NCBI GenBank assembly: GCA_903880675.1
Contig: CAIRQL010000166.1
Span: 1 to 48,339 of the forward strand
Reading direction: 5' to 3'
DNA from: an uncultured Holophagaceae bacterium
GTDB taxonomy: Bacteria > Acidobacteriota > Holophagae > Holophagales > Holophagaceae
Length of the DNA: 48,339 nt
Below, piece by piece: positions 1-48,339 of the stretch; within the stretch, counting starts at the first letter, position 1; every line of letters starts with the position of its first letter. The position numbers and the translations under genes were made by a program. Below the pieces are notes generated by a model. It was not told the DNA's origin. It did not search any database and saw nothing but the letters and a program-made list of their open reading frames with translations.

Positions 1-483
1 GCCAGCGATCTTGTCCCGAATGCGGGAGGCGATCATCTCCCGCTCGAACTCCGCGAAGCTCATGAGCATGTTCAGGGTGAGCCGGCCCACCGGATCGGTC
101 GTCGAGAAATTCTGGGTGATGCTCACGAAGGCTGCTTGGTGACGGTTGAACTGCTCCATGACCTTCGCGAAGTCCAGCAGAGACCTGGAGAGCCGGTCCA
201 CTTTGTAGACCAGGACCAGGTCCACCAGGCCCCTGGTGACGTGGTCCATGAGCTTGCGGAACCCAGGGCGATCGGTGTTGGCGCCGGTGAACCCACCGTC
301 GTCGTAGGCTTCCTCACTGGCCACCCACCCGCGGCTTGCTTGGCTCCGGATGTAATCCAGGCAGGCTTCACGCTGGGCGTCTAGAGAGTTGAAGTCCTTC
401 TCCAGGCCTGCGGTGGTGGACTTCCGGGTGTAGATGGCACAGCGGATGACAGGTGTTTGTTCCGTCGGTTTCCTATCGACCAT
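1..483 (-). CDS. Serine site-specific recombinase, C-terminus beyond the window
   Basis: The reading frame is open from an ATG at 483 to the window edge, giving 161 residues of an N-terminal resolvase domain. The nucleophile motif YTRKS (Ser about 22) is followed by a [13 protein letters not shown] stretch, VDRLSRS and FAEFERE, all typical of large serine recombinases. The recombinase and zinc-ribbon regions expected after residue 160 lie outside the window, so nothing suggests truncation in the cell. The family cuts and rejoins DNA through a phosphoserine link to integrate or excise mobile elements. Its start overlaps the end of the DUF2924 gene by 11 nt, so the two are probably translated together. 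Inference: this is the integration module of the island or of an element inside it. Confidence 0.93.
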
Positions 484-1012
484 CGTTGCCGCCCCGGCCG
501 ATCAGCCTGAAGAATAGGAAGCCATTCCAAGCTGTTCCAGTGATCTCCCGGGCAATGGCCGAAAGGCTGCGGTAGGGCCTCCCTCCGTATTGGAACCCAC
601 TGTCGAGGACGGTCACCTCATGAGCGAAGTGATTGAACACCCGAGTGAGGACTGCGCCAGGCGTTGGAAGCCGTGGGTCCCGGGGCCCTTCCTTTGGCTG
701 GGAGATCCTACTCGCCGGCCTTGGGCGAACACTCAGTTTCGGCATGGCCTGGAGATTGGCCGGGGTCAATTGCTGGATTCTGGCTTCGGCTGACTCAGAG
801 AGCCCTCCTTCCATTCGTTCCTGCATTCGGAACGCAATCTTCTTGCGCAGGTAGAGGAGGTTCTTTGACCTCGCCACCTCCCCGAAGGCTTCTGCCCAGC
901 GCAGTCTCAGTTGCGCCAGGTTCATTTCCTGGAGCACTGCGATATCCCTTGCCAGAGCCCGCATCGCAGCGGCTTCGCGCGATAGGGCTTCGCCCGTGTT
1001 CTTTCGAACCAT
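473..1012 (-). CDS. DUF2924 family protein (recombinase-associated)
   Basis: This protein of about 179 residues resembles the DUF2924 family, which is habitually encoded directly before serine recombinases of this type. The central part holds the family-like run from FGEVARSKN through [11 protein letters not shown]. The C-terminus ([21 protein letters not shown]) resembles the RAMA/DUF2924 fold seen in DNA-associated proteins. I chose ATG 1012 over the ATG at 1027 because a perfect AGGAGG sits six bases before it, inside the longer frame. It ends 11 nt inside the recombinase gene. Its molecular role is unknown; a recombination accessory or directionality role is a guess from gene order. Confidence 0.82.
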
Positions 1013-1027
1013 GTAGCACCTCCTCAT

Positions 1028-1387
1028 AGCCCCGTCTCTCGGGGTGCTGTATGGGCGCTCTTTGGGGATGGATCTTCAAGTCATTTCTTTAACTCTCGAA
1101 GCAAATCGGGTTGTTGGGCTTTCACGGCGGGAACAGGGGTTCAAATCCCGTTAGCCCAAGTAGATTCTCAGCTCACCGCTAACACCTCCCTCGCCCGAAG
1201 GTTCCCAGAACCCACCTCGCGGGAACGGTTTCCGGGTAACAACTTAGGTAGGATTGGAGACTGGCTAGCGTATTCATCTTCTGGGCTACCCAATTCCCCC
1301 CGGCCAGCCCCTCTGGCCGTTAAACTCAAGCCACAGTTCCATTAGTTCATCTCATTCTTTGTAAACCCAGAATACAGAGACCCTCTC
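1028..1387. other. Intergenic region between recombinase module and first hsdR
   Basis: I see no credible gene in this 360-base gap. It holds a tRNA-Glu-like relic (1114-1159) and a short hairpin at 1301-1319 (CGGCCAG / CTGGCCG, 5-nt loop) with no strong T-tract. The divergent promoters of the DUF2924 gene and of hsdR must both lie here, but I see no convincing -35/-10 pair. Confidence 0.5.
1114..1159 (+). other. tRNA-Glu (TTC) 3'-half relic, candidate attachment site
   Basis: Positions 1119-1150 read like the 3' half of a tRNA-Glu: anticodon loop CTTTCAC, then the 3' anticodon strand GGCGG, a GAACA variable region, and a T-arm with loop TTCAAAT. The 5' half is missing: no D-arm and no proper anticodon 5' strand precede it. 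The T-stem has one G-G mismatch. Instead of a normal acceptor, TTGGGCT (1114-1120) pairs with AGCCCAA (1153-1159), so the whole piece folds as a compact hairpin. A functional tRNA is excluded. Partial tRNA 3' ends are common scars of integration, and this one lies beside a recombinase, so an attachment-site relic is my preferred reading. Confidence 0.5.
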
Positions 1388-3754
1388 GTGGACCTTTGCT
1401 CCCTCACCGAGTCAGACATTTGTGACCAGTTCATCACCCCGGCCATTCAGGCGGCGGGGTGGGAGCCGACGACTCAGATTCGTAGGGAGGTGACCTACAC
1501 GGCAGGGCGTATCTGGGTCCAAGGACGGATGGCAAGCCGAAGTAAGAAGCGCAAGCGCGCTGACTATGTCCTGTATTTCCGGGCCGGAATTCCCTTGGCG
1601 GTCATTGAAGCCAAGGATGCCAACCACACGGTTGGGGCAGGGATGCAGCAGGCCCTGGCCTATGCCGAGGACTTGGATGCCCCATTCGCGGTCAGCAGCA
1701 ACGGGACTGGTTTTCTCATCCATGATCGGACGGGTGCAGGTGACCCGGTTGAGCGGGAATTGCATCTAGACGCCCTACCCTCCCCGGCCGACCTCTGGGA
1801 ACGCTACTGCACCTGGAAGGGGCTGGATGCTGCCGGGGCGAAGCTGGCTACCACGACATCCTTCCTCGACCCCGAGGGCAAGGAGCTTCGATACTTCCAA
1901 CGGGTGGCCGTGCAGCGAGCCATTGAAGCCATCGCCCAGGGCCAGCGTCGGCTGCTCCTGGTCATGGCTACGGGCACTGGGAAGACCCTCACGGCCTTCC
2001 ACCTCATCTGGCGTCTTTGGAAGAGCGGCCAAGCCAAGCGGATCCTCTTCTTGGTGGATCGGGACGCCATCCTTGGCCAGACCTACCGGAATGATTTCGC
2101 GCCCTTCGGCAAGGCCATGACACGAATCGCCAACCGTCAGGTGGACACCTCCTACGAAATCTACTTGGCCCTCTACCAGTCCGTGACTGGCACCGAGGAA
2201 GCTCAGAACATCTACCGCCAGTTCAGCCCCGGGTTCTTCGATCTGGTAGTTGTGGACGAGTGCCACCGCGGTAGCGCCCGCGAGGACAGCGCCTGGCGGG
2301 AGATCCTGGACTATTTCGATGGTGCCGTTCACCTGGGGCTGACGGCGACCCCCAAGGAAACCAAGGACGTCTCCACTCAGACCTACTTTGGGGATCCCCT
2401 TTATACCTATTCTCTGCGCCAGGGCATCGAGGATGGCTTCCTGGCCCCCTACAAGGTGGTCCGAATCGGCCTGGACCGGGACCTCATGGGGTGGCGGCCG
2501 GCCATCGGCCAGCGAGATGACGAAGGTCAACTCATCGAGGACCGGGAATTCAACCAGGCGGACATGGACCGGGACCTGATCCTGACCCAGCGTGCCGTAA
2601 CCGTGGCCCGACGGGTGCTGGAATACCTGAAGGACGTGGACCCCTACGGCAAGACCATCGTGTTCTGTGAGGACATCGCCCATGCCGAACGCATGCGGAG
2701 TGCCTTCGTAAACCTGCTGCCCGAGTTCCTGCCCTCGGAACGGGGGCACGAAGCCCGGTTCGTGGTCCGAATGACCGGGGACAGCCCGGAAGGAACGGAC
2801 AAGCTGGACGATTTCATGCACGGGGAGAAGCGGTATCCCGTAATCGCCACCACCTCGAAGCTGCTCACCACGGGCGTGGACACCAAGCCCTGCAAGCTGA
2901 TCGTGCTTGACCAGTTCATTCAGTCCTCTATCGAGTTCAAGCAGATCGTGGGTCGTGGCAGCCGGATCCTAGAGGATGCGGGGAAGCTGTGGTTCACCAT
3001 CCTCGATTTCCGGGGCGCCACGCGTAAGTTCGCCGATCCCGACTTCGATGGGCTGCCTGAGGTCATCTACGAACCAAAGGAAGACGAACCGGTCGCGCCT
3101 CCGGACGACATCGAAGGAGGCGGACCGAATCCTGAATACCCGAACGGCCCTGAGGGACCCGAAGGCCCAGGGGAACCAGTCGATCCCCGTGTGGTCTACC
3201 GGGTCAGCAATGTCACCGTGAAGGTGATCGCGGAGCGGGTGCAGTATCTGGGGCCCGACGGCCGGCTAATCACCGAATCCTTGCGAGACTACACCAGGGC
3301 CAGCGTGCGGAAACGTTTCGCGAGCCTGGATGCCTTCCTGCGCCACTGGACTGAGGCCGATCGCAAGGAAGCCATCCTGCAGGAGCTGCGGGAACAGGGC
3401 GTGCTCCTGGAGGACCTCCGTGACCAGCTCGGTCGGGACCTGGATCCGTTTGATCTTATCTGCCATGTGGCATTCGACCGACCTCCCCTCACCCGGAAGG
3501 AACGAGCCGACCAGGTCCGCAAGCGGGATGTCTTCACGAAATATGGCCCCCGGGCCCAGGCCGTTCTGAACGCCCTGCTCGACAAGTACGCCGATTCAGG
3601 GATCGAGTCCGTGGAGGATGGCCAGATCCTGCGGCTGAAACCCCTGAGCGATCTGGGTACCCCAATGGAGTTGGTGAAGGCATTTGGTGGCAAGACCGAA
3701 TTCGACAACGCAATAAAAGAACTCGAAATAGCCATTTATAACTCAACAGGTTGA
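1388..3754 (+). CDS. hsdR: Type I restriction enzyme R subunit (EcoEI-like), resident locus
   Basis: This 788-residue protein is full length for EcoEI-type HsdR. The N-terminal PD-(D/E)XK nuclease is visible as D59 followed by VIEAK (E74, K76). The SF2 helicase motor follows: ATGTGKT (about 194-200), DECH (290-293) and LTATPKE (about 319-324). A proline/glycine-rich linker near 575-600 leads to the C-terminal HsdM-binding domain. The enzyme translocates DNA using ATP and cuts at a distance when the HsdM/HsdS target is unmethylated. An in-frame TAG upstream leaves GTG 1388 as the only usable start; no strong Shine-Dalgarno is seen. The cognate hsdM and hsdS are now about 9 kb downstream because a transposon has entered the gene between them. 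Confidence 0.95.
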   Translation: MDLCSLTESDICDQFITPAIQAAGWEPTTQIRREVTYTAGRIWVQGRMASRSKKRKRADYVLYFRAGIPLAVIEAKDANHTVGAGMQQALAYAEDLDAPFAVSSNGTGFLIHDRTGAGDPVERELHLDALPSPADLWERYCTWKGLDAAGAKLATTTSFLDPEGKELRYFQRVAVQRAIEAIAQGQRRLLLVMATGTGKTLTAFHLIWRLWKSGQAKRILFLVDRDAILGQTYRNDFAPFGKAMTRIANRQVDTSYEIYLALYQSVTGTEEAQNIYRQFSPGFFDLVVVDECHRGSAREDSAWREILDYFDGAVHLGLTATPKETKDVSTQTYFGDPLYTYSLRQGIEDGFLAPYKVVRIGLDRDLMGWRPAIGQRDDEGQLIEDREFNQADMDRDLILTQRAVTVARRVLEYLKDVDPYGKTIVFCEDIAHAERMRSAFVNLLPEFLPSERGHEARFVVRMTGDSPEGTDKLDDFMHGEKRYPVIATTSKLLTTGVDTKPCKLIVLDQFIQSSIEFKQIVGRGSRILEDAGKLWFTILDFRGATRKFADPDFDGLPEVIYEPKEDEPVAPPDDIEGGGPNPEYPNGPEGPEGPGEPVDPRVVYRVSNVTVKVIAERVQYLGPDGRLITESLRDYTRASVRKRFASLDAFLRHWTEADRKEAILQELREQGVLLEDLRDQLGRDLDPFDLICHVAFDRPPLTRKERADQVRKRDVFTKYGPRAQAVLNALLDKYADSGIESVEDGQILRLKPLSDLGTPMELVKAFGGKTEFDNAIKELEIAIYNSTG

Positions 3755-3783
3755 TTGTTTAATTTATTTTAAATTACTACTAA

Positions 3784-4551
3784 ATGGAAAGTAATATGGA
3801 AAAAAACATATTAAAATTACACAACGAAGCAAAAATTTTTGTTGAAAAGGGTGGCGAGAAAGAAGTCATTACCCTTATAGATGAAATATCGAATTTCATT
3901 AAATTTTCTGACCTTCAACCGGATTCAATTTACCTTAATGCTCCAATAGATACAGATTTGTCGAATTATGGGCCACCGGGGAATCCACCATTACTAATTT
4001 GGGGATTATTAAGGGAAATCGAAAATTGGATGCACGCCGCTCAAATATTACCATTATACAAAATCAATCAACTACTGAAATCATTCATTCATTCCCTTTC
4101 GAATGGTTATTATCAAACGGCTATGATGAATGCTAGGGCCATAATTGAAACCACAGCTCTTGCAAGATATGAATGGACTGAAAGCGAGAAAAAATCGAAA
4201 GTTTTATTAGAATACGCACCAGACAAGATTAGGTCAGACCTTCAAGATATTGAAAAGCTTCAACTGATTGGTAAATCATGCTTGGACATGCTTACGCACT
4301 ATAGAATTTTACTGCAAAAAACTCGCACAGATTGGTCCGCATTACTACATACCGATCCCAATCATGAGAACAAAGAAGAAATGGACAAAAGGTTAACTCA
4401 AACTAATGTTTTTACGGCTATAGATAAACTTAGTTTTCCCTCAACCCGATATGGAAATACTCCGAGAATGCAATATGAAGTAATGTCTGATTTTGTTCAC
4501 CCAAATCGCGGATCAAGTATGTTGTTTTACACCAAATCAGTAGTTAAAAAC
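3784..4551 (+). pseudogene. AT-rich gene of unknown function, 5' part (interrupted by transposon)
   Basis: This is the first 256 codons of an unrecognised gene, far richer in A+T than its neighbours and therefore probably acquired separately from the hsd genes. The likely translation start is ATG 3796, which has GGAAAG placed correctly before it; ATG 3784 is the alternative. The protein looks mostly helical and soluble, with a central segment NARAIIETTALARYEW. An ISL3-type transposon follows codon 256. In place, the frame reads 14 codons into the left inverted repeat and stops at 4593. Joining 4551 to 12675 restores a 313-residue protein with no frameshift. Lying between hsdR and hsdM, it was an accessory gene of the RM locus; I cannot assign a function. 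Confidence 0.85.
4544..4551. repeat. Target-site duplication, left copy (TTAAAAAC)
   Basis: TTAAAAAC abuts the outer end of the left inverted repeat, and the same 8-mer abuts the outer end of the right one at 12667-12674. Eight-base duplications are normal for ISL3-family insertion. The exact match suggests a fairly recent single transposition event. Confidence 0.95.
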
Positions 4552-4620
4552 GGCTATGTGCAATCCAGGGTTGAACCGGGTGGCCCGGGCTAGGTGAACT
4601 CGCCTGCCTCGGCCGCCGCC
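4552..4620 (+). repeat. Left terminal inverted repeat, 69 bp
   Basis: This matches the reverse complement of 12598-12666 over 69 bases with a single difference at 4586 (C here, T in the other copy). Outside this span the two ends diverge at once. It is long for the ISL3 family, whose repeats are usually a few tens of bases at most. Confidence 0.95.
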
Positions 4621-4687
4621 CTTTGTGCATTTCAGGGTTGACACCCCCCACCTTAGGCATATCTTAAAATGTGCAATCTAGGGTTGA
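4557..4687 (+). repeat. Three direct subterminal repeats at the left transposon end
   Basis: An 18-base motif occurs three times in the same orientation: TGTGCAATCCAGGGTTGA at 4557-4574 (inside the terminal repeat), TGTGCATTTCAGGGTTGA at 4624-4641 and TGTGCAATCTAGGGTTGA at 4670-4687. The right end has only the terminal copy. The middle copy contains most of the candidate -35 box and the last one lies between the -10 and the hsdM ribosome site. Inference: these are transposase-binding sites that could also repress the hsd operon. Confidence 0.8.
4638..4665 (+). promoter_or_regulatory. Candidate promoter of the transposon hsdMSR-tnp operon
   Basis: TTGACA at 4638-4643 is a consensus -35. TATCTT at 4660-4665 follows after a 16-base spacer as a weaker -10. 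A purine-rich GAGGGGATGGA precedes the hsdM ATG at 4697. The -35 overlaps the middle subterminal repeat. Confidence 0.5.
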
Positions 4688-4696
4688 GGGGATGGA

Positions 4697-6715
4697 ATGG
4701 CTAACGGACAGGTCAAAGACACGATGCTGGCGGACTTCATCTGGAAGAACGCCGAGGACCTGTGGGGCGACTTCCGACACACGGAGTTCGGCAAGGTCAT
4801 TCTCCCCTTCACCCTGCTTCGGCGGCTGGAATGCGTCCTGGAGACCAGCCGTGTGAAGGTGCGGGCCGCCCACGAGGAACACAAGGACTCCGGGCTGGCA
4901 GTGGACACCATCCTTCGGAAGTTGACGGGCCTGCCCTTCTACAACGTGAGCGAGTACACCCTCGACAACCTTGGCTCCTCCAAGACCCGCCAGAACCTTG
5001 AAGACTACGTCTCGAAGTTCTCCGGAAACGCCCGAGCGATCTTCGAGCAGTTTGAGTTCGCCAGCACGATCACCAAGCTGGACAAGGCCGGGATTCTCTT
5101 CCGGATCTGCAAGAACTTCGCCGGGATCGACCTCGACCCGAAAGTGGTGCCTGATCGGGTAATGAGCAACATCTACGAGCACCTCATCCGCCGCTTCGGG
5201 GCCGCCGTCAACGAAGGGGCTGAGGACTTCATGACCCCGAGGGACGTAGTCCACTTGGCCACCACCCTCTTGCTTGACCCTGACGACAAGCTCTTTGAGT
5301 CGAACCCTGGCCTGATTCGGACCCTCTACGATCCAACCAGTGGGACCGGAGGGTTCCTCTCGGACGCGATGGATCATGTCGATACCTACTCGTCCAAGTA
5401 TTCAGTGCCTCCGGTGCTGATTCCCTTCGGCCAAGAGTTGGAGCCTGAGACCCACGCGGTCTGCCTTTCCAGCATGTTGCTGAGGACGCTGGCCAGCGAC
5501 CCAGGCCGGGACCTCTCCAAGAACATCAAGCTGGGGAACACGCTCTCGAACGACCAGTTCCGGGACGACCGGTTCCACTACGGTCTGGCCAATCCCCCCT
5601 TCGGGAAGAAGTGGGAGAAGGAACAAGAGTTTGTTGAGCGAGAACGCCGAGAGAAGGGGTTCCTGGGCCGCTTCGGGCCGGGAACTCCACGCATCAACGA
5701 TGGCTCGATGCTCTTCCTTCTGCACCTTGCCAGCAAGATGGAGCACCCCGAGAAGGGCGGCGGGCGGGTCGCTATCGTCCTGTCCGGCTCGCCGCTATTC
5801 AATGGTGGGGCTGGGTCAGGGGAATCAGAGATCCGGCGCTGGCTGCTGGAACAGGACCTCGTTGAGGCCATCGTCGCCTTGCCCTCGGGAATCTTCTTCC
5901 GGACGGGGATCGGGACCTACATCTGGATCCTCAGCAACAAGAAGGCCCAGGAACGCAAGGGGAAGGTCCAGTTGCTTGATGCGACGACCTTCTGGACCCC
6001 CATCAAGAACGAGGGCAACAAGCGCCGTAAGATCAGCGACGACCAGATCCGGGAGATCGCGGACCAGTACCTTGCCTTCGAGTCCTCGCGCATCAGCAAG
6101 GTCATCGAGTCCACCCAGTTCGGCTACCGGAGGATCAAGGTGCTTCGCCCCCTCCGGATGGCTCTCCACCTCAATCCGGAGGCCCTGGGCCGCCTGAAGG
6201 AGCACAAGCAGTGGCAGAAGCTCTCTGAGGCCGAGGCCAAGGCCTGGGAGAAGGCTTTGACTCCCCATCTCGGAGAAGTCCACGACTACGGCTGGGCAAA
6301 GACCTTCGCGGAGGAGACCAGCGCGAAGAGCAAGGTCATCGAAAAGGTCGGCAAGGCCTTCATCAAGGCCCTAATCAACACCTTTGGCGAGCGTGACCCC
6401 CAGGGGGAGATCGTCCTGGATGACGACGGCGTCCAGGTTCCGGATCCCGAGCTTGCCGACTTCGAGAACGTGCCTCTTGGTCAGGACATCAAGGACTACC
6501 TGGCTGTGGAGGTGATGCCTCATGTTCCTGATGCCTACATCGACGAGTCTTTCTGTGACGACGGGGACAAGAAGGTCGGTCGGGTTGGCTATGAGATCAA
6601 CTTCAACCGCTACTTCTACAAGTTCCAGCCGCCGCCGAAGCTCGAAGAGATCGACGCCAAGCTGAAGCAGGTGGAGGAAGAGATCCACGCGCTGCTGAAC
6701 GCGGTGACGAAATGA
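4697..6715 (+). CDS. hsdM: Type I DNA methyltransferase M subunit (transposon copy)
   Basis: This 672-residue HsdM has an N-terminal helical HsdM_N domain, the AdoMet-binding motif DPTSGTGGFL near residue 212, and the adenine-methyltransferase motif NPPFGKKW near residue 298. A long C-terminal extension ends in a coiled helix (KLEEIDAKLKQVEEEI) probably used to contact HsdS. It methylates adenine in the bipartite site chosen by HsdS. It is longer than the resident HsdM (509 aa) and has a different motif I (DPTSGTGG against DPACGTGG), so the two belong to different type I families. Its stop overlaps the hsdS start as ATGA. Confidence 0.95.
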   Translation: MANGQVKDTMLADFIWKNAEDLWGDFRHTEFGKVILPFTLLRRLECVLETSRVKVRAAHEEHKDSGLAVDTILRKLTGLPFYNVSEYTLDNLGSSKTRQNLEDYVSKFSGNARAIFEQFEFASTITKLDKAGILFRICKNFAGIDLDPKVVPDRVMSNIYEHLIRRFGAAVNEGAEDFMTPRDVVHLATTLLLDPDDKLFESNPGLIRTLYDPTSGTGGFLSDAMDHVDTYSSKYSVPPVLIPFGQELEPETHAVCLSSMLLRTLASDPGRDLSKNIKLGNTLSNDQFRDDRFHYGLANPPFGKKWEKEQEFVERERREKGFLGRFGPGTPRINDGSMLFLLHLASKMEHPEKGGGRVAIVLSGSPLFNGGAGSGESEIRRWLLEQDLVEAIVALPSGIFFRTGIGTYIWILSNKKAQERKGKVQLLDATTFWTPIKNEGNKRRKISDDQIREIADQYLAFESSRISKVIESTQFGYRRIKVLRPLRMALHLNPEALGRLKEHKQWQKLSEAEAKAWEKALTPHLGEVHDYGWAKTFAEETSAKSKVIEKVGKAFIKALINTFGERDPQGEIVLDDDGVQVPDPELADFENVPLGQDIKDYLAVEVMPHVPDAYIDESFCDDGDKKVGRVGYEINFNRYFYKFQPPPKLEEIDAKLKQVEEEIHALLNAVTK

Positions 6716-8061
6716 GCCGTTACAAGCCCTATGGTGCCTACAGGGACTCCGGCTCGGAGTGGCTGGGCTCCATCCCTAAGCATTGGGAGGTGAAGCGACT
6801 CCGTCATTTGGCCTCGTTTGCGAACAGCAATGTGGACAAGAAAAGTCATGATGGAGAGCAGGCGGTTCGCCTCTGCAATTACACCGATGTCTATTACAAC
6901 GAGTTCATCCATGCGGACTTGGACTTCATGCCTGCTACCGCTACGGAAGGGCAGGCCGTAGCGTTCGGGCTTCAGGCTGGTGATGTCATCATCACGAAGG
7001 ATTCTGAGGATCCGAGGGACATTGGTATCCCATCGTTCGTACCCGAAAACATCCCGGGGGTAGTTTGCGGCTACCACCTCACATTGATTCGGGCGATCCA
7101 CCCCCAGACTGCTCAATTCATCTTCCGCGCCATCCAGAGCCACCCAAGCAAAGGCTACTTCTATGTTGGGGCCCCCGGGATCACGAGGTTTGGCTTGGGC
7201 CAGGACGTTATCGGGGATCTTCCCGTTGCTCTCCCACCTGTGTCCGAACGTGCCCGGATCGCCGATTGGATCCAATCCGAGACGGCCCGCATTGACGCAC
7301 TGATCGGGAAGAAGACGCTCTTCATTGATCTCCTAAAGCAGAAGCGCCAGTCCGCCATCACTCAGGCCGTCACAAAGGGGCACGACCCCAATGTGAAGTT
7401 GAAGGACTCGGGGGTGGCGTGGATTGGAGAAGTCCCTGCACACTGGAGTGTCTCAAAACTTGGCTATATCGCTACCGAACAAGGTGGGAAAACGCCTAGC
7501 ACCTCGGACTCACGGTTTTGGGATGGGGGCATCCCATGGGTGACCCCAAAGGATATGAAGGTTGATTTGATCAGCCGTTCGTTGGATACGATCACGGAAA
7601 CCGCCGTGAGTGAGTGTGGGATGCCACTAATTCAGCCGGGTTCGGTTCTCGTGGTGGTGCGTGGGATGATCCTGGCCCACTCGTTTCCTGTTGCAGAAAC
7701 GGCGATACCAGTAACTATCAACCAGGACATGAAGGCGCTCACCCCATGTCCTGAAGTGCTGGCTCCGTATCTGCGACTTCTTCTTCAAAGCGCCAAGCAG
7801 TATGTGGTTAGCGTGCTTGTTGCCGAAGCGGCCCACGGCACTTGTGTCCTGCGGACTGACATTTGGAAACAGTTGCCAATGGTCATTCCGCCTCTTGGTG
7901 AGCAAAAGGAAATCCTTGATTACATCTCGACTACTACGAAAAGGCTTGATGCCGTTGTCGCCGCAGTCGTGTCAAGCATCACCCTCCTCAAAGAGCGCCG
8001 CACAGCCCTGATCACCGCCGCCGTTACCGGCCAAATCGACCTGCGGGAGGACATCGCATGA
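6712..8061 (+). CDS. hsdS: Type I specificity subunit S (transposon copy)
   Basis: This 449-residue protein has two target-recognition domains. The first begins at SEWLGSIPKHWEVKRL (about residues 16-31) and the second at VAWIGEVPAHWSVSKL (about 236-251). Each ends in a conserved helical spacer introduced by PPVSERARIADWI or PPLGEQKEILDYI. It fixes the split DNA target for both methylation and restriction. It overlaps hsdM and hsdR by 4 nt each. The recognition sequence cannot be read from sequence alone. It shares no obvious recognition domain with the resident HsdS, so the two systems should protect different sites. Confidence 0.94.
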   Translation: MSRYKPYGAYRDSGSEWLGSIPKHWEVKRLRHLASFANSNVDKKSHDGEQAVRLCNYTDVYYNEFIHADLDFMPATATEGQAVAFGLQAGDVIITKDSEDPRDIGIPSFVPENIPGVVCGYHLTLIRAIHPQTAQFIFRAIQSHPSKGYFYVGAPGITRFGLGQDVIGDLPVALPPVSERARIADWIQSETARIDALIGKKTLFIDLLKQKRQSAITQAVTKGHDPNVKLKDSGVAWIGEVPAHWSVSKLGYIATEQGGKTPSTSDSRFWDGGIPWVTPKDMKVDLISRSLDTITETAVSECGMPLIQPGSVLVVVRGMILAHSFPVAETAIPVTINQDMKALTPCPEVLAPYLRLLLQSAKQYVVSVLVAEAAHGTCVLRTDIWKQLPMVIPPLGEQKEILDYISTTTKRLDAVVAAVVSSITLLKERRTALITAAVTGQIDLREDIA

Positions 8062-11000
8062 GCGAGCCCCACCACGAGAAAGAGTTCCAGAAATACATCG
8101 TCGCCCAGTTGGAGGCCATGGGCTGGCTCGTTGGGACCACCAACGGCTATGACACGGAGAACGCCCTCTTCACGGAAGATGTGCTTGCCTGGGTCAAGGC
8201 CACCCAGCCGAAGTCCTGGGAGAAGCTGGAGGCTACCCATAAGGGCAAGGCCCTGGATGCCCTAACCGACCGCCTAGCCAAGGCCCTGGAGAAGGATGGG
8301 ACGGTCCAGGTGCTCCGTGGCGGCTTCCAGATCGCTGGTGCCGGTCACTTCGATATGAGCGAGGCTGCGCCCGAGGACATGAGGAATCAGGGCGTCTTGG
8401 ACCGTTACAAGGCCAACAGGCTGCGGGTGGTGCCGGAGTTGGAGTACCATCCTGCCCACGGTTACGCGATTGATCTGGTCTTCTTCATCAATGGCATCCC
8501 TGTGGGAACCACGGAACTCAAGACCGACTTCACTCAGGCGGTCGAAGACGCTATGGAGCAGTACCGGAATGACCGGAAGCCCTACGATCCGGTCACCAAG
8601 CGCAAGGAACCCCTCCTGACCTTCAAGAGGGGTGCGGTGGTCCACTTCGCCATGTCTGATTCGGACATCCGAATGGCGACCAAGCTGGATGGCGAGAACA
8701 CCTACTTCCTGCCCTTCAACAGCGGGAACAATGGCCACGCCGGTAATGCTGCCCGCGAGGACAAGGATTACCCTGTCGCTTACTTCTGGAGGGATGTGCT
8801 GAAGCCTGACGCCTGGCTCCGCATCTTCCACAGCTTCGTCTATGTCGAGAAGAAGGATGTGGTGGACCTTCACGGGAACTGGACCAAAAAGGAAACTCTC
8901 ATCTTCCCGAGGTTCCACCAGTGGTCGGCCGTGAACGCCATGATCGCGGATGCCAAGGCCAACGGCCCTGGCATGGCCTACCTCTGCGAGCACAGCGCCG
9001 GGTCCGGCAAGACCAGCACCATCGCCTGGACCGCCCACGACCTCATCAAGCTGCGCCATGACGACGGGAAGGCCTACTTCGACTCGGTCATCATCGTCAC
9101 TGACCGGACGGTCTTGGACAGCCAGTTGCAGGACGCGGTGAAGCAGATCGACTGCCAGTTCGGCGTTATTGCTGCCATCGACCGGGACAAGTCCTCCAAG
9201 TCCAAGAGCAAGCAGTTGACGGAAGCCATCTCCAGCGGGATCCCGATCATCGTGGTCACGATCCAGACCTTCCCTTACGCGATGGAAGCGATCCTCACGG
9301 CGGGCTCCCTCAAGGACAAGCACTTCGCTGTCATCATTGATGAGGCCCACAACTCCCAGACGGGGACGAACGCCTCCAAGCTCCAGGCGGTCCTGGCGCT
9401 GCAATCCAAGGATGCGATGGCGGCCATGACTGTTGAGGACCTTCTGGAGCACATCCAGAAGTCCCGAGTCCGGCCCAAGAACATCAGCCACTTCGCCTTC
9501 ACGGCCACCCCGAAGCACTCGACCCTGATGCTCTTTGGACGCCCCAAGGACCCTACCCAGCCGTCCTCCAAGGACAACCTTCCAGAGTCCTTCCACAAGT
9601 ACCCGATGCGTCAGGCCATCGAGGAGGGATTCATCCTCGACGTGCTTCAGAACTACGTGCCCTACAAGACCGCCTACAACCTGAGCGAGCAGTTGGGCAA
9701 AGACAAGCGGGTGAACACCCGCCAGGCTCGCCGTGCGCTGGCCCAATGGATGGCGCTGCACCCGACCAACGTCACCCAGAAGGTGCAACTCATCGTCGAG
9801 CACTTCTCGAAGAATGTGGCCCACCTGTTGGACGGGAAGGCCAAGGCCATGGTGGTGACCAGTTCTCGGGCCGCCGCCGTCCGTTACAAGAAGGGGTTTG
9901 ACGCATACATCATGAAGCACCCCGAGCACGCGGGCATTCGTGCCCTGGTCGCCTTCTCAGGGAAGCTGACGGCGAAACAGGTCAATCACCCTGCCGACGA
10001 GCACCTGAAGGGTGATGACTTCAAGGTCGCGGAGGATGAGGAGTTCACCGAACTCAACATGAACCCTGACACCAAGGGTGCGGACCTTCGGGCTGCTTTT
10101 GATCGCCCGGAATATCGGGTCATGCTGGTGGCCGACAAGTTCCAGACCGGTTTCGACCAGCCCAAGCTGGTGGCCATGTATATCGACAAGAAGATCGCCA
10201 ACGAGGTGGAGATCGTCCAGACGCTCTCCCGCCTGAACCGGACTGCGCCGGGGAAGGACGGAACCTTCGTGATCGACTTCGTGAACGACCCCGATTCCGT
10301 CCGCCTGGCCTTCGCCAAGTACGATTCCGGGGCCCAGATCATTGATGTCCAAGACCTGAACGTGGTCTACGAGATCAAGGCCCCCTTGGACAAGGCTGGG
10401 ATCTATGACGAGAAGGATCTGGACGCCTTCCGGGAGGCCCGGTTCAAGGCTGCCAGGGGTCTGACTTCGGGCGCGGCTACCACCCACAAGGAGCTTTACG
10501 CTGCTACCCAGCACCCCACGGAAATCTACAACCAGAAGTTGAAGATGCTGAAGGATGCCGTAAAGACCAGTGAGGCGGCCTACCAGGATGCTCGCGCCAA
10601 GAAGAACAAGGACGCCATGAAGGCTGCCGACCACCAGAGGGCGGACTACGCGGCCCAGATGGTCGCCTTGGTCAACTTCAAGAATGGCCTCGGACGGTTC
10701 TGCCGGACCTACTCCTATGTGGCCCAACTCATTGACTTCGGAGATCCGGAGCTTGAGAACTACGCCGCCTTCGCCAAGCTGCTGAGTAAGCGGCTGGACG
10801 GGATCTCCCCTGACGAGGTGGACCTCAAGGGCTTGCTGTTGACGGGTTTTGGGATCCTCGACCGGAAGAACCAGCCAGTGAAGCCCGACCAGGAGGACCT
10901 GGTTCTCCCTCCGGTGGGGCCTGGTGGTGAGGGCAAAGCCCACGACCCGGACTTCTTGGCTGACATTATCAAGCGCATGAACGCCATCTTTGGCAAGGTG

Positions 11001-11279
11001 GCACCGATCAAGGATCTCGTTGCCCTGACGAACCAGGTGACTTCCATTGCCCGAGAGAACGACACCGTCATGGCTCAGGTCGAGAACAACACGCGGGACC
11101 AGACCATGAAGGGGAATCTCCCTGGGGCAATCGAGCAGGCCGTGGTCCGAGCCCTAACCTCGCACCAGGCCGCAGCGAAACTGCTGCTGAAGTCGGACCA
11201 GCAGTCCATGTCTGCCTTCACGCACCTCATCTACGACATCCTGAAGGTTGGCCGCGAGATCGACCTGGAGGCTTCGTGA
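8058..11279 (+). CDS. hsdR: Type I restriction enzyme R subunit (transposon copy)
   Basis: At 1073 residues this is a long-type HsdR, different from the resident 788-aa protein. The nuclease core reads AIDLVFF then TTELK (D139, E153, K155). Helicase motifs are HSAGSGKTS near 310-317, IIDEAHNSQ near 427 and FTATPK near 482, with a QTLSRLNR motif VI-like stretch near 723. The C-terminal helical region binds HsdM. It provides ATP-driven translocation and cleavage. It begins in an ATGA overlap with hsdS, and its TGA stop lies inside the GTGA that starts the transposase gene, which is unusual coupling between an RM subunit and a transposase. Confidence 0.95.
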   Translation: MSEPHHEKEFQKYIVAQLEAMGWLVGTTNGYDTENALFTEDVLAWVKATQPKSWEKLEATHKGKALDALTDRLAKALEKDGTVQVLRGGFQIAGAGHFDMSEAAPEDMRNQGVLDRYKANRLRVVPELEYHPAHGYAIDLVFFINGIPVGTTELKTDFTQAVEDAMEQYRNDRKPYDPVTKRKEPLLTFKRGAVVHFAMSDSDIRMATKLDGENTYFLPFNSGNNGHAGNAAREDKDYPVAYFWRDVLKPDAWLRIFHSFVYVEKKDVVDLHGNWTKKETLIFPRFHQWSAVNAMIADAKANGPGMAYLCEHSAGSGKTSTIAWTAHDLIKLRHDDGKAYFDSVIIVTDRTVLDSQLQDAVKQIDCQFGVIAAIDRDKSSKSKSKQLTEAISSGIPIIVVTIQTFPYAMEAILTAGSLKDKHFAVIIDEAHNSQTGTNASKLQAVLALQSKDAMAAMTVEDLLEHIQKSRVRPKNISHFAFTATPKHSTLMLFGRPKDPTQPSSKDNLPESFHKYPMRQAIEEGFILDVLQNYVPYKTAYNLSEQLGKDKRVNTRQARRALAQWMALHPTNVTQKVQLIVEHFSKNVAHLLDGKAKAMVVTSSRAAAVRYKKGFDAYIMKHPEHAGIRALVAFSGKLTAKQVNHPADEHLKGDDFKVAEDEEFTELNMNPDTKGADLRAAFDRPEYRVMLVADKFQTGFDQPKLVAMYIDKKIANEVEIVQTLSRLNRTAPGKDGTFVIDFVNDPDSVRLAFAKYDSGAQIIDVQDLNVVYEIKAPLDKAGIYDEKDLDAFREARFKAARGLTSGAATTHKELYAATQHPTEIYNQKLKMLKDAVKTSEAAYQDARAKKNKDAMKAADHQRADYAAQMVALVNFKNGLGRFCRTYSYVAQLIDFGDPELENYAAFAKLLSKRLDGISPDEVDLKGLLLTGFGILDRKNQPVKPDQEDLVLPPVGPGGEGKAHDPDFLADIIKRMNAIFGKVAPIKDLVALTNQVTSIARENDTVMAQVENNTRDQTMKGNLPGAIEQAVVRALTSHQAAAKLLLKSDQQSMSAFTHLIYDILKVGREIDLEAS

Positions 11280-12628
11280 TCGACCTCCTCCGTCTCCCGG
11301 GCATCACGCCCATGGATCTCCGAGACGATGGGAAGATCCTTGTGATCCAAGCCGAGGCACAGGAACCGCAAGTGCCCAACTGTCCTACCTGTGGGACCGC
11401 CCTGTTCCGTCACGGGAAGCGTGTTCATGTCTTTGCTGACACACCGCTCGAAATGCGCCCAGTTCGTATCGAAATCACCCGCCAACGCTTTCGCTGCGGC
11501 ACCTGCGGGAAGATCGTCACTCTGGAGCTTCCCTTCCTGGACGACAAGCGCCGTGCGACCCGCCGACTGGTCGATTCCGTGCGTGAGCGGTGCCTCAGCA
11601 AGACCTTCCACAGCCTGTCTGAAGACACCGGCCTGGCCGTCAACACCATCAAGAACATCGCCCAAGACCTGATCAGCGACATGGATCGGGAGGTTCGCTT
11701 CGAGACCCCGAGCATCATGGGCATCGACGAACTGAACCTGGCGGGTGGGATGCGGTGCATCATCACCAACCTCGCCACCATGAGCGTCTTTGACATGCTG
11801 GCAGAGAGGACCCAGGCCGTTCTAAAGCCGTTCTTTGAGGCCATGAGCGACCGAGAGAAGGTCGAGTGGGTCTGCACCGATATGTGGCGTCCATTTAAAC
11901 GGTCCTTCGCCCCATACCTCCCAAATGCCAAGCTCGTCATCGACAAATTCCATGTTGTCCGGATGGCTTCCGATGCCCTGGAATCGGAGCGGAAGAAGTA
12001 TCAGAAGGACCTGGATAAGGATGCTCGGCTTCAGATCAAGAAGTCAGTGCGGTGGCTTACTCTCAAGCGCACAAGCAGCCTGACCCCAGAGGAGGCTGTG
12101 GCCCTTGCCATCGTGAAGAAGAGCGTGCCCGACCTGGGCGTTGCCCATGACTTGAAAGAGTCTTTCTACGAAATCTATGACCAGGACACGAGGGCGGACG
12201 CGATGCTTGCCTTCAAGGACTGGGAGAAGTCCATCCCGGCGAAAATGCCCATGTTCAAGTCGTTGGCGAAGACGGTTCACAACCACTACGAAGACATCTT
12301 CGCCTATTGGGATGCCCCAACCCGGATAACGAACGCCTACACCGAGGGCGCTAATGGGATCACCAAAGTTGCGAATCGGACTGGTCGTGGCTACAGCTAT
12401 GAAGTGATCCGCGCCAAGGTCCTGTACCACAAGTTGGCAAGGGAGATTGGGTCCGTGCGGCGCTTAATCATCCAGGAGGACCCGAGTCCCAGTGCCGGTT
12501 CGGGTTTCCTGATGGCCAAGTGGCTCCCCTCCGGCCTTCTATCAACCAGTGAGACCATCCAGGTGACCGAGTACGGCCCCTACCTTTCAACCTTGGTGGC
12601 GGCGGCCGAGGCAGGCGAGTTCACCTAG
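11276..12628 (+). CDS. ISL3-family transposase
   Basis: This 450-residue protein has the ISL3 layout: an N-terminal zinc finger (C36-x2-C39, C74-x2-C77), a helix-turn-helix-like segment near 112-135, then a DDE catalytic core. The core shows MGIDEL (D151), CTDMWRPF (D202), DKFHVVRMA and NAYTEGANG (E about 356). The GTG start is supported because the family's usual beginning (LLRLPGI...) aligns directly after it. That start overlaps the hsdR stop as GTGA, so translation probably depends on ribosomes finishing hsdR. The last ten or so codons and the stop lie inside the right terminal repeat. All catalytic residues are present, so the element may still move. Confidence 0.95.
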   Translation: MIDLLRLPGITPMDLRDDGKILVIQAEAQEPQVPNCPTCGTALFRHGKRVHVFADTPLEMRPVRIEITRQRFRCGTCGKIVTLELPFLDDKRRATRRLVDSVRERCLSKTFHSLSEDTGLAVNTIKNIAQDLISDMDREVRFETPSIMGIDELNLAGGMRCIITNLATMSVFDMLAERTQAVLKPFFEAMSDREKVEWVCTDMWRPFKRSFAPYLPNAKLVIDKFHVVRMASDALESERKKYQKDLDKDARLQIKKSVRWLTLKRTSSLTPEEAVALAIVKKSVPDLGVAHDLKESFYEIYDQDTRADAMLAFKDWEKSIPAKMPMFKSLAKTVHNHYEDIFAYWDAPTRITNAYTEGANGITKVANRTGRGYSYEVIRAKVLYHKLAREIGSVRRLIIQEDPSPSAGSGFLMAKWLPSGLLSTSETIQVTEYGPYLSTLVAAAEAGEFT

Positions 12629-12666
12629 CCCAGGCCACCCGGTTCAACCCTGGATTGCACATAGCC
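12598..12666 (-). repeat. Right terminal inverted repeat, 69 bp
   Basis: This is the inverted partner of 4552-4620 with one mismatch. It contains the end of the transposase gene, including its TAG stop at 12626-12628, and ends immediately before the right target duplication. Confidence 0.95.
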
Positions 12667-12674
12667 TTAAAAAC
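12667..12674. repeat. Target-site duplication, right copy (TTAAAAAC)
   Basis: This is the second copy of the 8-bp duplication flanking the ISL3 transposon, identical to 4544-4551. Confidence 0.95.
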
Positions 12675-12848
12675 AGATTCACATCGCATCAAATATCCAA
12701 AGACCCTCAATGTTTAGATAATGAATATGTTGTGATGGATGTGACTGCTATACCAGTGATTGAATCACTTCGAATTGAATTTAATGTGTATAATTCTTGG
12801 GATATATTTTTAAATCATATAAATTTATTATTGAAATCATTAAAATAA
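12675..12848 (+). pseudogene. AT-rich gene of unknown function, 3' part
   Basis: After the transposon and one target copy are removed, AAC at 4549-4551 runs directly into AGA TTC ACA at 12675 with the frame kept. The next 57 codons are open to TAA at 12846-12848. The segment has the same strong A+T bias as the 5' part and ends in leucine/lysine-rich helix-like residues. It has no start of its own and is not expected to be translated. The resident hsdM begins 42 nt later behind GAAGGA. Confidence 0.85.
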
Positions 12849-12890
12849 ATTTGGAATTGTTACCGTGAATGATTAACAACGAAGGATGCC

Positions 12891-14420
12891 ATGTCACTCA
12901 TTACCACGGTCAAATCCATCCAGGACATCATGCGCAAGGATGTCGGCGTGGACGGCGACGCCCAGCGCATCGGTCAGCTCGTCTGGCTGTTCTTCCTGAA
13001 GATCTGGGATGACCGGGAACAGGAACAGGAGCTGGTGGAGCCCGGCTTCCAGAGCCCCTTGGTCGATGTCCGCTGGCAGGAGGGTGATGAGACCCGCACA
13101 GCGAAGGATCTGCGCTGGCGGTCCTGGGCTGCCGATCCTGAAGGCATCACCGGGGAAGGCCTGCTGGACTTCGCCAACAACACCCTGTTCCCGGCCCTGA
13201 AGTCCCTAGAAGTAGGGCCGAAGGTTGAGGGGGATTCCACGGCTGCTCGGATGGCTGACTTGTTGCGCCGCCGTCGGCAGCTCATCCGCAGCATTTTCGT
13301 GGACGCCTACCAGTACATGAAGAACGGCACACTGCTCCGGCAGGTGATCAACAAGGTCCAAGCCGACATCGACTTCAATGACTCTAAGAACAGGCACCTC
13401 TTTGGGGAGATCTACGAAAGCCTACTGCGCGACCTCCAGAGCGCCGGCAATGCGGGCGAGTACTACACGCCCCGGGCTGTCACGGAATTCGCCGTGAACC
13501 GCATCAACCCCAAGTTGGGCGAAACCATCCTCGACCCGGCGTGCGGCACGGGTGGCTTCCTTTCCTGTTCCATTGAACACCTGCGGAAGCAGGCCAAAAC
13601 CCCCGACCAGGAGCGCCAGATCCAGGCCAGCATCCGTGGGGTCGAGAAGAAGCCCCTGCCCCACCTGCTCTGCACCACCAACATGATCGTGCATGGCATC
13701 GAAATCCCCACCCAGATTCGGCATGACAACACCCTCAGCCGCCCTCTACGGGAGTACGGCCCCAAGGACAGGGTGGACATCATTCTCACCAACCCACCCT
13801 TCGGCGGCATGGAAGAGGACGGCATCGAGCAAAACTTCCCCTCCGGCTACCGAACCCGGGAAACGGCCGACCTCTTCCTCGTGCTCATCATGACCCTGCT
13901 GAAGGATGGCGGCCGGGCGGCGGTGGTACTGCCGGACGGCACCCTCTTTGGTGAAGGCATCAAGACCCGCATCAAGGAAGACCTGCTCACCACCTGCAAC
14001 CTGCACACCATCGTGCGGTTCCCGAAGGGGGTCTTCGCGCCCTACACCAGCATCAACACCAACCTGCTTTTCATCACCAAGGGCGAGCCCACAAAGAAGG
14101 TCTGGTACTACGAACACCCCTATCCCGAGGGCTACAAGTCCTACTCCAAGACCAAGCCCATGCGTTTCGAGGAATTTTTCCCCGAGGTTGCCTGGTGGTA
14201 CAAGCGCGTCGAGAGCGAACAGGCCTGGTGCGTCTCAATTGAGGACATCCAGGCGCGTGCGTATAACCTGGACATCAAGAACCCCAACGCTCCTGAACTA
14301 TCCCATGAGGATCCGGATGTGCTTTTGGAACGATACGCCCAGGCCCGGGCCGAGGCAGACCGCATTCGGGAGGAACTGAAAGCGGCTCTGTCTGGTTGCT
14401 TGTTGCGGGGCGACCAGTGA
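12891..14420 (+). CDS. hsdM: Type I DNA methyltransferase M subunit, resident locus
   Basis: This 509-residue HsdM has an N-terminal helical domain (to about 150), motif I DPACGTGGFL near residue 214 and the catalytic NPPFGG near 300. It matches the EcoEI-type hsdR at 1388 in family and size, so hsdR, the interrupted gene, hsdM and hsdS formed one locus before the transposon arrived. A good ribosome site (GAAGGA) lies 5 nt before ATG 12891. Its stop overlaps the hsdS GTG. Transcription once coming from hsdR now has to cross the 8-kb insertion or begin in the AT-rich stretch before 12891; methylation and restriction may therefore be expressed separately. Confidence 0.95.
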   Translation: MSLITTVKSIQDIMRKDVGVDGDAQRIGQLVWLFFLKIWDDREQEQELVEPGFQSPLVDVRWQEGDETRTAKDLRWRSWAADPEGITGEGLLDFANNTLFPALKSLEVGPKVEGDSTAARMADLLRRRRQLIRSIFVDAYQYMKNGTLLRQVINKVQADIDFNDSKNRHLFGEIYESLLRDLQSAGNAGEYYTPRAVTEFAVNRINPKLGETILDPACGTGGFLSCSIEHLRKQAKTPDQERQIQASIRGVEKKPLPHLLCTTNMIVHGIEIPTQIRHDNTLSRPLREYGPKDRVDIILTNPPFGGMEEDGIEQNFPSGYRTRETADLFLVLIMTLLKDGGRAAVVLPDGTLFGEGIKTRIKEDLLTTCNLHTIVRFPKGVFAPYTSINTNLLFITKGEPTKKVWYYEHPYPEGYKSYSKTKPMRFEEFFPEVAWWYKRVESEQAWCVSIEDIQARAYNLDIKNPNAPELSHEDPDVLLERYAQARAEADRIREELKAALSGCLLRGDQ

Positions 14421-16087
14421 CCCCGCACGACCTGCTGGCGAACTTCGAGATCCTCGCCGAAGCGCCCAATGGCATCTCGCGATTGCGGGAGCTGGTGCTA
14501 GAACTGGCGATGCGGGGGAAGCTGGTAGAGCAGAATCCGGCAGATGAACCCGCAATAGAACTAGCCAAGCGGATTCAACAAAGGCTTCCAATCATTAGGA
14601 AGCGGAGAAATGGGACCCTGGGACACAGCGATTCTGAACTTGCATCCATTCAAGCCGAGAGCATTCCAGAAGGTTGGTATGCCTGCACTCTTGGATCAGT
14701 CACTCGACTCATTAATGGCAGAGCCTATTCGCGACCTGAATTGTTGAGTTCTGGAACACCGATTATTCGCATACAAAACCTGAATGCTGGGAACTCATGG
14801 TTCTATTCAGATCTAAAATTAGAAGATGAAAAATATTGCGTCGATGGCGATCTGCTTTTTGCATGGTCTGCGACATTCGGCCCCTACATTTGGCACGGAC
14901 CAAGGGCAATTTTCCACTATCACATATGGAAAATTGATCTACTGCAAGGTTGCGACAGTCAGTTCATGTACTACCTTCTAGAAGCGATAAGTGAAAGAGT
15001 CCGATCGAAGGCACATGGCGTTGCTATGTTGCACATGACTAAAGAGGGGATGGAGGCTTGGCCCATAACAATCCCCCCTCTGTCAGAACAACGTCGTATC
15101 GTTGCTCGAGTGGATGAGTTGATGGCCCGGCTTGGTCACCTAGAGGTCAAGCGCCAGGGGCGCGAAGCCGCCCGCACCGCCGCCCGCGATTCCGGCCTCG
15201 CCGCTCTCCGCGAAGCCCTCAGTCCCGACGATGTCGAAGCCGCCTGGCTCCGTATTCAGGAACGGTTTGGGGATCTCTTCGCCACACCCGGGGATGTTAA
15301 ACCACTGCGGGCGTTGACATTGGAGCTTGCTGTACGCGGAAAGCTCGTGGAGCAGGATCAGAACGATGAGCCGGCATCGAACCTCTTGATGCGTGCCAAA
15401 GCACGCCAAACAACACACTACGGCTCAGGCCGGCAGGGACGGTCTTCGGCCGAGACGGAGACCGCGATGCCATTCGACATCCCCGACGGGTGGTCCTGGG
15501 CTCGCATGGATGAGTTCTGCGACATCAAAAGCGGGGTCGCCAAGGGCAAGAATCTCCAGGGCCTCAAATGCCAGGATTACCCTTACCTTCGCGTCGCAAA
15601 TGTCCAGGCTGGCTATACGGATTTGGCAGTGATGAAAATGTTGCCCCTGCCGGTGAATGAATTGGGAGCCTATCGCCTCGTTAAAGGTGATGTCCTACTC
15701 ACGGAAGGTGGGGATTGGGACAAGCTGGGGCGATCGGCAGTCTGGGGTGGAGAAATCGACCCCTGCATCCATCAGAACCATGTCTTCAGGGCCCGAATCC
15801 TTGACCAAGGAATTCACCCACGGTGGATTAGCAGCTTCACCAACTCTCCCGATGGGCGAGCCTACTTTCAGTCATGTGCGAAACAGACAACAAATCTCGC
15901 CTCCATCAATATGACGCAGTTGAAAATCTGCCTGGTACCAATTCCACCCAAGGCAGAACAGGATCGCATTCTCGCTCGCATGGATGAATTGATGGACCTG
16001 CTGGACAGCCTTTCGGAATCAATGTCAGGCCAATCGAAGTTTGCAGAGACCTTCGCCGCCGCCGCGGTCCATCACCTAGACGTCTGA
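14417..16087 (+). CDS. hsdS: Type I specificity subunit S, resident locus
   Basis: I place the start at GTG 14417, inside GTGA with the hsdM stop, rather than at the upstream TTG 14396, giving 556 residues. The protein has a clear internal repeat: LELAMRGKLVEQNPADEPA near the N-terminus and LELAVRGKLVEQDQNDEPA in the middle, each before a target-recognition domain. The domains begin at GWYACTLGSVTRL and GWSWARMDEFCDI. Each closes with PPLSEQRRIVARVDELM or PPKAEQDRILARMDELM. It directs the resident HsdM/HsdR to a bipartite target. The next gene starts 18 nt after its stop. Confidence 0.93.
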   Translation: MTPHDLLANFEILAEAPNGISRLRELVLELAMRGKLVEQNPADEPAIELAKRIQQRLPIIRKRRNGTLGHSDSELASIQAESIPEGWYACTLGSVTRLINGRAYSRPELLSSGTPIIRIQNLNAGNSWFYSDLKLEDEKYCVDGDLLFAWSATFGPYIWHGPRAIFHYHIWKIDLLQGCDSQFMYYLLEAISERVRSKAHGVAMLHMTKEGMEAWPITIPPLSEQRRIVARVDELMARLGHLEVKRQGREAARTAARDSGLAALREALSPDDVEAAWLRIQERFGDLFATPGDVKPLRALTLELAVRGKLVEQDQNDEPASNLLMRAKARQTTHYGSGRQGRSSAETETAMPFDIPDGWSWARMDEFCDIKSGVAKGKNLQGLKCQDYPYLRVANVQAGYTDLAVMKMLPLPVNELGAYRLVKGDVLLTEGGDWDKLGRSAVWGGEIDPCIHQNHVFRARILDQGIHPRWISSFTNSPDGRAYFQSCAKQTTNLASINMTQLKICLVPIPPKAEQDRILARMDELMDLLDSLSESMSGQSKFAETFAAAAVHHLDV

Positions 16088-16105
16088 AACCATGAGGTCC
16101 CAAAG

Positions 16106-17581
16106 ATGACTTCCGCGAAGGCTTCGGCTCGGATCTACTTCACCGACTTCTTTGGTGTCGATCCTGAGGCCCTTGAAGCCTACGGAGCGTTCAATGTCTC
16201 CCTGGTCAACGATCTGCCTCTATTCATCGACCCGTTCCTTCTTTTCGACAGCAAGGACGAGAAATACCAGCGGCCCCACCAGGACATCATCCAGTATGTC
16301 CGTTTCCTGCGTGATCGATCGGTCGAGACGATTCTCCCCCCGCGGATGGTGGAGGAGTGGTTTCACTTCCCTGAGGTCCGCCAGAACTGGCTGGGGTTCA
16401 GCAAGAGTGGCAACGGTGGCAGCGGTTTGGGAGCCAAGTTCGCTCACGCCCTTCACAAGAACTTGCACTCAGCCTTTCGGGCCTTCGGTGAAGAAACCAT
16501 CACCCGCGGGCACCACCTCGAAAAGCTTCGCCTGCTCGACAATGGAGTGGGGCGGGATCACCTGAGTGATTTCACGACCAATCTGATCAAGGCCTTCCTT
16601 CTGGACTACACCCAGACGTTCGCTCTGGAGCACCTGAAACCCACCCAACGGCGGCGCGTGGCAGTTCAAAAAGTCTGGTTCGACTATGAGCGCCAGCGTT
16701 GGCGCGGTGCACATTACGAACTCCCTTACTGGAACCGTGACTTTGTCATCTTGACCCCCAAGGACTTCCTGACAAAGGATGAGGCCTGGATCAATCGAGC
16801 GGACCTTCTTGATCGCTTCCAAGACATCTACGAATCTTTACCAGACGAACAGCTCCGTGCGCGCGTGGATGAGCACTTCCGAAAGCTCCTGACAGACGAC
16901 ATGAAGGATGACGAGGTTAGGGAGGCCGCATCGGCCACCATTCAGGCCTACCCCGAGCTCCTGGACTACTACATTCGAGACAAGGAAGAGAACGGAGATA
17001 AGGCACACCAAGTAAGCGGCCTTAAGGTTCGACAAACCGAGGAACATTTCATCAACCAAGTGCGGGACTTGGTGGATCGCCATCTCGCTGGGACTGCGTT
17101 CTATCAGGACGCGGATACGTTTGAGGCGGCCTTGCGGCGGATCCATTTCCTTAAGGATGTAATCGAAAACAAGGACGGATATCGGCTGTTCTATTTGGAC
17201 GGGAAGCCCATCAAGCGTGAGGAAGATCTCCAAATCATGTACCGCCTGACCTGGTACGCCTCCCCCTATGAAATTGATCGAGAAGTAAATAATGGACGGG
17301 GTCCTGTTGACTTCAAGGCCTCTGGTGGAAGCAAGGACAAGACCCTTATTGAGTTCAAGTTAGCATCCAACAGCAAGTTGAAAAAAAATCTGCAACACCA
17401 GGTCGAGGTCTACCAAGCGGCAAATAACACCTCCAAATCAATCAAGGTCATTCTGTATTTTAGCGATTCTGAGTACGAGCGTGTCTTCAAGACTTTGAAG
17501 GAACTCAACCTACTGGACCGACCTGATGTCATCACGATTGACGCGGGTCGCGACAACAAACCCTCTGCTTCAAACGCGTGA
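16106..17581 (+). CDS. Putative PD-(D/E)XK nuclease, unknown defence-associated family
   Basis: I do not recognise a named family for this 491-residue protein. The first 120 residues (IYFTDFFGVDPEALEAYGAFN..., LPLFIDPFLLF) look globular and the middle is helical. The C-terminus has the pattern of a PD-(D/E)XK nuclease: GPVDFK (D402), then LIEFKLA (E416, K418), then a helix with Q and Y spaced as in that fold (NLQHQVEVYQAA). This suggests DNA or RNA cleavage but is not proof. It follows hsdS by 18 nt and precedes the HEPN gene by 18 nt, so it is probably part of the same transcript. Confidence 0.75.
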   Translation: MTSAKASARIYFTDFFGVDPEALEAYGAFNVSLVNDLPLFIDPFLLFDSKDEKYQRPHQDIIQYVRFLRDRSVETILPPRMVEEWFHFPEVRQNWLGFSKSGNGGSGLGAKFAHALHKNLHSAFRAFGEETITRGHHLEKLRLLDNGVGRDHLSDFTTNLIKAFLLDYTQTFALEHLKPTQRRRVAVQKVWFDYERQRWRGAHYELPYWNRDFVILTPKDFLTKDEAWINRADLLDRFQDIYESLPDEQLRARVDEHFRKLLTDDMKDDEVREAASATIQAYPELLDYYIRDKEENGDKAHQVSGLKVRQTEEHFINQVRDLVDRHLAGTAFYQDADTFEAALRRIHFLKDVIENKDGYRLFYLDGKPIKREEDLQIMYRLTWYASPYEIDREVNNGRGPVDFKASGGSKDKTLIEFKLASNSKLKKNLQHQVEVYQAANNTSKSIKVILYFSDSEYERVFKTLKELNLLDRPDVITIDAGRDNKPSASNA

Positions 17582-17599
17582 TTACTGAAAAGGATTACC

Positions 17600-18667
17600 T
17601 TGGCAGGCCCCAACTCGCTTCTAAACGAACTGGAAAGCATGAAGCATATGCTCATCGCAACGGCCTCAGGTGGAGATCGTGTCGACGGGTCCTACCCCAA
17701 TTTACGAAAGTCCCTGATCCAATCTTCGATTGGAGCTCGCCTACCCAGATTCATCCATACATGTCGTGACCTTGGGGAATTCTGGGGGTTCATCCAGCCG
17801 AAATTTAGGCACTATCGGGAGCGGTCGGCTTTTCTGGTAGAGGAATTCGCCCCATTACTTGATGAACTCGAACGTGCAGAACTCCACCCGGGCCTTGCTC
17901 CCATTCAAGACACACTTGGCAAGGTTGATAGCGACCATGTCAGGGATGCGTGGCAGAAGGCTCTTGACCGCCGAACTGAGGACCCGGAGGGCGCGATCAC
18001 GGCGGCCCGAACGCTTCTCGAAGCGGTCTGCAAGCACATCCTGGATAGTTGTTCGATCTCCTATAACGACAAGGAGGAACTTCCCGGGCTTCATGCGCTG
18101 GCCATCGAACAACTCAATCTGGCCCCCAGTCAGCACACCGAACCGATATTCAAAACAATCTTGGGCAACTGCCAGTCGGTGGTGAACGGGCTTGGCACAA
18201 TGCGAAATCGACTTGGGGACGCGCATGGTCGAGCCATGCGCCAAGTGAAGCCAGCCCCAAGGCACGCCGAACTCGCCGTCAACCTCGCCGGCACTGTAGC
18301 CTCATTCTTGGTTTCGACCTGGGAAATCAAAGAGCCTCTCCTTTCTACATCCAGGCGGCTCTCACCCGACGAACGGCAGGTCTTGCTGCTGGCCCGCCAA
18401 AAGGGCGACAAGGTATCGATGCACCGAGTGAAGACCGAGACAGGGATGGGCCTTGCCATTGATGGATTGACCGAACTGGAGGACGGGGCAACTACCGTCC
18501 AAGCCCTGTTTAATCGAGGGATTCTAGGGGGTGAATCGATGGACCAGGCCCTGACTTACCCGCTCACTTCCCTCGGCCTTGCCGAAGCCGCGGAGGTTGC
18601 CCGCAATCCTATTGCTGATGGAACTTCGCCATCGGCCTCAGCTATCGGAATCCCGAAGGCGAAGTGA
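17600..18667 (+). CDS. Abi_C / HEPN-type abortive infection protein
   Basis: This 355-residue protein resembles the abortive-infection C-terminal (Abi_C, AbiJ-like) family. The section from DPEGAITAARTLLEAVCKHIL (about 128-148) through GLGTMRNRLGDAHG (197-210) to AELAVNLAGTVASFLV is the characteristic block. R202, N203 and H209 form the HEPN ribonuclease motif RNx5H (RN......H). Proteins of this class cut RNA when triggered and stop growth. A tail of about 110 residues after the HEPN block may be winged-helix-like. The start is TTG 17600, supported by AAAGGA five bases before it; ATG 17642 is the alternative. Its position behind RM genes suggests a backup toxin, as with PrrC beside EcoprrI; that is an analogy only. 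Confidence 0.78.
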   Translation: MAGPNSLLNELESMKHMLIATASGGDRVDGSYPNLRKSLIQSSIGARLPRFIHTCRDLGEFWGFIQPKFRHYRERSAFLVEEFAPLLDELERAELHPGLAPIQDTLGKVDSDHVRDAWQKALDRRTEDPEGAITAARTLLEAVCKHILDSCSISYNDKEELPGLHALAIEQLNLAPSQHTEPIFKTILGNCQSVVNGLGTMRNRLGDAHGRAMRQVKPAPRHAELAVNLAGTVASFLVSTWEIKEPLLSTSRRLSPDERQVLLLARQKGDKVSMHRVKTETGMGLAIDGLTELEDGATTVQALFNRGILGGESMDQALTYPLTSLGLAEAAEVARNPIADGTSPSASAIGIPKAK

Positions 18668-18700
18668 AGTTCCCTGATTTCCGGCCACCGAAGGAACTGT

Positions 18701-21289
18701 ATGCAGCCCGACAAGTCCACCATCGTCCAACTCTTCGACAACCGGGAGCAGTACCTCATCCCGCTATTTCAGCGTGGCTATGTCTGGACGCTCACGGACG
18801 AGGTGCTTCCCCTTTGGGACGACATCATGGACCAGGTGGAGGCCCTGCGGGAATTCAACGATCGGGTAGAAGAGGCGGGCGGAAAATCCAACCACCTGAA
18901 ACCCATGAAGAAGCACTTTCTCGGGACCTTGGTCCTGGGCGCCCCATCGGATAATGGCACTGACCGGATCCCTACCCGGGAGGTCATCGACGGGCAGCAA
19001 CGCATCACGACCTTTCATCTACTTTTCCTGGCACTCAGGGACCTGCTCGCCCTGAGCGGGGATACAGGTCTGATTGAAGACCTCTTGCAGCTCACGCGGA
19101 ACCGGGGCGACTACAAGGACAAGAGTGACTACCACAAGGTCAGGCCCACCAACGTCGGCCGGGACATCCTCCAGGGCCTGATCGAACAAGGTGGGCTCGA
19201 GGCGGTCTGTAAGCGGTTCCCCAGCAAGCTCAACGGCAAGCCTGTGGAGCGCCCTCCCCTTGTCCAGACCTACCTGTTCTTCTATGGCGTCCTATCCCTT
19301 TTCCTCCGCGGGAAGGCGCACGACCTGCAGATCAAGGCTGAACGAGATCCTGAAGGACAGACCCTTGCCCATTCCATCATCCGGTCCATCAAGCGGGATC
19401 CCGCCCTGCAGATCCCATACAGCCACCTTTCTGTGGACCTCGCCCATGCACGTCTCCTGAAGAGGGCCCTCCACTCCTGCTTCCAGATCATGGTACTGAA
19501 GCTGGACGATCGAGAGGACGACCCCCAGATCATCTTCGAAACCCTGAACGCCCGGGGTGTGCCCCTTCAGCCCAGCGACCTGGTCCGGAACTACCTCTTC
19601 CTGCAATCCACGCGGAAGGGGGAGGACGTGGACTCGCTCTATGAGGACTATTGGAAACCCTTCGATGAGCAACCTGACACCACCCTGGGGGCCAAGGGCG
19701 AAAAGTTCTGGAAGGTCCAGGAAACCCAGGGCCGCTTGAAGAACTCCCGCCTGGACCTGCTGCTCTACTACTACCTGGGCCTGCGTCGGCAGGAGACCAC
19801 AAAGGTATCTCATGTCTTCGAAGGGTTCAGGGACTGGTGGGAATCGGAAGATCGAAACACTGATTCAGAGCTCGCCCAGCTTCAGACCATCGCCAAGTAC
19901 TTCTCCAACTTCCTTTCCCCCATCCAGGGCACCCGCCTGGGATCTTTCTGTCGGCGGATGAGGCTGCTCGACACGGCCACCTTGACCCCATTGGCCCTGT
20001 ACCTGCTTGAGAAGCATGGTGGCGCGACACCTGCTGTAGAGATGGCTCTTGATGACCTCGAATCGTACGTGGTTCGCCGGTTTGTCTGCGGGTTCACCCC
20101 GAAGGGGTACAACCGCATTTTCCTTATTCGTATCCTGGGAGAAATGGTCCGGGATGGTTCGAAGGACCCCGGCCTCCTTCGGAGGAAACTGCATGACCTG
20201 GAGGGCGCCAGCCAGCGCTGGCCAGCTGACCAGGAATTTCGCCAGTCGTGGTGCCACAACGCCCTGTATACCAACCGTGCCCCCAAGGTGAAGGCCCTCC
20301 TGGAAGCACTCGAGATGGCCCTCCGGTCAGGAAAACAGGAATGGCAGGACCTTCCCATGGCCCTGACGGTTGAGCACGTCCTGCCCCAGAACGGATCCCC
20401 AGAGAATTGGCCCATTGCTGATACCTCGGACGAAGGCAGGGCCACCAGGCAGCGTCTGCTGCACAGCATCGGCAACCTCACCCTCGTGACGCCAAGCTTC
20501 AACTCAGCCCTCAGCAACGCCCCGTTTGTGGCCAAACGGAAGGAAATCGTCACTACGAGCCTGCTGAACATGAACACCTACTTCCAGCGGTTCGCCGAGG
20601 ACCCGCTCTGGGATGAGGCCCGGATCAAGGCCCGAAGCGAAGAACTCTTCGAGCTCGCGAAGCAGATCTGGCCGCACCCCGGGCCAAAGGCCGAGACCCC
20701 GGAGACAATTGGATCCAACCTCGGACACGATAGGGGGGATCTCGACCCAACCGATACGCCTTGGCTTTCAGTGAAAAAGGCCAAGAAGATCGGGAACGGT
20801 GAACAGGGTCCCTGGAACGGCCAATACTACGTGAGCTTCGGCGATGAAGAATCCCGTAACTGGGAAGAGGCCATCAAATACGGATTTGTGTCCGCTGGCG
20901 GAGGTCCCTGGTACAGCAAGACCCTCGCACTACTGCAGCCCGGCGGCCGTGTGTGGGTGATGATGCCCGGCCGCGGCTATGTCGGAGTTGGAATCGTCGA
21001 GGAGCCAGTGGTCAAGGTCGATGTCTTCCAGGTCACCCTGCCCGACGGGCGGAAGGTCCCGATCACCCATCCCGATGCTGGAATCCAATCTAGTGGCATG
21101 TTCAAGCACCAAAGTGACCCCGAAAAGGCTGAGTATTTGGTCCGCGTGAAGTGGATCCAAACCCATTCCCCATCCCAAGCCATCTGGGAGCCAGACTTCT
21201 TCGCCATCCAGCATTCCGCCTGCCGGCCGAAGTCGCTGACGTGGCCTCGGACTGTCGACCGCCTGAAGGCGATCTGGGGAATCGAATAA
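18701..21289 (+). CDS. DUF262-DUF1524 nuclease (GmrSD/SspE-like) with PUA/EVE-like C-terminus
   Basis: This 862-residue protein begins with a DUF262 ParB-like domain: PLFQRGYVW (21-29) and the signature IDGQQR (about 96-101), which in GmrS/SspE proteins uses nucleotide hydrolysis. DUF1524, an HNH-type nuclease, follows: EHVLPQ near residue 556 and GNLTLVTPSFNSALSN near 590-606. After about residue 690 comes a further globular domain (YVSFGDEESRNWEEA, VWVMMPGRGYVGVG) that resembles PUA/EVE-like readers of modified bases. The family cuts or nicks modified phage DNA (glucosylated cytosine for GmrSD) or responds to phosphorothioate for SspE. AAGGA before ATG 18701 supports the start. Inference: a type IV modification-dependent restriction layer. 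Confidence 0.85.
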   Translation: MQPDKSTIVQLFDNREQYLIPLFQRGYVWTLTDEVLPLWDDIMDQVEALREFNDRVEEAGGKSNHLKPMKKHFLGTLVLGAPSDNGTDRIPTREVIDGQQRITTFHLLFLALRDLLALSGDTGLIEDLLQLTRNRGDYKDKSDYHKVRPTNVGRDILQGLIEQGGLEAVCKRFPSKLNGKPVERPPLVQTYLFFYGVLSLFLRGKAHDLQIKAERDPEGQTLAHSIIRSIKRDPALQIPYSHLSVDLAHARLLKRALHSCFQIMVLKLDDREDDPQIIFETLNARGVPLQPSDLVRNYLFLQSTRKGEDVDSLYEDYWKPFDEQPDTTLGAKGEKFWKVQETQGRLKNSRLDLLLYYYLGLRRQETTKVSHVFEGFRDWWESEDRNTDSELAQLQTIAKYFSNFLSPIQGTRLGSFCRRMRLLDTATLTPLALYLLEKHGGATPAVEMALDDLESYVVRRFVCGFTPKGYNRIFLIRILGEMVRDGSKDPGLLRRKLHDLEGASQRWPADQEFRQSWCHNALYTNRAPKVKALLEALEMALRSGKQEWQDLPMALTVEHVLPQNGSPENWPIADTSDEGRATRQRLLHSIGNLTLVTPSFNSALSNAPFVAKRKEIVTTSLLNMNTYFQRFAEDPLWDEARIKARSEELFELAKQIWPHPGPKAETPETIGSNLGHDRGDLDPTDTPWLSVKKAKKIGNGEQGPWNGQYYVSFGDEESRNWEEAIKYGFVSAGGGPWYSKTLALLQPGGRVWVMMPGRGYVGVGIVEEPVVKVDVFQVTLPDGRKVPITHPDAGIQSSGMFKHQSDPEKAEYLVRVKWIQTHSPSQAIWEPDFFAIQHSACRPKSLTWPRTVDRLKAIWGIE

Positions 21290-21446
21290 GATCTGTTTGT
21301 TACTTTAGACCTTTGGCTCTTCAATTCGAACCCCACGCGACATAACCCTACTTATTGGATATGGGCCCCCTGCCCCGCCCATACATTCCAGTCAGAACTC
21401 GATTCCTCCTTGGTCTAGTTTTCTGGGTGGGGGGAATCATAGCACT

Positions 21447-21647
21447 CTACATTAATCCGATTAGTCTCATGATCCCAACAACAACATAGACGGTTATAAA
21501 TATTATCAAGACTATGCCACACCCGACCTTTGGAAGGTTGATTGGTTTGTCTCCAATATGTTCGAGTACCCACATGATGGGATAACCCACTGCCGCACCA
21601 ACCAGGCAGGTCAAGACTGTAAACATCAAAAATGCAAATACACTCAA
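21447..21647 (-). CDS. Small two-helix membrane protein
   Basis: This 66-residue frame encodes two hydrophobic segments (about residues 3-27 and 43-63) joined by a short polar loop, as in small inner-membrane proteins. It begins with TTG, but AAAGGA lies at the right distance before it, which is why I keep it. I recognise no family. It stands alone between the convergent ends of the DUF262 gene and the DruE-like gene, in AT-rich sequence. Confidence 0.45.
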   Translation of the reverse strand: MSVFAFLMFTVLTCLVGAAVGYPIMWVLEHIGDKPINLPKVGCGIVLIIFITVYVVVGIMRLIGLM

Positions 21648-21691
21648 ATCTGGATTCCTTTAGTCCTCATAAGCCTGGGGCAGCGGAATGT

Positions 21692-21774
21692 AATTTTGAC
21701 CGTGTTGGAATTGAAGCGAGAGCCATCGACGCGCCTAGAGATGTATAAGCCGGGCCCGACTCAAAATTTTGACC
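21692..21774. repeat. Duplicated AATTTTGACC motif, possible IS21-type end relic
   Basis: AATTTTGACC occurs at 21692-21701 and again at 21765-21774, the second within CAAAATTTTGACCACC. Paired motifs of this kind occur at the ends of IS21-family elements. No transposase reading frame is present, so at most a terminal scar remains. Apart from this and the small membrane gene, the gap 21290-21838 holds nothing I can identify. Confidence 0.3.
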
Positions 21775-21838
21775 ACCTCGGTTGTGTGAACCCGTAGTTT
21801 TAGATTATGGATCACCTACAGCCCATGATTTTGAAATT

Positions 21839-24800
21839 TTATATACCATTTTTGGCCCGACGATTAGGTCGAACCTCACTACGCACCTTCCTTGGCATAT
21901 TAAGGGCCATCAATATTTCCGAGGCAAGTATTGAGGCGGAATAGGGAATCAGGTTCCACCCCGGGAGTACAATCCGCGGCTCGTTCTCGACGATCACCGC
22001 CACTCTTTGCTCTGGCCAACACCATTCCGCAGTCCCAATGGTTTCTTGACCAAGCACAAGATCTCGACCGACTTCGGGGAGAGGGACACCCAGCTCTTGT
22101 AACTCGAGAAGAATCGGGTGCCCTACGGATGAATATTTCAAGACTGAATCCCAATTCCATTCATCTAAACTTTCCGGCTCATTCCCTTCATATGCCGTGC
22201 CAAATACCTGGCCTAGCGACGTTTCCGACATGGCACCACCTGCCAGATTCTGAATCAGCAATTCCATCGCAGCGAGGCCTGCCAGCCTCCTTAGTGGCTT
22301 GATGCGGTGTTCTGCCCTGTTGTCATGAGTCAGGATGCATTCTGGACATGCGTTGGAACAGGCGTCCGATGGACGGTGCTCATGGGAAAGAATTTTTCTT
22401 GCGAGGTCCAACCAGGCGGAAAGCCGCTTGGATTCTTGCAGTCTCGCCAGCAATCCACTTCCGCCGCTGGTTAAGTCAACAAGATATAGGGTTTCAGGAG
22501 CGTCTTCTGTGATATCCGAAATGGCGAGTGTTCGGGGGTCGAGTTCTAATAAGAAGGCTGCAGCAAGACGGAGTGCGTGGGATGCTGCGCGCATCCCCTC
22601 ATAGCCTATGGGGGCGAGACTACGGATTCTCAGGACATCCATCCTTACGACTTCTCCTAAAACAACGGAGTCAGGTGCAGTCGTAGTGTCCTTGGCACAA
22701 CAAGGTGTCCAAGGACGACCGTCAGCGACTACCCTACGCATCCGGCCACACCCAGAACACAGCCAGAATCCTTTTTCTTCGCCTCCTAGGTTCAGAAACG
22801 CCACATGCACAGAAGGTCGGAAGGTGATCATTCCATCGGGCCATTGGCGATCATCCAACGTGAGAATTCGGGAAGATCGACCTGGCGGTAGTTCAGCGTT
22901 TGTTCCCGCTAGTTTGAACCCATCTTCTGAGGAAAAAGCATAAGGAATCACGATCGATCGCAGATCGTGCTCGCTGCTCATACAGGCTGGGCACGCTCCC
23001 AAGTCTCCTGATTGTGAAACATGCTGATGACCACAGATGCGGCACTGAAGTAGGGTGAAAAGCCGGTGGTGGGTGTCTGACTGCCCCCGTCGAATATCAG
23101 CGGTCAATCCTCTTACTGTCCAGCTTCGATTGGCAACGACCACCGTCGCGCCGGGTGTCCATTCCATTACGGCTTGGCGCCTGTCGCGTTCTATGGCGCC
23201 TGCAAACTCGATCGCCTTAGGGGGCCGTAGGCTGACAGAAGAAATGGGGAACCCAAATCGAGGGAGCAAATGATTCTCCGCCAACCACTGGAGAGCATCG
23301 TACTGCCGCAGCGAGTGCACAAGTAGGCGCATGAATTTCGTTTGCTGCTCAGGGCCGCTGCTAATTGACTCCTCTACCCGGAGGACTTGCTTGCGAATCT
23401 GATGCAGCTGGGCCTCGAGATCTGCCTTGCCTTCCTTTAGCCAGCTCGAGAGTACGCTGCGCTCCTTGCCAAACAAGGCTTGTCCTCGCGACCATTGATC
23501 ATCCGTTAGAGTCTCCCACCGCTTAACAGCCTCATCCCCCCAACCGGGCGCGGAAACCTCAAGATTCCAGGGTGATTCTGGATACCGGGCGTTCCAGTCA
23601 TCGATTGACTTCCTTCTGAGCTCCGGATCAATTCCAGCGAAAATCGAAATCTTGTTGAGAAGTTCGCTACCTGAGCCAACTTTGACGAGTTCGCCACCGC
23701 GAACAAGTAGTCCAAGGCGCCACGCAAAGAAATGCTGGCGTAGCTTCTCCTCTCGCTCGAGATCTACCCTGGGCGTGATGCCAGGCCTTTTAAGAAATGC
23801 CTTAAGGTCACGATGAGCCCAGCGATCAAAGCTATCTTCGCCCGCGAAGGTCAAGGCCAGGCAAGACCGAGAGCGCGATCGACCGGCACGTCCAACCCGC
23901 TGGGTATGGTTTGATGCAGCGGGGGGTACCCCCATCAATACGACACTATCTAAATCAGGTAGATCAATGCCCATTTCGAGCGTAGTGGAGCTGCAGAGCA
24001 CATTCATTTTAGCTTGCCTGAAAAGCAGCTCATCTCTTCGAACCTGATCTCCGCTTCGTTGGGCGGTGTGCTCAAAGGCCGTCAGCCCCTCAGGCGGATC
24101 GCGATGCAGCAGAACGTTGTGTGCATGTGGATAGGCGTCAATATCATTGCCCTGGTCTATGGACGGATCTATTGGGAGTAAGTTGCCAGCACATGGCTCG
24201 GACCGCTCCTTCCCACGTGCTTCTCTGTACCTAGGTTCTGCGCAGGCAGCAAGCAGTCCCCAAGGTGAGATCGATCCACACCTATCACAAAGAAAAGCGC
24301 CAGTCCCAAATCGGAGCTGGATCAGCTCTGCGTTCAGGCGCAGAGAATCGACCCCATCCACCGATTCAAAGTTGAGGATCGGCATACTCTGGGAAACTTG
24401 TCTTAACCCTTCCCAAAGCGCAACATACACACGCTTGTTCCAGGTCTCGTCAGTGCGGCCGTTGCAATGCTGACAAAGTAGATCGAGGAAGGCAGTGAAC
24501 TTACGCATTCCAATGCGATCACTTGCAAAGCTAAATACGCCGGGATTGCTAGATTCTTGAAGCACCGCCCGCCGATTCATGAACGCCTGACCCCAGTCCT
24601 CCTCTTGGCCGGTAAAAGGCCTCGGAAGCAAGACGCACCGCTGCTCAAGCATGAGGTTACAGGCCCGCTCAAAAATTTCCTGATGCAGCGTTTTCTGAAT
24701 CCCATGCGCCGATAAGGGCTCAAGGGCACCGACCAGGTTCGGCCACTGGATTTGGACGAGCCCAAGCTTCTTTGCGGTCGGAGTCCTTCCAGATGGCCGA

Positions 24801-27217
24801 CACAGTTCACGTAGTACCGACAAGTGAAGTTCTTGAGATAAGAAATCTGCAAGGCTTTGAGTGAATGGGTTGTTGGCTAGCTTCCCGCTTGAAAAGGAAT
24901 TCAGAGCAGCCTTACCTACCTCGTTACGGATTACGCCGTACCAAAGCGTTTCAAGATCGGGGTTCTTTCCGTATATATCCACAGGCAATAGGGCCATACC
25001 AGTGAACCGCTGTTGGAAACGAGTGCCTTCAAGACTTTTTGCCCACGCGGTCAATCTGACCTGATTGGCGGCCATCATGCGAACCAAGCCCGGTATGGTT
25101 TCACCGCTCTGGAGAGTAGCCAGTTCTGCTTCTCGCTGACTAATGATGTCATCCATCAGGCCGCCCATGTTGGAGCGCCTCAGGACTTCAAGCTGGCTTT
25201 GGAATTTTTCGTATTGTGGAACAGTGTCTGGAAGGGTACGCAGGGTGTCGATAATCCATCGCCTGACCAGGAGAACTCGATGGGTGAATGAAAGGCGAGG
25301 TGCCAGTCTGGCTGCCCCTTGGCGGGAATCCGCGAAGGTGAGAACTCGCCTCCCCCTGCCCGGTTCGTCTAAGGCCCTTCCGTCTGGGCGTTGGAGGGAA
25401 AGCAGTCTATCAAGAGCGATTAAATCCATAGCTCCCGCATGGAATTTATTGCTCCATGTGTTCTCCAATGACTCTGATTGGTCACAACGGGGGCAGATTT
25501 GTTTTCCTTCTGAGTCATTTCCGACGGAAACCAAACGCCACGGAGCCTTGGCTTCACTCGCCTCGACAACCTTGCCGGCCTGTAATGTTACGGGCTGGGA
25601 AGGTCGGTCATCAGGCCATTCATCTTTTGGTACGAGAAGAACGGAACTTTCAACACCAGCAGCCGATGGGCCCTTGGGGTGAACCAAGTCCGTCAACCGG
25701 GGGGGGAAACCCGTGTAGATCGCTTTCCCATACAGTCCCTCTAAAGCACATCCTTCATATCCACACGTCACTGGAAGCAACATCGGCCCATGGCATTTAG
25801 GGCATATGTCGTCACTCGGATCCTGCCCAATCCACCCAAGCATTGGCCAGCGACGGTACGCTTTAATCTCTGGTTGACCAGTACAGCTCGAGTTGATGCA
25901 TTGACTCGCCCATGGGATCGGCCGTCGCAGGACCACGTGGAGTCTGTGCGGAAGCAGAGCACGAACCCCGAATGAACTCCTGGCCTCACTGCACCTTCCT
26001 AATAGGCGGCTAAGGCGGTCATTCTGACCTTCACCATTTGATGGGAATATTCCCTTCAATTCGTTTTCTGAAAAAATGAGAGGTTGCAACTTTTCGAGAT
26101 CCTGCCTGGACCTCAAAAAATCAATAAGGGTTGAGTAATCCTTCTCGATATCCTTTGGCGCCTTTGGGTCAGGGGTCACCGAAACTCGATGTCCCTGAAT
26201 TACCTCTATTTGCCCAGGATCCTGCCCAAAAAGAACTGAGGTGAATTCGGAAAGCTCACGCTTGGCATCGCTCCCACCGAAAGTGGCGGAGGTTGCAAAC
26301 CCTTGTGGGGTAATTGTTGGACCGATTCGATCGCGGATTCGGCGAAGGAGAAGTGCAATATCAACGGCCAAACCGCCTGTGTAGCTATGGGCCTCATCAA
26401 GGACCAGATGTTTCCAACCCTTGGCTTCATTTAACCATCGCTGATCGACATGGCGTAATAGTGCCAATTCGAGCATGACGTAATTTGTAATGACGAGGTT
26501 TGCACCCTTGTCACCGCCAGCCAGAAACCCTTCTCGCCGAGTTACTTCTCCTTCTTCAAGCGGAAGATATGGGCGAAGATCAGCGTCCTTGTCATCCATG
26601 CCTAAGGCTTGAAAAGTAGGACGCAGATCAGCCCCTACCTCCACCCCCCTTCGTAGGAAGGCGTTGTACATAGAAAGGCGAATGGGTACTGAACCAAGTA
26701 TTTCTCTCTGGTTTCTAAGTACAGCTCGCCACCGCCCCATCTGATCAAATACAAGTGCATTTAATGGATAAATCAAAAGTGAGCGTAAGCCACGTAGCCC
26801 TTGTTTAGCGTCCAAAGCCTCTCGTAGTAAGTCATCCAGGATTGGGATCAGGAAACATTCCGTCTTTCCCGATCCTGTCCCCGCGCTGACGACGATGCTC
26901 TTCCCCTCTCGCGCTGCCCGGATCGCTTCGATCTGGTGTCGATAAGGTTTGACCGATTTTATCGTTCCACCCCGTCGGAGTAGTGCAAGGGTTTCCGGTC
27001 GTATCAGACCCTCTTGAACAACCTCCTCCCAACTCAACTCTGAGTCCTCAAATGGTGGATCAAATTCAATGAGGGGATCGCTGAGGGGTCCCTGTGGCTG
27101 TGCAAACCAGTCTTTAAGGGCACTTCGCTGTTGCTTGAGGTAGGGAGGAATGCGTTCGAGCGCAGCAAGCGCTAGGGCATCTCGAACTTCATGAACGACA
27201 GACAAGGGCTCATGCAT
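21839..27217 (-). CDS. druE: DruE-like DEAD/DEAH helicase with DUF1998 (Druantia)
   Basis: This very large helicase has 1792 residues. The SF2 motor shows SAGTGSGKTE (111-120), DEAH near 274 and SATFGG near 306. The second RecA lobe has TTLEMGIDLPDLDSV and QRVGRAGRS near 1076-1112. Many paired cysteines suggest zinc ribbons (near 440-490, 560, 900, 980, 1390-1410 and 1485). The DUF1998 block closes with TSGGSGLL near 1582 and CSNACPECIL near 1624. Size and layout match DruE, the signature protein of Druantia anti-phage systems; DISARM DrmA/DrmB and other DUF1998 helicases are shorter or split. It starts 3 nt after its upstream partner's stop, with AGGA inside that gene, so the two are coupled. 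Confidence 0.83.
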   Translation of the reverse strand: MHEPLSVVHEVRDALALAALERIPPYLKQQRSALKDWFAQPQGPLSDPLIEFDPPFEDSELSWEEVVQEGLIRPETLALLRRGGTIKSVKPYRHQIEAIRAAREGKSIVVSAGTGSGKTECFLIPILDDLLREALDAKQGLRGLRSLLIYPLNALVFDQMGRWRAVLRNQREILGSVPIRLSMYNAFLRRGVEVGADLRPTFQALGMDDKDADLRPYLPLEEGEVTRREGFLAGGDKGANLVITNYVMLELALLRHVDQRWLNEAKGWKHLVLDEAHSYTGGLAVDIALLLRRIRDRIGPTITPQGFATSATFGGSDAKRELSEFTSVLFGQDPGQIEVIQGHRVSVTPDPKAPKDIEKDYSTLIDFLRSRQDLEKLQPLIFSENELKGIFPSNGEGQNDRLSRLLGRCSEARSSFGVRALLPHRLHVVLRRPIPWASQCINSSCTGQPEIKAYRRWPMLGWIGQDPSDDICPKCHGPMLLPVTCGYEGCALEGLYGKAIYTGFPPRLTDLVHPKGPSAAGVESSVLLVPKDEWPDDRPSQPVTLQAGKVVEASEAKAPWRLVSVGNDSEGKQICPRCDQSESLENTWSNKFHAGAMDLIALDRLLSLQRPDGRALDEPGRGRRVLTFADSRQGAARLAPRLSFTHRVLLVRRWIIDTLRTLPDTVPQYEKFQSQLEVLRRSNMGGLMDDIISQREAELATLQSGETIPGLVRMMAANQVRLTAWAKSLEGTRFQQRFTGMALLPVDIYGKNPDLETLWYGVIRNEVGKAALNSFSSGKLANNPFTQSLADFLSQELHLSVLRELCRPSGRTPTAKKLGLVQIQWPNLVGALEPLSAHGIQKTLHQEIFERACNLMLEQRCVLLPRPFTGQEEDWGQAFMNRRAVLQESSNPGVFSFASDRIGMRKFTAFLDLLCQHCNGRTDETWNKRVYVALWEGLRQVSQSMPILNFESVDGVDSLRLNAELIQLRFGTGAFLCDRCGSISPWGLLAACAEPRYREARGKERSEPCAGNLLPIDPSIDQGNDIDAYPHAHNVLLHRDPPEGLTAFEHTAQRSGDQVRRDELLFRQAKMNVLCSSTTLEMGIDLPDLDSVVLMGVPPAASNHTQRVGRAGRSRSRSCLALTFAGEDSFDRWAHRDLKAFLKRPGITPRVDLEREEKLRQHFFAWRLGLLVRGGELVKVGSGSELLNKISIFAGIDPELRRKSIDDWNARYPESPWNLEVSAPGWGDEAVKRWETLTDDQWSRGQALFGKERSVLSSWLKEGKADLEAQLHQIRKQVLRVEESISSGPEQQTKFMRLLVHSLRQYDALQWLAENHLLPRFGFPISSVSLRPPKAIEFAGAIERDRRQAVMEWTPGATVVVANRSWTVRGLTADIRRGQSDTHHRLFTLLQCRICGHQHVSQSGDLGACPACMSSEHDLRSIVIPYAFSSEDGFKLAGTNAELPPGRSSRILTLDDRQWPDGMITFRPSVHVAFLNLGGEEKGFWLCSGCGRMRRVVADGRPWTPCCAKDTTTAPDSVVLGEVVRMDVLRIRSLAPIGYEGMRAASHALRLAAAFLLELDPRTLAISDITEDAPETLYLVDLTSGGSGLLARLQESKRLSAWLDLARKILSHEHRPSDACSNACPECILTHDNRAEHRIKPLRRLAGLAAMELLIQNLAGGAMSETSLGQVFGTAYEGNEPESLDEWNWDSVLKYSSVGHPILLELQELGVPLPEVGRDLVLGQETIGTAEWCWPEQRVAVIVENEPRIVLPGWNLIPYSASILASEILMALNMPRKVRSEVRPNRRAKNGI

Positions 27218-27220
27218 TGA

Positions 27221-30200
27221 TTAATCCTGCCAATTGAGGAGCGCGAAAAATGTGAAGAGGGGACCATAGTGCCTAAAAACTTCAGGGGTGGCCTTATCCC
27301 AATGGGGAGCAGAGATAAGTGACCCAGTTTCTGTTGCGGCCCATTGCCGGTAAGCCCTACCCCACCCCGACAAGCGCATAACCCTCTCTAGAACTGGTGG
27401 CAGACCAAGTAACCCGGACTCGGGTGGTTTTGGTAAAAGTGGAGGGGGTTCCGGACTCGGTTGTAGGAGTTGGCGAATGAGACCGCCCAGGAAATCGTCT
27501 TGTTGTTGGCAGATTCGAGCGGACAAGGATTTGGCATCCCACGGCTTCTCCATTAGCTCCACAGGGAAGCCCATCTGTTCCAGGTATAGGCGCCGGACTG
27601 TAGGTTCGAGAGCGAGGAAGAGACCCTCTTCGCATAGTCGTGAAATTGCAGCTGTTCGAGCAGCGGGGTTGGTAATCCCATGCAGGGCTGTAATTCGTCG
27701 TCGTGCCAGTGTGGACGCCGACTGCAGAATGATGGCCCTTAACTCAGGGGCCATTGTTTCAATGTCTGCTGGCGGTACCAACCACCATGACCATCCACTC
27801 TGCCCAAGGTTACCTAGGGCTTGGACTTTCTCTTCATCCCCCCACTCTGAGCGAGCAATGTACTTGAGTGTCATTTTTGGATGCCGTAATGCGATGCCAA
27901 GGGTCCAAGGCTGGCTGAACACGAAGTCATCGCTTAAGTAGTCAAGCCAATGATATATCTCTTCGTAATCCAATAACTCTATGAGATTTGCCGTTTCTGC
28001 CAAATCATAGGCAAAAGACAATAGCTGGTCTCTGTAATCAGAAAGGTCTTCTCGAATTGCAACTCCGCCAATCATCTTCCCGCGAACAGCCTTGCAGTGC
28101 GCCTCCACAGCACGAGGAATGGGGTTTCCATTTCTGTCCACATGGATGCTAATTGGATGACTTGGTGAATTAATAGTCCTTAACCCAATATGAAAGGGTC
28201 CATCAGCCGGGTTGCAAGCAGGGATTTCAACCAGGAGCCCGTCGCTTGTCCGTTGTCCGTTGAGTGCTGATAGGTTCTCTCGAAATACTACTTCCGGCGT
28301 CTTGGTTGACCGGATCCAAATGCTCCAGTCCTCAATGCTGAACCCGGGACCTTCTGTCGAATGAGATCTGATGTGGAACTTCCATGTGCCCAAAGCCTTT
28401 ACGCTTAGGGGAGTGTCGCGCGGGAAAAATCGGAACACAGATACAGATTTCAGCTTTTCAGCCTCTTGATCGGCCGGGTTTGGCCATCCTAGTGCAACAC
28501 GAACAGGCCTTCCCATAGGCTCGATGACCCCCCACAGTGGCTTCAATGGGTCATGAAACTCAAGTGGTCCCAATTTTCTTTGATGTCTGATGGTTCGCTC
28601 CTCCCATAGAGGCGCCAGACCATCCAGCCATACACGTCCCTCGACCTCCACAGGAAGTGCAACCTCAAAGCGAAGGTTCGCTTCATAGACCTCCATCGGG
28701 AACCGAGGGCCCATGTGCCATGGCCCATGCGATGGCCAGGGATGATGGGGTCGCCACCCATACAAAGAGGCACCCCATCGAGCCAATCGCCCCTCTAGAC
28801 ACAGGTGGATTGGAGTTGAGCCCCAGCCTCTAAAAAGGACATCCGCGAGCCACTTACTCCCCTGGGATTCAATCGTAAGCTCATACCACCTATTCGCGTT
28901 CTCACGTTCGACCAGCCCCTCCATTCCGCGGATCCATACAACAGGGCGTTCTGCCGAAGATTTGGTGAGCTGAAGGGTTGGCAAGAAATAGACTTCCTTC
29001 TGACGGCGATGCCCATTCCGGGTGAGCCAAGAAAGGCGGAGATGGCCAAGTGGTGGAAGTGCGAATTGGTTCTTCTTCCAAGCCACTCCATCTTGGAGCG
29101 TGCTCCCAAGCCGACCAGCTACCACTTCTAGACCAGGGAGGTCCTCTGGGAACTTGTGTAGGACAGCAATGTGGGGATGGTTAAGAAGACTGATCCCATC
29201 TAGGGCATCCCAATTTGCGGACTCTTCTTTTGGTTGCCAGGGGGTGCCAGTCGGATCGAAAAGAGTTGTCTCCCCTTTGATCTTATGCCATCTCCAACCA
29301 GGCTCAGGATCGCCGTCCAGGGACCACTGCGGAGGTAGGCAGACAAGCGCCGGTGCTATCCCTTTGGTTCTTTCAAAAGCCTGTCTGACCCCACGGGGTG
29401 TCGGCCTTGAAATACCCCAAAAACTAGGCCTGCTAGGCCAGTCGATATCCAATGTTTGTCCTGGCCCCTGAACCATGCCGTCGCGTCCGAGTTCCTGGGG
29501 TATTCCGTAGGTCTTCGCGATTTCGGACGAAACTGTTTGGCGGGAGCTTCCGACCCAATCACCCGGTGCCAATGCCTTAGTAGGCACCAGTGATAGCTGA
29601 AAGGACCCAGTCGTCAACTCAAACACAGTCCAGAGGAAGCCTAGATCGGTTCTTTTGATTTCCGGATCACGCTGGATGAGATCGATTTCGGCAGGGGATA
29701 GAAAGGGCGGAGTTGCCTGTCCTTCCTTCACCCACCCCTTAAGAAGGGTCTCTGCCTGGGGTCCCCATTGGGCGGTTACCAGAGCACGGTATCGCTTCCC
29801 AATAGGTTGGCTGCTTCTCAACTGTTGCCCGAGGACAGGAAGAGATTGCTGAGGGCATCCCACAAGCTTCAAAAATGGGATGACGTGAATAAGATCACTC
29901 TCAGAAGTAGAATCTTGATAGATCCCAAGCCGCTGGCTCAGGTTGGTGACATGCGCTCCAAATGAATTGTCCGGGATTCCCATAACCTGGCCCAGGCGCA
30001 TCCACACGGCGGTATCCCCATCACCGTTGAAGCAACTTTGGTAGGCTTGCGCTAATAGAGTCCCCAGGGCCGCTGCAGCGCCACTCGGAGTAGGATTTGA
30101 GTCCATAAGGTGTTGCTGCCAGCCGAAGTGGTGGTACCAACGTAGGAGTAGTGCGGCCTCCTCGGCATCCCAGGACCATGGCAGTGGGCGGTCAGCGATA

Positions 30201-30265
30201 ACGAGCCGAAACCATGCCCCAAAGTTCCGAGGATTTTCCTGGTGGAATGACTGTAGTGCACGCAT
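27221..30265 (-). CDS. druH: DruH-like protein (Druantia type III partner)
   Basis: This 1014-residue protein has no motif I can assign to an enzyme class. It is rich in tryptophan and proline, with a helical N-terminus, a central beta-rich region (about 400-680) and a helical C-terminus. A partner of about 1000 residues of unknown function directly before a DruE-type helicase is the arrangement of Druantia type III (DruH-DruE), and I name it on that basis rather than on sequence motifs. AAGG lies seven bases before ATG 30265. It starts 25 nt after the helicase-fusion gene and ends 3 nt before druE, so the three genes form one operon. Confidence 0.62.
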   Translation of the reverse strand: MRALQSFHQENPRNFGAWFRLVIADRPLPWSWDAEEAALLLRWYHHFGWQQHLMDSNPTPSGAAAALGTLLAQAYQSCFNGDGDTAVWMRLGQVMGIPDNSFGAHVTNLSQRLGIYQDSTSESDLIHVIPFLKLVGCPQQSLPVLGQQLRSSQPIGKRYRALVTAQWGPQAETLLKGWVKEGQATPPFLSPAEIDLIQRDPEIKRTDLGFLWTVFELTTGSFQLSLVPTKALAPGDWVGSSRQTVSSEIAKTYGIPQELGRDGMVQGPGQTLDIDWPSRPSFWGISRPTPRGVRQAFERTKGIAPALVCLPPQWSLDGDPEPGWRWHKIKGETTLFDPTGTPWQPKEESANWDALDGISLLNHPHIAVLHKFPEDLPGLEVVAGRLGSTLQDGVAWKKNQFALPPLGHLRLSWLTRNGHRRQKEVYFLPTLQLTKSSAERPVVWIRGMEGLVERENANRWYELTIESQGSKWLADVLFRGWGSTPIHLCLEGRLARWGASLYGWRPHHPWPSHGPWHMGPRFPMEVYEANLRFEVALPVEVEGRVWLDGLAPLWEERTIRHQRKLGPLEFHDPLKPLWGVIEPMGRPVRVALGWPNPADQEAEKLKSVSVFRFFPRDTPLSVKALGTWKFHIRSHSTEGPGFSIEDWSIWIRSTKTPEVVFRENLSALNGQRTSDGLLVEIPACNPADGPFHIGLRTINSPSHPISIHVDRNGNPIPRAVEAHCKAVRGKMIGGVAIREDLSDYRDQLLSFAYDLAETANLIELLDYEEIYHWLDYLSDDFVFSQPWTLGIALRHPKMTLKYIARSEWGDEEKVQALGNLGQSGWSWWLVPPADIETMAPELRAIILQSASTLARRRITALHGITNPAARTAAISRLCEEGLFLALEPTVRRLYLEQMGFPVELMEKPWDAKSLSARICQQQDDFLGGLIRQLLQPSPEPPPLLPKPPESGLLGLPPVLERVMRLSGWGRAYRQWAATETGSLISAPHWDKATPEVFRHYGPLFTFFALLNWQD

Positions 30266-30290
30266 TAATAAACCTTAATAAATGGTTCTG

Positions 30291-32438
30291 TTAGCGAGTC
30301 ATCATGGTGGAAATATAGTGGCTCATCTTTCCATTGGAGGATAGGAATAGATGCTTTACCGCACGGGTCGCTGCTACGTGGAATAGGGCGCGCTCGCTTG
30401 CTTCCAGTAGATTTTTTTCGACAGGATCCTTAGTGGCGGTACCTGCGATCCGGAGTGGTACAACGCCATCGTTCAGGCTTGCCATAAATACAGCCTTAAA
30501 TTCGAGACCTTTCACCCTGTGCATTGTGGCGAGTCGGAGCCCCTCTTGATTCCGGTTGTCGGGTTGCTGGCGGGAAAGTTTTTGTGAATCAACGCCGCGG
30601 GATGAAAGGAGCCCCTGCACCTCGTCAAGAAGTTGATTTGTCCGAACTGTAATGCAGATGTCTCTAGGCCTTAACCCTTCGGTTAGCAGGTCGTCGACCT
30701 GGGAAAGAATCCATTCGACTTCAATTTTCAGGGAATCAAAATTCCTTAGCGATGGACGCTCGCCATGAGTAAGGGATCGACAGTCCTTAGACCCATCTTC
30801 ACCGGCATCCAAATCATCTATTGGGACGCCGTCCAGTACAGAGATCGCTAAGGTCCTAATTTCCTCGGTTGTTCGGTAGTTGATTTTTAATTTCCGGCTT
30901 CGGCCTCTGACGTCGATGCCGCACTTGCTGAGAACAGCCTTTCTGCGATAAATCCGTTGGTGGCCATCACCAACAATGAACAGATCATTCCCACCAGGCT
31001 TGACCATGCGCCGAAGAAGTTGAAGCATTTCCGATCCAAAGTCCTGCCCTTCGTCCACCACGATACTGCGATAACGCTTGGTAACCTGCTCATCCTTCCC
31101 TAGCTCAGTGATGGCATCGTGAGTAGCATCCTCGATTGTGGTTAGCTGTTTTTGGCCAAGCTGAACACGCATTTGATCAAAAACGGGCCAAATTTCGGCT
31201 CGCTGCCTTCTTGTTAAGGAAACGCCTCGCCCGACCCGGCTGGCAAATAGGTAGTCATTAAGGGTTTTGATGGCTTGGGGCAAAATCACCCGTTCCCATT
31301 CTTCCAGAAAGAAGGAATCAGGAAGGTCCAGGTGGGTCGGCATGAGTGTCTTGGCCCGATCCCAGCATGTATCGTATTCCCTCCCCTTACCCCCAGGGTA
31401 GACGATCCGAAGTTTGTAGTTTCGACCCTTCAAATATCTCGTCACCCAAGCGTCAAGATTGCGGACCTCAATCCGATCCATCAGCTTCTTCGAGCAGATT
31501 TTTCGGAGATCCTCCTCTATATCGGTAGCTAGGTTGCTTGTAAATGTGGTGAATAGAAGGCGCTCGCCATCCGCCAGCACATTCTCAGCAATCCATTTGG
31601 CCCTGTGAACGGCAACCACAGTCTTCCCAGTTCCGGCACCACCAAGAACCCGTACTGGCCCATTCCAATGGCGTTCCACCAGCCGTCGTTGGGAAGGGTG
31701 CAGGAATACACGCCACCTCTCCAATGGGGCTTCAAGCATTTCCAACAGTTCCATCTCATTGTCGACCACAGCGAAACGTCGTTTTGTAGCATCGCGCTCC
31801 AGTGCGCTGGCGAAATCGGTCGTATCTACATGTGTGGTGATGGCAGGTGCATATTCCGCAAGCAATTCCTCAAGCGGGATCCCTGTTGCAAGAAAGTAAA
31901 GAGCCTCGAAGGCTTCGACTGGAATAAGGGTTTCGCCCATTTCAAGGGCTTCAATGTTAGTAAGTCCTTTGACCCACTCCAAGCGCAGTTCTGGAACACC
32001 AAGACGCAGTAGTATGTCAGTAGGAATTTCAAACAAAGCCCTGCTGGGGTGTGAAACCACCGGCATGGAGACCGCGGTCTCCGCAGGTGAATCAGTTTTG
32101 GTGACTTCCAGCAACTGGAGGGCACCCGTGGTGGGATGTATAGGACACCGGTGGCGCCGTGCCCACTGGTAGGCGTCGTCGTGCTTGTCCACCCAGAGGA
32201 GGATATATACATTTCCCTGAACTGGCTTCAGAACAATCCCACGGTATTCTAGATCCAACCTGACGGATCGAAAGTTTTCATCCTTGGCATCATTGATTGA
32301 CTCGTAATTGATGCCAGATGCTCTTGGATCATGGCGAAATTTTGACACGAACTCCATTACCTTTTTTTGTTTTGATTTTGGAATTCGGGAGAACGATTCC
32401 AGGAAATCATCCCCAATAGCAACCTTAAGATTATTCAT
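30291..32438 (-). CDS. RelE-like domain fused to UvrD-type helicase
   Basis: About 715 residues from ATG 32438, which has AGGTGG six bases before it; GTG 32447 would add three residues. Residues 1-95 resemble a RelE/ParE-type toxin fold (FLESFSRIPKSKQKKVMEFV, YRGIVLKPVQGNVYILLWVD). A linker leads to a UvrD/Rep SF1 helicase with GGAGTGKTVV near 263, VVDEGQD near 457, TMHRVKGLEF near 639 and VAATRAVKHLFLS near 689. The helicase should act on single-stranded or branched DNA; whether the RelE-like part cuts RNA or only binds is unknown. It is the first gene of the Druantia-like operon. Confidence 0.85.
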   Translation of the reverse strand: MNNLKVAIGDDFLESFSRIPKSKQKKVMEFVSKFRHDPRASGINYESINDAKDENFRSVRLDLEYRGIVLKPVQGNVYILLWVDKHDDAYQWARRHRCPIHPTTGALQLLEVTKTDSPAETAVSMPVVSHPSRALFEIPTDILLRLGVPELRLEWVKGLTNIEALEMGETLIPVEAFEALYFLATGIPLEELLAEYAPAITTHVDTTDFASALERDATKRRFAVVDNEMELLEMLEAPLERWRVFLHPSQRRLVERHWNGPVRVLGGAGTGKTVVAVHRAKWIAENVLADGERLLFTTFTSNLATDIEEDLRKICSKKLMDRIEVRNLDAWVTRYLKGRNYKLRIVYPGGKGREYDTCWDRAKTLMPTHLDLPDSFFLEEWERVILPQAIKTLNDYLFASRVGRGVSLTRRQRAEIWPVFDQMRVQLGQKQLTTIEDATHDAITELGKDEQVTKRYRSIVVDEGQDFGSEMLQLLRRMVKPGGNDLFIVGDGHQRIYRRKAVLSKCGIDVRGRSRKLKINYRTTEEIRTLAISVLDGVPIDDLDAGEDGSKDCRSLTHGERPSLRNFDSLKIEVEWILSQVDDLLTEGLRPRDICITVRTNQLLDEVQGLLSSRGVDSQKLSRQQPDNRNQEGLRLATMHRVKGLEFKAVFMASLNDGVVPLRIAGTATKDPVEKNLLEASERALFHVAATRAVKHLFLSSNGKMSHYISTMMTR

Positions 32439-32815
32439 GTCGTCCACCTATGAACTCAACGCATCTAAGTGCCAATTTCTAGAATCAATCTTGACTTAAA
32501 AATCGAGGGCGAGCTGGATGGTCCGGAATTCTTGAGGAAGAGAATGTTGCTAAAGAATACGTTTACATCAGCAATGATACATAGAAAATTAACACTGCTC
32601 ATGTCGTCTCTTTGCTGATTCTCAGGTTTCTACTTGATGTCATCCAGATAGCAGGTTGGAGCAGAGGCCCTCTTTCAGGTTACATTGGAGTCGAAATTAG
32701 TATATTACGGAGGGACTCTAGTCAAAAAATGTCGAATCGTACCTCATAAAGTCTAGGGTAGTTAGCACTCCCTGCGTGCAGCACTTAGAATGACAATCTA
32801 TGAACAGGGGTCCCC
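32439..32815. other. Intergenic region before the Druantia-like operon
   Basis: No gene is visible in these 377 bases, which lie between divergent transcription units and are AT-rich. The operon promoter on the minus strand should be here. A TTGATT-like -35 with TTAGAT about 15 bases on is possible but weak. Confidence 0.4.
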
Positions 32816-33091
32816 GTGAAGGCTATGGCGAAAAAGAAATGCTCAAAGTGTAAGAGAACCTATCTTGAAAGCTGGTTTTCAATTCATATGTGCATTCCTA
32901 AGCAGCCTGCAGCCCCGGCCAACCCGAAGTCGAATTCAATGAATGTACCCCCCCCCAGGAGCAGCACTCGGGTTGATGGGGAGTGTTCTCGCTGTGGAAC
33001 GCCTATATCGATTCGAGCGGGCCAGACAATTGCCATATGCAACGATTGTCGATTCACTATGCAAGGTGGAGTACCCAACTCACGAGGCTAG
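32816..33091 (+). CDS. Small double zinc-ribbon protein
   Basis: This 91-residue protein contains two metal-binding patterns separated by a proline- and serine-rich linker. The first is C-x2-C near residue 9 with HMC following near 24-26. The second is CSRC near 57-60 paired with CNDC near 74-77. GTG 32816 has AGGGG five bases before it; ATG 32825 is the alternative start. I know no named family. It is divergent from the Druantia-like operon and convergent with the UDG-like gene. A nucleic-acid or protein-docking role is plausible for a zinc ribbon but is not shown. Confidence 0.55.
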   Translation: MKAMAKKKCSKCKRTYLESWFSIHMCIPKQPAAPANPKSNSMNVPPPRSSTRVDGECSRCGTPISIRAGQTIAICNDCRFTMQGGVPNSRG

Positions 33092-33169
33092 AACCTGCTT
33101 GATCAGCACGATTGGATGGCGGCTTGAAACAGAGGGTTTGGGCGCTAGAGCAATCTGTCCCGAAATAGC

Positions 33170-34033
33170 CTATTTCTTTTTGATGAGAACAGGCGGAAGG
33201 ATTAATTTATAGGGATCGTTTAGGCGGATCTTTTTCCATTCAGGGAAGCCATTTGATAATGCCTTGAGCTGACGATCGTAATCCGCGTTAGAGATGGGGA
33301 CTCGAGGATGGGCAAGAGCTACAACATGAGTCGTTGCACCGGTGTTCGGCCAGCGGAGAAAGCATTGCTTGGCACCCTGCACTTGGATGTTCTTTTGAGC
33401 TCGGAGGAGTTCCTCTTGAACGCCTTGGTTGTCATGCCTGCCTACGAGTGTCGGTTTCTCCAATATCAGGTTCCTGATAACCCCCCAGGCTGAGCGACCA
33501 TCACCCGTACCAATCAATAACAAACACCTTGGTTGTGCCATTGATAGGAGCTCTATCCCTAAGTTGATACCAGTGGTCCAGGCTAATTCATCCATCGAAT
33601 CAATATTTGGGGAACGATAGGGATTGATATTTCCAAGCGGTACGAGCGTGAAGCGCCGATCTGTTGATAAAGGTTGGGGCCACCCTAGAATGCTTCCTAT
33701 GTAGGCTCGGACCCTAGTTGCATACCGTTGGTTTTCTGCGGCTTGTTCGCCGTTCTCTCCTGAGGTGATCGAACAGAACGGTCCACCTTTGGGGTTAAGT
33801 ATTCGCTGAATATATCCACAGGCTTGTTCAGCGCTCTCACCCTGAGAGTCCCCTCCTGGGTTGATCCCCAATACCATGAGCTCTTTGTAATTCTGCTGAA
33901 AGGCCCGGACGTTTATATAGAAAGGCTTAAATCCATGCACGCCAAGGCCCGATGCCTTTAGGCGATTTCCAGTGGCCTCTGCTCGCTCAATCCACCCTCG
34001 AAGGGCGTCCAGATCAAAAACATTTGAGTTCAT
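33170..34033 (-). CDS. Uracil-DNA-glycosylase-fold-like protein
   Basis: This 287-residue protein has the two hallmark positions of the UDG superfamily: VLGINPGG (residues 54-61), like motif A of the MUG/TDG group, and ALAHPRVP near 245, where the group has an HP-containing loop. NINPYRSPN and LLLIGTGDG lie between them, as expected of alternating strands and loops. Most UDG-fold enzymes remove altered bases. Some recently described phage-defence glycosylases of this fold act on modified phage bases, so that is a possible role here. The call rests on short motifs, so substrate and activity are unknown. Confidence 0.6.
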   Translation of the reverse strand: MNSNVFDLDALRGWIERAEATGNRLKASGLGVHGFKPFYINVRAFQQNYKELMVLGINPGGDSQGESAEQACGYIQRILNPKGGPFCSITSGENGEQAAENQRYATRVRAYIGSILGWPQPLSTDRRFTLVPLGNINPYRSPNIDSMDELAWTTGINLGIELLSMAQPRCLLLIGTGDGRSAWGVIRNLILEKPTLVGRHDNQGVQEELLRAQKNIQVQGAKQCFLRWPNTGATTHVVALAHPRVPISNADYDRQLKALSNGFPEWKKIRLNDPYKLILPPVLIKKK

Positions 34034-34293
34034 CAGTTAGCCCTCTGATGCACTGATAATGGATTAAAATGTAATCATTACCAGTCGTTGCTGTCCATTA
34101 GCCCGTCAAATTCTGAATATTATAGGTGATCAACCTTCAGATTAGCCCTAGTCCCACTGCCCCGCTGAAGAAAGAAACAACGGTGGCGAGTTAGGGACAC
34201 CCATTCAACGGAGAAGCCTCAGGCATAGCCGGCAAACGGCCTAGCCATAAATCTAGCAATAGCTATAAAAGCATTATCCATTCAAACCCAGCT

Positions 34294-34315
34294 TTCGATA
34301 ATGCCAATTATCGAA
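34294..34315 (-). terminator. Perfect hairpin directly after the GIY-YIG-like gene
   Basis: TTCGATAAT and ATTATCGAA form a perfect 9-bp stem with a 4-base loop, immediately next to the stop codon of the gene at 34316. No T-tract follows on the minus strand, so a factor-independent terminator is uncertain; it may instead protect the mRNA end. The rest of the 34034-34315 gap holds nothing I recognise. Confidence 0.4.
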
Positions 34316-34936
34316 CTAGATGCCCTTCGGCTGTCTGGTTGCTCCTTTCTGTGAGGCGATTGCTGCCGTCCTAGCCTCGGCGACCGCATCAGCGCGAAGT
34401 TGACGAAGCCGTTGATAGAAGGGGTGGTGGTCGTTGCCTTTGAGGTTGAGGGGCAGGCTGATCTTCTCAAACATACGCTCCTCGAGGGTCCAGGGCTGCG
34501 GGTGCTCCACCCAACAAACCCTGGCATGTTGTTCAAGCCACCTGTCTAAGGCTTGCTCCCCGGCGTGGGTCAGAGTTATCCGTTTACCTGAGCCCACCCG
34601 TCGAAGAGGGAACCCGCTCTCCTCCGCGAGAAGAATCCCAAGCGTCCTTCGCAGGGTCGAGCCTTCTGCATCCCGAGAAAAGTGCGTACTGATTCTCTTC
34701 CGGATAGTTCCGCCACTGGGAGGCTTCCCATTCCTGGGAGGCGCATTTGGGGAGATCCCAATATAGAGCAGAATCCAGTTCCCTATTCGATGACAGTCCT
34801 CCGTGGGAACCCCTAGCGGGATGCGGTCGAAGTACCAGGCATACGCGCCTGGTGATTTCGGGACAATGCTACCCCTGCCGGTGCACTCAGCACGAGTATA
34901 CAGCGGTTTGCCATCTAAGAGGTTGTTGCGCTTCAT
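34316..34936 (-). CDS. GIY-YIG nuclease-like protein
   Basis: I start this 206-residue protein at ATG 34936 because upstream extension in the same frame runs into the von Willebrand gene and has no family-like sequence. GAYAWYF (30-36) and LLYIGIS (56-62) supply the GIY and YIG elements, followed by arginines in TIRKRISTHF (77-86). A conserved-looking glutamate and asparagine occur in ERMFEKISLPLNLKGND near 165-181, consistent with metal and substrate binding in GIY-YIG nucleases. The family cuts DNA; members occur in repair, homing and restriction. It follows the UDG-like gene's locus and may belong to the defence island. Confidence 0.7.
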   Translation of the reverse strand: MKRNNLLDGKPLYTRAECTGRGSIVPKSPGAYAWYFDRIPLGVPTEDCHRIGNWILLYIGISPNAPPRNGKPPSGGTIRKRISTHFSRDAEGSTLRRTLGILLAEESGFPLRRVGSGKRITLTHAGEQALDRWLEQHARVCWVEHPQPWTLEERMFEKISLPLNLKGNDHHPFYQRLRQLRADAVAEARTAAIASQKGATRQPKGI

Positions 34937-34961
34937 GAGGCGAGTATAACCAAATGCATCA

Positions 34962-35639
34962 TTATGATTTGGGTGCTTGTCTGTTGCCCTTACCCTTGGC
35001 GGTTTTCTTTCCGACAGACTTAGCCCGGTCCTCTTCGGTGAAGTCATCCATGACCTCCCCGACGAGTTTGGTCTTGAAGTCGGAGACGAGCGCCGAGGCC
35101 GAGGCCATGCTACACATGACGCCCTCGCCATCCGCGGCGTAGCTCATGCTCTTGGCAGCCTGGAAGCCCATCCGGGCGCCCTCAGCCACGGCGTCCATGT
35201 TGGCCCCCAGGAAGATGAACTCCCACTTGTAGACCTCCCGCTGCCGGGTGATCAGCTTCCGGACGTCATTCAAAGTGAACTCCCGGGAGGAGTTCTCTGC
35301 GCCATCTGTCATCACGACCACGACCACCTTTTCGGGGCGATGGGACTCCGGCAGGGAGTCATAGTAGGCGCCCCGAGCGTTCACCGTGCTGCCGATGGCG
35401 TCCAGGAGAGCGGTCATGTTGCGGGGCTCCAGGTGAAGGGGCGGCACTTGGGCAATCGGCCGATTTTCGTAGACCACCTCATACACGTCATCGAACTGGT
35501 AAAGGCTGAGAGCACAGTCCCCGGGCGTCTCCCGCTGCTTCGTGACGAAGGCGTTGAAGCCGCCCTCCGTGTCCGTCCGGATGCTCTCCATGGACCCGGA
35601 GCGGTCAAGGATGGTGATGATGTCGGTGAAGTGTTTCAT
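34962..35639 (-). CDS. von Willebrand factor A domain protein
   Basis: This 225-residue protein starts at ATG 35639, behind GGAG five bases away; the longer frame to 35672 has no ribosome site. The metal-binding MIDAS motif is intact: ILDRSGSM near the N-terminus, a threonine near MTALLDA and the aspartate in VMTDGAEN. There is no signal peptide or membrane segment, so it is cytoplasmic, unlike adhesion-type VWA proteins. The C-terminal tail is basic (KKTAKGKGN). VWA proteins of this short type often act with a kinase, phosphatase or TerY-like partner, but no such partner is adjacent. Role unknown. Confidence 0.85.
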   Translation of the reverse strand: MKHFTDIITILDRSGSMESIRTDTEGGFNAFVTKQRETPGDCALSLYQFDDVYEVVYENRPIAQVPPLHLEPRNMTALLDAIGSTVNARGAYYDSLPESHRPEKVVVVVMTDGAENSSREFTLNDVRKLITRQREVYKWEFIFLGANMDAVAEGARMGFQAAKSMSYAADGEGVMCSMASASALVSDFKTKLVGEVMDDFTEEDRAKSVGKKTAKGKGNRQAPKS

Positions 35640-36079
35640 GGGATCTCCCGAATGACCCGAGCATCGGGCCAAGGTTGCTCAAAAGTGGGGCGATGGAGAA
35701 GGCTGTCAACAGCACCGAACCCCTCTGAATATTTCGCGACCCGTAGGGTCGCTAAATATTTTCCTGCGCTCGCAACGCGCACGAGCGGGGCACATCAACA
35801 TGAGTATCGGTCATACGATTAGCCAAATACTGTCTAGTTCAATATTTTCAATTCCAGGGAGCTTTTTGTCATCGGGACCGATGCGAACCATATAAATTCA
35901 ACATCACAGACTATAAAGTCCAATGTAATCTAATATTTAGCACATATGTTATAAATGTGTTGGACTTATCTGTGAGTAGTCAGGCATTGTCTAATCCCAT
36001 GAGTTAGTCTTTGGTGGCGATGGGATTTCTGGTTCATGGGTCGACTCCCCATCATGAGCCATGCGATAGGACTAAACAC
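35640..36079. other. Intergenic region at the island / metabolic locus junction
   Basis: No gene is seen in 440 bases. The left part is GC-rich and carries a REP-like hairpin (35728-35760). The stretch 35800-35990 is AT-rich and contains AAGTCCAA at 35916-35923 with its exact inverse TTGGACTT at 35960-35967, and an inner pair CACAT/ATGTG. Base composition and gene content change across this gap, so it may be the right-hand edge of the defence island. Confidence 0.4.
35728..35760. repeat. REP-like hairpin 1
   Basis: AATATTT-c-GCGACCC, a 3-base loop GTA, then GGGTCGC-t-AAATATT form a 33-nt hairpin with one mismatch. The 12-mer CCGTAGGGTCGC (35741-35752) is repeated exactly in the hairpin at 37535-37567. 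Confidence 0.6.
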
Positions 36080-37096
36080 TCACAACTTGGCAGGAAGTTG
36101 AATCCCGAATTGCACTGAAAGACGCGCCAGGTGCTCCCAGCAATAGGATTGAATGGGCACACCCTGCCGAAGCCGTTCTTTCTTTGAAGCCTCCCCTAAT
36201 TCTCCAGGGAATCGAACAACTTCGGCGCCGGGCTCCAGAGGTACATCACGGACGTAGGCAAGCATGTCCTCCATTTCCTTTGTAAATTCGGGAAGGGGGC
36301 GAAGACGTTCAACATCAACGGCCACGCAGAACACACCTTGACCATCTTCCGTTGGATGAGCCGACACGGAACCTGAGTTGGTGAGAATGCCGGCCAAGGC
36401 TTCAGCCACAAGCGAAAGGCCTGTGCCTTTATACCCGCCAATTGGTCTAATGGCGCCCCCTGGAGTCAGCCAGTCCGTTGGGACAGGAAGCCCTTGGTCC
36501 CATGTTTCGGAAAGGCGTCCCATGGCCACGACACTCGTCGACATATCGAGCACGAAATGCGGTTCCTGGATGCGTGGGATCCCGATGCCAATTGGGTTTG
36601 TTGAGAGCCGGGCCACATTCCCGCCGTTCGGAGCCACCACTTGGCCTGCCCCAGAATCGTTGAACCAGAAAAGAATAACGACGCCTGCTCGAGCTCCACG
36701 GGCACAGTAATCTGCGATTCGGCCCGCATAAGAGGCTCGCCTTAGGGCGATGCCAGTGATGCCATGCGCCCGCGCGCGATCAATAGCCAGGTCTGTAATT
36801 TCTCGTAGGGCAATATGCCCCATGGAAAGGCGACCGTCGAGTCGAACCAATGCCCCCATATCGAGTTCAATTACTGGTCGCTCCGCAGGCACAAGCAGCC
36901 CTTTGGCTGTGCGTTCTACGTATTCAGGCAACCGACGCATCCCGTGCGATTCGTGCCCAGCCAAATCCGAAGCAACAATCACCTCAGCCGTATAGGCCGC
37001 GTCCTCTGCTCGCATCCCAATGGCGAGGAGGACCGCCCCAGCGAAAGAGCGGAGGGAGGCATCTGTGCAAAAGATATTGCACCCATGATGATCCAT
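36080..37096 (-). CDS. Ldh2 family malate/L-lactate-type dehydrogenase
   Basis: This 338-residue protein belongs to the Ldh2/YlbC family of NAD(P)-dependent 2-hydroxy-acid dehydrogenases that lack a Rossmann fold. Visible signatures are DLAGHESHGMRRLPEY near 44-59 with the catalytic histidine, GITGIALRRASYAGR near 113-127, and STNPIGIGIP near 163-172. It would interconvert a 2-hydroxy acid and a 2-oxo acid or act on a related substrate. GAGGGG seven bases before ATG 37096 supports the start. It lies downstream of the BMP gene on the same strand, but more than 500 bases away, so co-transcription is uncertain. Confidence 0.88.
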   Translation of the reverse strand: MDHHGCNIFCTDASLRSFAGAVLLAIGMRAEDAAYTAEVIVASDLAGHESHGMRRLPEYVERTAKGLLVPAERPVIELDMGALVRLDGRLSMGHIALREITDLAIDRARAHGITGIALRRASYAGRIADYCARGARAGVVILFWFNDSGAGQVVAPNGGNVARLSTNPIGIGIPRIQEPHFVLDMSTSVVAMGRLSETWDQGLPVPTDWLTPGGAIRPIGGYKGTGLSLVAEALAGILTNSGSVSAHPTEDGQGVFCVAVDVERLRPLPEFTKEMEDMLAYVRDVPLEPGAEVVRFPGELGEASKKERLRQGVPIQSYCWEHLARLSVQFGIQLPAKL

Positions 37097-37241
37097 ATCA
37101 GGGCCCCTCGTTGATGGTCGGTTGAGTTAAGTTTTTTTATATCAATAGTTTTTTCAATAAACCCATCGAGGACATCCCGCCTCTCCTCAAGCCAAGTGTG
37201 ACATCGCAACCGGAAATAACCCTCCAAACGAGAATGGGGAT

Positions 37242-37337
37242 TTAGGCCTGCGCCCCAGTCCCCTTGACATCTGGTGCCGTGAGGGCGAGCAGGACCGCTC
37301 CGTTGATTACAATGGCGAGAAGTTTGCACAACGCCAT
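37242..37337 (-). CDS. Possible 31-residue hydrophobic peptide
   Basis: ATG 37337 follows GGGAGG at nine bases and opens 31 codons ending in TAA. The N-terminal two thirds (LLAIVINGAVLLALTA) could form one membrane helix. A strong ribosome site before so short a hydrophobic frame is why I list it. It could be a genuine small membrane peptide, a leader, or debris of a lost permease gene. Confidence 0.25.
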   Translation of the reverse strand: MALCKLLAIVINGAVLLALTAPDVKGTGAQA

Positions 37338-37534
37338 TTCGAACTACCTCCCAAAGGGATTTGGTGGGTGCCGCGGCTGGCGCAGCGTGGACATTCGTGT
37401 CATGCAGGCAGGTCAGTCGGTGTCGGTCTGGCGGGTGGCCAGGATGATCTCTCGTTCATCGGCCTCGGCTTGGCCCGATGTCGCCTTAAGGTCCGAAGAC
37501 AAAACTAGAGCGCAGCTTACCCATGACGCGCCCC

Positions 37535-37567
37535 GCTCCGTAGGGTCGCGCAGCGACCCTACGGAGC
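37535..37567. repeat. REP-like hairpin 2 / possible transcription end of the catabolic operon
   Basis: GCTCCGTAGGGTCGC and GCGACCCTACGGAGC form a perfect 15-bp stem with loop GCA. Flanking CCCCG and CGGGG can extend it with a small bulge. It lies about 55 bases downstream of the BMP stop. No T-tract follows, so it may stabilise or end the operon mRNA rather than be a classical terminator. It shares CCGTAGGGTCGC with the hairpin at 35728. Confidence 0.6.
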
Positions 37568-37623
37568 AAACGGGGTGCAATGGAGGGACCCGGGCCTTTC
37601 CAGAACTGGGCGCCCCAGCAGAA

Positions 37624-38634
37624 CTAGAGCTTCACTTCCCTCCAATTGACCGCCAGGGTCCCGGCCTTGAGGGACTTGAGGGCATCCATGACCGCCTTGC
37701 GAGTTGCGGGGCTGATGGAGGCGGCGTTCTTCTCGCTCAGGCGGTAGACGAGGCCGTTGTTCTTGTAGTTCAGGGCAATGGTCTCACCGCCCAGGACCTT
37801 GGCTTCCCGGCGGGCGAGGATTTCCTCCACAACCACCTGGTTGTCGTAGTTGGAGGCGGCCAGCACCTTTTCACTTTCGGGGATGATCAGATGATTGAAG
37901 TCCAGCCCGAGCCACCACACGGTCTTGTCCTTGTATTGGGCCACAGCGCGCAGGGCGCCGATGGCCTGCTGGGAGGTCCCAGTGAGGATGTCTGCGCCCG
38001 CCATCTTGATATTGGTGTGGGCCAGTTCCCCGGCCTTGACGTAGTCGCCGAAGCTGCCGGTGAAGGCAACCTTGATGCTGGCCTTGGGATTAACGGACTT
38101 GACGCCAAGGGTGAAGCCGCGAATGTAGCGGGCGGGGTCGCCCCCGTCCACCGGACCCACGACGCCGATCACGTTGCTCTTGGTGGTGCAGCCGGCGAGG
38201 ATGCCGTTGATGTAGCCGGACTCCTCACTTTCGGGCATGTATGTGAAGACATTCTTGGGGCCGATGTCTGCGCTCGTGCCGAAGGCGAAGCTAACCTTGG
38301 GGTAGGAACTGGCCAGGTCCAGGATCACGTTCTTGAACTGGGAGCCGTGGCAAATGATGATGTCGAAGCCGCTCAGGGCATACTGCCTGGCCGCAGAACC
38401 GGCGTCCACCGGCTTCATCTTCTCGCTGTAGCTGTATTCGATCAGGGCAGGGCCGTACCGCTTCTGGACTTCCTTGATGGCGTCGTGCATGGACTGGCCC
38501 CAGCCCTTGTCGTCCATCGTCGTTTCCATGATGAGGGCGATCTTCACCTTGGCCTTGGGGGTAGCGGCCTGGGCCGTGCCGATGATTCCTAGCAGGCCTG
38601 CCGCGGCGATGGCCACCTTGAGGAAATTCTTCAT
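37624..38634 (-). CDS. BMP-family ABC transporter substrate-binding protein
   Basis: This 336-residue protein begins with a Sec signal peptide (about residues 1-23, hydrophobic core then AQA) and has no lipobox cysteine, so it should be free in the periplasm. The mature part matches the basic membrane protein family: KVKIALIMETTMDDKGWGQSM, GFDIIICHGSQF, GVVGPVDGGDPARYIRGF and GTSQQAIGALRA. Characterised relatives bind nucleosides or other small heterocycles for an ABC importer. GGAGAG is five bases before the start. The ATPase and permeases are not in the window. Being last in the operon, it probably recognises the compound that the operon degrades. Confidence 0.9.
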   Translation of the reverse strand: MKNFLKVAIAAAGLLGIIGTAQAATPKAKVKIALIMETTMDDKGWGQSMHDAIKEVQKRYGPALIEYSYSEKMKPVDAGSAARQYALSGFDIIICHGSQFKNVILDLASSYPKVSFAFGTSADIGPKNVFTYMPESEESGYINGILAGCTTKSNVIGVVGPVDGGDPARYIRGFTLGVKSVNPKASIKVAFTGSFGDYVKAGELAHTNIKMAGADILTGTSQQAIGALRAVAQYKDKTVWWLGLDFNHLIIPESEKVLAASNYDNQVVVEEILARREAKVLGGETIALNYKNNGLVYRLSEKNAASISPATRKAVMDALKSLKAGTLAVNWREVKL

Positions 38635-38688
38635 TGCTCTCTCCTATGCGTGAATTCGGAAACATGGTTCCGAGTGGTTGGGTTGGAT

Positions 38689-40080
38689 TCAGGAACCGCG
38701 GGGCAGGCCCGCCAGAATGGCGGCGGCCCGCGTGAGGGCTTCAGAGGAAAGCACGGCCAGGACCCCTTTGAAGTCCGGCCCACGGGTGGCATCCAGCCCC
38801 ATCCGCGACGTGGTTCCCTCTCCGGAGGCCGAGGGGTCAAGCGCACTCCCGGGCAGGCCCTCCACCACCAGCAGATCGCGATGCGGCTGGAAATGGGTGG
38901 CCAGGGCCCAGAGCACTTGGCTGTCCTGGGTCACATCCACGTCCGGGTCCACGGCGATGACCGTCTTCAGGTAGGGATCCCAGCCGAGTAGGCCCAGCAT
39001 GACCTGCCGAGCCTCTCCGGCCCGGGTCTGCTTGAGCGCGACATAGGCGTGGAAGTGGGTGCCCGAGGTGGGGTAGTGGAGGGCCGTGACGGAGGCGAAC
39101 CGTTCCCGGAGCTTTTCGACCATTTCCGATTCGCGGGGGATGCGCGCCAGATTGAGGTGCTCGGCCGAATTGCCTCCGAGCACATCCACCAGGATGGCGT
39201 CCCGGCGGCGGAGTACCGCATCCACCCGGAAAAGGTTGTTGGTGGAGCGGTCGGAGGAATAGCCGGTGAATTCGCCGAACGGGCCTTCCTCGGCGAAGCC
39301 CATGGGGTCGATCACCCCTTCCAACACCAGTTCGGCCCAGGCTGGAACTTGGAGGCCGTGGCAGGGGGTGGCGATCACCTCCATGGCCTGCCCAAGGAGG
39401 CCGCCGGCCACCTCTCGCTCGTCCGCATCGAAGGGCAGGCGCGCGGATGCCGCCAGCATGATCAGGGGGTGGGCGCCAATCACCATGGCCACCGGCAGGA
39501 CCTGGCCGCGTTCCTTCGCCAGTTGCGCCAGCCGCCAGAGATCGCCTCGGGAGTGCAGGCTGGTGGCGATCTCAGTGGGGGAGTGCACCATGGACCGGTG
39601 ATAGCTCATATTGCCCACCCCGGTGTCCGGGTGCTCGGCGATCAGGATGGCGTTGGTGATGTAGGGCCCGCGATCGCTCTCGAAGTGCCGCAACATCGGC
39701 AGCTGGCGCAGGTCCACTTGGTCCCCGCGCTGGACCAGGTCCAGCACGGGGCCGTGTTCCACCAGCCTAGGCGTCGTGCGCTGGCGGGAGCGCAGCTGGT
39801 ATTGGGCGTGCAAGCCCGGTACGTCGGTCCCCAGGATCCGGGCCACCCGCTCGCGCGAGGCGAACACATTGGTCACCACCTGCACCCCCAGGTCCCCCAC
39901 GTGGTTGAACACCAGCATGGGGTGCCGCCCCTGGGCGGCGAGCGCCTGAGCCAGGGCGGTGATCTCCTGGTCGGCGCTCACCGGCTCGTCAAGCACCCAT
40001 ACGTCTTCTGGCCAGTTGGCCTGGTACCAGGCGAGGAACTGGTGGAAGTCCTGGCCACGGGTGGGATCGGGGGTTGCGAT
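38689..40080 (-). CDS. UbiD-family prenyl-FMN-dependent decarboxylase
   Basis: UbiD enzymes reversibly decarboxylate aromatic or unsaturated acids with prenylated FMN. Visible family features are GNMSYHRSMV, which carries the conserved arginine, and EEGPFGEFTGYSS with the acidic catalytic pair. The canonical open frame begins at GTG 39996 (435 residues). The same frame continues upstream without a stop for 28 codons that read like the family N-terminus (DFHQFLAWYQANWPEDVWVL), reaching ATC 40080, which sits at correct distance behind AGGAGAG just after the preceding gene's stop. I therefore extend the gene to 40080, with GTG 39996 as fallback. It is in the same operon as the amidohydrolases. 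Confidence 0.87.
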   Translation of the reverse strand: MATPDPTRGQDFHQFLAWYQANWPEDVWVLDEPVSADQEITALAQALAAQGRHPMLVFNHVGDLGVQVVTNVFASRERVARILGTDVPGLHAQYQLRSRQRTTPRLVEHGPVLDLVQRGDQVDLRQLPMLRHFESDRGPYITNAILIAEHPDTGVGNMSYHRSMVHSPTEIATSLHSRGDLWRLAQLAKERGQVLPVAMVIGAHPLIMLAASARLPFDADEREVAGGLLGQAMEVIATPCHGLQVPAWAELVLEGVIDPMGFAEEGPFGEFTGYSSDRSTNNLFRVDAVLRRRDAILVDVLGGNSAEHLNLARIPRESEMVEKLRERFASVTALHYPTSGTHFHAYVALKQTRAGEARQVMLGLLGWDPYLKTVIAVDPDVDVTQDSQVLWALATHFQPHRDLLVVEGLPGSALDPSASGEGTTSRMGLDATRGPDFKGVLAVLSSEALTRAAAILAGLPRGS

Positions 40081-40091
40081 GGCGTTCTCTC

Positions 40092-41012
40092 CTAGGCCGG
40101 GGCGAGGCCGGCGTACGAGTCGGTGAGGCGCGCCTGGGCTTCTTCCTGGGTGCGGGGCGGCGGGCTGGTGCGGATGTCGCAGAGGCGGGCGATGGTGTTG
40201 CCCAGCATGTCCTCCAGGCCATCCTCATCCAGGTTCATGCCCTGGGGCGGGTCCATGCCCAGCACTTCCAGCTCGCGCAGCCACATGTAGGGGTCGTTTG
40301 GGGGCGTGTCAGTACCAAACACGATCTTGTTGCGGGGCAGCTCCCTGGCAAACTCCACGATGCGGGACTGGAAGCACCAGCCGGACTCGCAATAAACGTT
40401 GGGCGTATCCATTGCCATCCAGAAAGCTTCCTGGGAGTAGTTGCCGCCGGTCTGCACCCCGAAGTGGCCGATGATGAAGTTCACCATGGGGAATTCGCGG
40501 ATGATGGGGTAGAACATGGTGGGGATGGTGTAGGGCCCGTCCCCGGTGTGGATCAGGACCACGATGTTGTACTTGGCACACATCTTCATGGCGGGGCGCA
40601 GCCAGTCTAGGGCCCGGTCCGGCCGGTACCCGTGCATGTTGGCGTGCAGCTTGATCATCTTGAAACCGTGTTCCTTGTAGTGGAATTCAATCTCGGCGGC
40701 GCCATTCTCGGGGCCGAAGCGCGGGTTGTAGGCAAAGTTGCCGACGAACCGGTCCGGCCAGCGCTGGGTCAGCTCGACCATGTAAGCCATGTAGTCGCGG
40801 ATCCCCTCGCGGCCCATGCGGTTGCCGTCGCGGTGGCCCGTGTTGCCCGGGGGTGGCTGGATGAAGCCCATGTCGATGCGGCGTGGTTTGCCGTTGATCA
40901 TGTAGGGGCCGTCCATGATCTTGATCATGCGTTCCCCGGTGAAGGGCGTGCCGGTATGACGCCAGGCTTCGTCGACCAGGTTGGTGGGGTGCAGGTGGGT
41001 GTCGATAATCAT
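40092..41012 (-). CDS. Amidohydrolase-2 family protein (metal motif intact)
   Basis: This 306-residue TIM-barrel protein is of the ACMSD / resorcylate-decarboxylase-like amidohydrolase-2 group. It begins MIIDTHLHP, with the HxH metal ligands at 6 and 8. It keeps later ligands in LIHTGDGP, IGHFGVQTGG and FGTDTPPND. Members hydrolyse or decarboxylate cyclic and aromatic acids. The gene is about half identical by eye to the adjacent 41029-41931 gene, so the pair arose by tandem duplication. Sixteen bases separate the two genes, with a GGAGAG ribosome site between. The substrate cannot be inferred. Confidence 0.88.
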   Translation of the reverse strand: MIIDTHLHPTNLVDEAWRHTGTPFTGERMIKIMDGPYMINGKPRRIDMGFIQPPPGNTGHRDGNRMGREGIRDYMAYMVELTQRWPDRFVGNFAYNPRFGPENGAAEIEFHYKEHGFKMIKLHANMHGYRPDRALDWLRPAMKMCAKYNIVVLIHTGDGPYTIPTMFYPIIREFPMVNFIIGHFGVQTGGNYSQEAFWMAMDTPNVYCESGWCFQSRIVEFARELPRNKIVFGTDTPPNDPYMWLRELEVLGMDPPQGMNLDEDGLEDMLGNTIARLCDIRTSPPPRTQEEAQARLTDSYAGLAPA

Positions 41013-41028
41013 GTGTCTCTCCTTCGGG

Positions 41029-41931
41029 TTACTTGGGCAGGAGCGCCAAGGCGGCTTCGCGGGTCTCGGGGAAGGGGGTAGGGGTGATGCCGACCATCCG
41101 GGCCAGGTTGTTGCCCAAGTAGTCCTCCAGCACCTCTTCGGTCAGGTTCAGCCCCTGGGGCGGTTCGTGGCAGAGCACCTCTAGCAGGCTCAGCCACATG
41201 CCGGGTTCGTTGGGGGGAGTGTCGGAGCCGTAGAGGACCTTGTGCGTGGGCAGTTCCTTGGTGAACTCGACGATGCGGGACTGAAGGCACCATCCGGTCT
41301 CTACATAGACGTTGGGTGTGTCCATGGCCATGCGGAACGGTTCAAACACATAGACGCCCCCGGTCTGTACGCCGAAGTGGGCCAGGATAAAATTCACGTT
41401 GGGGAATTCGCGGATCAGCGGATACCACTCGGTGGGGATACTGTAAGGGCCGTCGCCCGTGTGCAACTTGACCAGCAGGCCCAGTTCTTCGCACACGCGC
41501 ATGGCCGGACGGAGCCAATCCAGGGCGCGGTCAGGCCGGTAATTGTGCATGTTGGCCTGCAGTTGCACCATCTTGAAGCCGTATTCCTTGGCATGGAAAC
41601 GGATCTCCTCGACACCGTTGGCCACGCCGCAGCGCGGGTTGTAGACGAAGCAGCCGGCGAACCGGTCGGGGTACTTCTGGACGCACTCCACCGTATAGGC
41701 CATGTAGGCGCGGATGGCGGCGCGGCCGGTCAGGTCGCCGAAACCGTCGGTGTATAGCGTATTGCCCTGGGGCGGTTGGATGAAGGCCATGTCCACCCGG
41801 CGCGGCTTGCCGTTGATCAGGTAGGGGCCGTCCATCATCTTGATCAATCGTTCGGCGGTGAACGGGTCACCATCGTGGCGCCAAGCCAGATCGACCAGGT
41901 TGGTCGGGTAGCAACTGGTGTCGAAGATCAT
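41029..41931 (-). CDS. Amidohydrolase-2 paralogue lacking the HxH metal motif
   Basis: This 300-residue paralogue aligns along its whole length with the 40092-41012 product, but its start reads MIFDTSCYP: the two histidines of HxH are replaced by Ser6 and Tyr8. The other ligands remain (KLHTGDGP, LAHFGVQTGG, YGSDTPPNE). Loss of only that pair, with the fold otherwise preserved and no frame damage, suggests a non-catalytic or altered-metal partner rather than a decaying gene. It is read after cobW (29-base gap) and before the intact copy. A heteromeric pair is an inference. Confidence 0.86.
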   Translation of the reverse strand: MIFDTSCYPTNLVDLAWRHDGDPFTAERLIKMMDGPYLINGKPRRVDMAFIQPPQGNTLYTDGFGDLTGRAAIRAYMAYTVECVQKYPDRFAGCFVYNPRCGVANGVEEIRFHAKEYGFKMVQLQANMHNYRPDRALDWLRPAMRVCEELGLLVKLHTGDGPYSIPTEWYPLIREFPNVNFILAHFGVQTGGVYVFEPFRMAMDTPNVYVETGWCLQSRIVEFTKELPTHKVLYGSDTPPNEPGMWLSLLEVLCHEPPQGLNLTEEVLEDYLGNNLARMVGITPTPFPETREAALALLPK

Positions 41932-41960
41932 GCGTTTCTCCTAAAAAAGTGGCTATGGAT

Positions 41961-43019
41961 TCAGGCCGGACACGGTTCGGGAATGGCCAGGCAGCGGCTC
42001 AGGCCGGCCCGAAGGACCTGCCCCTGCAGATGGCGCCCGATAAAGACGAATTTGCTCCTGGGGGTCTGACCATCCCAGGGTTCTGCCGCGCGCAATTCCA
42101 GGATGCGATGCACGCCTTGGAGCACGTAGCGCCGAGTGTCCCCGGCGATGGCTACGATTCCCTTGAGCCGGAACAGATGGTCCCCATCGGCCTCGACCAG
42201 GGCCTGCAGCCAGGTTTCGAGCCTCGGCAGGTCGAAGCTCTCCTCGAACAGGTGGGAGACCGAGCTAATGCTGGGGTCGTGCTCATGGCCGGAGGCTTCG
42301 CCGTGGTCGTGGTCGGAATGCTCGTTTCCCACCAGACTGGGCTCACTGAGGAAATGCGGTTCGCGGATGTAGAGGCTGGACGGGGCGAAGCCCTGGATGC
42401 CCAGGATGTGCCGCAAATCCACCTGGGCGTGGCGGGTCCGGAGGATATCGGCAGTGGCGTTGAGGCCGCGGATCCGGCTCTCGATGCGGACCAGGGCGGC
42501 GTCATCCACGAGATCGGTCTTGTTGAGCAGGATCCGGTCAGCCACCAGGATCTGGTCCACGGCCTGGTTGTCGTGACCGTCCAGGGCGGGATCCTCCAGG
42601 TGCCGCTCGAAGTGCAGGGCGTCCACCAGTGTGACGATGCCGTCCAGGGACAGCTGGCGCGCTAGTACCTCGTCCTTGAAGAAGGTGGCGGCAATCGGGG
42701 TCGGGTCGGTCAGGCCACTGGCCTCCACCAGGATGCTATCGAACTGGTCCTTCATCTCCAGTAGCTTGTGGAGGATCTTCACCAAGTCATCCCGCACCGA
42801 GATGACGCAGCAAAGGCAGTCGTTAACGATCTGGAAGATCTCCTCCTTGGAGGTCATCACAAGGTCGGAGTCCACATCCACTTCGCCCACTTCGTTCTCA
42901 ATCACGGCGATGCGGTGGCCATGGCGCCCGGCCAGGATATGGTTGAGCAGGGTGGTCTTGCCAGACCCAAGGAAGCCCGTGAGGATGGTTACCGGGATTT
43001 TGCTGGAAGGGTCAGTCAT
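41961..43019 (-). CDS. CobW/COG0523-family metal-chaperone GTPase
   Basis: This 352-residue G3E GTPase has the P-loop GFLGSGKTT (15-23) and the metal-binding CLCC (68-71). It also has a histidine-rich linker with repeated HxH near 230-245 and a CobW C-terminal domain. The family hydrolyses GTP to deliver metal ions to client proteins. Its ATG overlaps the molybdopterin-subunit stop as ATGA. Directly following a molybdenum hydroxylase and preceding metal-dependent amidohydrolases, it probably serves one of them; zinc or iron supply is more likely than molybdenum from family precedent. Confidence 0.92.
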   Translation of the reverse strand: MTDPSSKIPVTILTGFLGSGKTTLLNHILAGRHGHRIAVIENEVGEVDVDSDLVMTSKEEIFQIVNDCLCCVISVRDDLVKILHKLLEMKDQFDSILVEASGLTDPTPIAATFFKDEVLARQLSLDGIVTLVDALHFERHLEDPALDGHDNQAVDQILVADRILLNKTDLVDDAALVRIESRIRGLNATADILRTRHAQVDLRHILGIQGFAPSSLYIREPHFLSEPSLVGNEHSDHDHGEASGHEHDPSISSVSHLFEESFDLPRLETWLQALVEADGDHLFRLKGIVAIAGDTRRYVLQGVHRILELRAAEPWDGQTPRSKFVFIGRHLQGQVLRAGLSRCLAIPEPCPA

Positions 43020-45295
43020 TGCGCCCCTCCTTCCCGTTCCTGCAGGGCGGCCAGTACCTGCTCGGGTTTGATGGGGTAGTGGTGGAAGCGCACCCCGATG
43101 GCATCGTAGATCGCATTGGCGATGGCCGGGCCGATGGCGACGATGGGATCCTCGCCAATGCCCTTGGCGCCCCAGGGCCCGCCAGGATCGGGGGCCGTTT
43201 CCAGGAGCACCGTACGGATCGTAGGCATGTCCATAAACAGAGGCATTTTGTAATCCACAAAATTTGGATTAAGGGAGCGTCCGGTTTTAAGGTCGATCTG
43301 GAAGTCCTCGTAGAGCGTGTGGCCGATGCCCTGCTGGATACCGCCTTCGATCTGGCCGGCAGCTGCCACGGGGTGGATCACCTTGCCCACCTCGTGCACC
43401 GGGACCACTTGCAGCACCTTGACGGCGCCGGTCTCGATGTCCACAGCCACCTCAACGAAGTGAGCGGCGAAGGAGTAGGACTTAGTGGGGTGGTAGGTGG
43501 CGCTGCCCACAAACTGCGGGGCGGGGATGCCACGCTTGGGCATCATCACCTCGCGCACGGAAACGGACCGGTCCGTACCCTTCACGGAGACGACGCCGTC
43601 GCGCACTTCGATCTGGCTTGGGTCCACAGCTTGCTGCAACGCGGCGCGCGCCACCAGCTGGGCTTTGACCTCTGCCGCCGCCATCTGCGCGACGCGTCCA
43701 CCCATGTAGGTCGTGTGGCTGGCGAAGGCGCCGATGTCCCAGGGCACGGCGTCAGTGTCGCCGTGGACAACCGAGACGCTCTCAAAGGTCACACCGATCT
43801 CCTCAGCGACGATCTGTGCTTGCACCGTATGGGTTCCAGTGCCCAGCCCGGCGGTCCCGGTGAACAGCACCACGGTGCCGTCCTCGTTCATCTTGACGAT
43901 GGCGTTGCCCTGTTCCTTGATGCCGGGGTAGGCGCTGCTGCCGTGCATCTCGCAGCCTAAGCCCCAGCCGCGGCGCACCGGGCCGTGTTCGTCCCTTTCG
44001 CGGCTGCGCAGGGCCTCCCAACCGACCTCCTCCTTGCCGCGGCGGATACAGTCCTCAAGGCCATGGCCGATCAGGGGATGGCCTGAAGGTGCAACGTCCC
44101 CTTCCCTCACCGCGTTCCTCAGCTTGAGCTCGGCCGGATCCATCCCCAGGGCCACGGCAGCCTCGTCCATCTGGATGTCCAGGGCATAGTAAGCCTGGAC
44201 AACGCCGAAGCCGCGGAAGGCGCCGGCGATGGGGGTATTGGTGTAAACGCAACTGCCCACCACATGGATGTTCTCGCAGCGGTAGAGGGAGGCGAGTGCC
44301 GTCGTGCCGACGTTGGTCACGCCTGGCCCATGCGAGCCATAGGCACCGGAGGTATAGACGATCCGGGCCTGACGGGCCGTGATAGTGCCGTCCTTCTTGA
44401 ACCCCTGCTTGAGCCAGATCCGGGCGGGGTGGCGAGTGCGCCCGCCCAGGAAGGTCTCCTCGCGGGTGAACTCCATTCGCACGGGACGGCCCGTCTTGCG
44501 GGCCAGGAGGGCACACAGGAATTCGGTTTGAAACAGGTCCTGCTTGGCACCGAAGCCACCGCCCATGTGGTCTACCAGAACCCGCACCTTGTTCAGAGGT
44601 AGGCCCAGCACCTCGGCCATGATGCCGCGGACCATGAACGAGGTTTGGGTGGAGATCCAGACGGTGAGGCCGCCAGTTGGGTCCCACTGGCAGGTGCAGA
44701 CGTTCGGCTCCATATAGGCTGGCACGGGGCGGCCGCCTTCATAATCACCTTCCAGAATCAGGTCGGCTTCCTGGAAGCCCTTTTCCACATCGCCCCGTTG
44801 GCAGGTCACGGGGTCCAGCACCTGGTTGCCGCCGGGTCCAAGGTCGTGGACCAAGGGGGCCCCGGGCCGGAGGGCCTCCTCCACAGTGAACACTGCCGGT
44901 AACAATTCATACTCCACTTGAATCAGGCCCAGCGCCTCCTCAGCGATCTCTTCGCTGGTGGCGGCGACCACGGCCACACTCTCGCCCCAGAAGCGCACCT
45001 TGTCGTCCAGGATGTACTGGTCGCAGGAGAGGGAGGCCGAGCGGGGATGAGGCGACCCGGCGTGCAGCACCCGGGGCACGTCGGAGTGGGTCAGCACTGC
45101 TTTGACCCCCGGCAGCGCCAGAGCCCTGCTGGCGTCGATGCGCAGGATGCGCGCATGGGCCACATTGCTGCGCAGCGTCTTGCCATAAAGTAGGCCGGGA
45201 AACTGCATGTCGGCGACGTACTTGGCTGACCCAGTGACCTTATCGATCAAGTCATTGCGTTTGACGCTCTTGCCGATAATCGAGAAGGCGGTCAT
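43016..45295 (-). CDS. Molybdenum hydroxylase, molybdopterin-binding large subunit
   Basis: This 759-residue protein is of the xanthine dehydrogenase/aldehyde oxidase type. It shows the N-terminal a/b hammerhead (VTGSAKYVADMQFPGLLYGK), the cofactor-loop motif HMGGGFGAKQD near 243-253, and the catalytic glutamate in GAKGIGEDP (E715). The subunit hydroxylates a carbon in an aromatic heterocycle, purine or aldehyde using water, and passes electrons to the 2Fe-2S and FAD subunits. Stop and start overlaps of ATGA join it to the neighbours on both sides. Substrate pocket residues cannot be interpreted without alignment; nicotinate-, purine- and benzoyl-type substrates are all possible. Confidence 0.93.
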   Translation of the reverse strand: MTAFSIIGKSVKRNDLIDKVTGSAKYVADMQFPGLLYGKTLRSNVAHARILRIDASRALALPGVKAVLTHSDVPRVLHAGSPHPRSASLSCDQYILDDKVRFWGESVAVVAATSEEIAEEALGLIQVEYELLPAVFTVEEALRPGAPLVHDLGPGGNQVLDPVTCQRGDVEKGFQEADLILEGDYEGGRPVPAYMEPNVCTCQWDPTGGLTVWISTQTSFMVRGIMAEVLGLPLNKVRVLVDHMGGGFGAKQDLFQTEFLCALLARKTGRPVRMEFTREETFLGGRTRHPARIWLKQGFKKDGTITARQARIVYTSGAYGSHGPGVTNVGTTALASLYRCENIHVVGSCVYTNTPIAGAFRGFGVVQAYYALDIQMDEAAVALGMDPAELKLRNAVREGDVAPSGHPLIGHGLEDCIRRGKEEVGWEALRSRERDEHGPVRRGWGLGCEMHGSSAYPGIKEQGNAIVKMNEDGTVVLFTGTAGLGTGTHTVQAQIVAEEIGVTFESVSVVHGDTDAVPWDIGAFASHTTYMGGRVAQMAAAEVKAQLVARAALQQAVDPSQIEVRDGVVSVKGTDRSVSVREVMMPKRGIPAPQFVGSATYHPTKSYSFAAHFVEVAVDIETGAVKVLQVVPVHEVGKVIHPVAAAGQIEGGIQQGIGHTLYEDFQIDLKTGRSLNPNFVDYKMPLFMDMPTIRTVLLETAPDPGGPWGAKGIGEDPIVAIGPAIANAIYDAIGVRFHHYPIKPEQVLAALQEREGGAQ

Positions 45296-45783
45296 AGCGC
45301 CTCCCTGCCGTTTTCTTGCATCTCTCGGGCGGTCTCATCGACGGCCTGGACGATCTTGGTGTAGCCGGTACACCGGCAGATGTTCCCGGCCATGGCAAAG
45401 CGGATCTCGTCGATGGTGGGGCGCGGATTCTCGTCCAACAGGGCCTTGGCCGCCACTATGAATCCCGGCGTACAGAAGCCGCATTGGGCCGCGCCGTACT
45501 TGATGAAGTTCTCCTGCAGGGGATGCAGTTCCAGCGCCGAGCGCTGGATGCCTTCGATGGTGATTATCTCAGCGCCATTGGCCTCCACCGCCAGCACCAG
45601 GCAGGCATTGACCAACTTGCCGTTCATGATGATGGTGCAGGAGCCGCACTCGCCCACGTCGCAGCCCTTCTTGGTGCCAGTCAGGCCGCCCTCGAGCCTC
45701 AGGGTGTCCAGAAGTGTTCGGTGGCACGCCACCATGAGAGTGCGCGGCTCGCCATTCAGGGTCAGGTTGATAACCTGGTTCAT
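45292..45783 (-). CDS. Molybdenum hydroxylase, 2Fe-2S small subunit
   Basis: This 163-residue protein has all eight cysteines for two 2Fe-2S clusters: C41, C46, C49 and C61 in the plant-ferredoxin-type N-terminal domain, and C101, C104, C136 and C138 in the helical C-terminal domain (CGFCTPG, CRCTGY). It carries electrons between the molybdopterin and FAD subunits. It overlaps the genes on both sides by ATGA, so the three subunits should be made in fixed proportion. Confidence 0.95.
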   Translation of the reverse strand: MNQVINLTLNGEPRTLMVACHRTLLDTLRLEGGLTGTKKGCDVGECGSCTIIMNGKLVNACLVLAVEANGAEIITIEGIQRSALELHPLQENFIKYGAAQCGFCTPGFIVAAKALLDENPRPTIDEIRFAMAGNICRCTGYTKIVQAVDETAREMQENGREAL

Positions 45784-46643
45784 CGGAGCACCTCTAAGGC
45801 CTGTACCAGCGCCCTGCGGGTCAGTACTTCCACCATCTGCCGCCGGTACCCGGCGCTGGCACGCACGTCGCTGATGGGCTGGCAGGCCTGGGCCGCCGCT
45901 GCGGCCGCTGCATGGACCCGGTCCCGAGTCGGCTCCTCGTCGAGAAGAAGGGCTTCAGCCGTAGGAACCCTCAACGGTGTCGGGGCGACGGCGCCAAGCA
46001 CGATACCCAACCTCGAGCATCGGCCCCGACTCATGGTGAGGCTCACTGCCACACCCACGGTGGCCAGTTCCATTTGCTCGCGCCGGCCGTGCTTAAGGTA
46101 GACCTTGGCGGTGCCAGGCGCGGGGGCGGGGACAAGCACATGGGTGACGATCTCATCCGGCGCCAGGATCGTCCGGCCCGGGGCGGTGCAGAAGCCTTCC
46201 AGCGCCACCGTGCGGGTGCCCCGAGGACCATGGATGCACAGAGAGGCGTCGTCGGCCAAAAGCGGCGGCAGGGTGTCGGCGGAAGGCGAAGCACGGCAGA
46301 TATTGCCCACGACGGTGGCGCGGTTGCGCACCTGGATCGAGGCGAAATCCGTGCAGGCCCGGGCCAAACCAGCGTAGTGCTGGTGCGCCAGCGGTGACGT
46401 CTCAACCTCCCGGGCAGTGACCAGGGCGCCCAGTCGCAGGCCAGTGACCGAGTCGAAGTGGAAGTCGTCCAGTCCGCGGATCTTCTTCAAGTTGATTACC
46501 AATCCTGGCTGCCGGACATGCTCTTTCATCTGGACCAGCAAGTCGGTTCCACCAGCCAGCCAGCAACCCCGACCTTGGCCTTGCTGCTGCAGGCCAACAG
46601 CCTCCTCAAGGGAGTGCGGTTCGAAGTAGTCGAAGGATTTCAT
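45780..46643 (-). CDS. Molybdenum hydroxylase, FAD-binding medium subunit
   Basis: This 287-residue protein has the FAD-binding CoxM/XdhB-like fold. It shows GRGCWLAGGTDLLVQMK near 23-40 and NRATVVGNICRASPSAD near 106-122, where the flavin diphosphate is held. A CO-dehydrogenase-flavoprotein C-terminal domain follows. It passes electrons to NAD+ or another acceptor. It is the first gene of the catabolic operon. A LacI-type operator lies 27 bases upstream of its start. Confidence 0.93.
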   Translation of the reverse strand: MKSFDYFEPHSLEEAVGLQQQGQGRGCWLAGGTDLLVQMKEHVRQPGLVINLKKIRGLDDFHFDSVTGLRLGALVTAREVETSPLAHQHYAGLARACTDFASIQVRNRATVVGNICRASPSADTLPPLLADDASLCIHGPRGTRTVALEGFCTAPGRTILAPDEIVTHVLVPAPAPGTAKVYLKHGRREQMELATVGVAVSLTMSRGRCSRLGIVLGAVAPTPLRVPTAEALLLDEEPTRDRVHAAAAAAAQACQPISDVRASAGYRRQMVEVLTRRALVQALEVLR

Positions 46644-46669
46644 CGAAGCCTTCCGCTTTACCGAAGCCG

Positions 46670-46691
46670 GTTAGTAAAACGTTTTATCAAC
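46670..46691. promoter_or_regulatory. LacI-type operator upstream of the hydroxylase operon
   Basis: GTTAGTAAAAC directly abuts GTTTTATCAAC, forming an imperfect 22-base palindrome centred on CG. This is the usual shape of LacI/GalR-family operators, with AAACGTTT at its core. It lies between the divergent LacI-family gene and the FAD-subunit gene, close enough to the latter to block transcription start. I saw no second copy in the window. Confidence 0.65.
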
Positions 46692-46885
46692 CAAATGTAA
46701 GATTTGGAGAATAATTGTCTAGACGTAAAAAAACCGAAATTTTAACCTTTCTATCCTCTGACCTTGCCCCGTTCCCGGTCTCGGTATCCCGCCAAACCGG
46801 GCCCAACCCCGCACGTTATGCTGGGAACCGCACCGTTCCGTACCCCTGCCGGCCCAGGTTTGACCCGTGAGGAAACCCGACCACC

Positions 46886-47908
46886 ATGCCGTCCCCACCC
46901 AAACAGCGACCGACCATTTTCGACGTGGCGAGGGAAGCCGGGGTTTCCATAACCACGGTGTCCCTGGTCCTCAATGGCAAGGGCCTGGTAGGTCAGGACA
47001 CGCGAGACCGGGTCAAGGGATGTGCCAGCGCACTCGGCTATGTTCCAAACGTCCGGGCCCAGCGGTTGCGCAGCCACAAGGCGCAGACCGTTGCCCTAAT
47101 CTCGTCCATGCCGTTGAACATCTCCGGTGGCGAGTCCAGGCTGGGTTTCCTGATGGAGATCGCCGCCGTGGCAGCATCGGTCGCCCTTACCAAGGGGCTA
47201 GCCCTCATGCTGATCCCGCCCTACGAAAGCTCCCGCCTGCCCCTGGAACGGCTCGATATCGATGGCGCCATCGTGGTTGAACCTGCCGCCGGAGATGAGC
47301 AAGTTATCCAGCTCCAGAATATGGGGATTCCGGTGGTCTCGCTCGGGCGGCAGGCGGGGCTCGATTCGGTCCCCTTCATAGACCTTCATTCCACTGCGGC
47401 CGCCCAGTTGCTGCTCCGCCATCTGTTCGCCCAGGGAACTGTCCACATCGCCCTCCTCATCGGTGCCTCAGAACGCAGCTCCTATATCGAAACGGAGGCC
47501 GCCTACCGGAATTTTTGCCAGGAGCATGGGATGGCTCCCATCGTCGGCAAGGCCATCGAGGCCGGCGGAGACGGTGCGGGTTACCTCGCCGCCAAGCACC
47601 TGCTGTTGGAACATCCTGAGATCGATGGCATCTGCGCAATCGCCGAAGCTTTCGCGGTCGGCGCCGTTCTCGCTGCCAAGGAACTAGGCCGCAACATCCC
47701 CGGTGACCTTAAGATCGTCACTCGCTACGACGGCTTCCGTATCCGGAACTGCAAGCCTCCCTTGACCGCCGTGGACTTGCACCTAGAGGATGTCGCCGCC
47801 TTGGCGATACATGCCCTGTTAGATATTTTCGAAGGAATTCCGAACCCGAACCAGATCTTGCCACCTCTTCCGAAACTGATCCCAAGATCTTCATCTTCTT
47901 TTAGTTAG
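46886..47908 (+). CDS. LacI-family transcriptional regulator
   Basis: This 340-residue regulator has an N-terminal LacI helix-turn-helix (TIFDVAREAGVSITTVSLVL, about 10-29) with the hinge helix near 50-62 (NVRAQRLRSH). A periplasmic-binding-protein-like effector domain follows, with conserved-type segments such as DGAIVVEP and VPFIDLHSTAAA. It is divergent from the hydroxylase operon and probably binds the palindrome at 46670-46691, with the operon's substrate or a product as inducer. The ATG at 46886 fits the family start. The C-terminus ends in a short serine run, slightly unusual but not evidence of damage. Confidence 0.92.
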   Translation: MPSPPKQRPTIFDVAREAGVSITTVSLVLNGKGLVGQDTRDRVKGCASALGYVPNVRAQRLRSHKAQTVALISSMPLNISGGESRLGFLMEIAAVAASVALTKGLALMLIPPYESSRLPLERLDIDGAIVVEPAAGDEQVIQLQNMGIPVVSLGRQAGLDSVPFIDLHSTAAAQLLLRHLFAQGTVHIALLIGASERSSYIETEAAYRNFCQEHGMAPIVGKAIEAGGDGAGYLAAKHLLLEHPEIDGICAIAEAFAVGAVLAAKELGRNIPGDLKIVTRYDGFRIRNCKPPLTAVDLHLEDVAALAIHALLDIFEGIPNPNQILPPLPKLIPRSSSSFS

Positions 47909-48039
47909 TGGTTCGATCCGGATCGGAGTGGGCCATTCGAGCCCTGCCTTGGCAATGCGGGTAGGAGAGCCGTGACGATTTTCAGCTTGAGATACTCCTC
48001 GTCGCGGTAGCCAACTTGCGTCTTAGACCTGAATCCGTG
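47905..48039 (-). pseudogene. Possible ISL3-like transposase C-terminal relic
   Basis: The minus strand reads HGFRSKTQVGYRDEEYLKLK and onwards to a TAA at 47905-47907. GYRDEEYLKLKI resembles the closing segment of some ISL3-type transposases (GYRD-EYFKLKI). An in-frame TGA lies shortly upstream, so nothing longer survives. It overlaps the end of the LacI gene by a few bases. It is not related by sequence to the intact ISL3 transposase at 11276. The rest of the gap to 48339 has no gene I can support and turns very AT-rich after about 48250. Confidence 0.35.
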
Positions 48040-48339
48040 AGGTTGAGTGCCCGCACGTCACCAGGAGGAGTCCAGGACACGGTGCGCCCATTGAACGCAA
48101 GGACACTCTCTACGGCTCCCAAAGCCCTTGGTAGTCCGAAATGATTTCACTGTAGGTCTTATTACCAGCCAGCGAGGCTATGCCCCACCTAAGAAGAGCC
48201 GGGTCCGAAAGACGATCGAACGCGCTATCGCCGATTTGGCTAGTTCCAGCCCTAATATTTCGCAAAGTATGCAATATGCACTTGAATCAAACATCTTCTA
48301 ACTGTATTAATAATTATAGATATTATAATTAATATGATA

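Follow-up and report, generated by a model that had tools for sequence, protein, structure and literature searches.

We found that a complete type I restriction–modification (RM) system in an uncultured Holophagaceae bacterium is enclosed in an ISL3 element of 8,115 bp, located at positions 4552–12666 of the window, the 48,339-nucleotide stretch of contig CAIRQL010000166.1 that was analysed here. The best explanation is an autonomous transposon in which hsdM, hsdS, hsdR and the transposase gene (tnp) form one operon and the element's own transposase moves the whole unit, a reading to which we give a probability of about 0.93. According to this model, a promoter at the left end would read hsdM-hsdS-hsdR-tnp as one operon, and the transposase, encoded by the last gene, would bind the terminal repeats and insert the entire 8.1-kb unit at AT-rich sites, leaving 8-bp duplications. 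In a new host, HsdM and HsdS would methylate DNA, and HsdM, HsdS and HsdR together would restrict unmodified DNA. By paying its way as a defence system the element may be hard to lose, and it could have an addiction effect. A large multi-subunit immune system would in this way be movable by one transposase without a plasmid, a phage or a second IS.

The boundaries of the element were examined at both ends. Terminal inverted repeats of 69 bp, with one mismatch between them, lie at 4552–4620 (left, forward strand) and 12598–12666 (right, reverse strand), and an exact AT-rich 8-bp duplication, TTAAAAAC, flanks them at 4544–4551 and 12667–12674. A chance origin of these ends is negligible, because the 69-bp repeats are near-perfect and the exact duplication sits at their outer edges. 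A first-pass annotation of this DNA had reported both features, and both were recovered at these positions; its span of 4544–12674 holds with the duplications included, the element proper being 4552–12666. ISL3 elements produce AT-rich target duplications of 8 bp, as found here, and their terminal inverted repeats start with GG and are typically 15–39 bp long. Those of the window element start with GG (GGCTATGTGCAAT...) and measure 69 bp, versus about 25 bp with 1–6 mismatches in its relatives. The repeat owes its unusual length for the group to a left end that duplicates the right one in inverted orientation, inclusive of the final 31 bp of tnp that form part of the right repeat. Probably the right tip was copied over the left one, and recently so, since one base only differs between the two ends. 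The segment 4552–4620 resembles recent end homogenisation, unlike the relatives. An Rfam search of the window returned no RNA family.

Between these ends we found four co-directional genes on the forward strand, with overlapping ends and open reading frames throughout. These are hsdM (4697–6715), a type I DNA methyltransferase gene with intact DPTSGTGG and NPPF motifs; hsdS (6712–8061), encoding the specificity subunit and overlapping hsdM by 4 bp; hsdR (8058–11279), encoding the restriction and translocation subunit and overlapping hsdS by 4 bp; and the ISL3 DDE transposase gene (11276–12628), which has a GTG start and overlaps the hsdR stop by 4 bp. Pfam and NCBIfam assigned all four (N6_Mtase/HsdM_N, Methylase_S, HSDR_N/SWI2_SNF2/T1R_D3-like, and DDE_Tnp_ISL3 with the NCBIfam ISL3 equivalog), confirming the earlier statement that only hsdM, hsdS, hsdR and an ISL3 transposase lie inside; there is no extra gene between hsdM and hsdR. 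The M, S and R subunits make up a complete type I set with catalytic motifs, including the PD-ExK, Walker A (GSGKT) and DEAH motifs of HsdR, and methylation and restriction activity is predicted from sequence. Only one of the two target-recognition domains of HsdS scored above the Pfam threshold. The transposase matched PF01610 (6.7e-56) and NF033550 (294 bits against a cut-off of 180), and its acidic residues D151, E152, D202, D223 and E357 were invariant among 52 homologues. Composite transposons have two IS copies around their cargo; this element has one transposase gene.

The insertion site was then reconstructed from the flanks. When these were joined without the element and one copy of the duplication, the left part (3784–4551) and the right part (12675–12848) of a forward-strand gene that matches DUF5677 formed a single open frame. 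On either side, outside the element and also on the forward strand, lies the host's own type I operon, with an EcoAI-like hsdR at 1388–3754 and hsdM plus hsdS at 12891–16087. This operon is collinear on both sides with that of a same-genus genome, G150 (82.9% and 85.7% DNA identity), which together with the restored DUF5677 frame argues against mis-assembly. In G150, hsdR adjoins hsdM with neither DUF5677 nor the transposon between them. The DUF5677 gene, with a GC content of 35.5% compared to 57% for the window, was absent from all 46 other genomes of the genus and all 76 other genomes of the family searched. Because these relatives do not have the gene, the exact empty site was not found among them, and G150 gives an uninterrupted R-M operon only. 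The low GC content and the hsdR-hsdM adjacency in G150 suggest that DUF5677 entered the host operon first; the transposon would then have landed in DUF5677, placing an RM-carrying transposon inside a second RM operon. The region 1388–32447 is a defence island that contains, in addition to the host type I RM operon, AbiJ-like and GmrSD/type IV-like genes, a Druantia III DruE-like protein (21839–27217) and a UvrD-like helicase. A 1014-aa protein beside the DruE-like protein (27221–30265) had no match in Pfam or PADLOC.

We wanted to know how far the sequence speaks for current activity. A search of the element's own genome, which is 72% complete, gave no second copy, and no close copy was detected among 396 genomes of the phylum. 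Multi-copy activity in its own genome was rejected, as one copy only is present. With a single copy in a genome of this completeness, we can only infer that the window copy may be active. These same observations, along with the location in a defence island, are what would be expected of a genuine transposon that is now dead or trapped, a fossil that persists solely as a resident RM system. That reading agrees with the structural part of our best explanation and opposes the part concerning activity. Against it are the four open reading frames with their catalytic motifs, as well as the perfect duplication and near-perfect inverted repeats, which suggest a recent insertion; we consider it unlikely but not remote.

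The findings on the window copy were extended by examining its relatives. A transposase scan, with one genome per species, revealed 36 loci at 54–65% identity together with four viral contigs and many plasmids, the window transposase being at most about 65% identical to any relative. The relatives occur in Pseudomonadota, Campylobacterota and Fidelibacterota and on resistance plasmids. In all 43 family loci with upstream sequence that were first examined, hsdR lies directly before tnp (L046 starts at a contig end and so has no upstream sequence), and the same holds for two plasmid copies added later. Below the group there is a sharp fall in transposase identity, to at most 40% across most of the protein. 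Four of these weaker hits were read with their annotation and carried either different cargo, such as the cation efflux genes of ISPpu12, or none. HsdR identity is 55–72% within the group and at most about 49% outside it, and an HsdR scan of viral contigs yielded nothing. When element ends were located by inverted repeat and target duplication, 18 elements from many genera, the window included, showed the same ends and exact 8-bp duplications, each at its own site, with sizes of 7.9–10.9 kb; an Acinetobacter plasmid copy (L074) had no clean ends. Additional support came from ISKpn25, three copies of which share 100% identity and lie at different sites (pKpQIL-6e6, talA of Escherichia coli Nord8, and a third site in E. 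coli EC28) with different perfect duplications (GAAATTAG, AAAGAAAA and CATGTTTT). In a single E. coli genome, as many as six places match the left end of ISKpn25. Collectively, these data indicated that the RM-carrying ISL3 lineage is widespread and long-lived, not a one-off.

To dissect the history of the component genes, we calculated distance correlations (Mantel) among 30 complete elements. The coefficients were 0.970 for HsdM-HsdR, 0.957 for HsdM-transposase and 0.978 for HsdR-transposase, versus 0.41–0.46 for HsdS against any of the three. In maximum-likelihood trees, the 45 RM-bearing transposase rows made up one side of a single branch (SH-aLRT 89), as did the transposon HsdR rows (SH-aLRT 100), and the window transposase fell in the clade carrying hsdMR. 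The results support co-divergence of HsdM, HsdR and the transposase as one history; the correlation alone is also compatible with shared host descent. The trees mix host families, and transfer is indicated because near-identical elements occur in different ones (Undibacterium, Rhodocyclaceae and Nitrosomonas). Given the common history of hsdM, hsdR and tnp, no cryptic boundary separates the hsd genes from the transposase, and only hsdS and the genes in the slot between hsdM and hsdR have histories of their own. The shared history and the independent copies together uphold the first-pass proposal of a self-contained mobile immune unit, moved by one transposase with no second IS.

The same evidence bears on the possibility that an hsdMSR operon was already resident when an ordinary ISL3 IS inserted next to it, the left end being a chance remnant or belonging to a second IS. 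The left inverted repeat does contain an inverted copy of the 3′ end of tnp, which is what a leftover piece of another IS copy would show. However, the duplication lies outside both ends and the target frame is restored; hsdMSR-tnp lies between equivalent ends in many genera, in independent copies with their own duplications, which already refutes an accidental or composite origin; the M, R and transposase genes share one history; and a left end with three repeats is found family-wide. We therefore regard this origin as very improbable. Hardly credible at all is the insertion of a type I RM unit by the 'long, variable target duplication' route reported for RM systems (PMC3031569), with the transposase as a bystander, because the duplication is short (8 bp), constant in relatives and exactly outside inverted repeats of the transposase type.

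We also examined how the operon might be controlled. At the left end the terminal motif occurs three times, as direct repeats on the forward strand: repeat 1, terminal, ATGTGCAATCCAGGGTTGA, at 4556–4574; repeat 2 at 4623–4641, the 3′ end of which supplies a predicted −35 box, TTGACA (4638–4643), at a position conserved in relatives; and repeat 3 at 4669–4687, directly upstream of hsdM. After a spacer of 16, a putative −10 box, TATCTT, lies at 4660–4665 on the same strand; this match is only moderately good, and it differs from one relative to another. Repeat 3 covers the predicted transcription start and is next to or overlaps the Shine-Dalgarno sequence, and in most relatives it supplies the GGAG ribosome site of hsdM. 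Exactly three direct copies were present in 21 of 21 elements, that is, 63 sites observed in left ends versus about 2.5 expected at the interior rate, and repeats 2 and 3 are spaced by 44–46 bp in these elements. The offset of repeat 2 is 74 in the window compared to 52–72 in relatives, matching the longer inverted repeat of the window element. As the transposase must bind the motif at the ends, it likely binds the copies at the promoter too, and the likeliest reading is that it represses hsdMSR-tnp. We tentatively suggest, at somewhat less than even odds, that hsdM and hsdR belong to the core of a long-lived transposon lineage instead of being cargo, and that the transposase doubles as the operon repressor. 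If true, one protein would sense its own level and set both transposition and restriction, and transposition control would be linked to how an immune system establishes itself in a new host. The open-licence papers searched held no description of such three-repeat control by a transposase, and the conserved repeat-promoter layout makes transposase control of restriction simply testable.

Comparison with known systems showed that the window element is a divergent member of the ISKpn25/ISSm4 group. ISKpn25 (ISL3, Klebsiella pneumoniae, 8154 bp) has the same hsdM-hsdS-hsdR-tnp order, three left-end repeats, ends of the same kind (GGCTATTTGCA...) and an 8-bp AT-rich duplication, with identities of about 58% for the transposase, 67% for HsdR, 66% for HsdM and 48% for HsdS. 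It differs in the position of tnp, which begins 4 bp beyond hsdR with no overlap, and in having inverted repeats of about 25 bp with mismatches instead of 69 bp. Isoforms of an IS share more than 95% sequence identity; with a transposase 58% identical, the window element is not an ISKpn25 isoform. The ISSm4-type element of Aeromonas plasmid pMCR5_045096 (L049; transposase 61% identical, 8-bp duplication CTTTATTT) likewise holds hsdM, hsdS, hsdR and tnp in one transposon but, unlike the window element, has hsdM and hsdS separated by a gene for a YhcG/DUF1016 PD-ExK nuclease. ISPpu12 and ISPst2 resemble the window element in having passengers upstream, tnp last and GGGTAT...GGTTGAT ends, and an ISPst2-like element (L075) has an 8-bp duplication as well; in contrast, their transposases are 33–34% identical, they carry efflux, permease or regulator cargo and no RM genes, and the three-repeat promoter layout was not seen in them. 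RM units have been described as moving between flanking IS copies, as composites, or inserting with a long target duplication (PMC3031569); unlike these, the window element has a single transposase within one pair of inverted repeats, no second IS and a short, constant duplication. Identical copies of ISKpn25 have been reported on pKpQIL plasmids and in chromosomal mgrB (PMC8796155), and hsdM has been named as its passenger gene (PMC5142620). The novelty implied by the first-pass annotation thus falls away, an RM-carrying transposon being already on record in ISKpn25, with published hsdM/S/R passengers (PMC8796155, PMC5142620), and in its named relative ISSm4. Within the open-licence literature searched, what is apparently new is the constant hsdR-tnp adjacency, the co-divergence of M, R and transposase with exchange of HsdS, the variable accessory genes between hsdM and hsdR, and the three-repeat left end.

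DNA comparison of near-identical pairs revealed two constant blocks, from the left end through hsdM and from hsdR through tnp to the right end, with hsdS and extra genes as the variable stretch between them; hsdS may be swapped by recombination between these conserved flanks. The lineage is in this respect a natural experiment, in which M, R and the transposase stay constant while RM specificity (hsdS) and accessory defence genes are swapped in and out, and this family-level pattern, with its three-repeat control region, is worth following up. The slot genes between hsdM and hsdR, mostly defence-like, match GmrSD, YhcG/DUF1016, RhuM, Abi_2, SLFN/AlbA and PIN. They differ even between close elements (L009, L012, L014, L018 and L023). 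Slot genes that have no Pfam match (L009:3769-4413, L012:2777-3280, L014:6026-6778, L018:3610-4329 and L023:3928-5037) are candidates for unknown defence genes. In the chromosome of E. coli Nord8 (NZ_CP139794.1, L088), ten places match ISKpn25; a burst in which one strain accumulated copies of this 8-kb RM element would be worth mapping.
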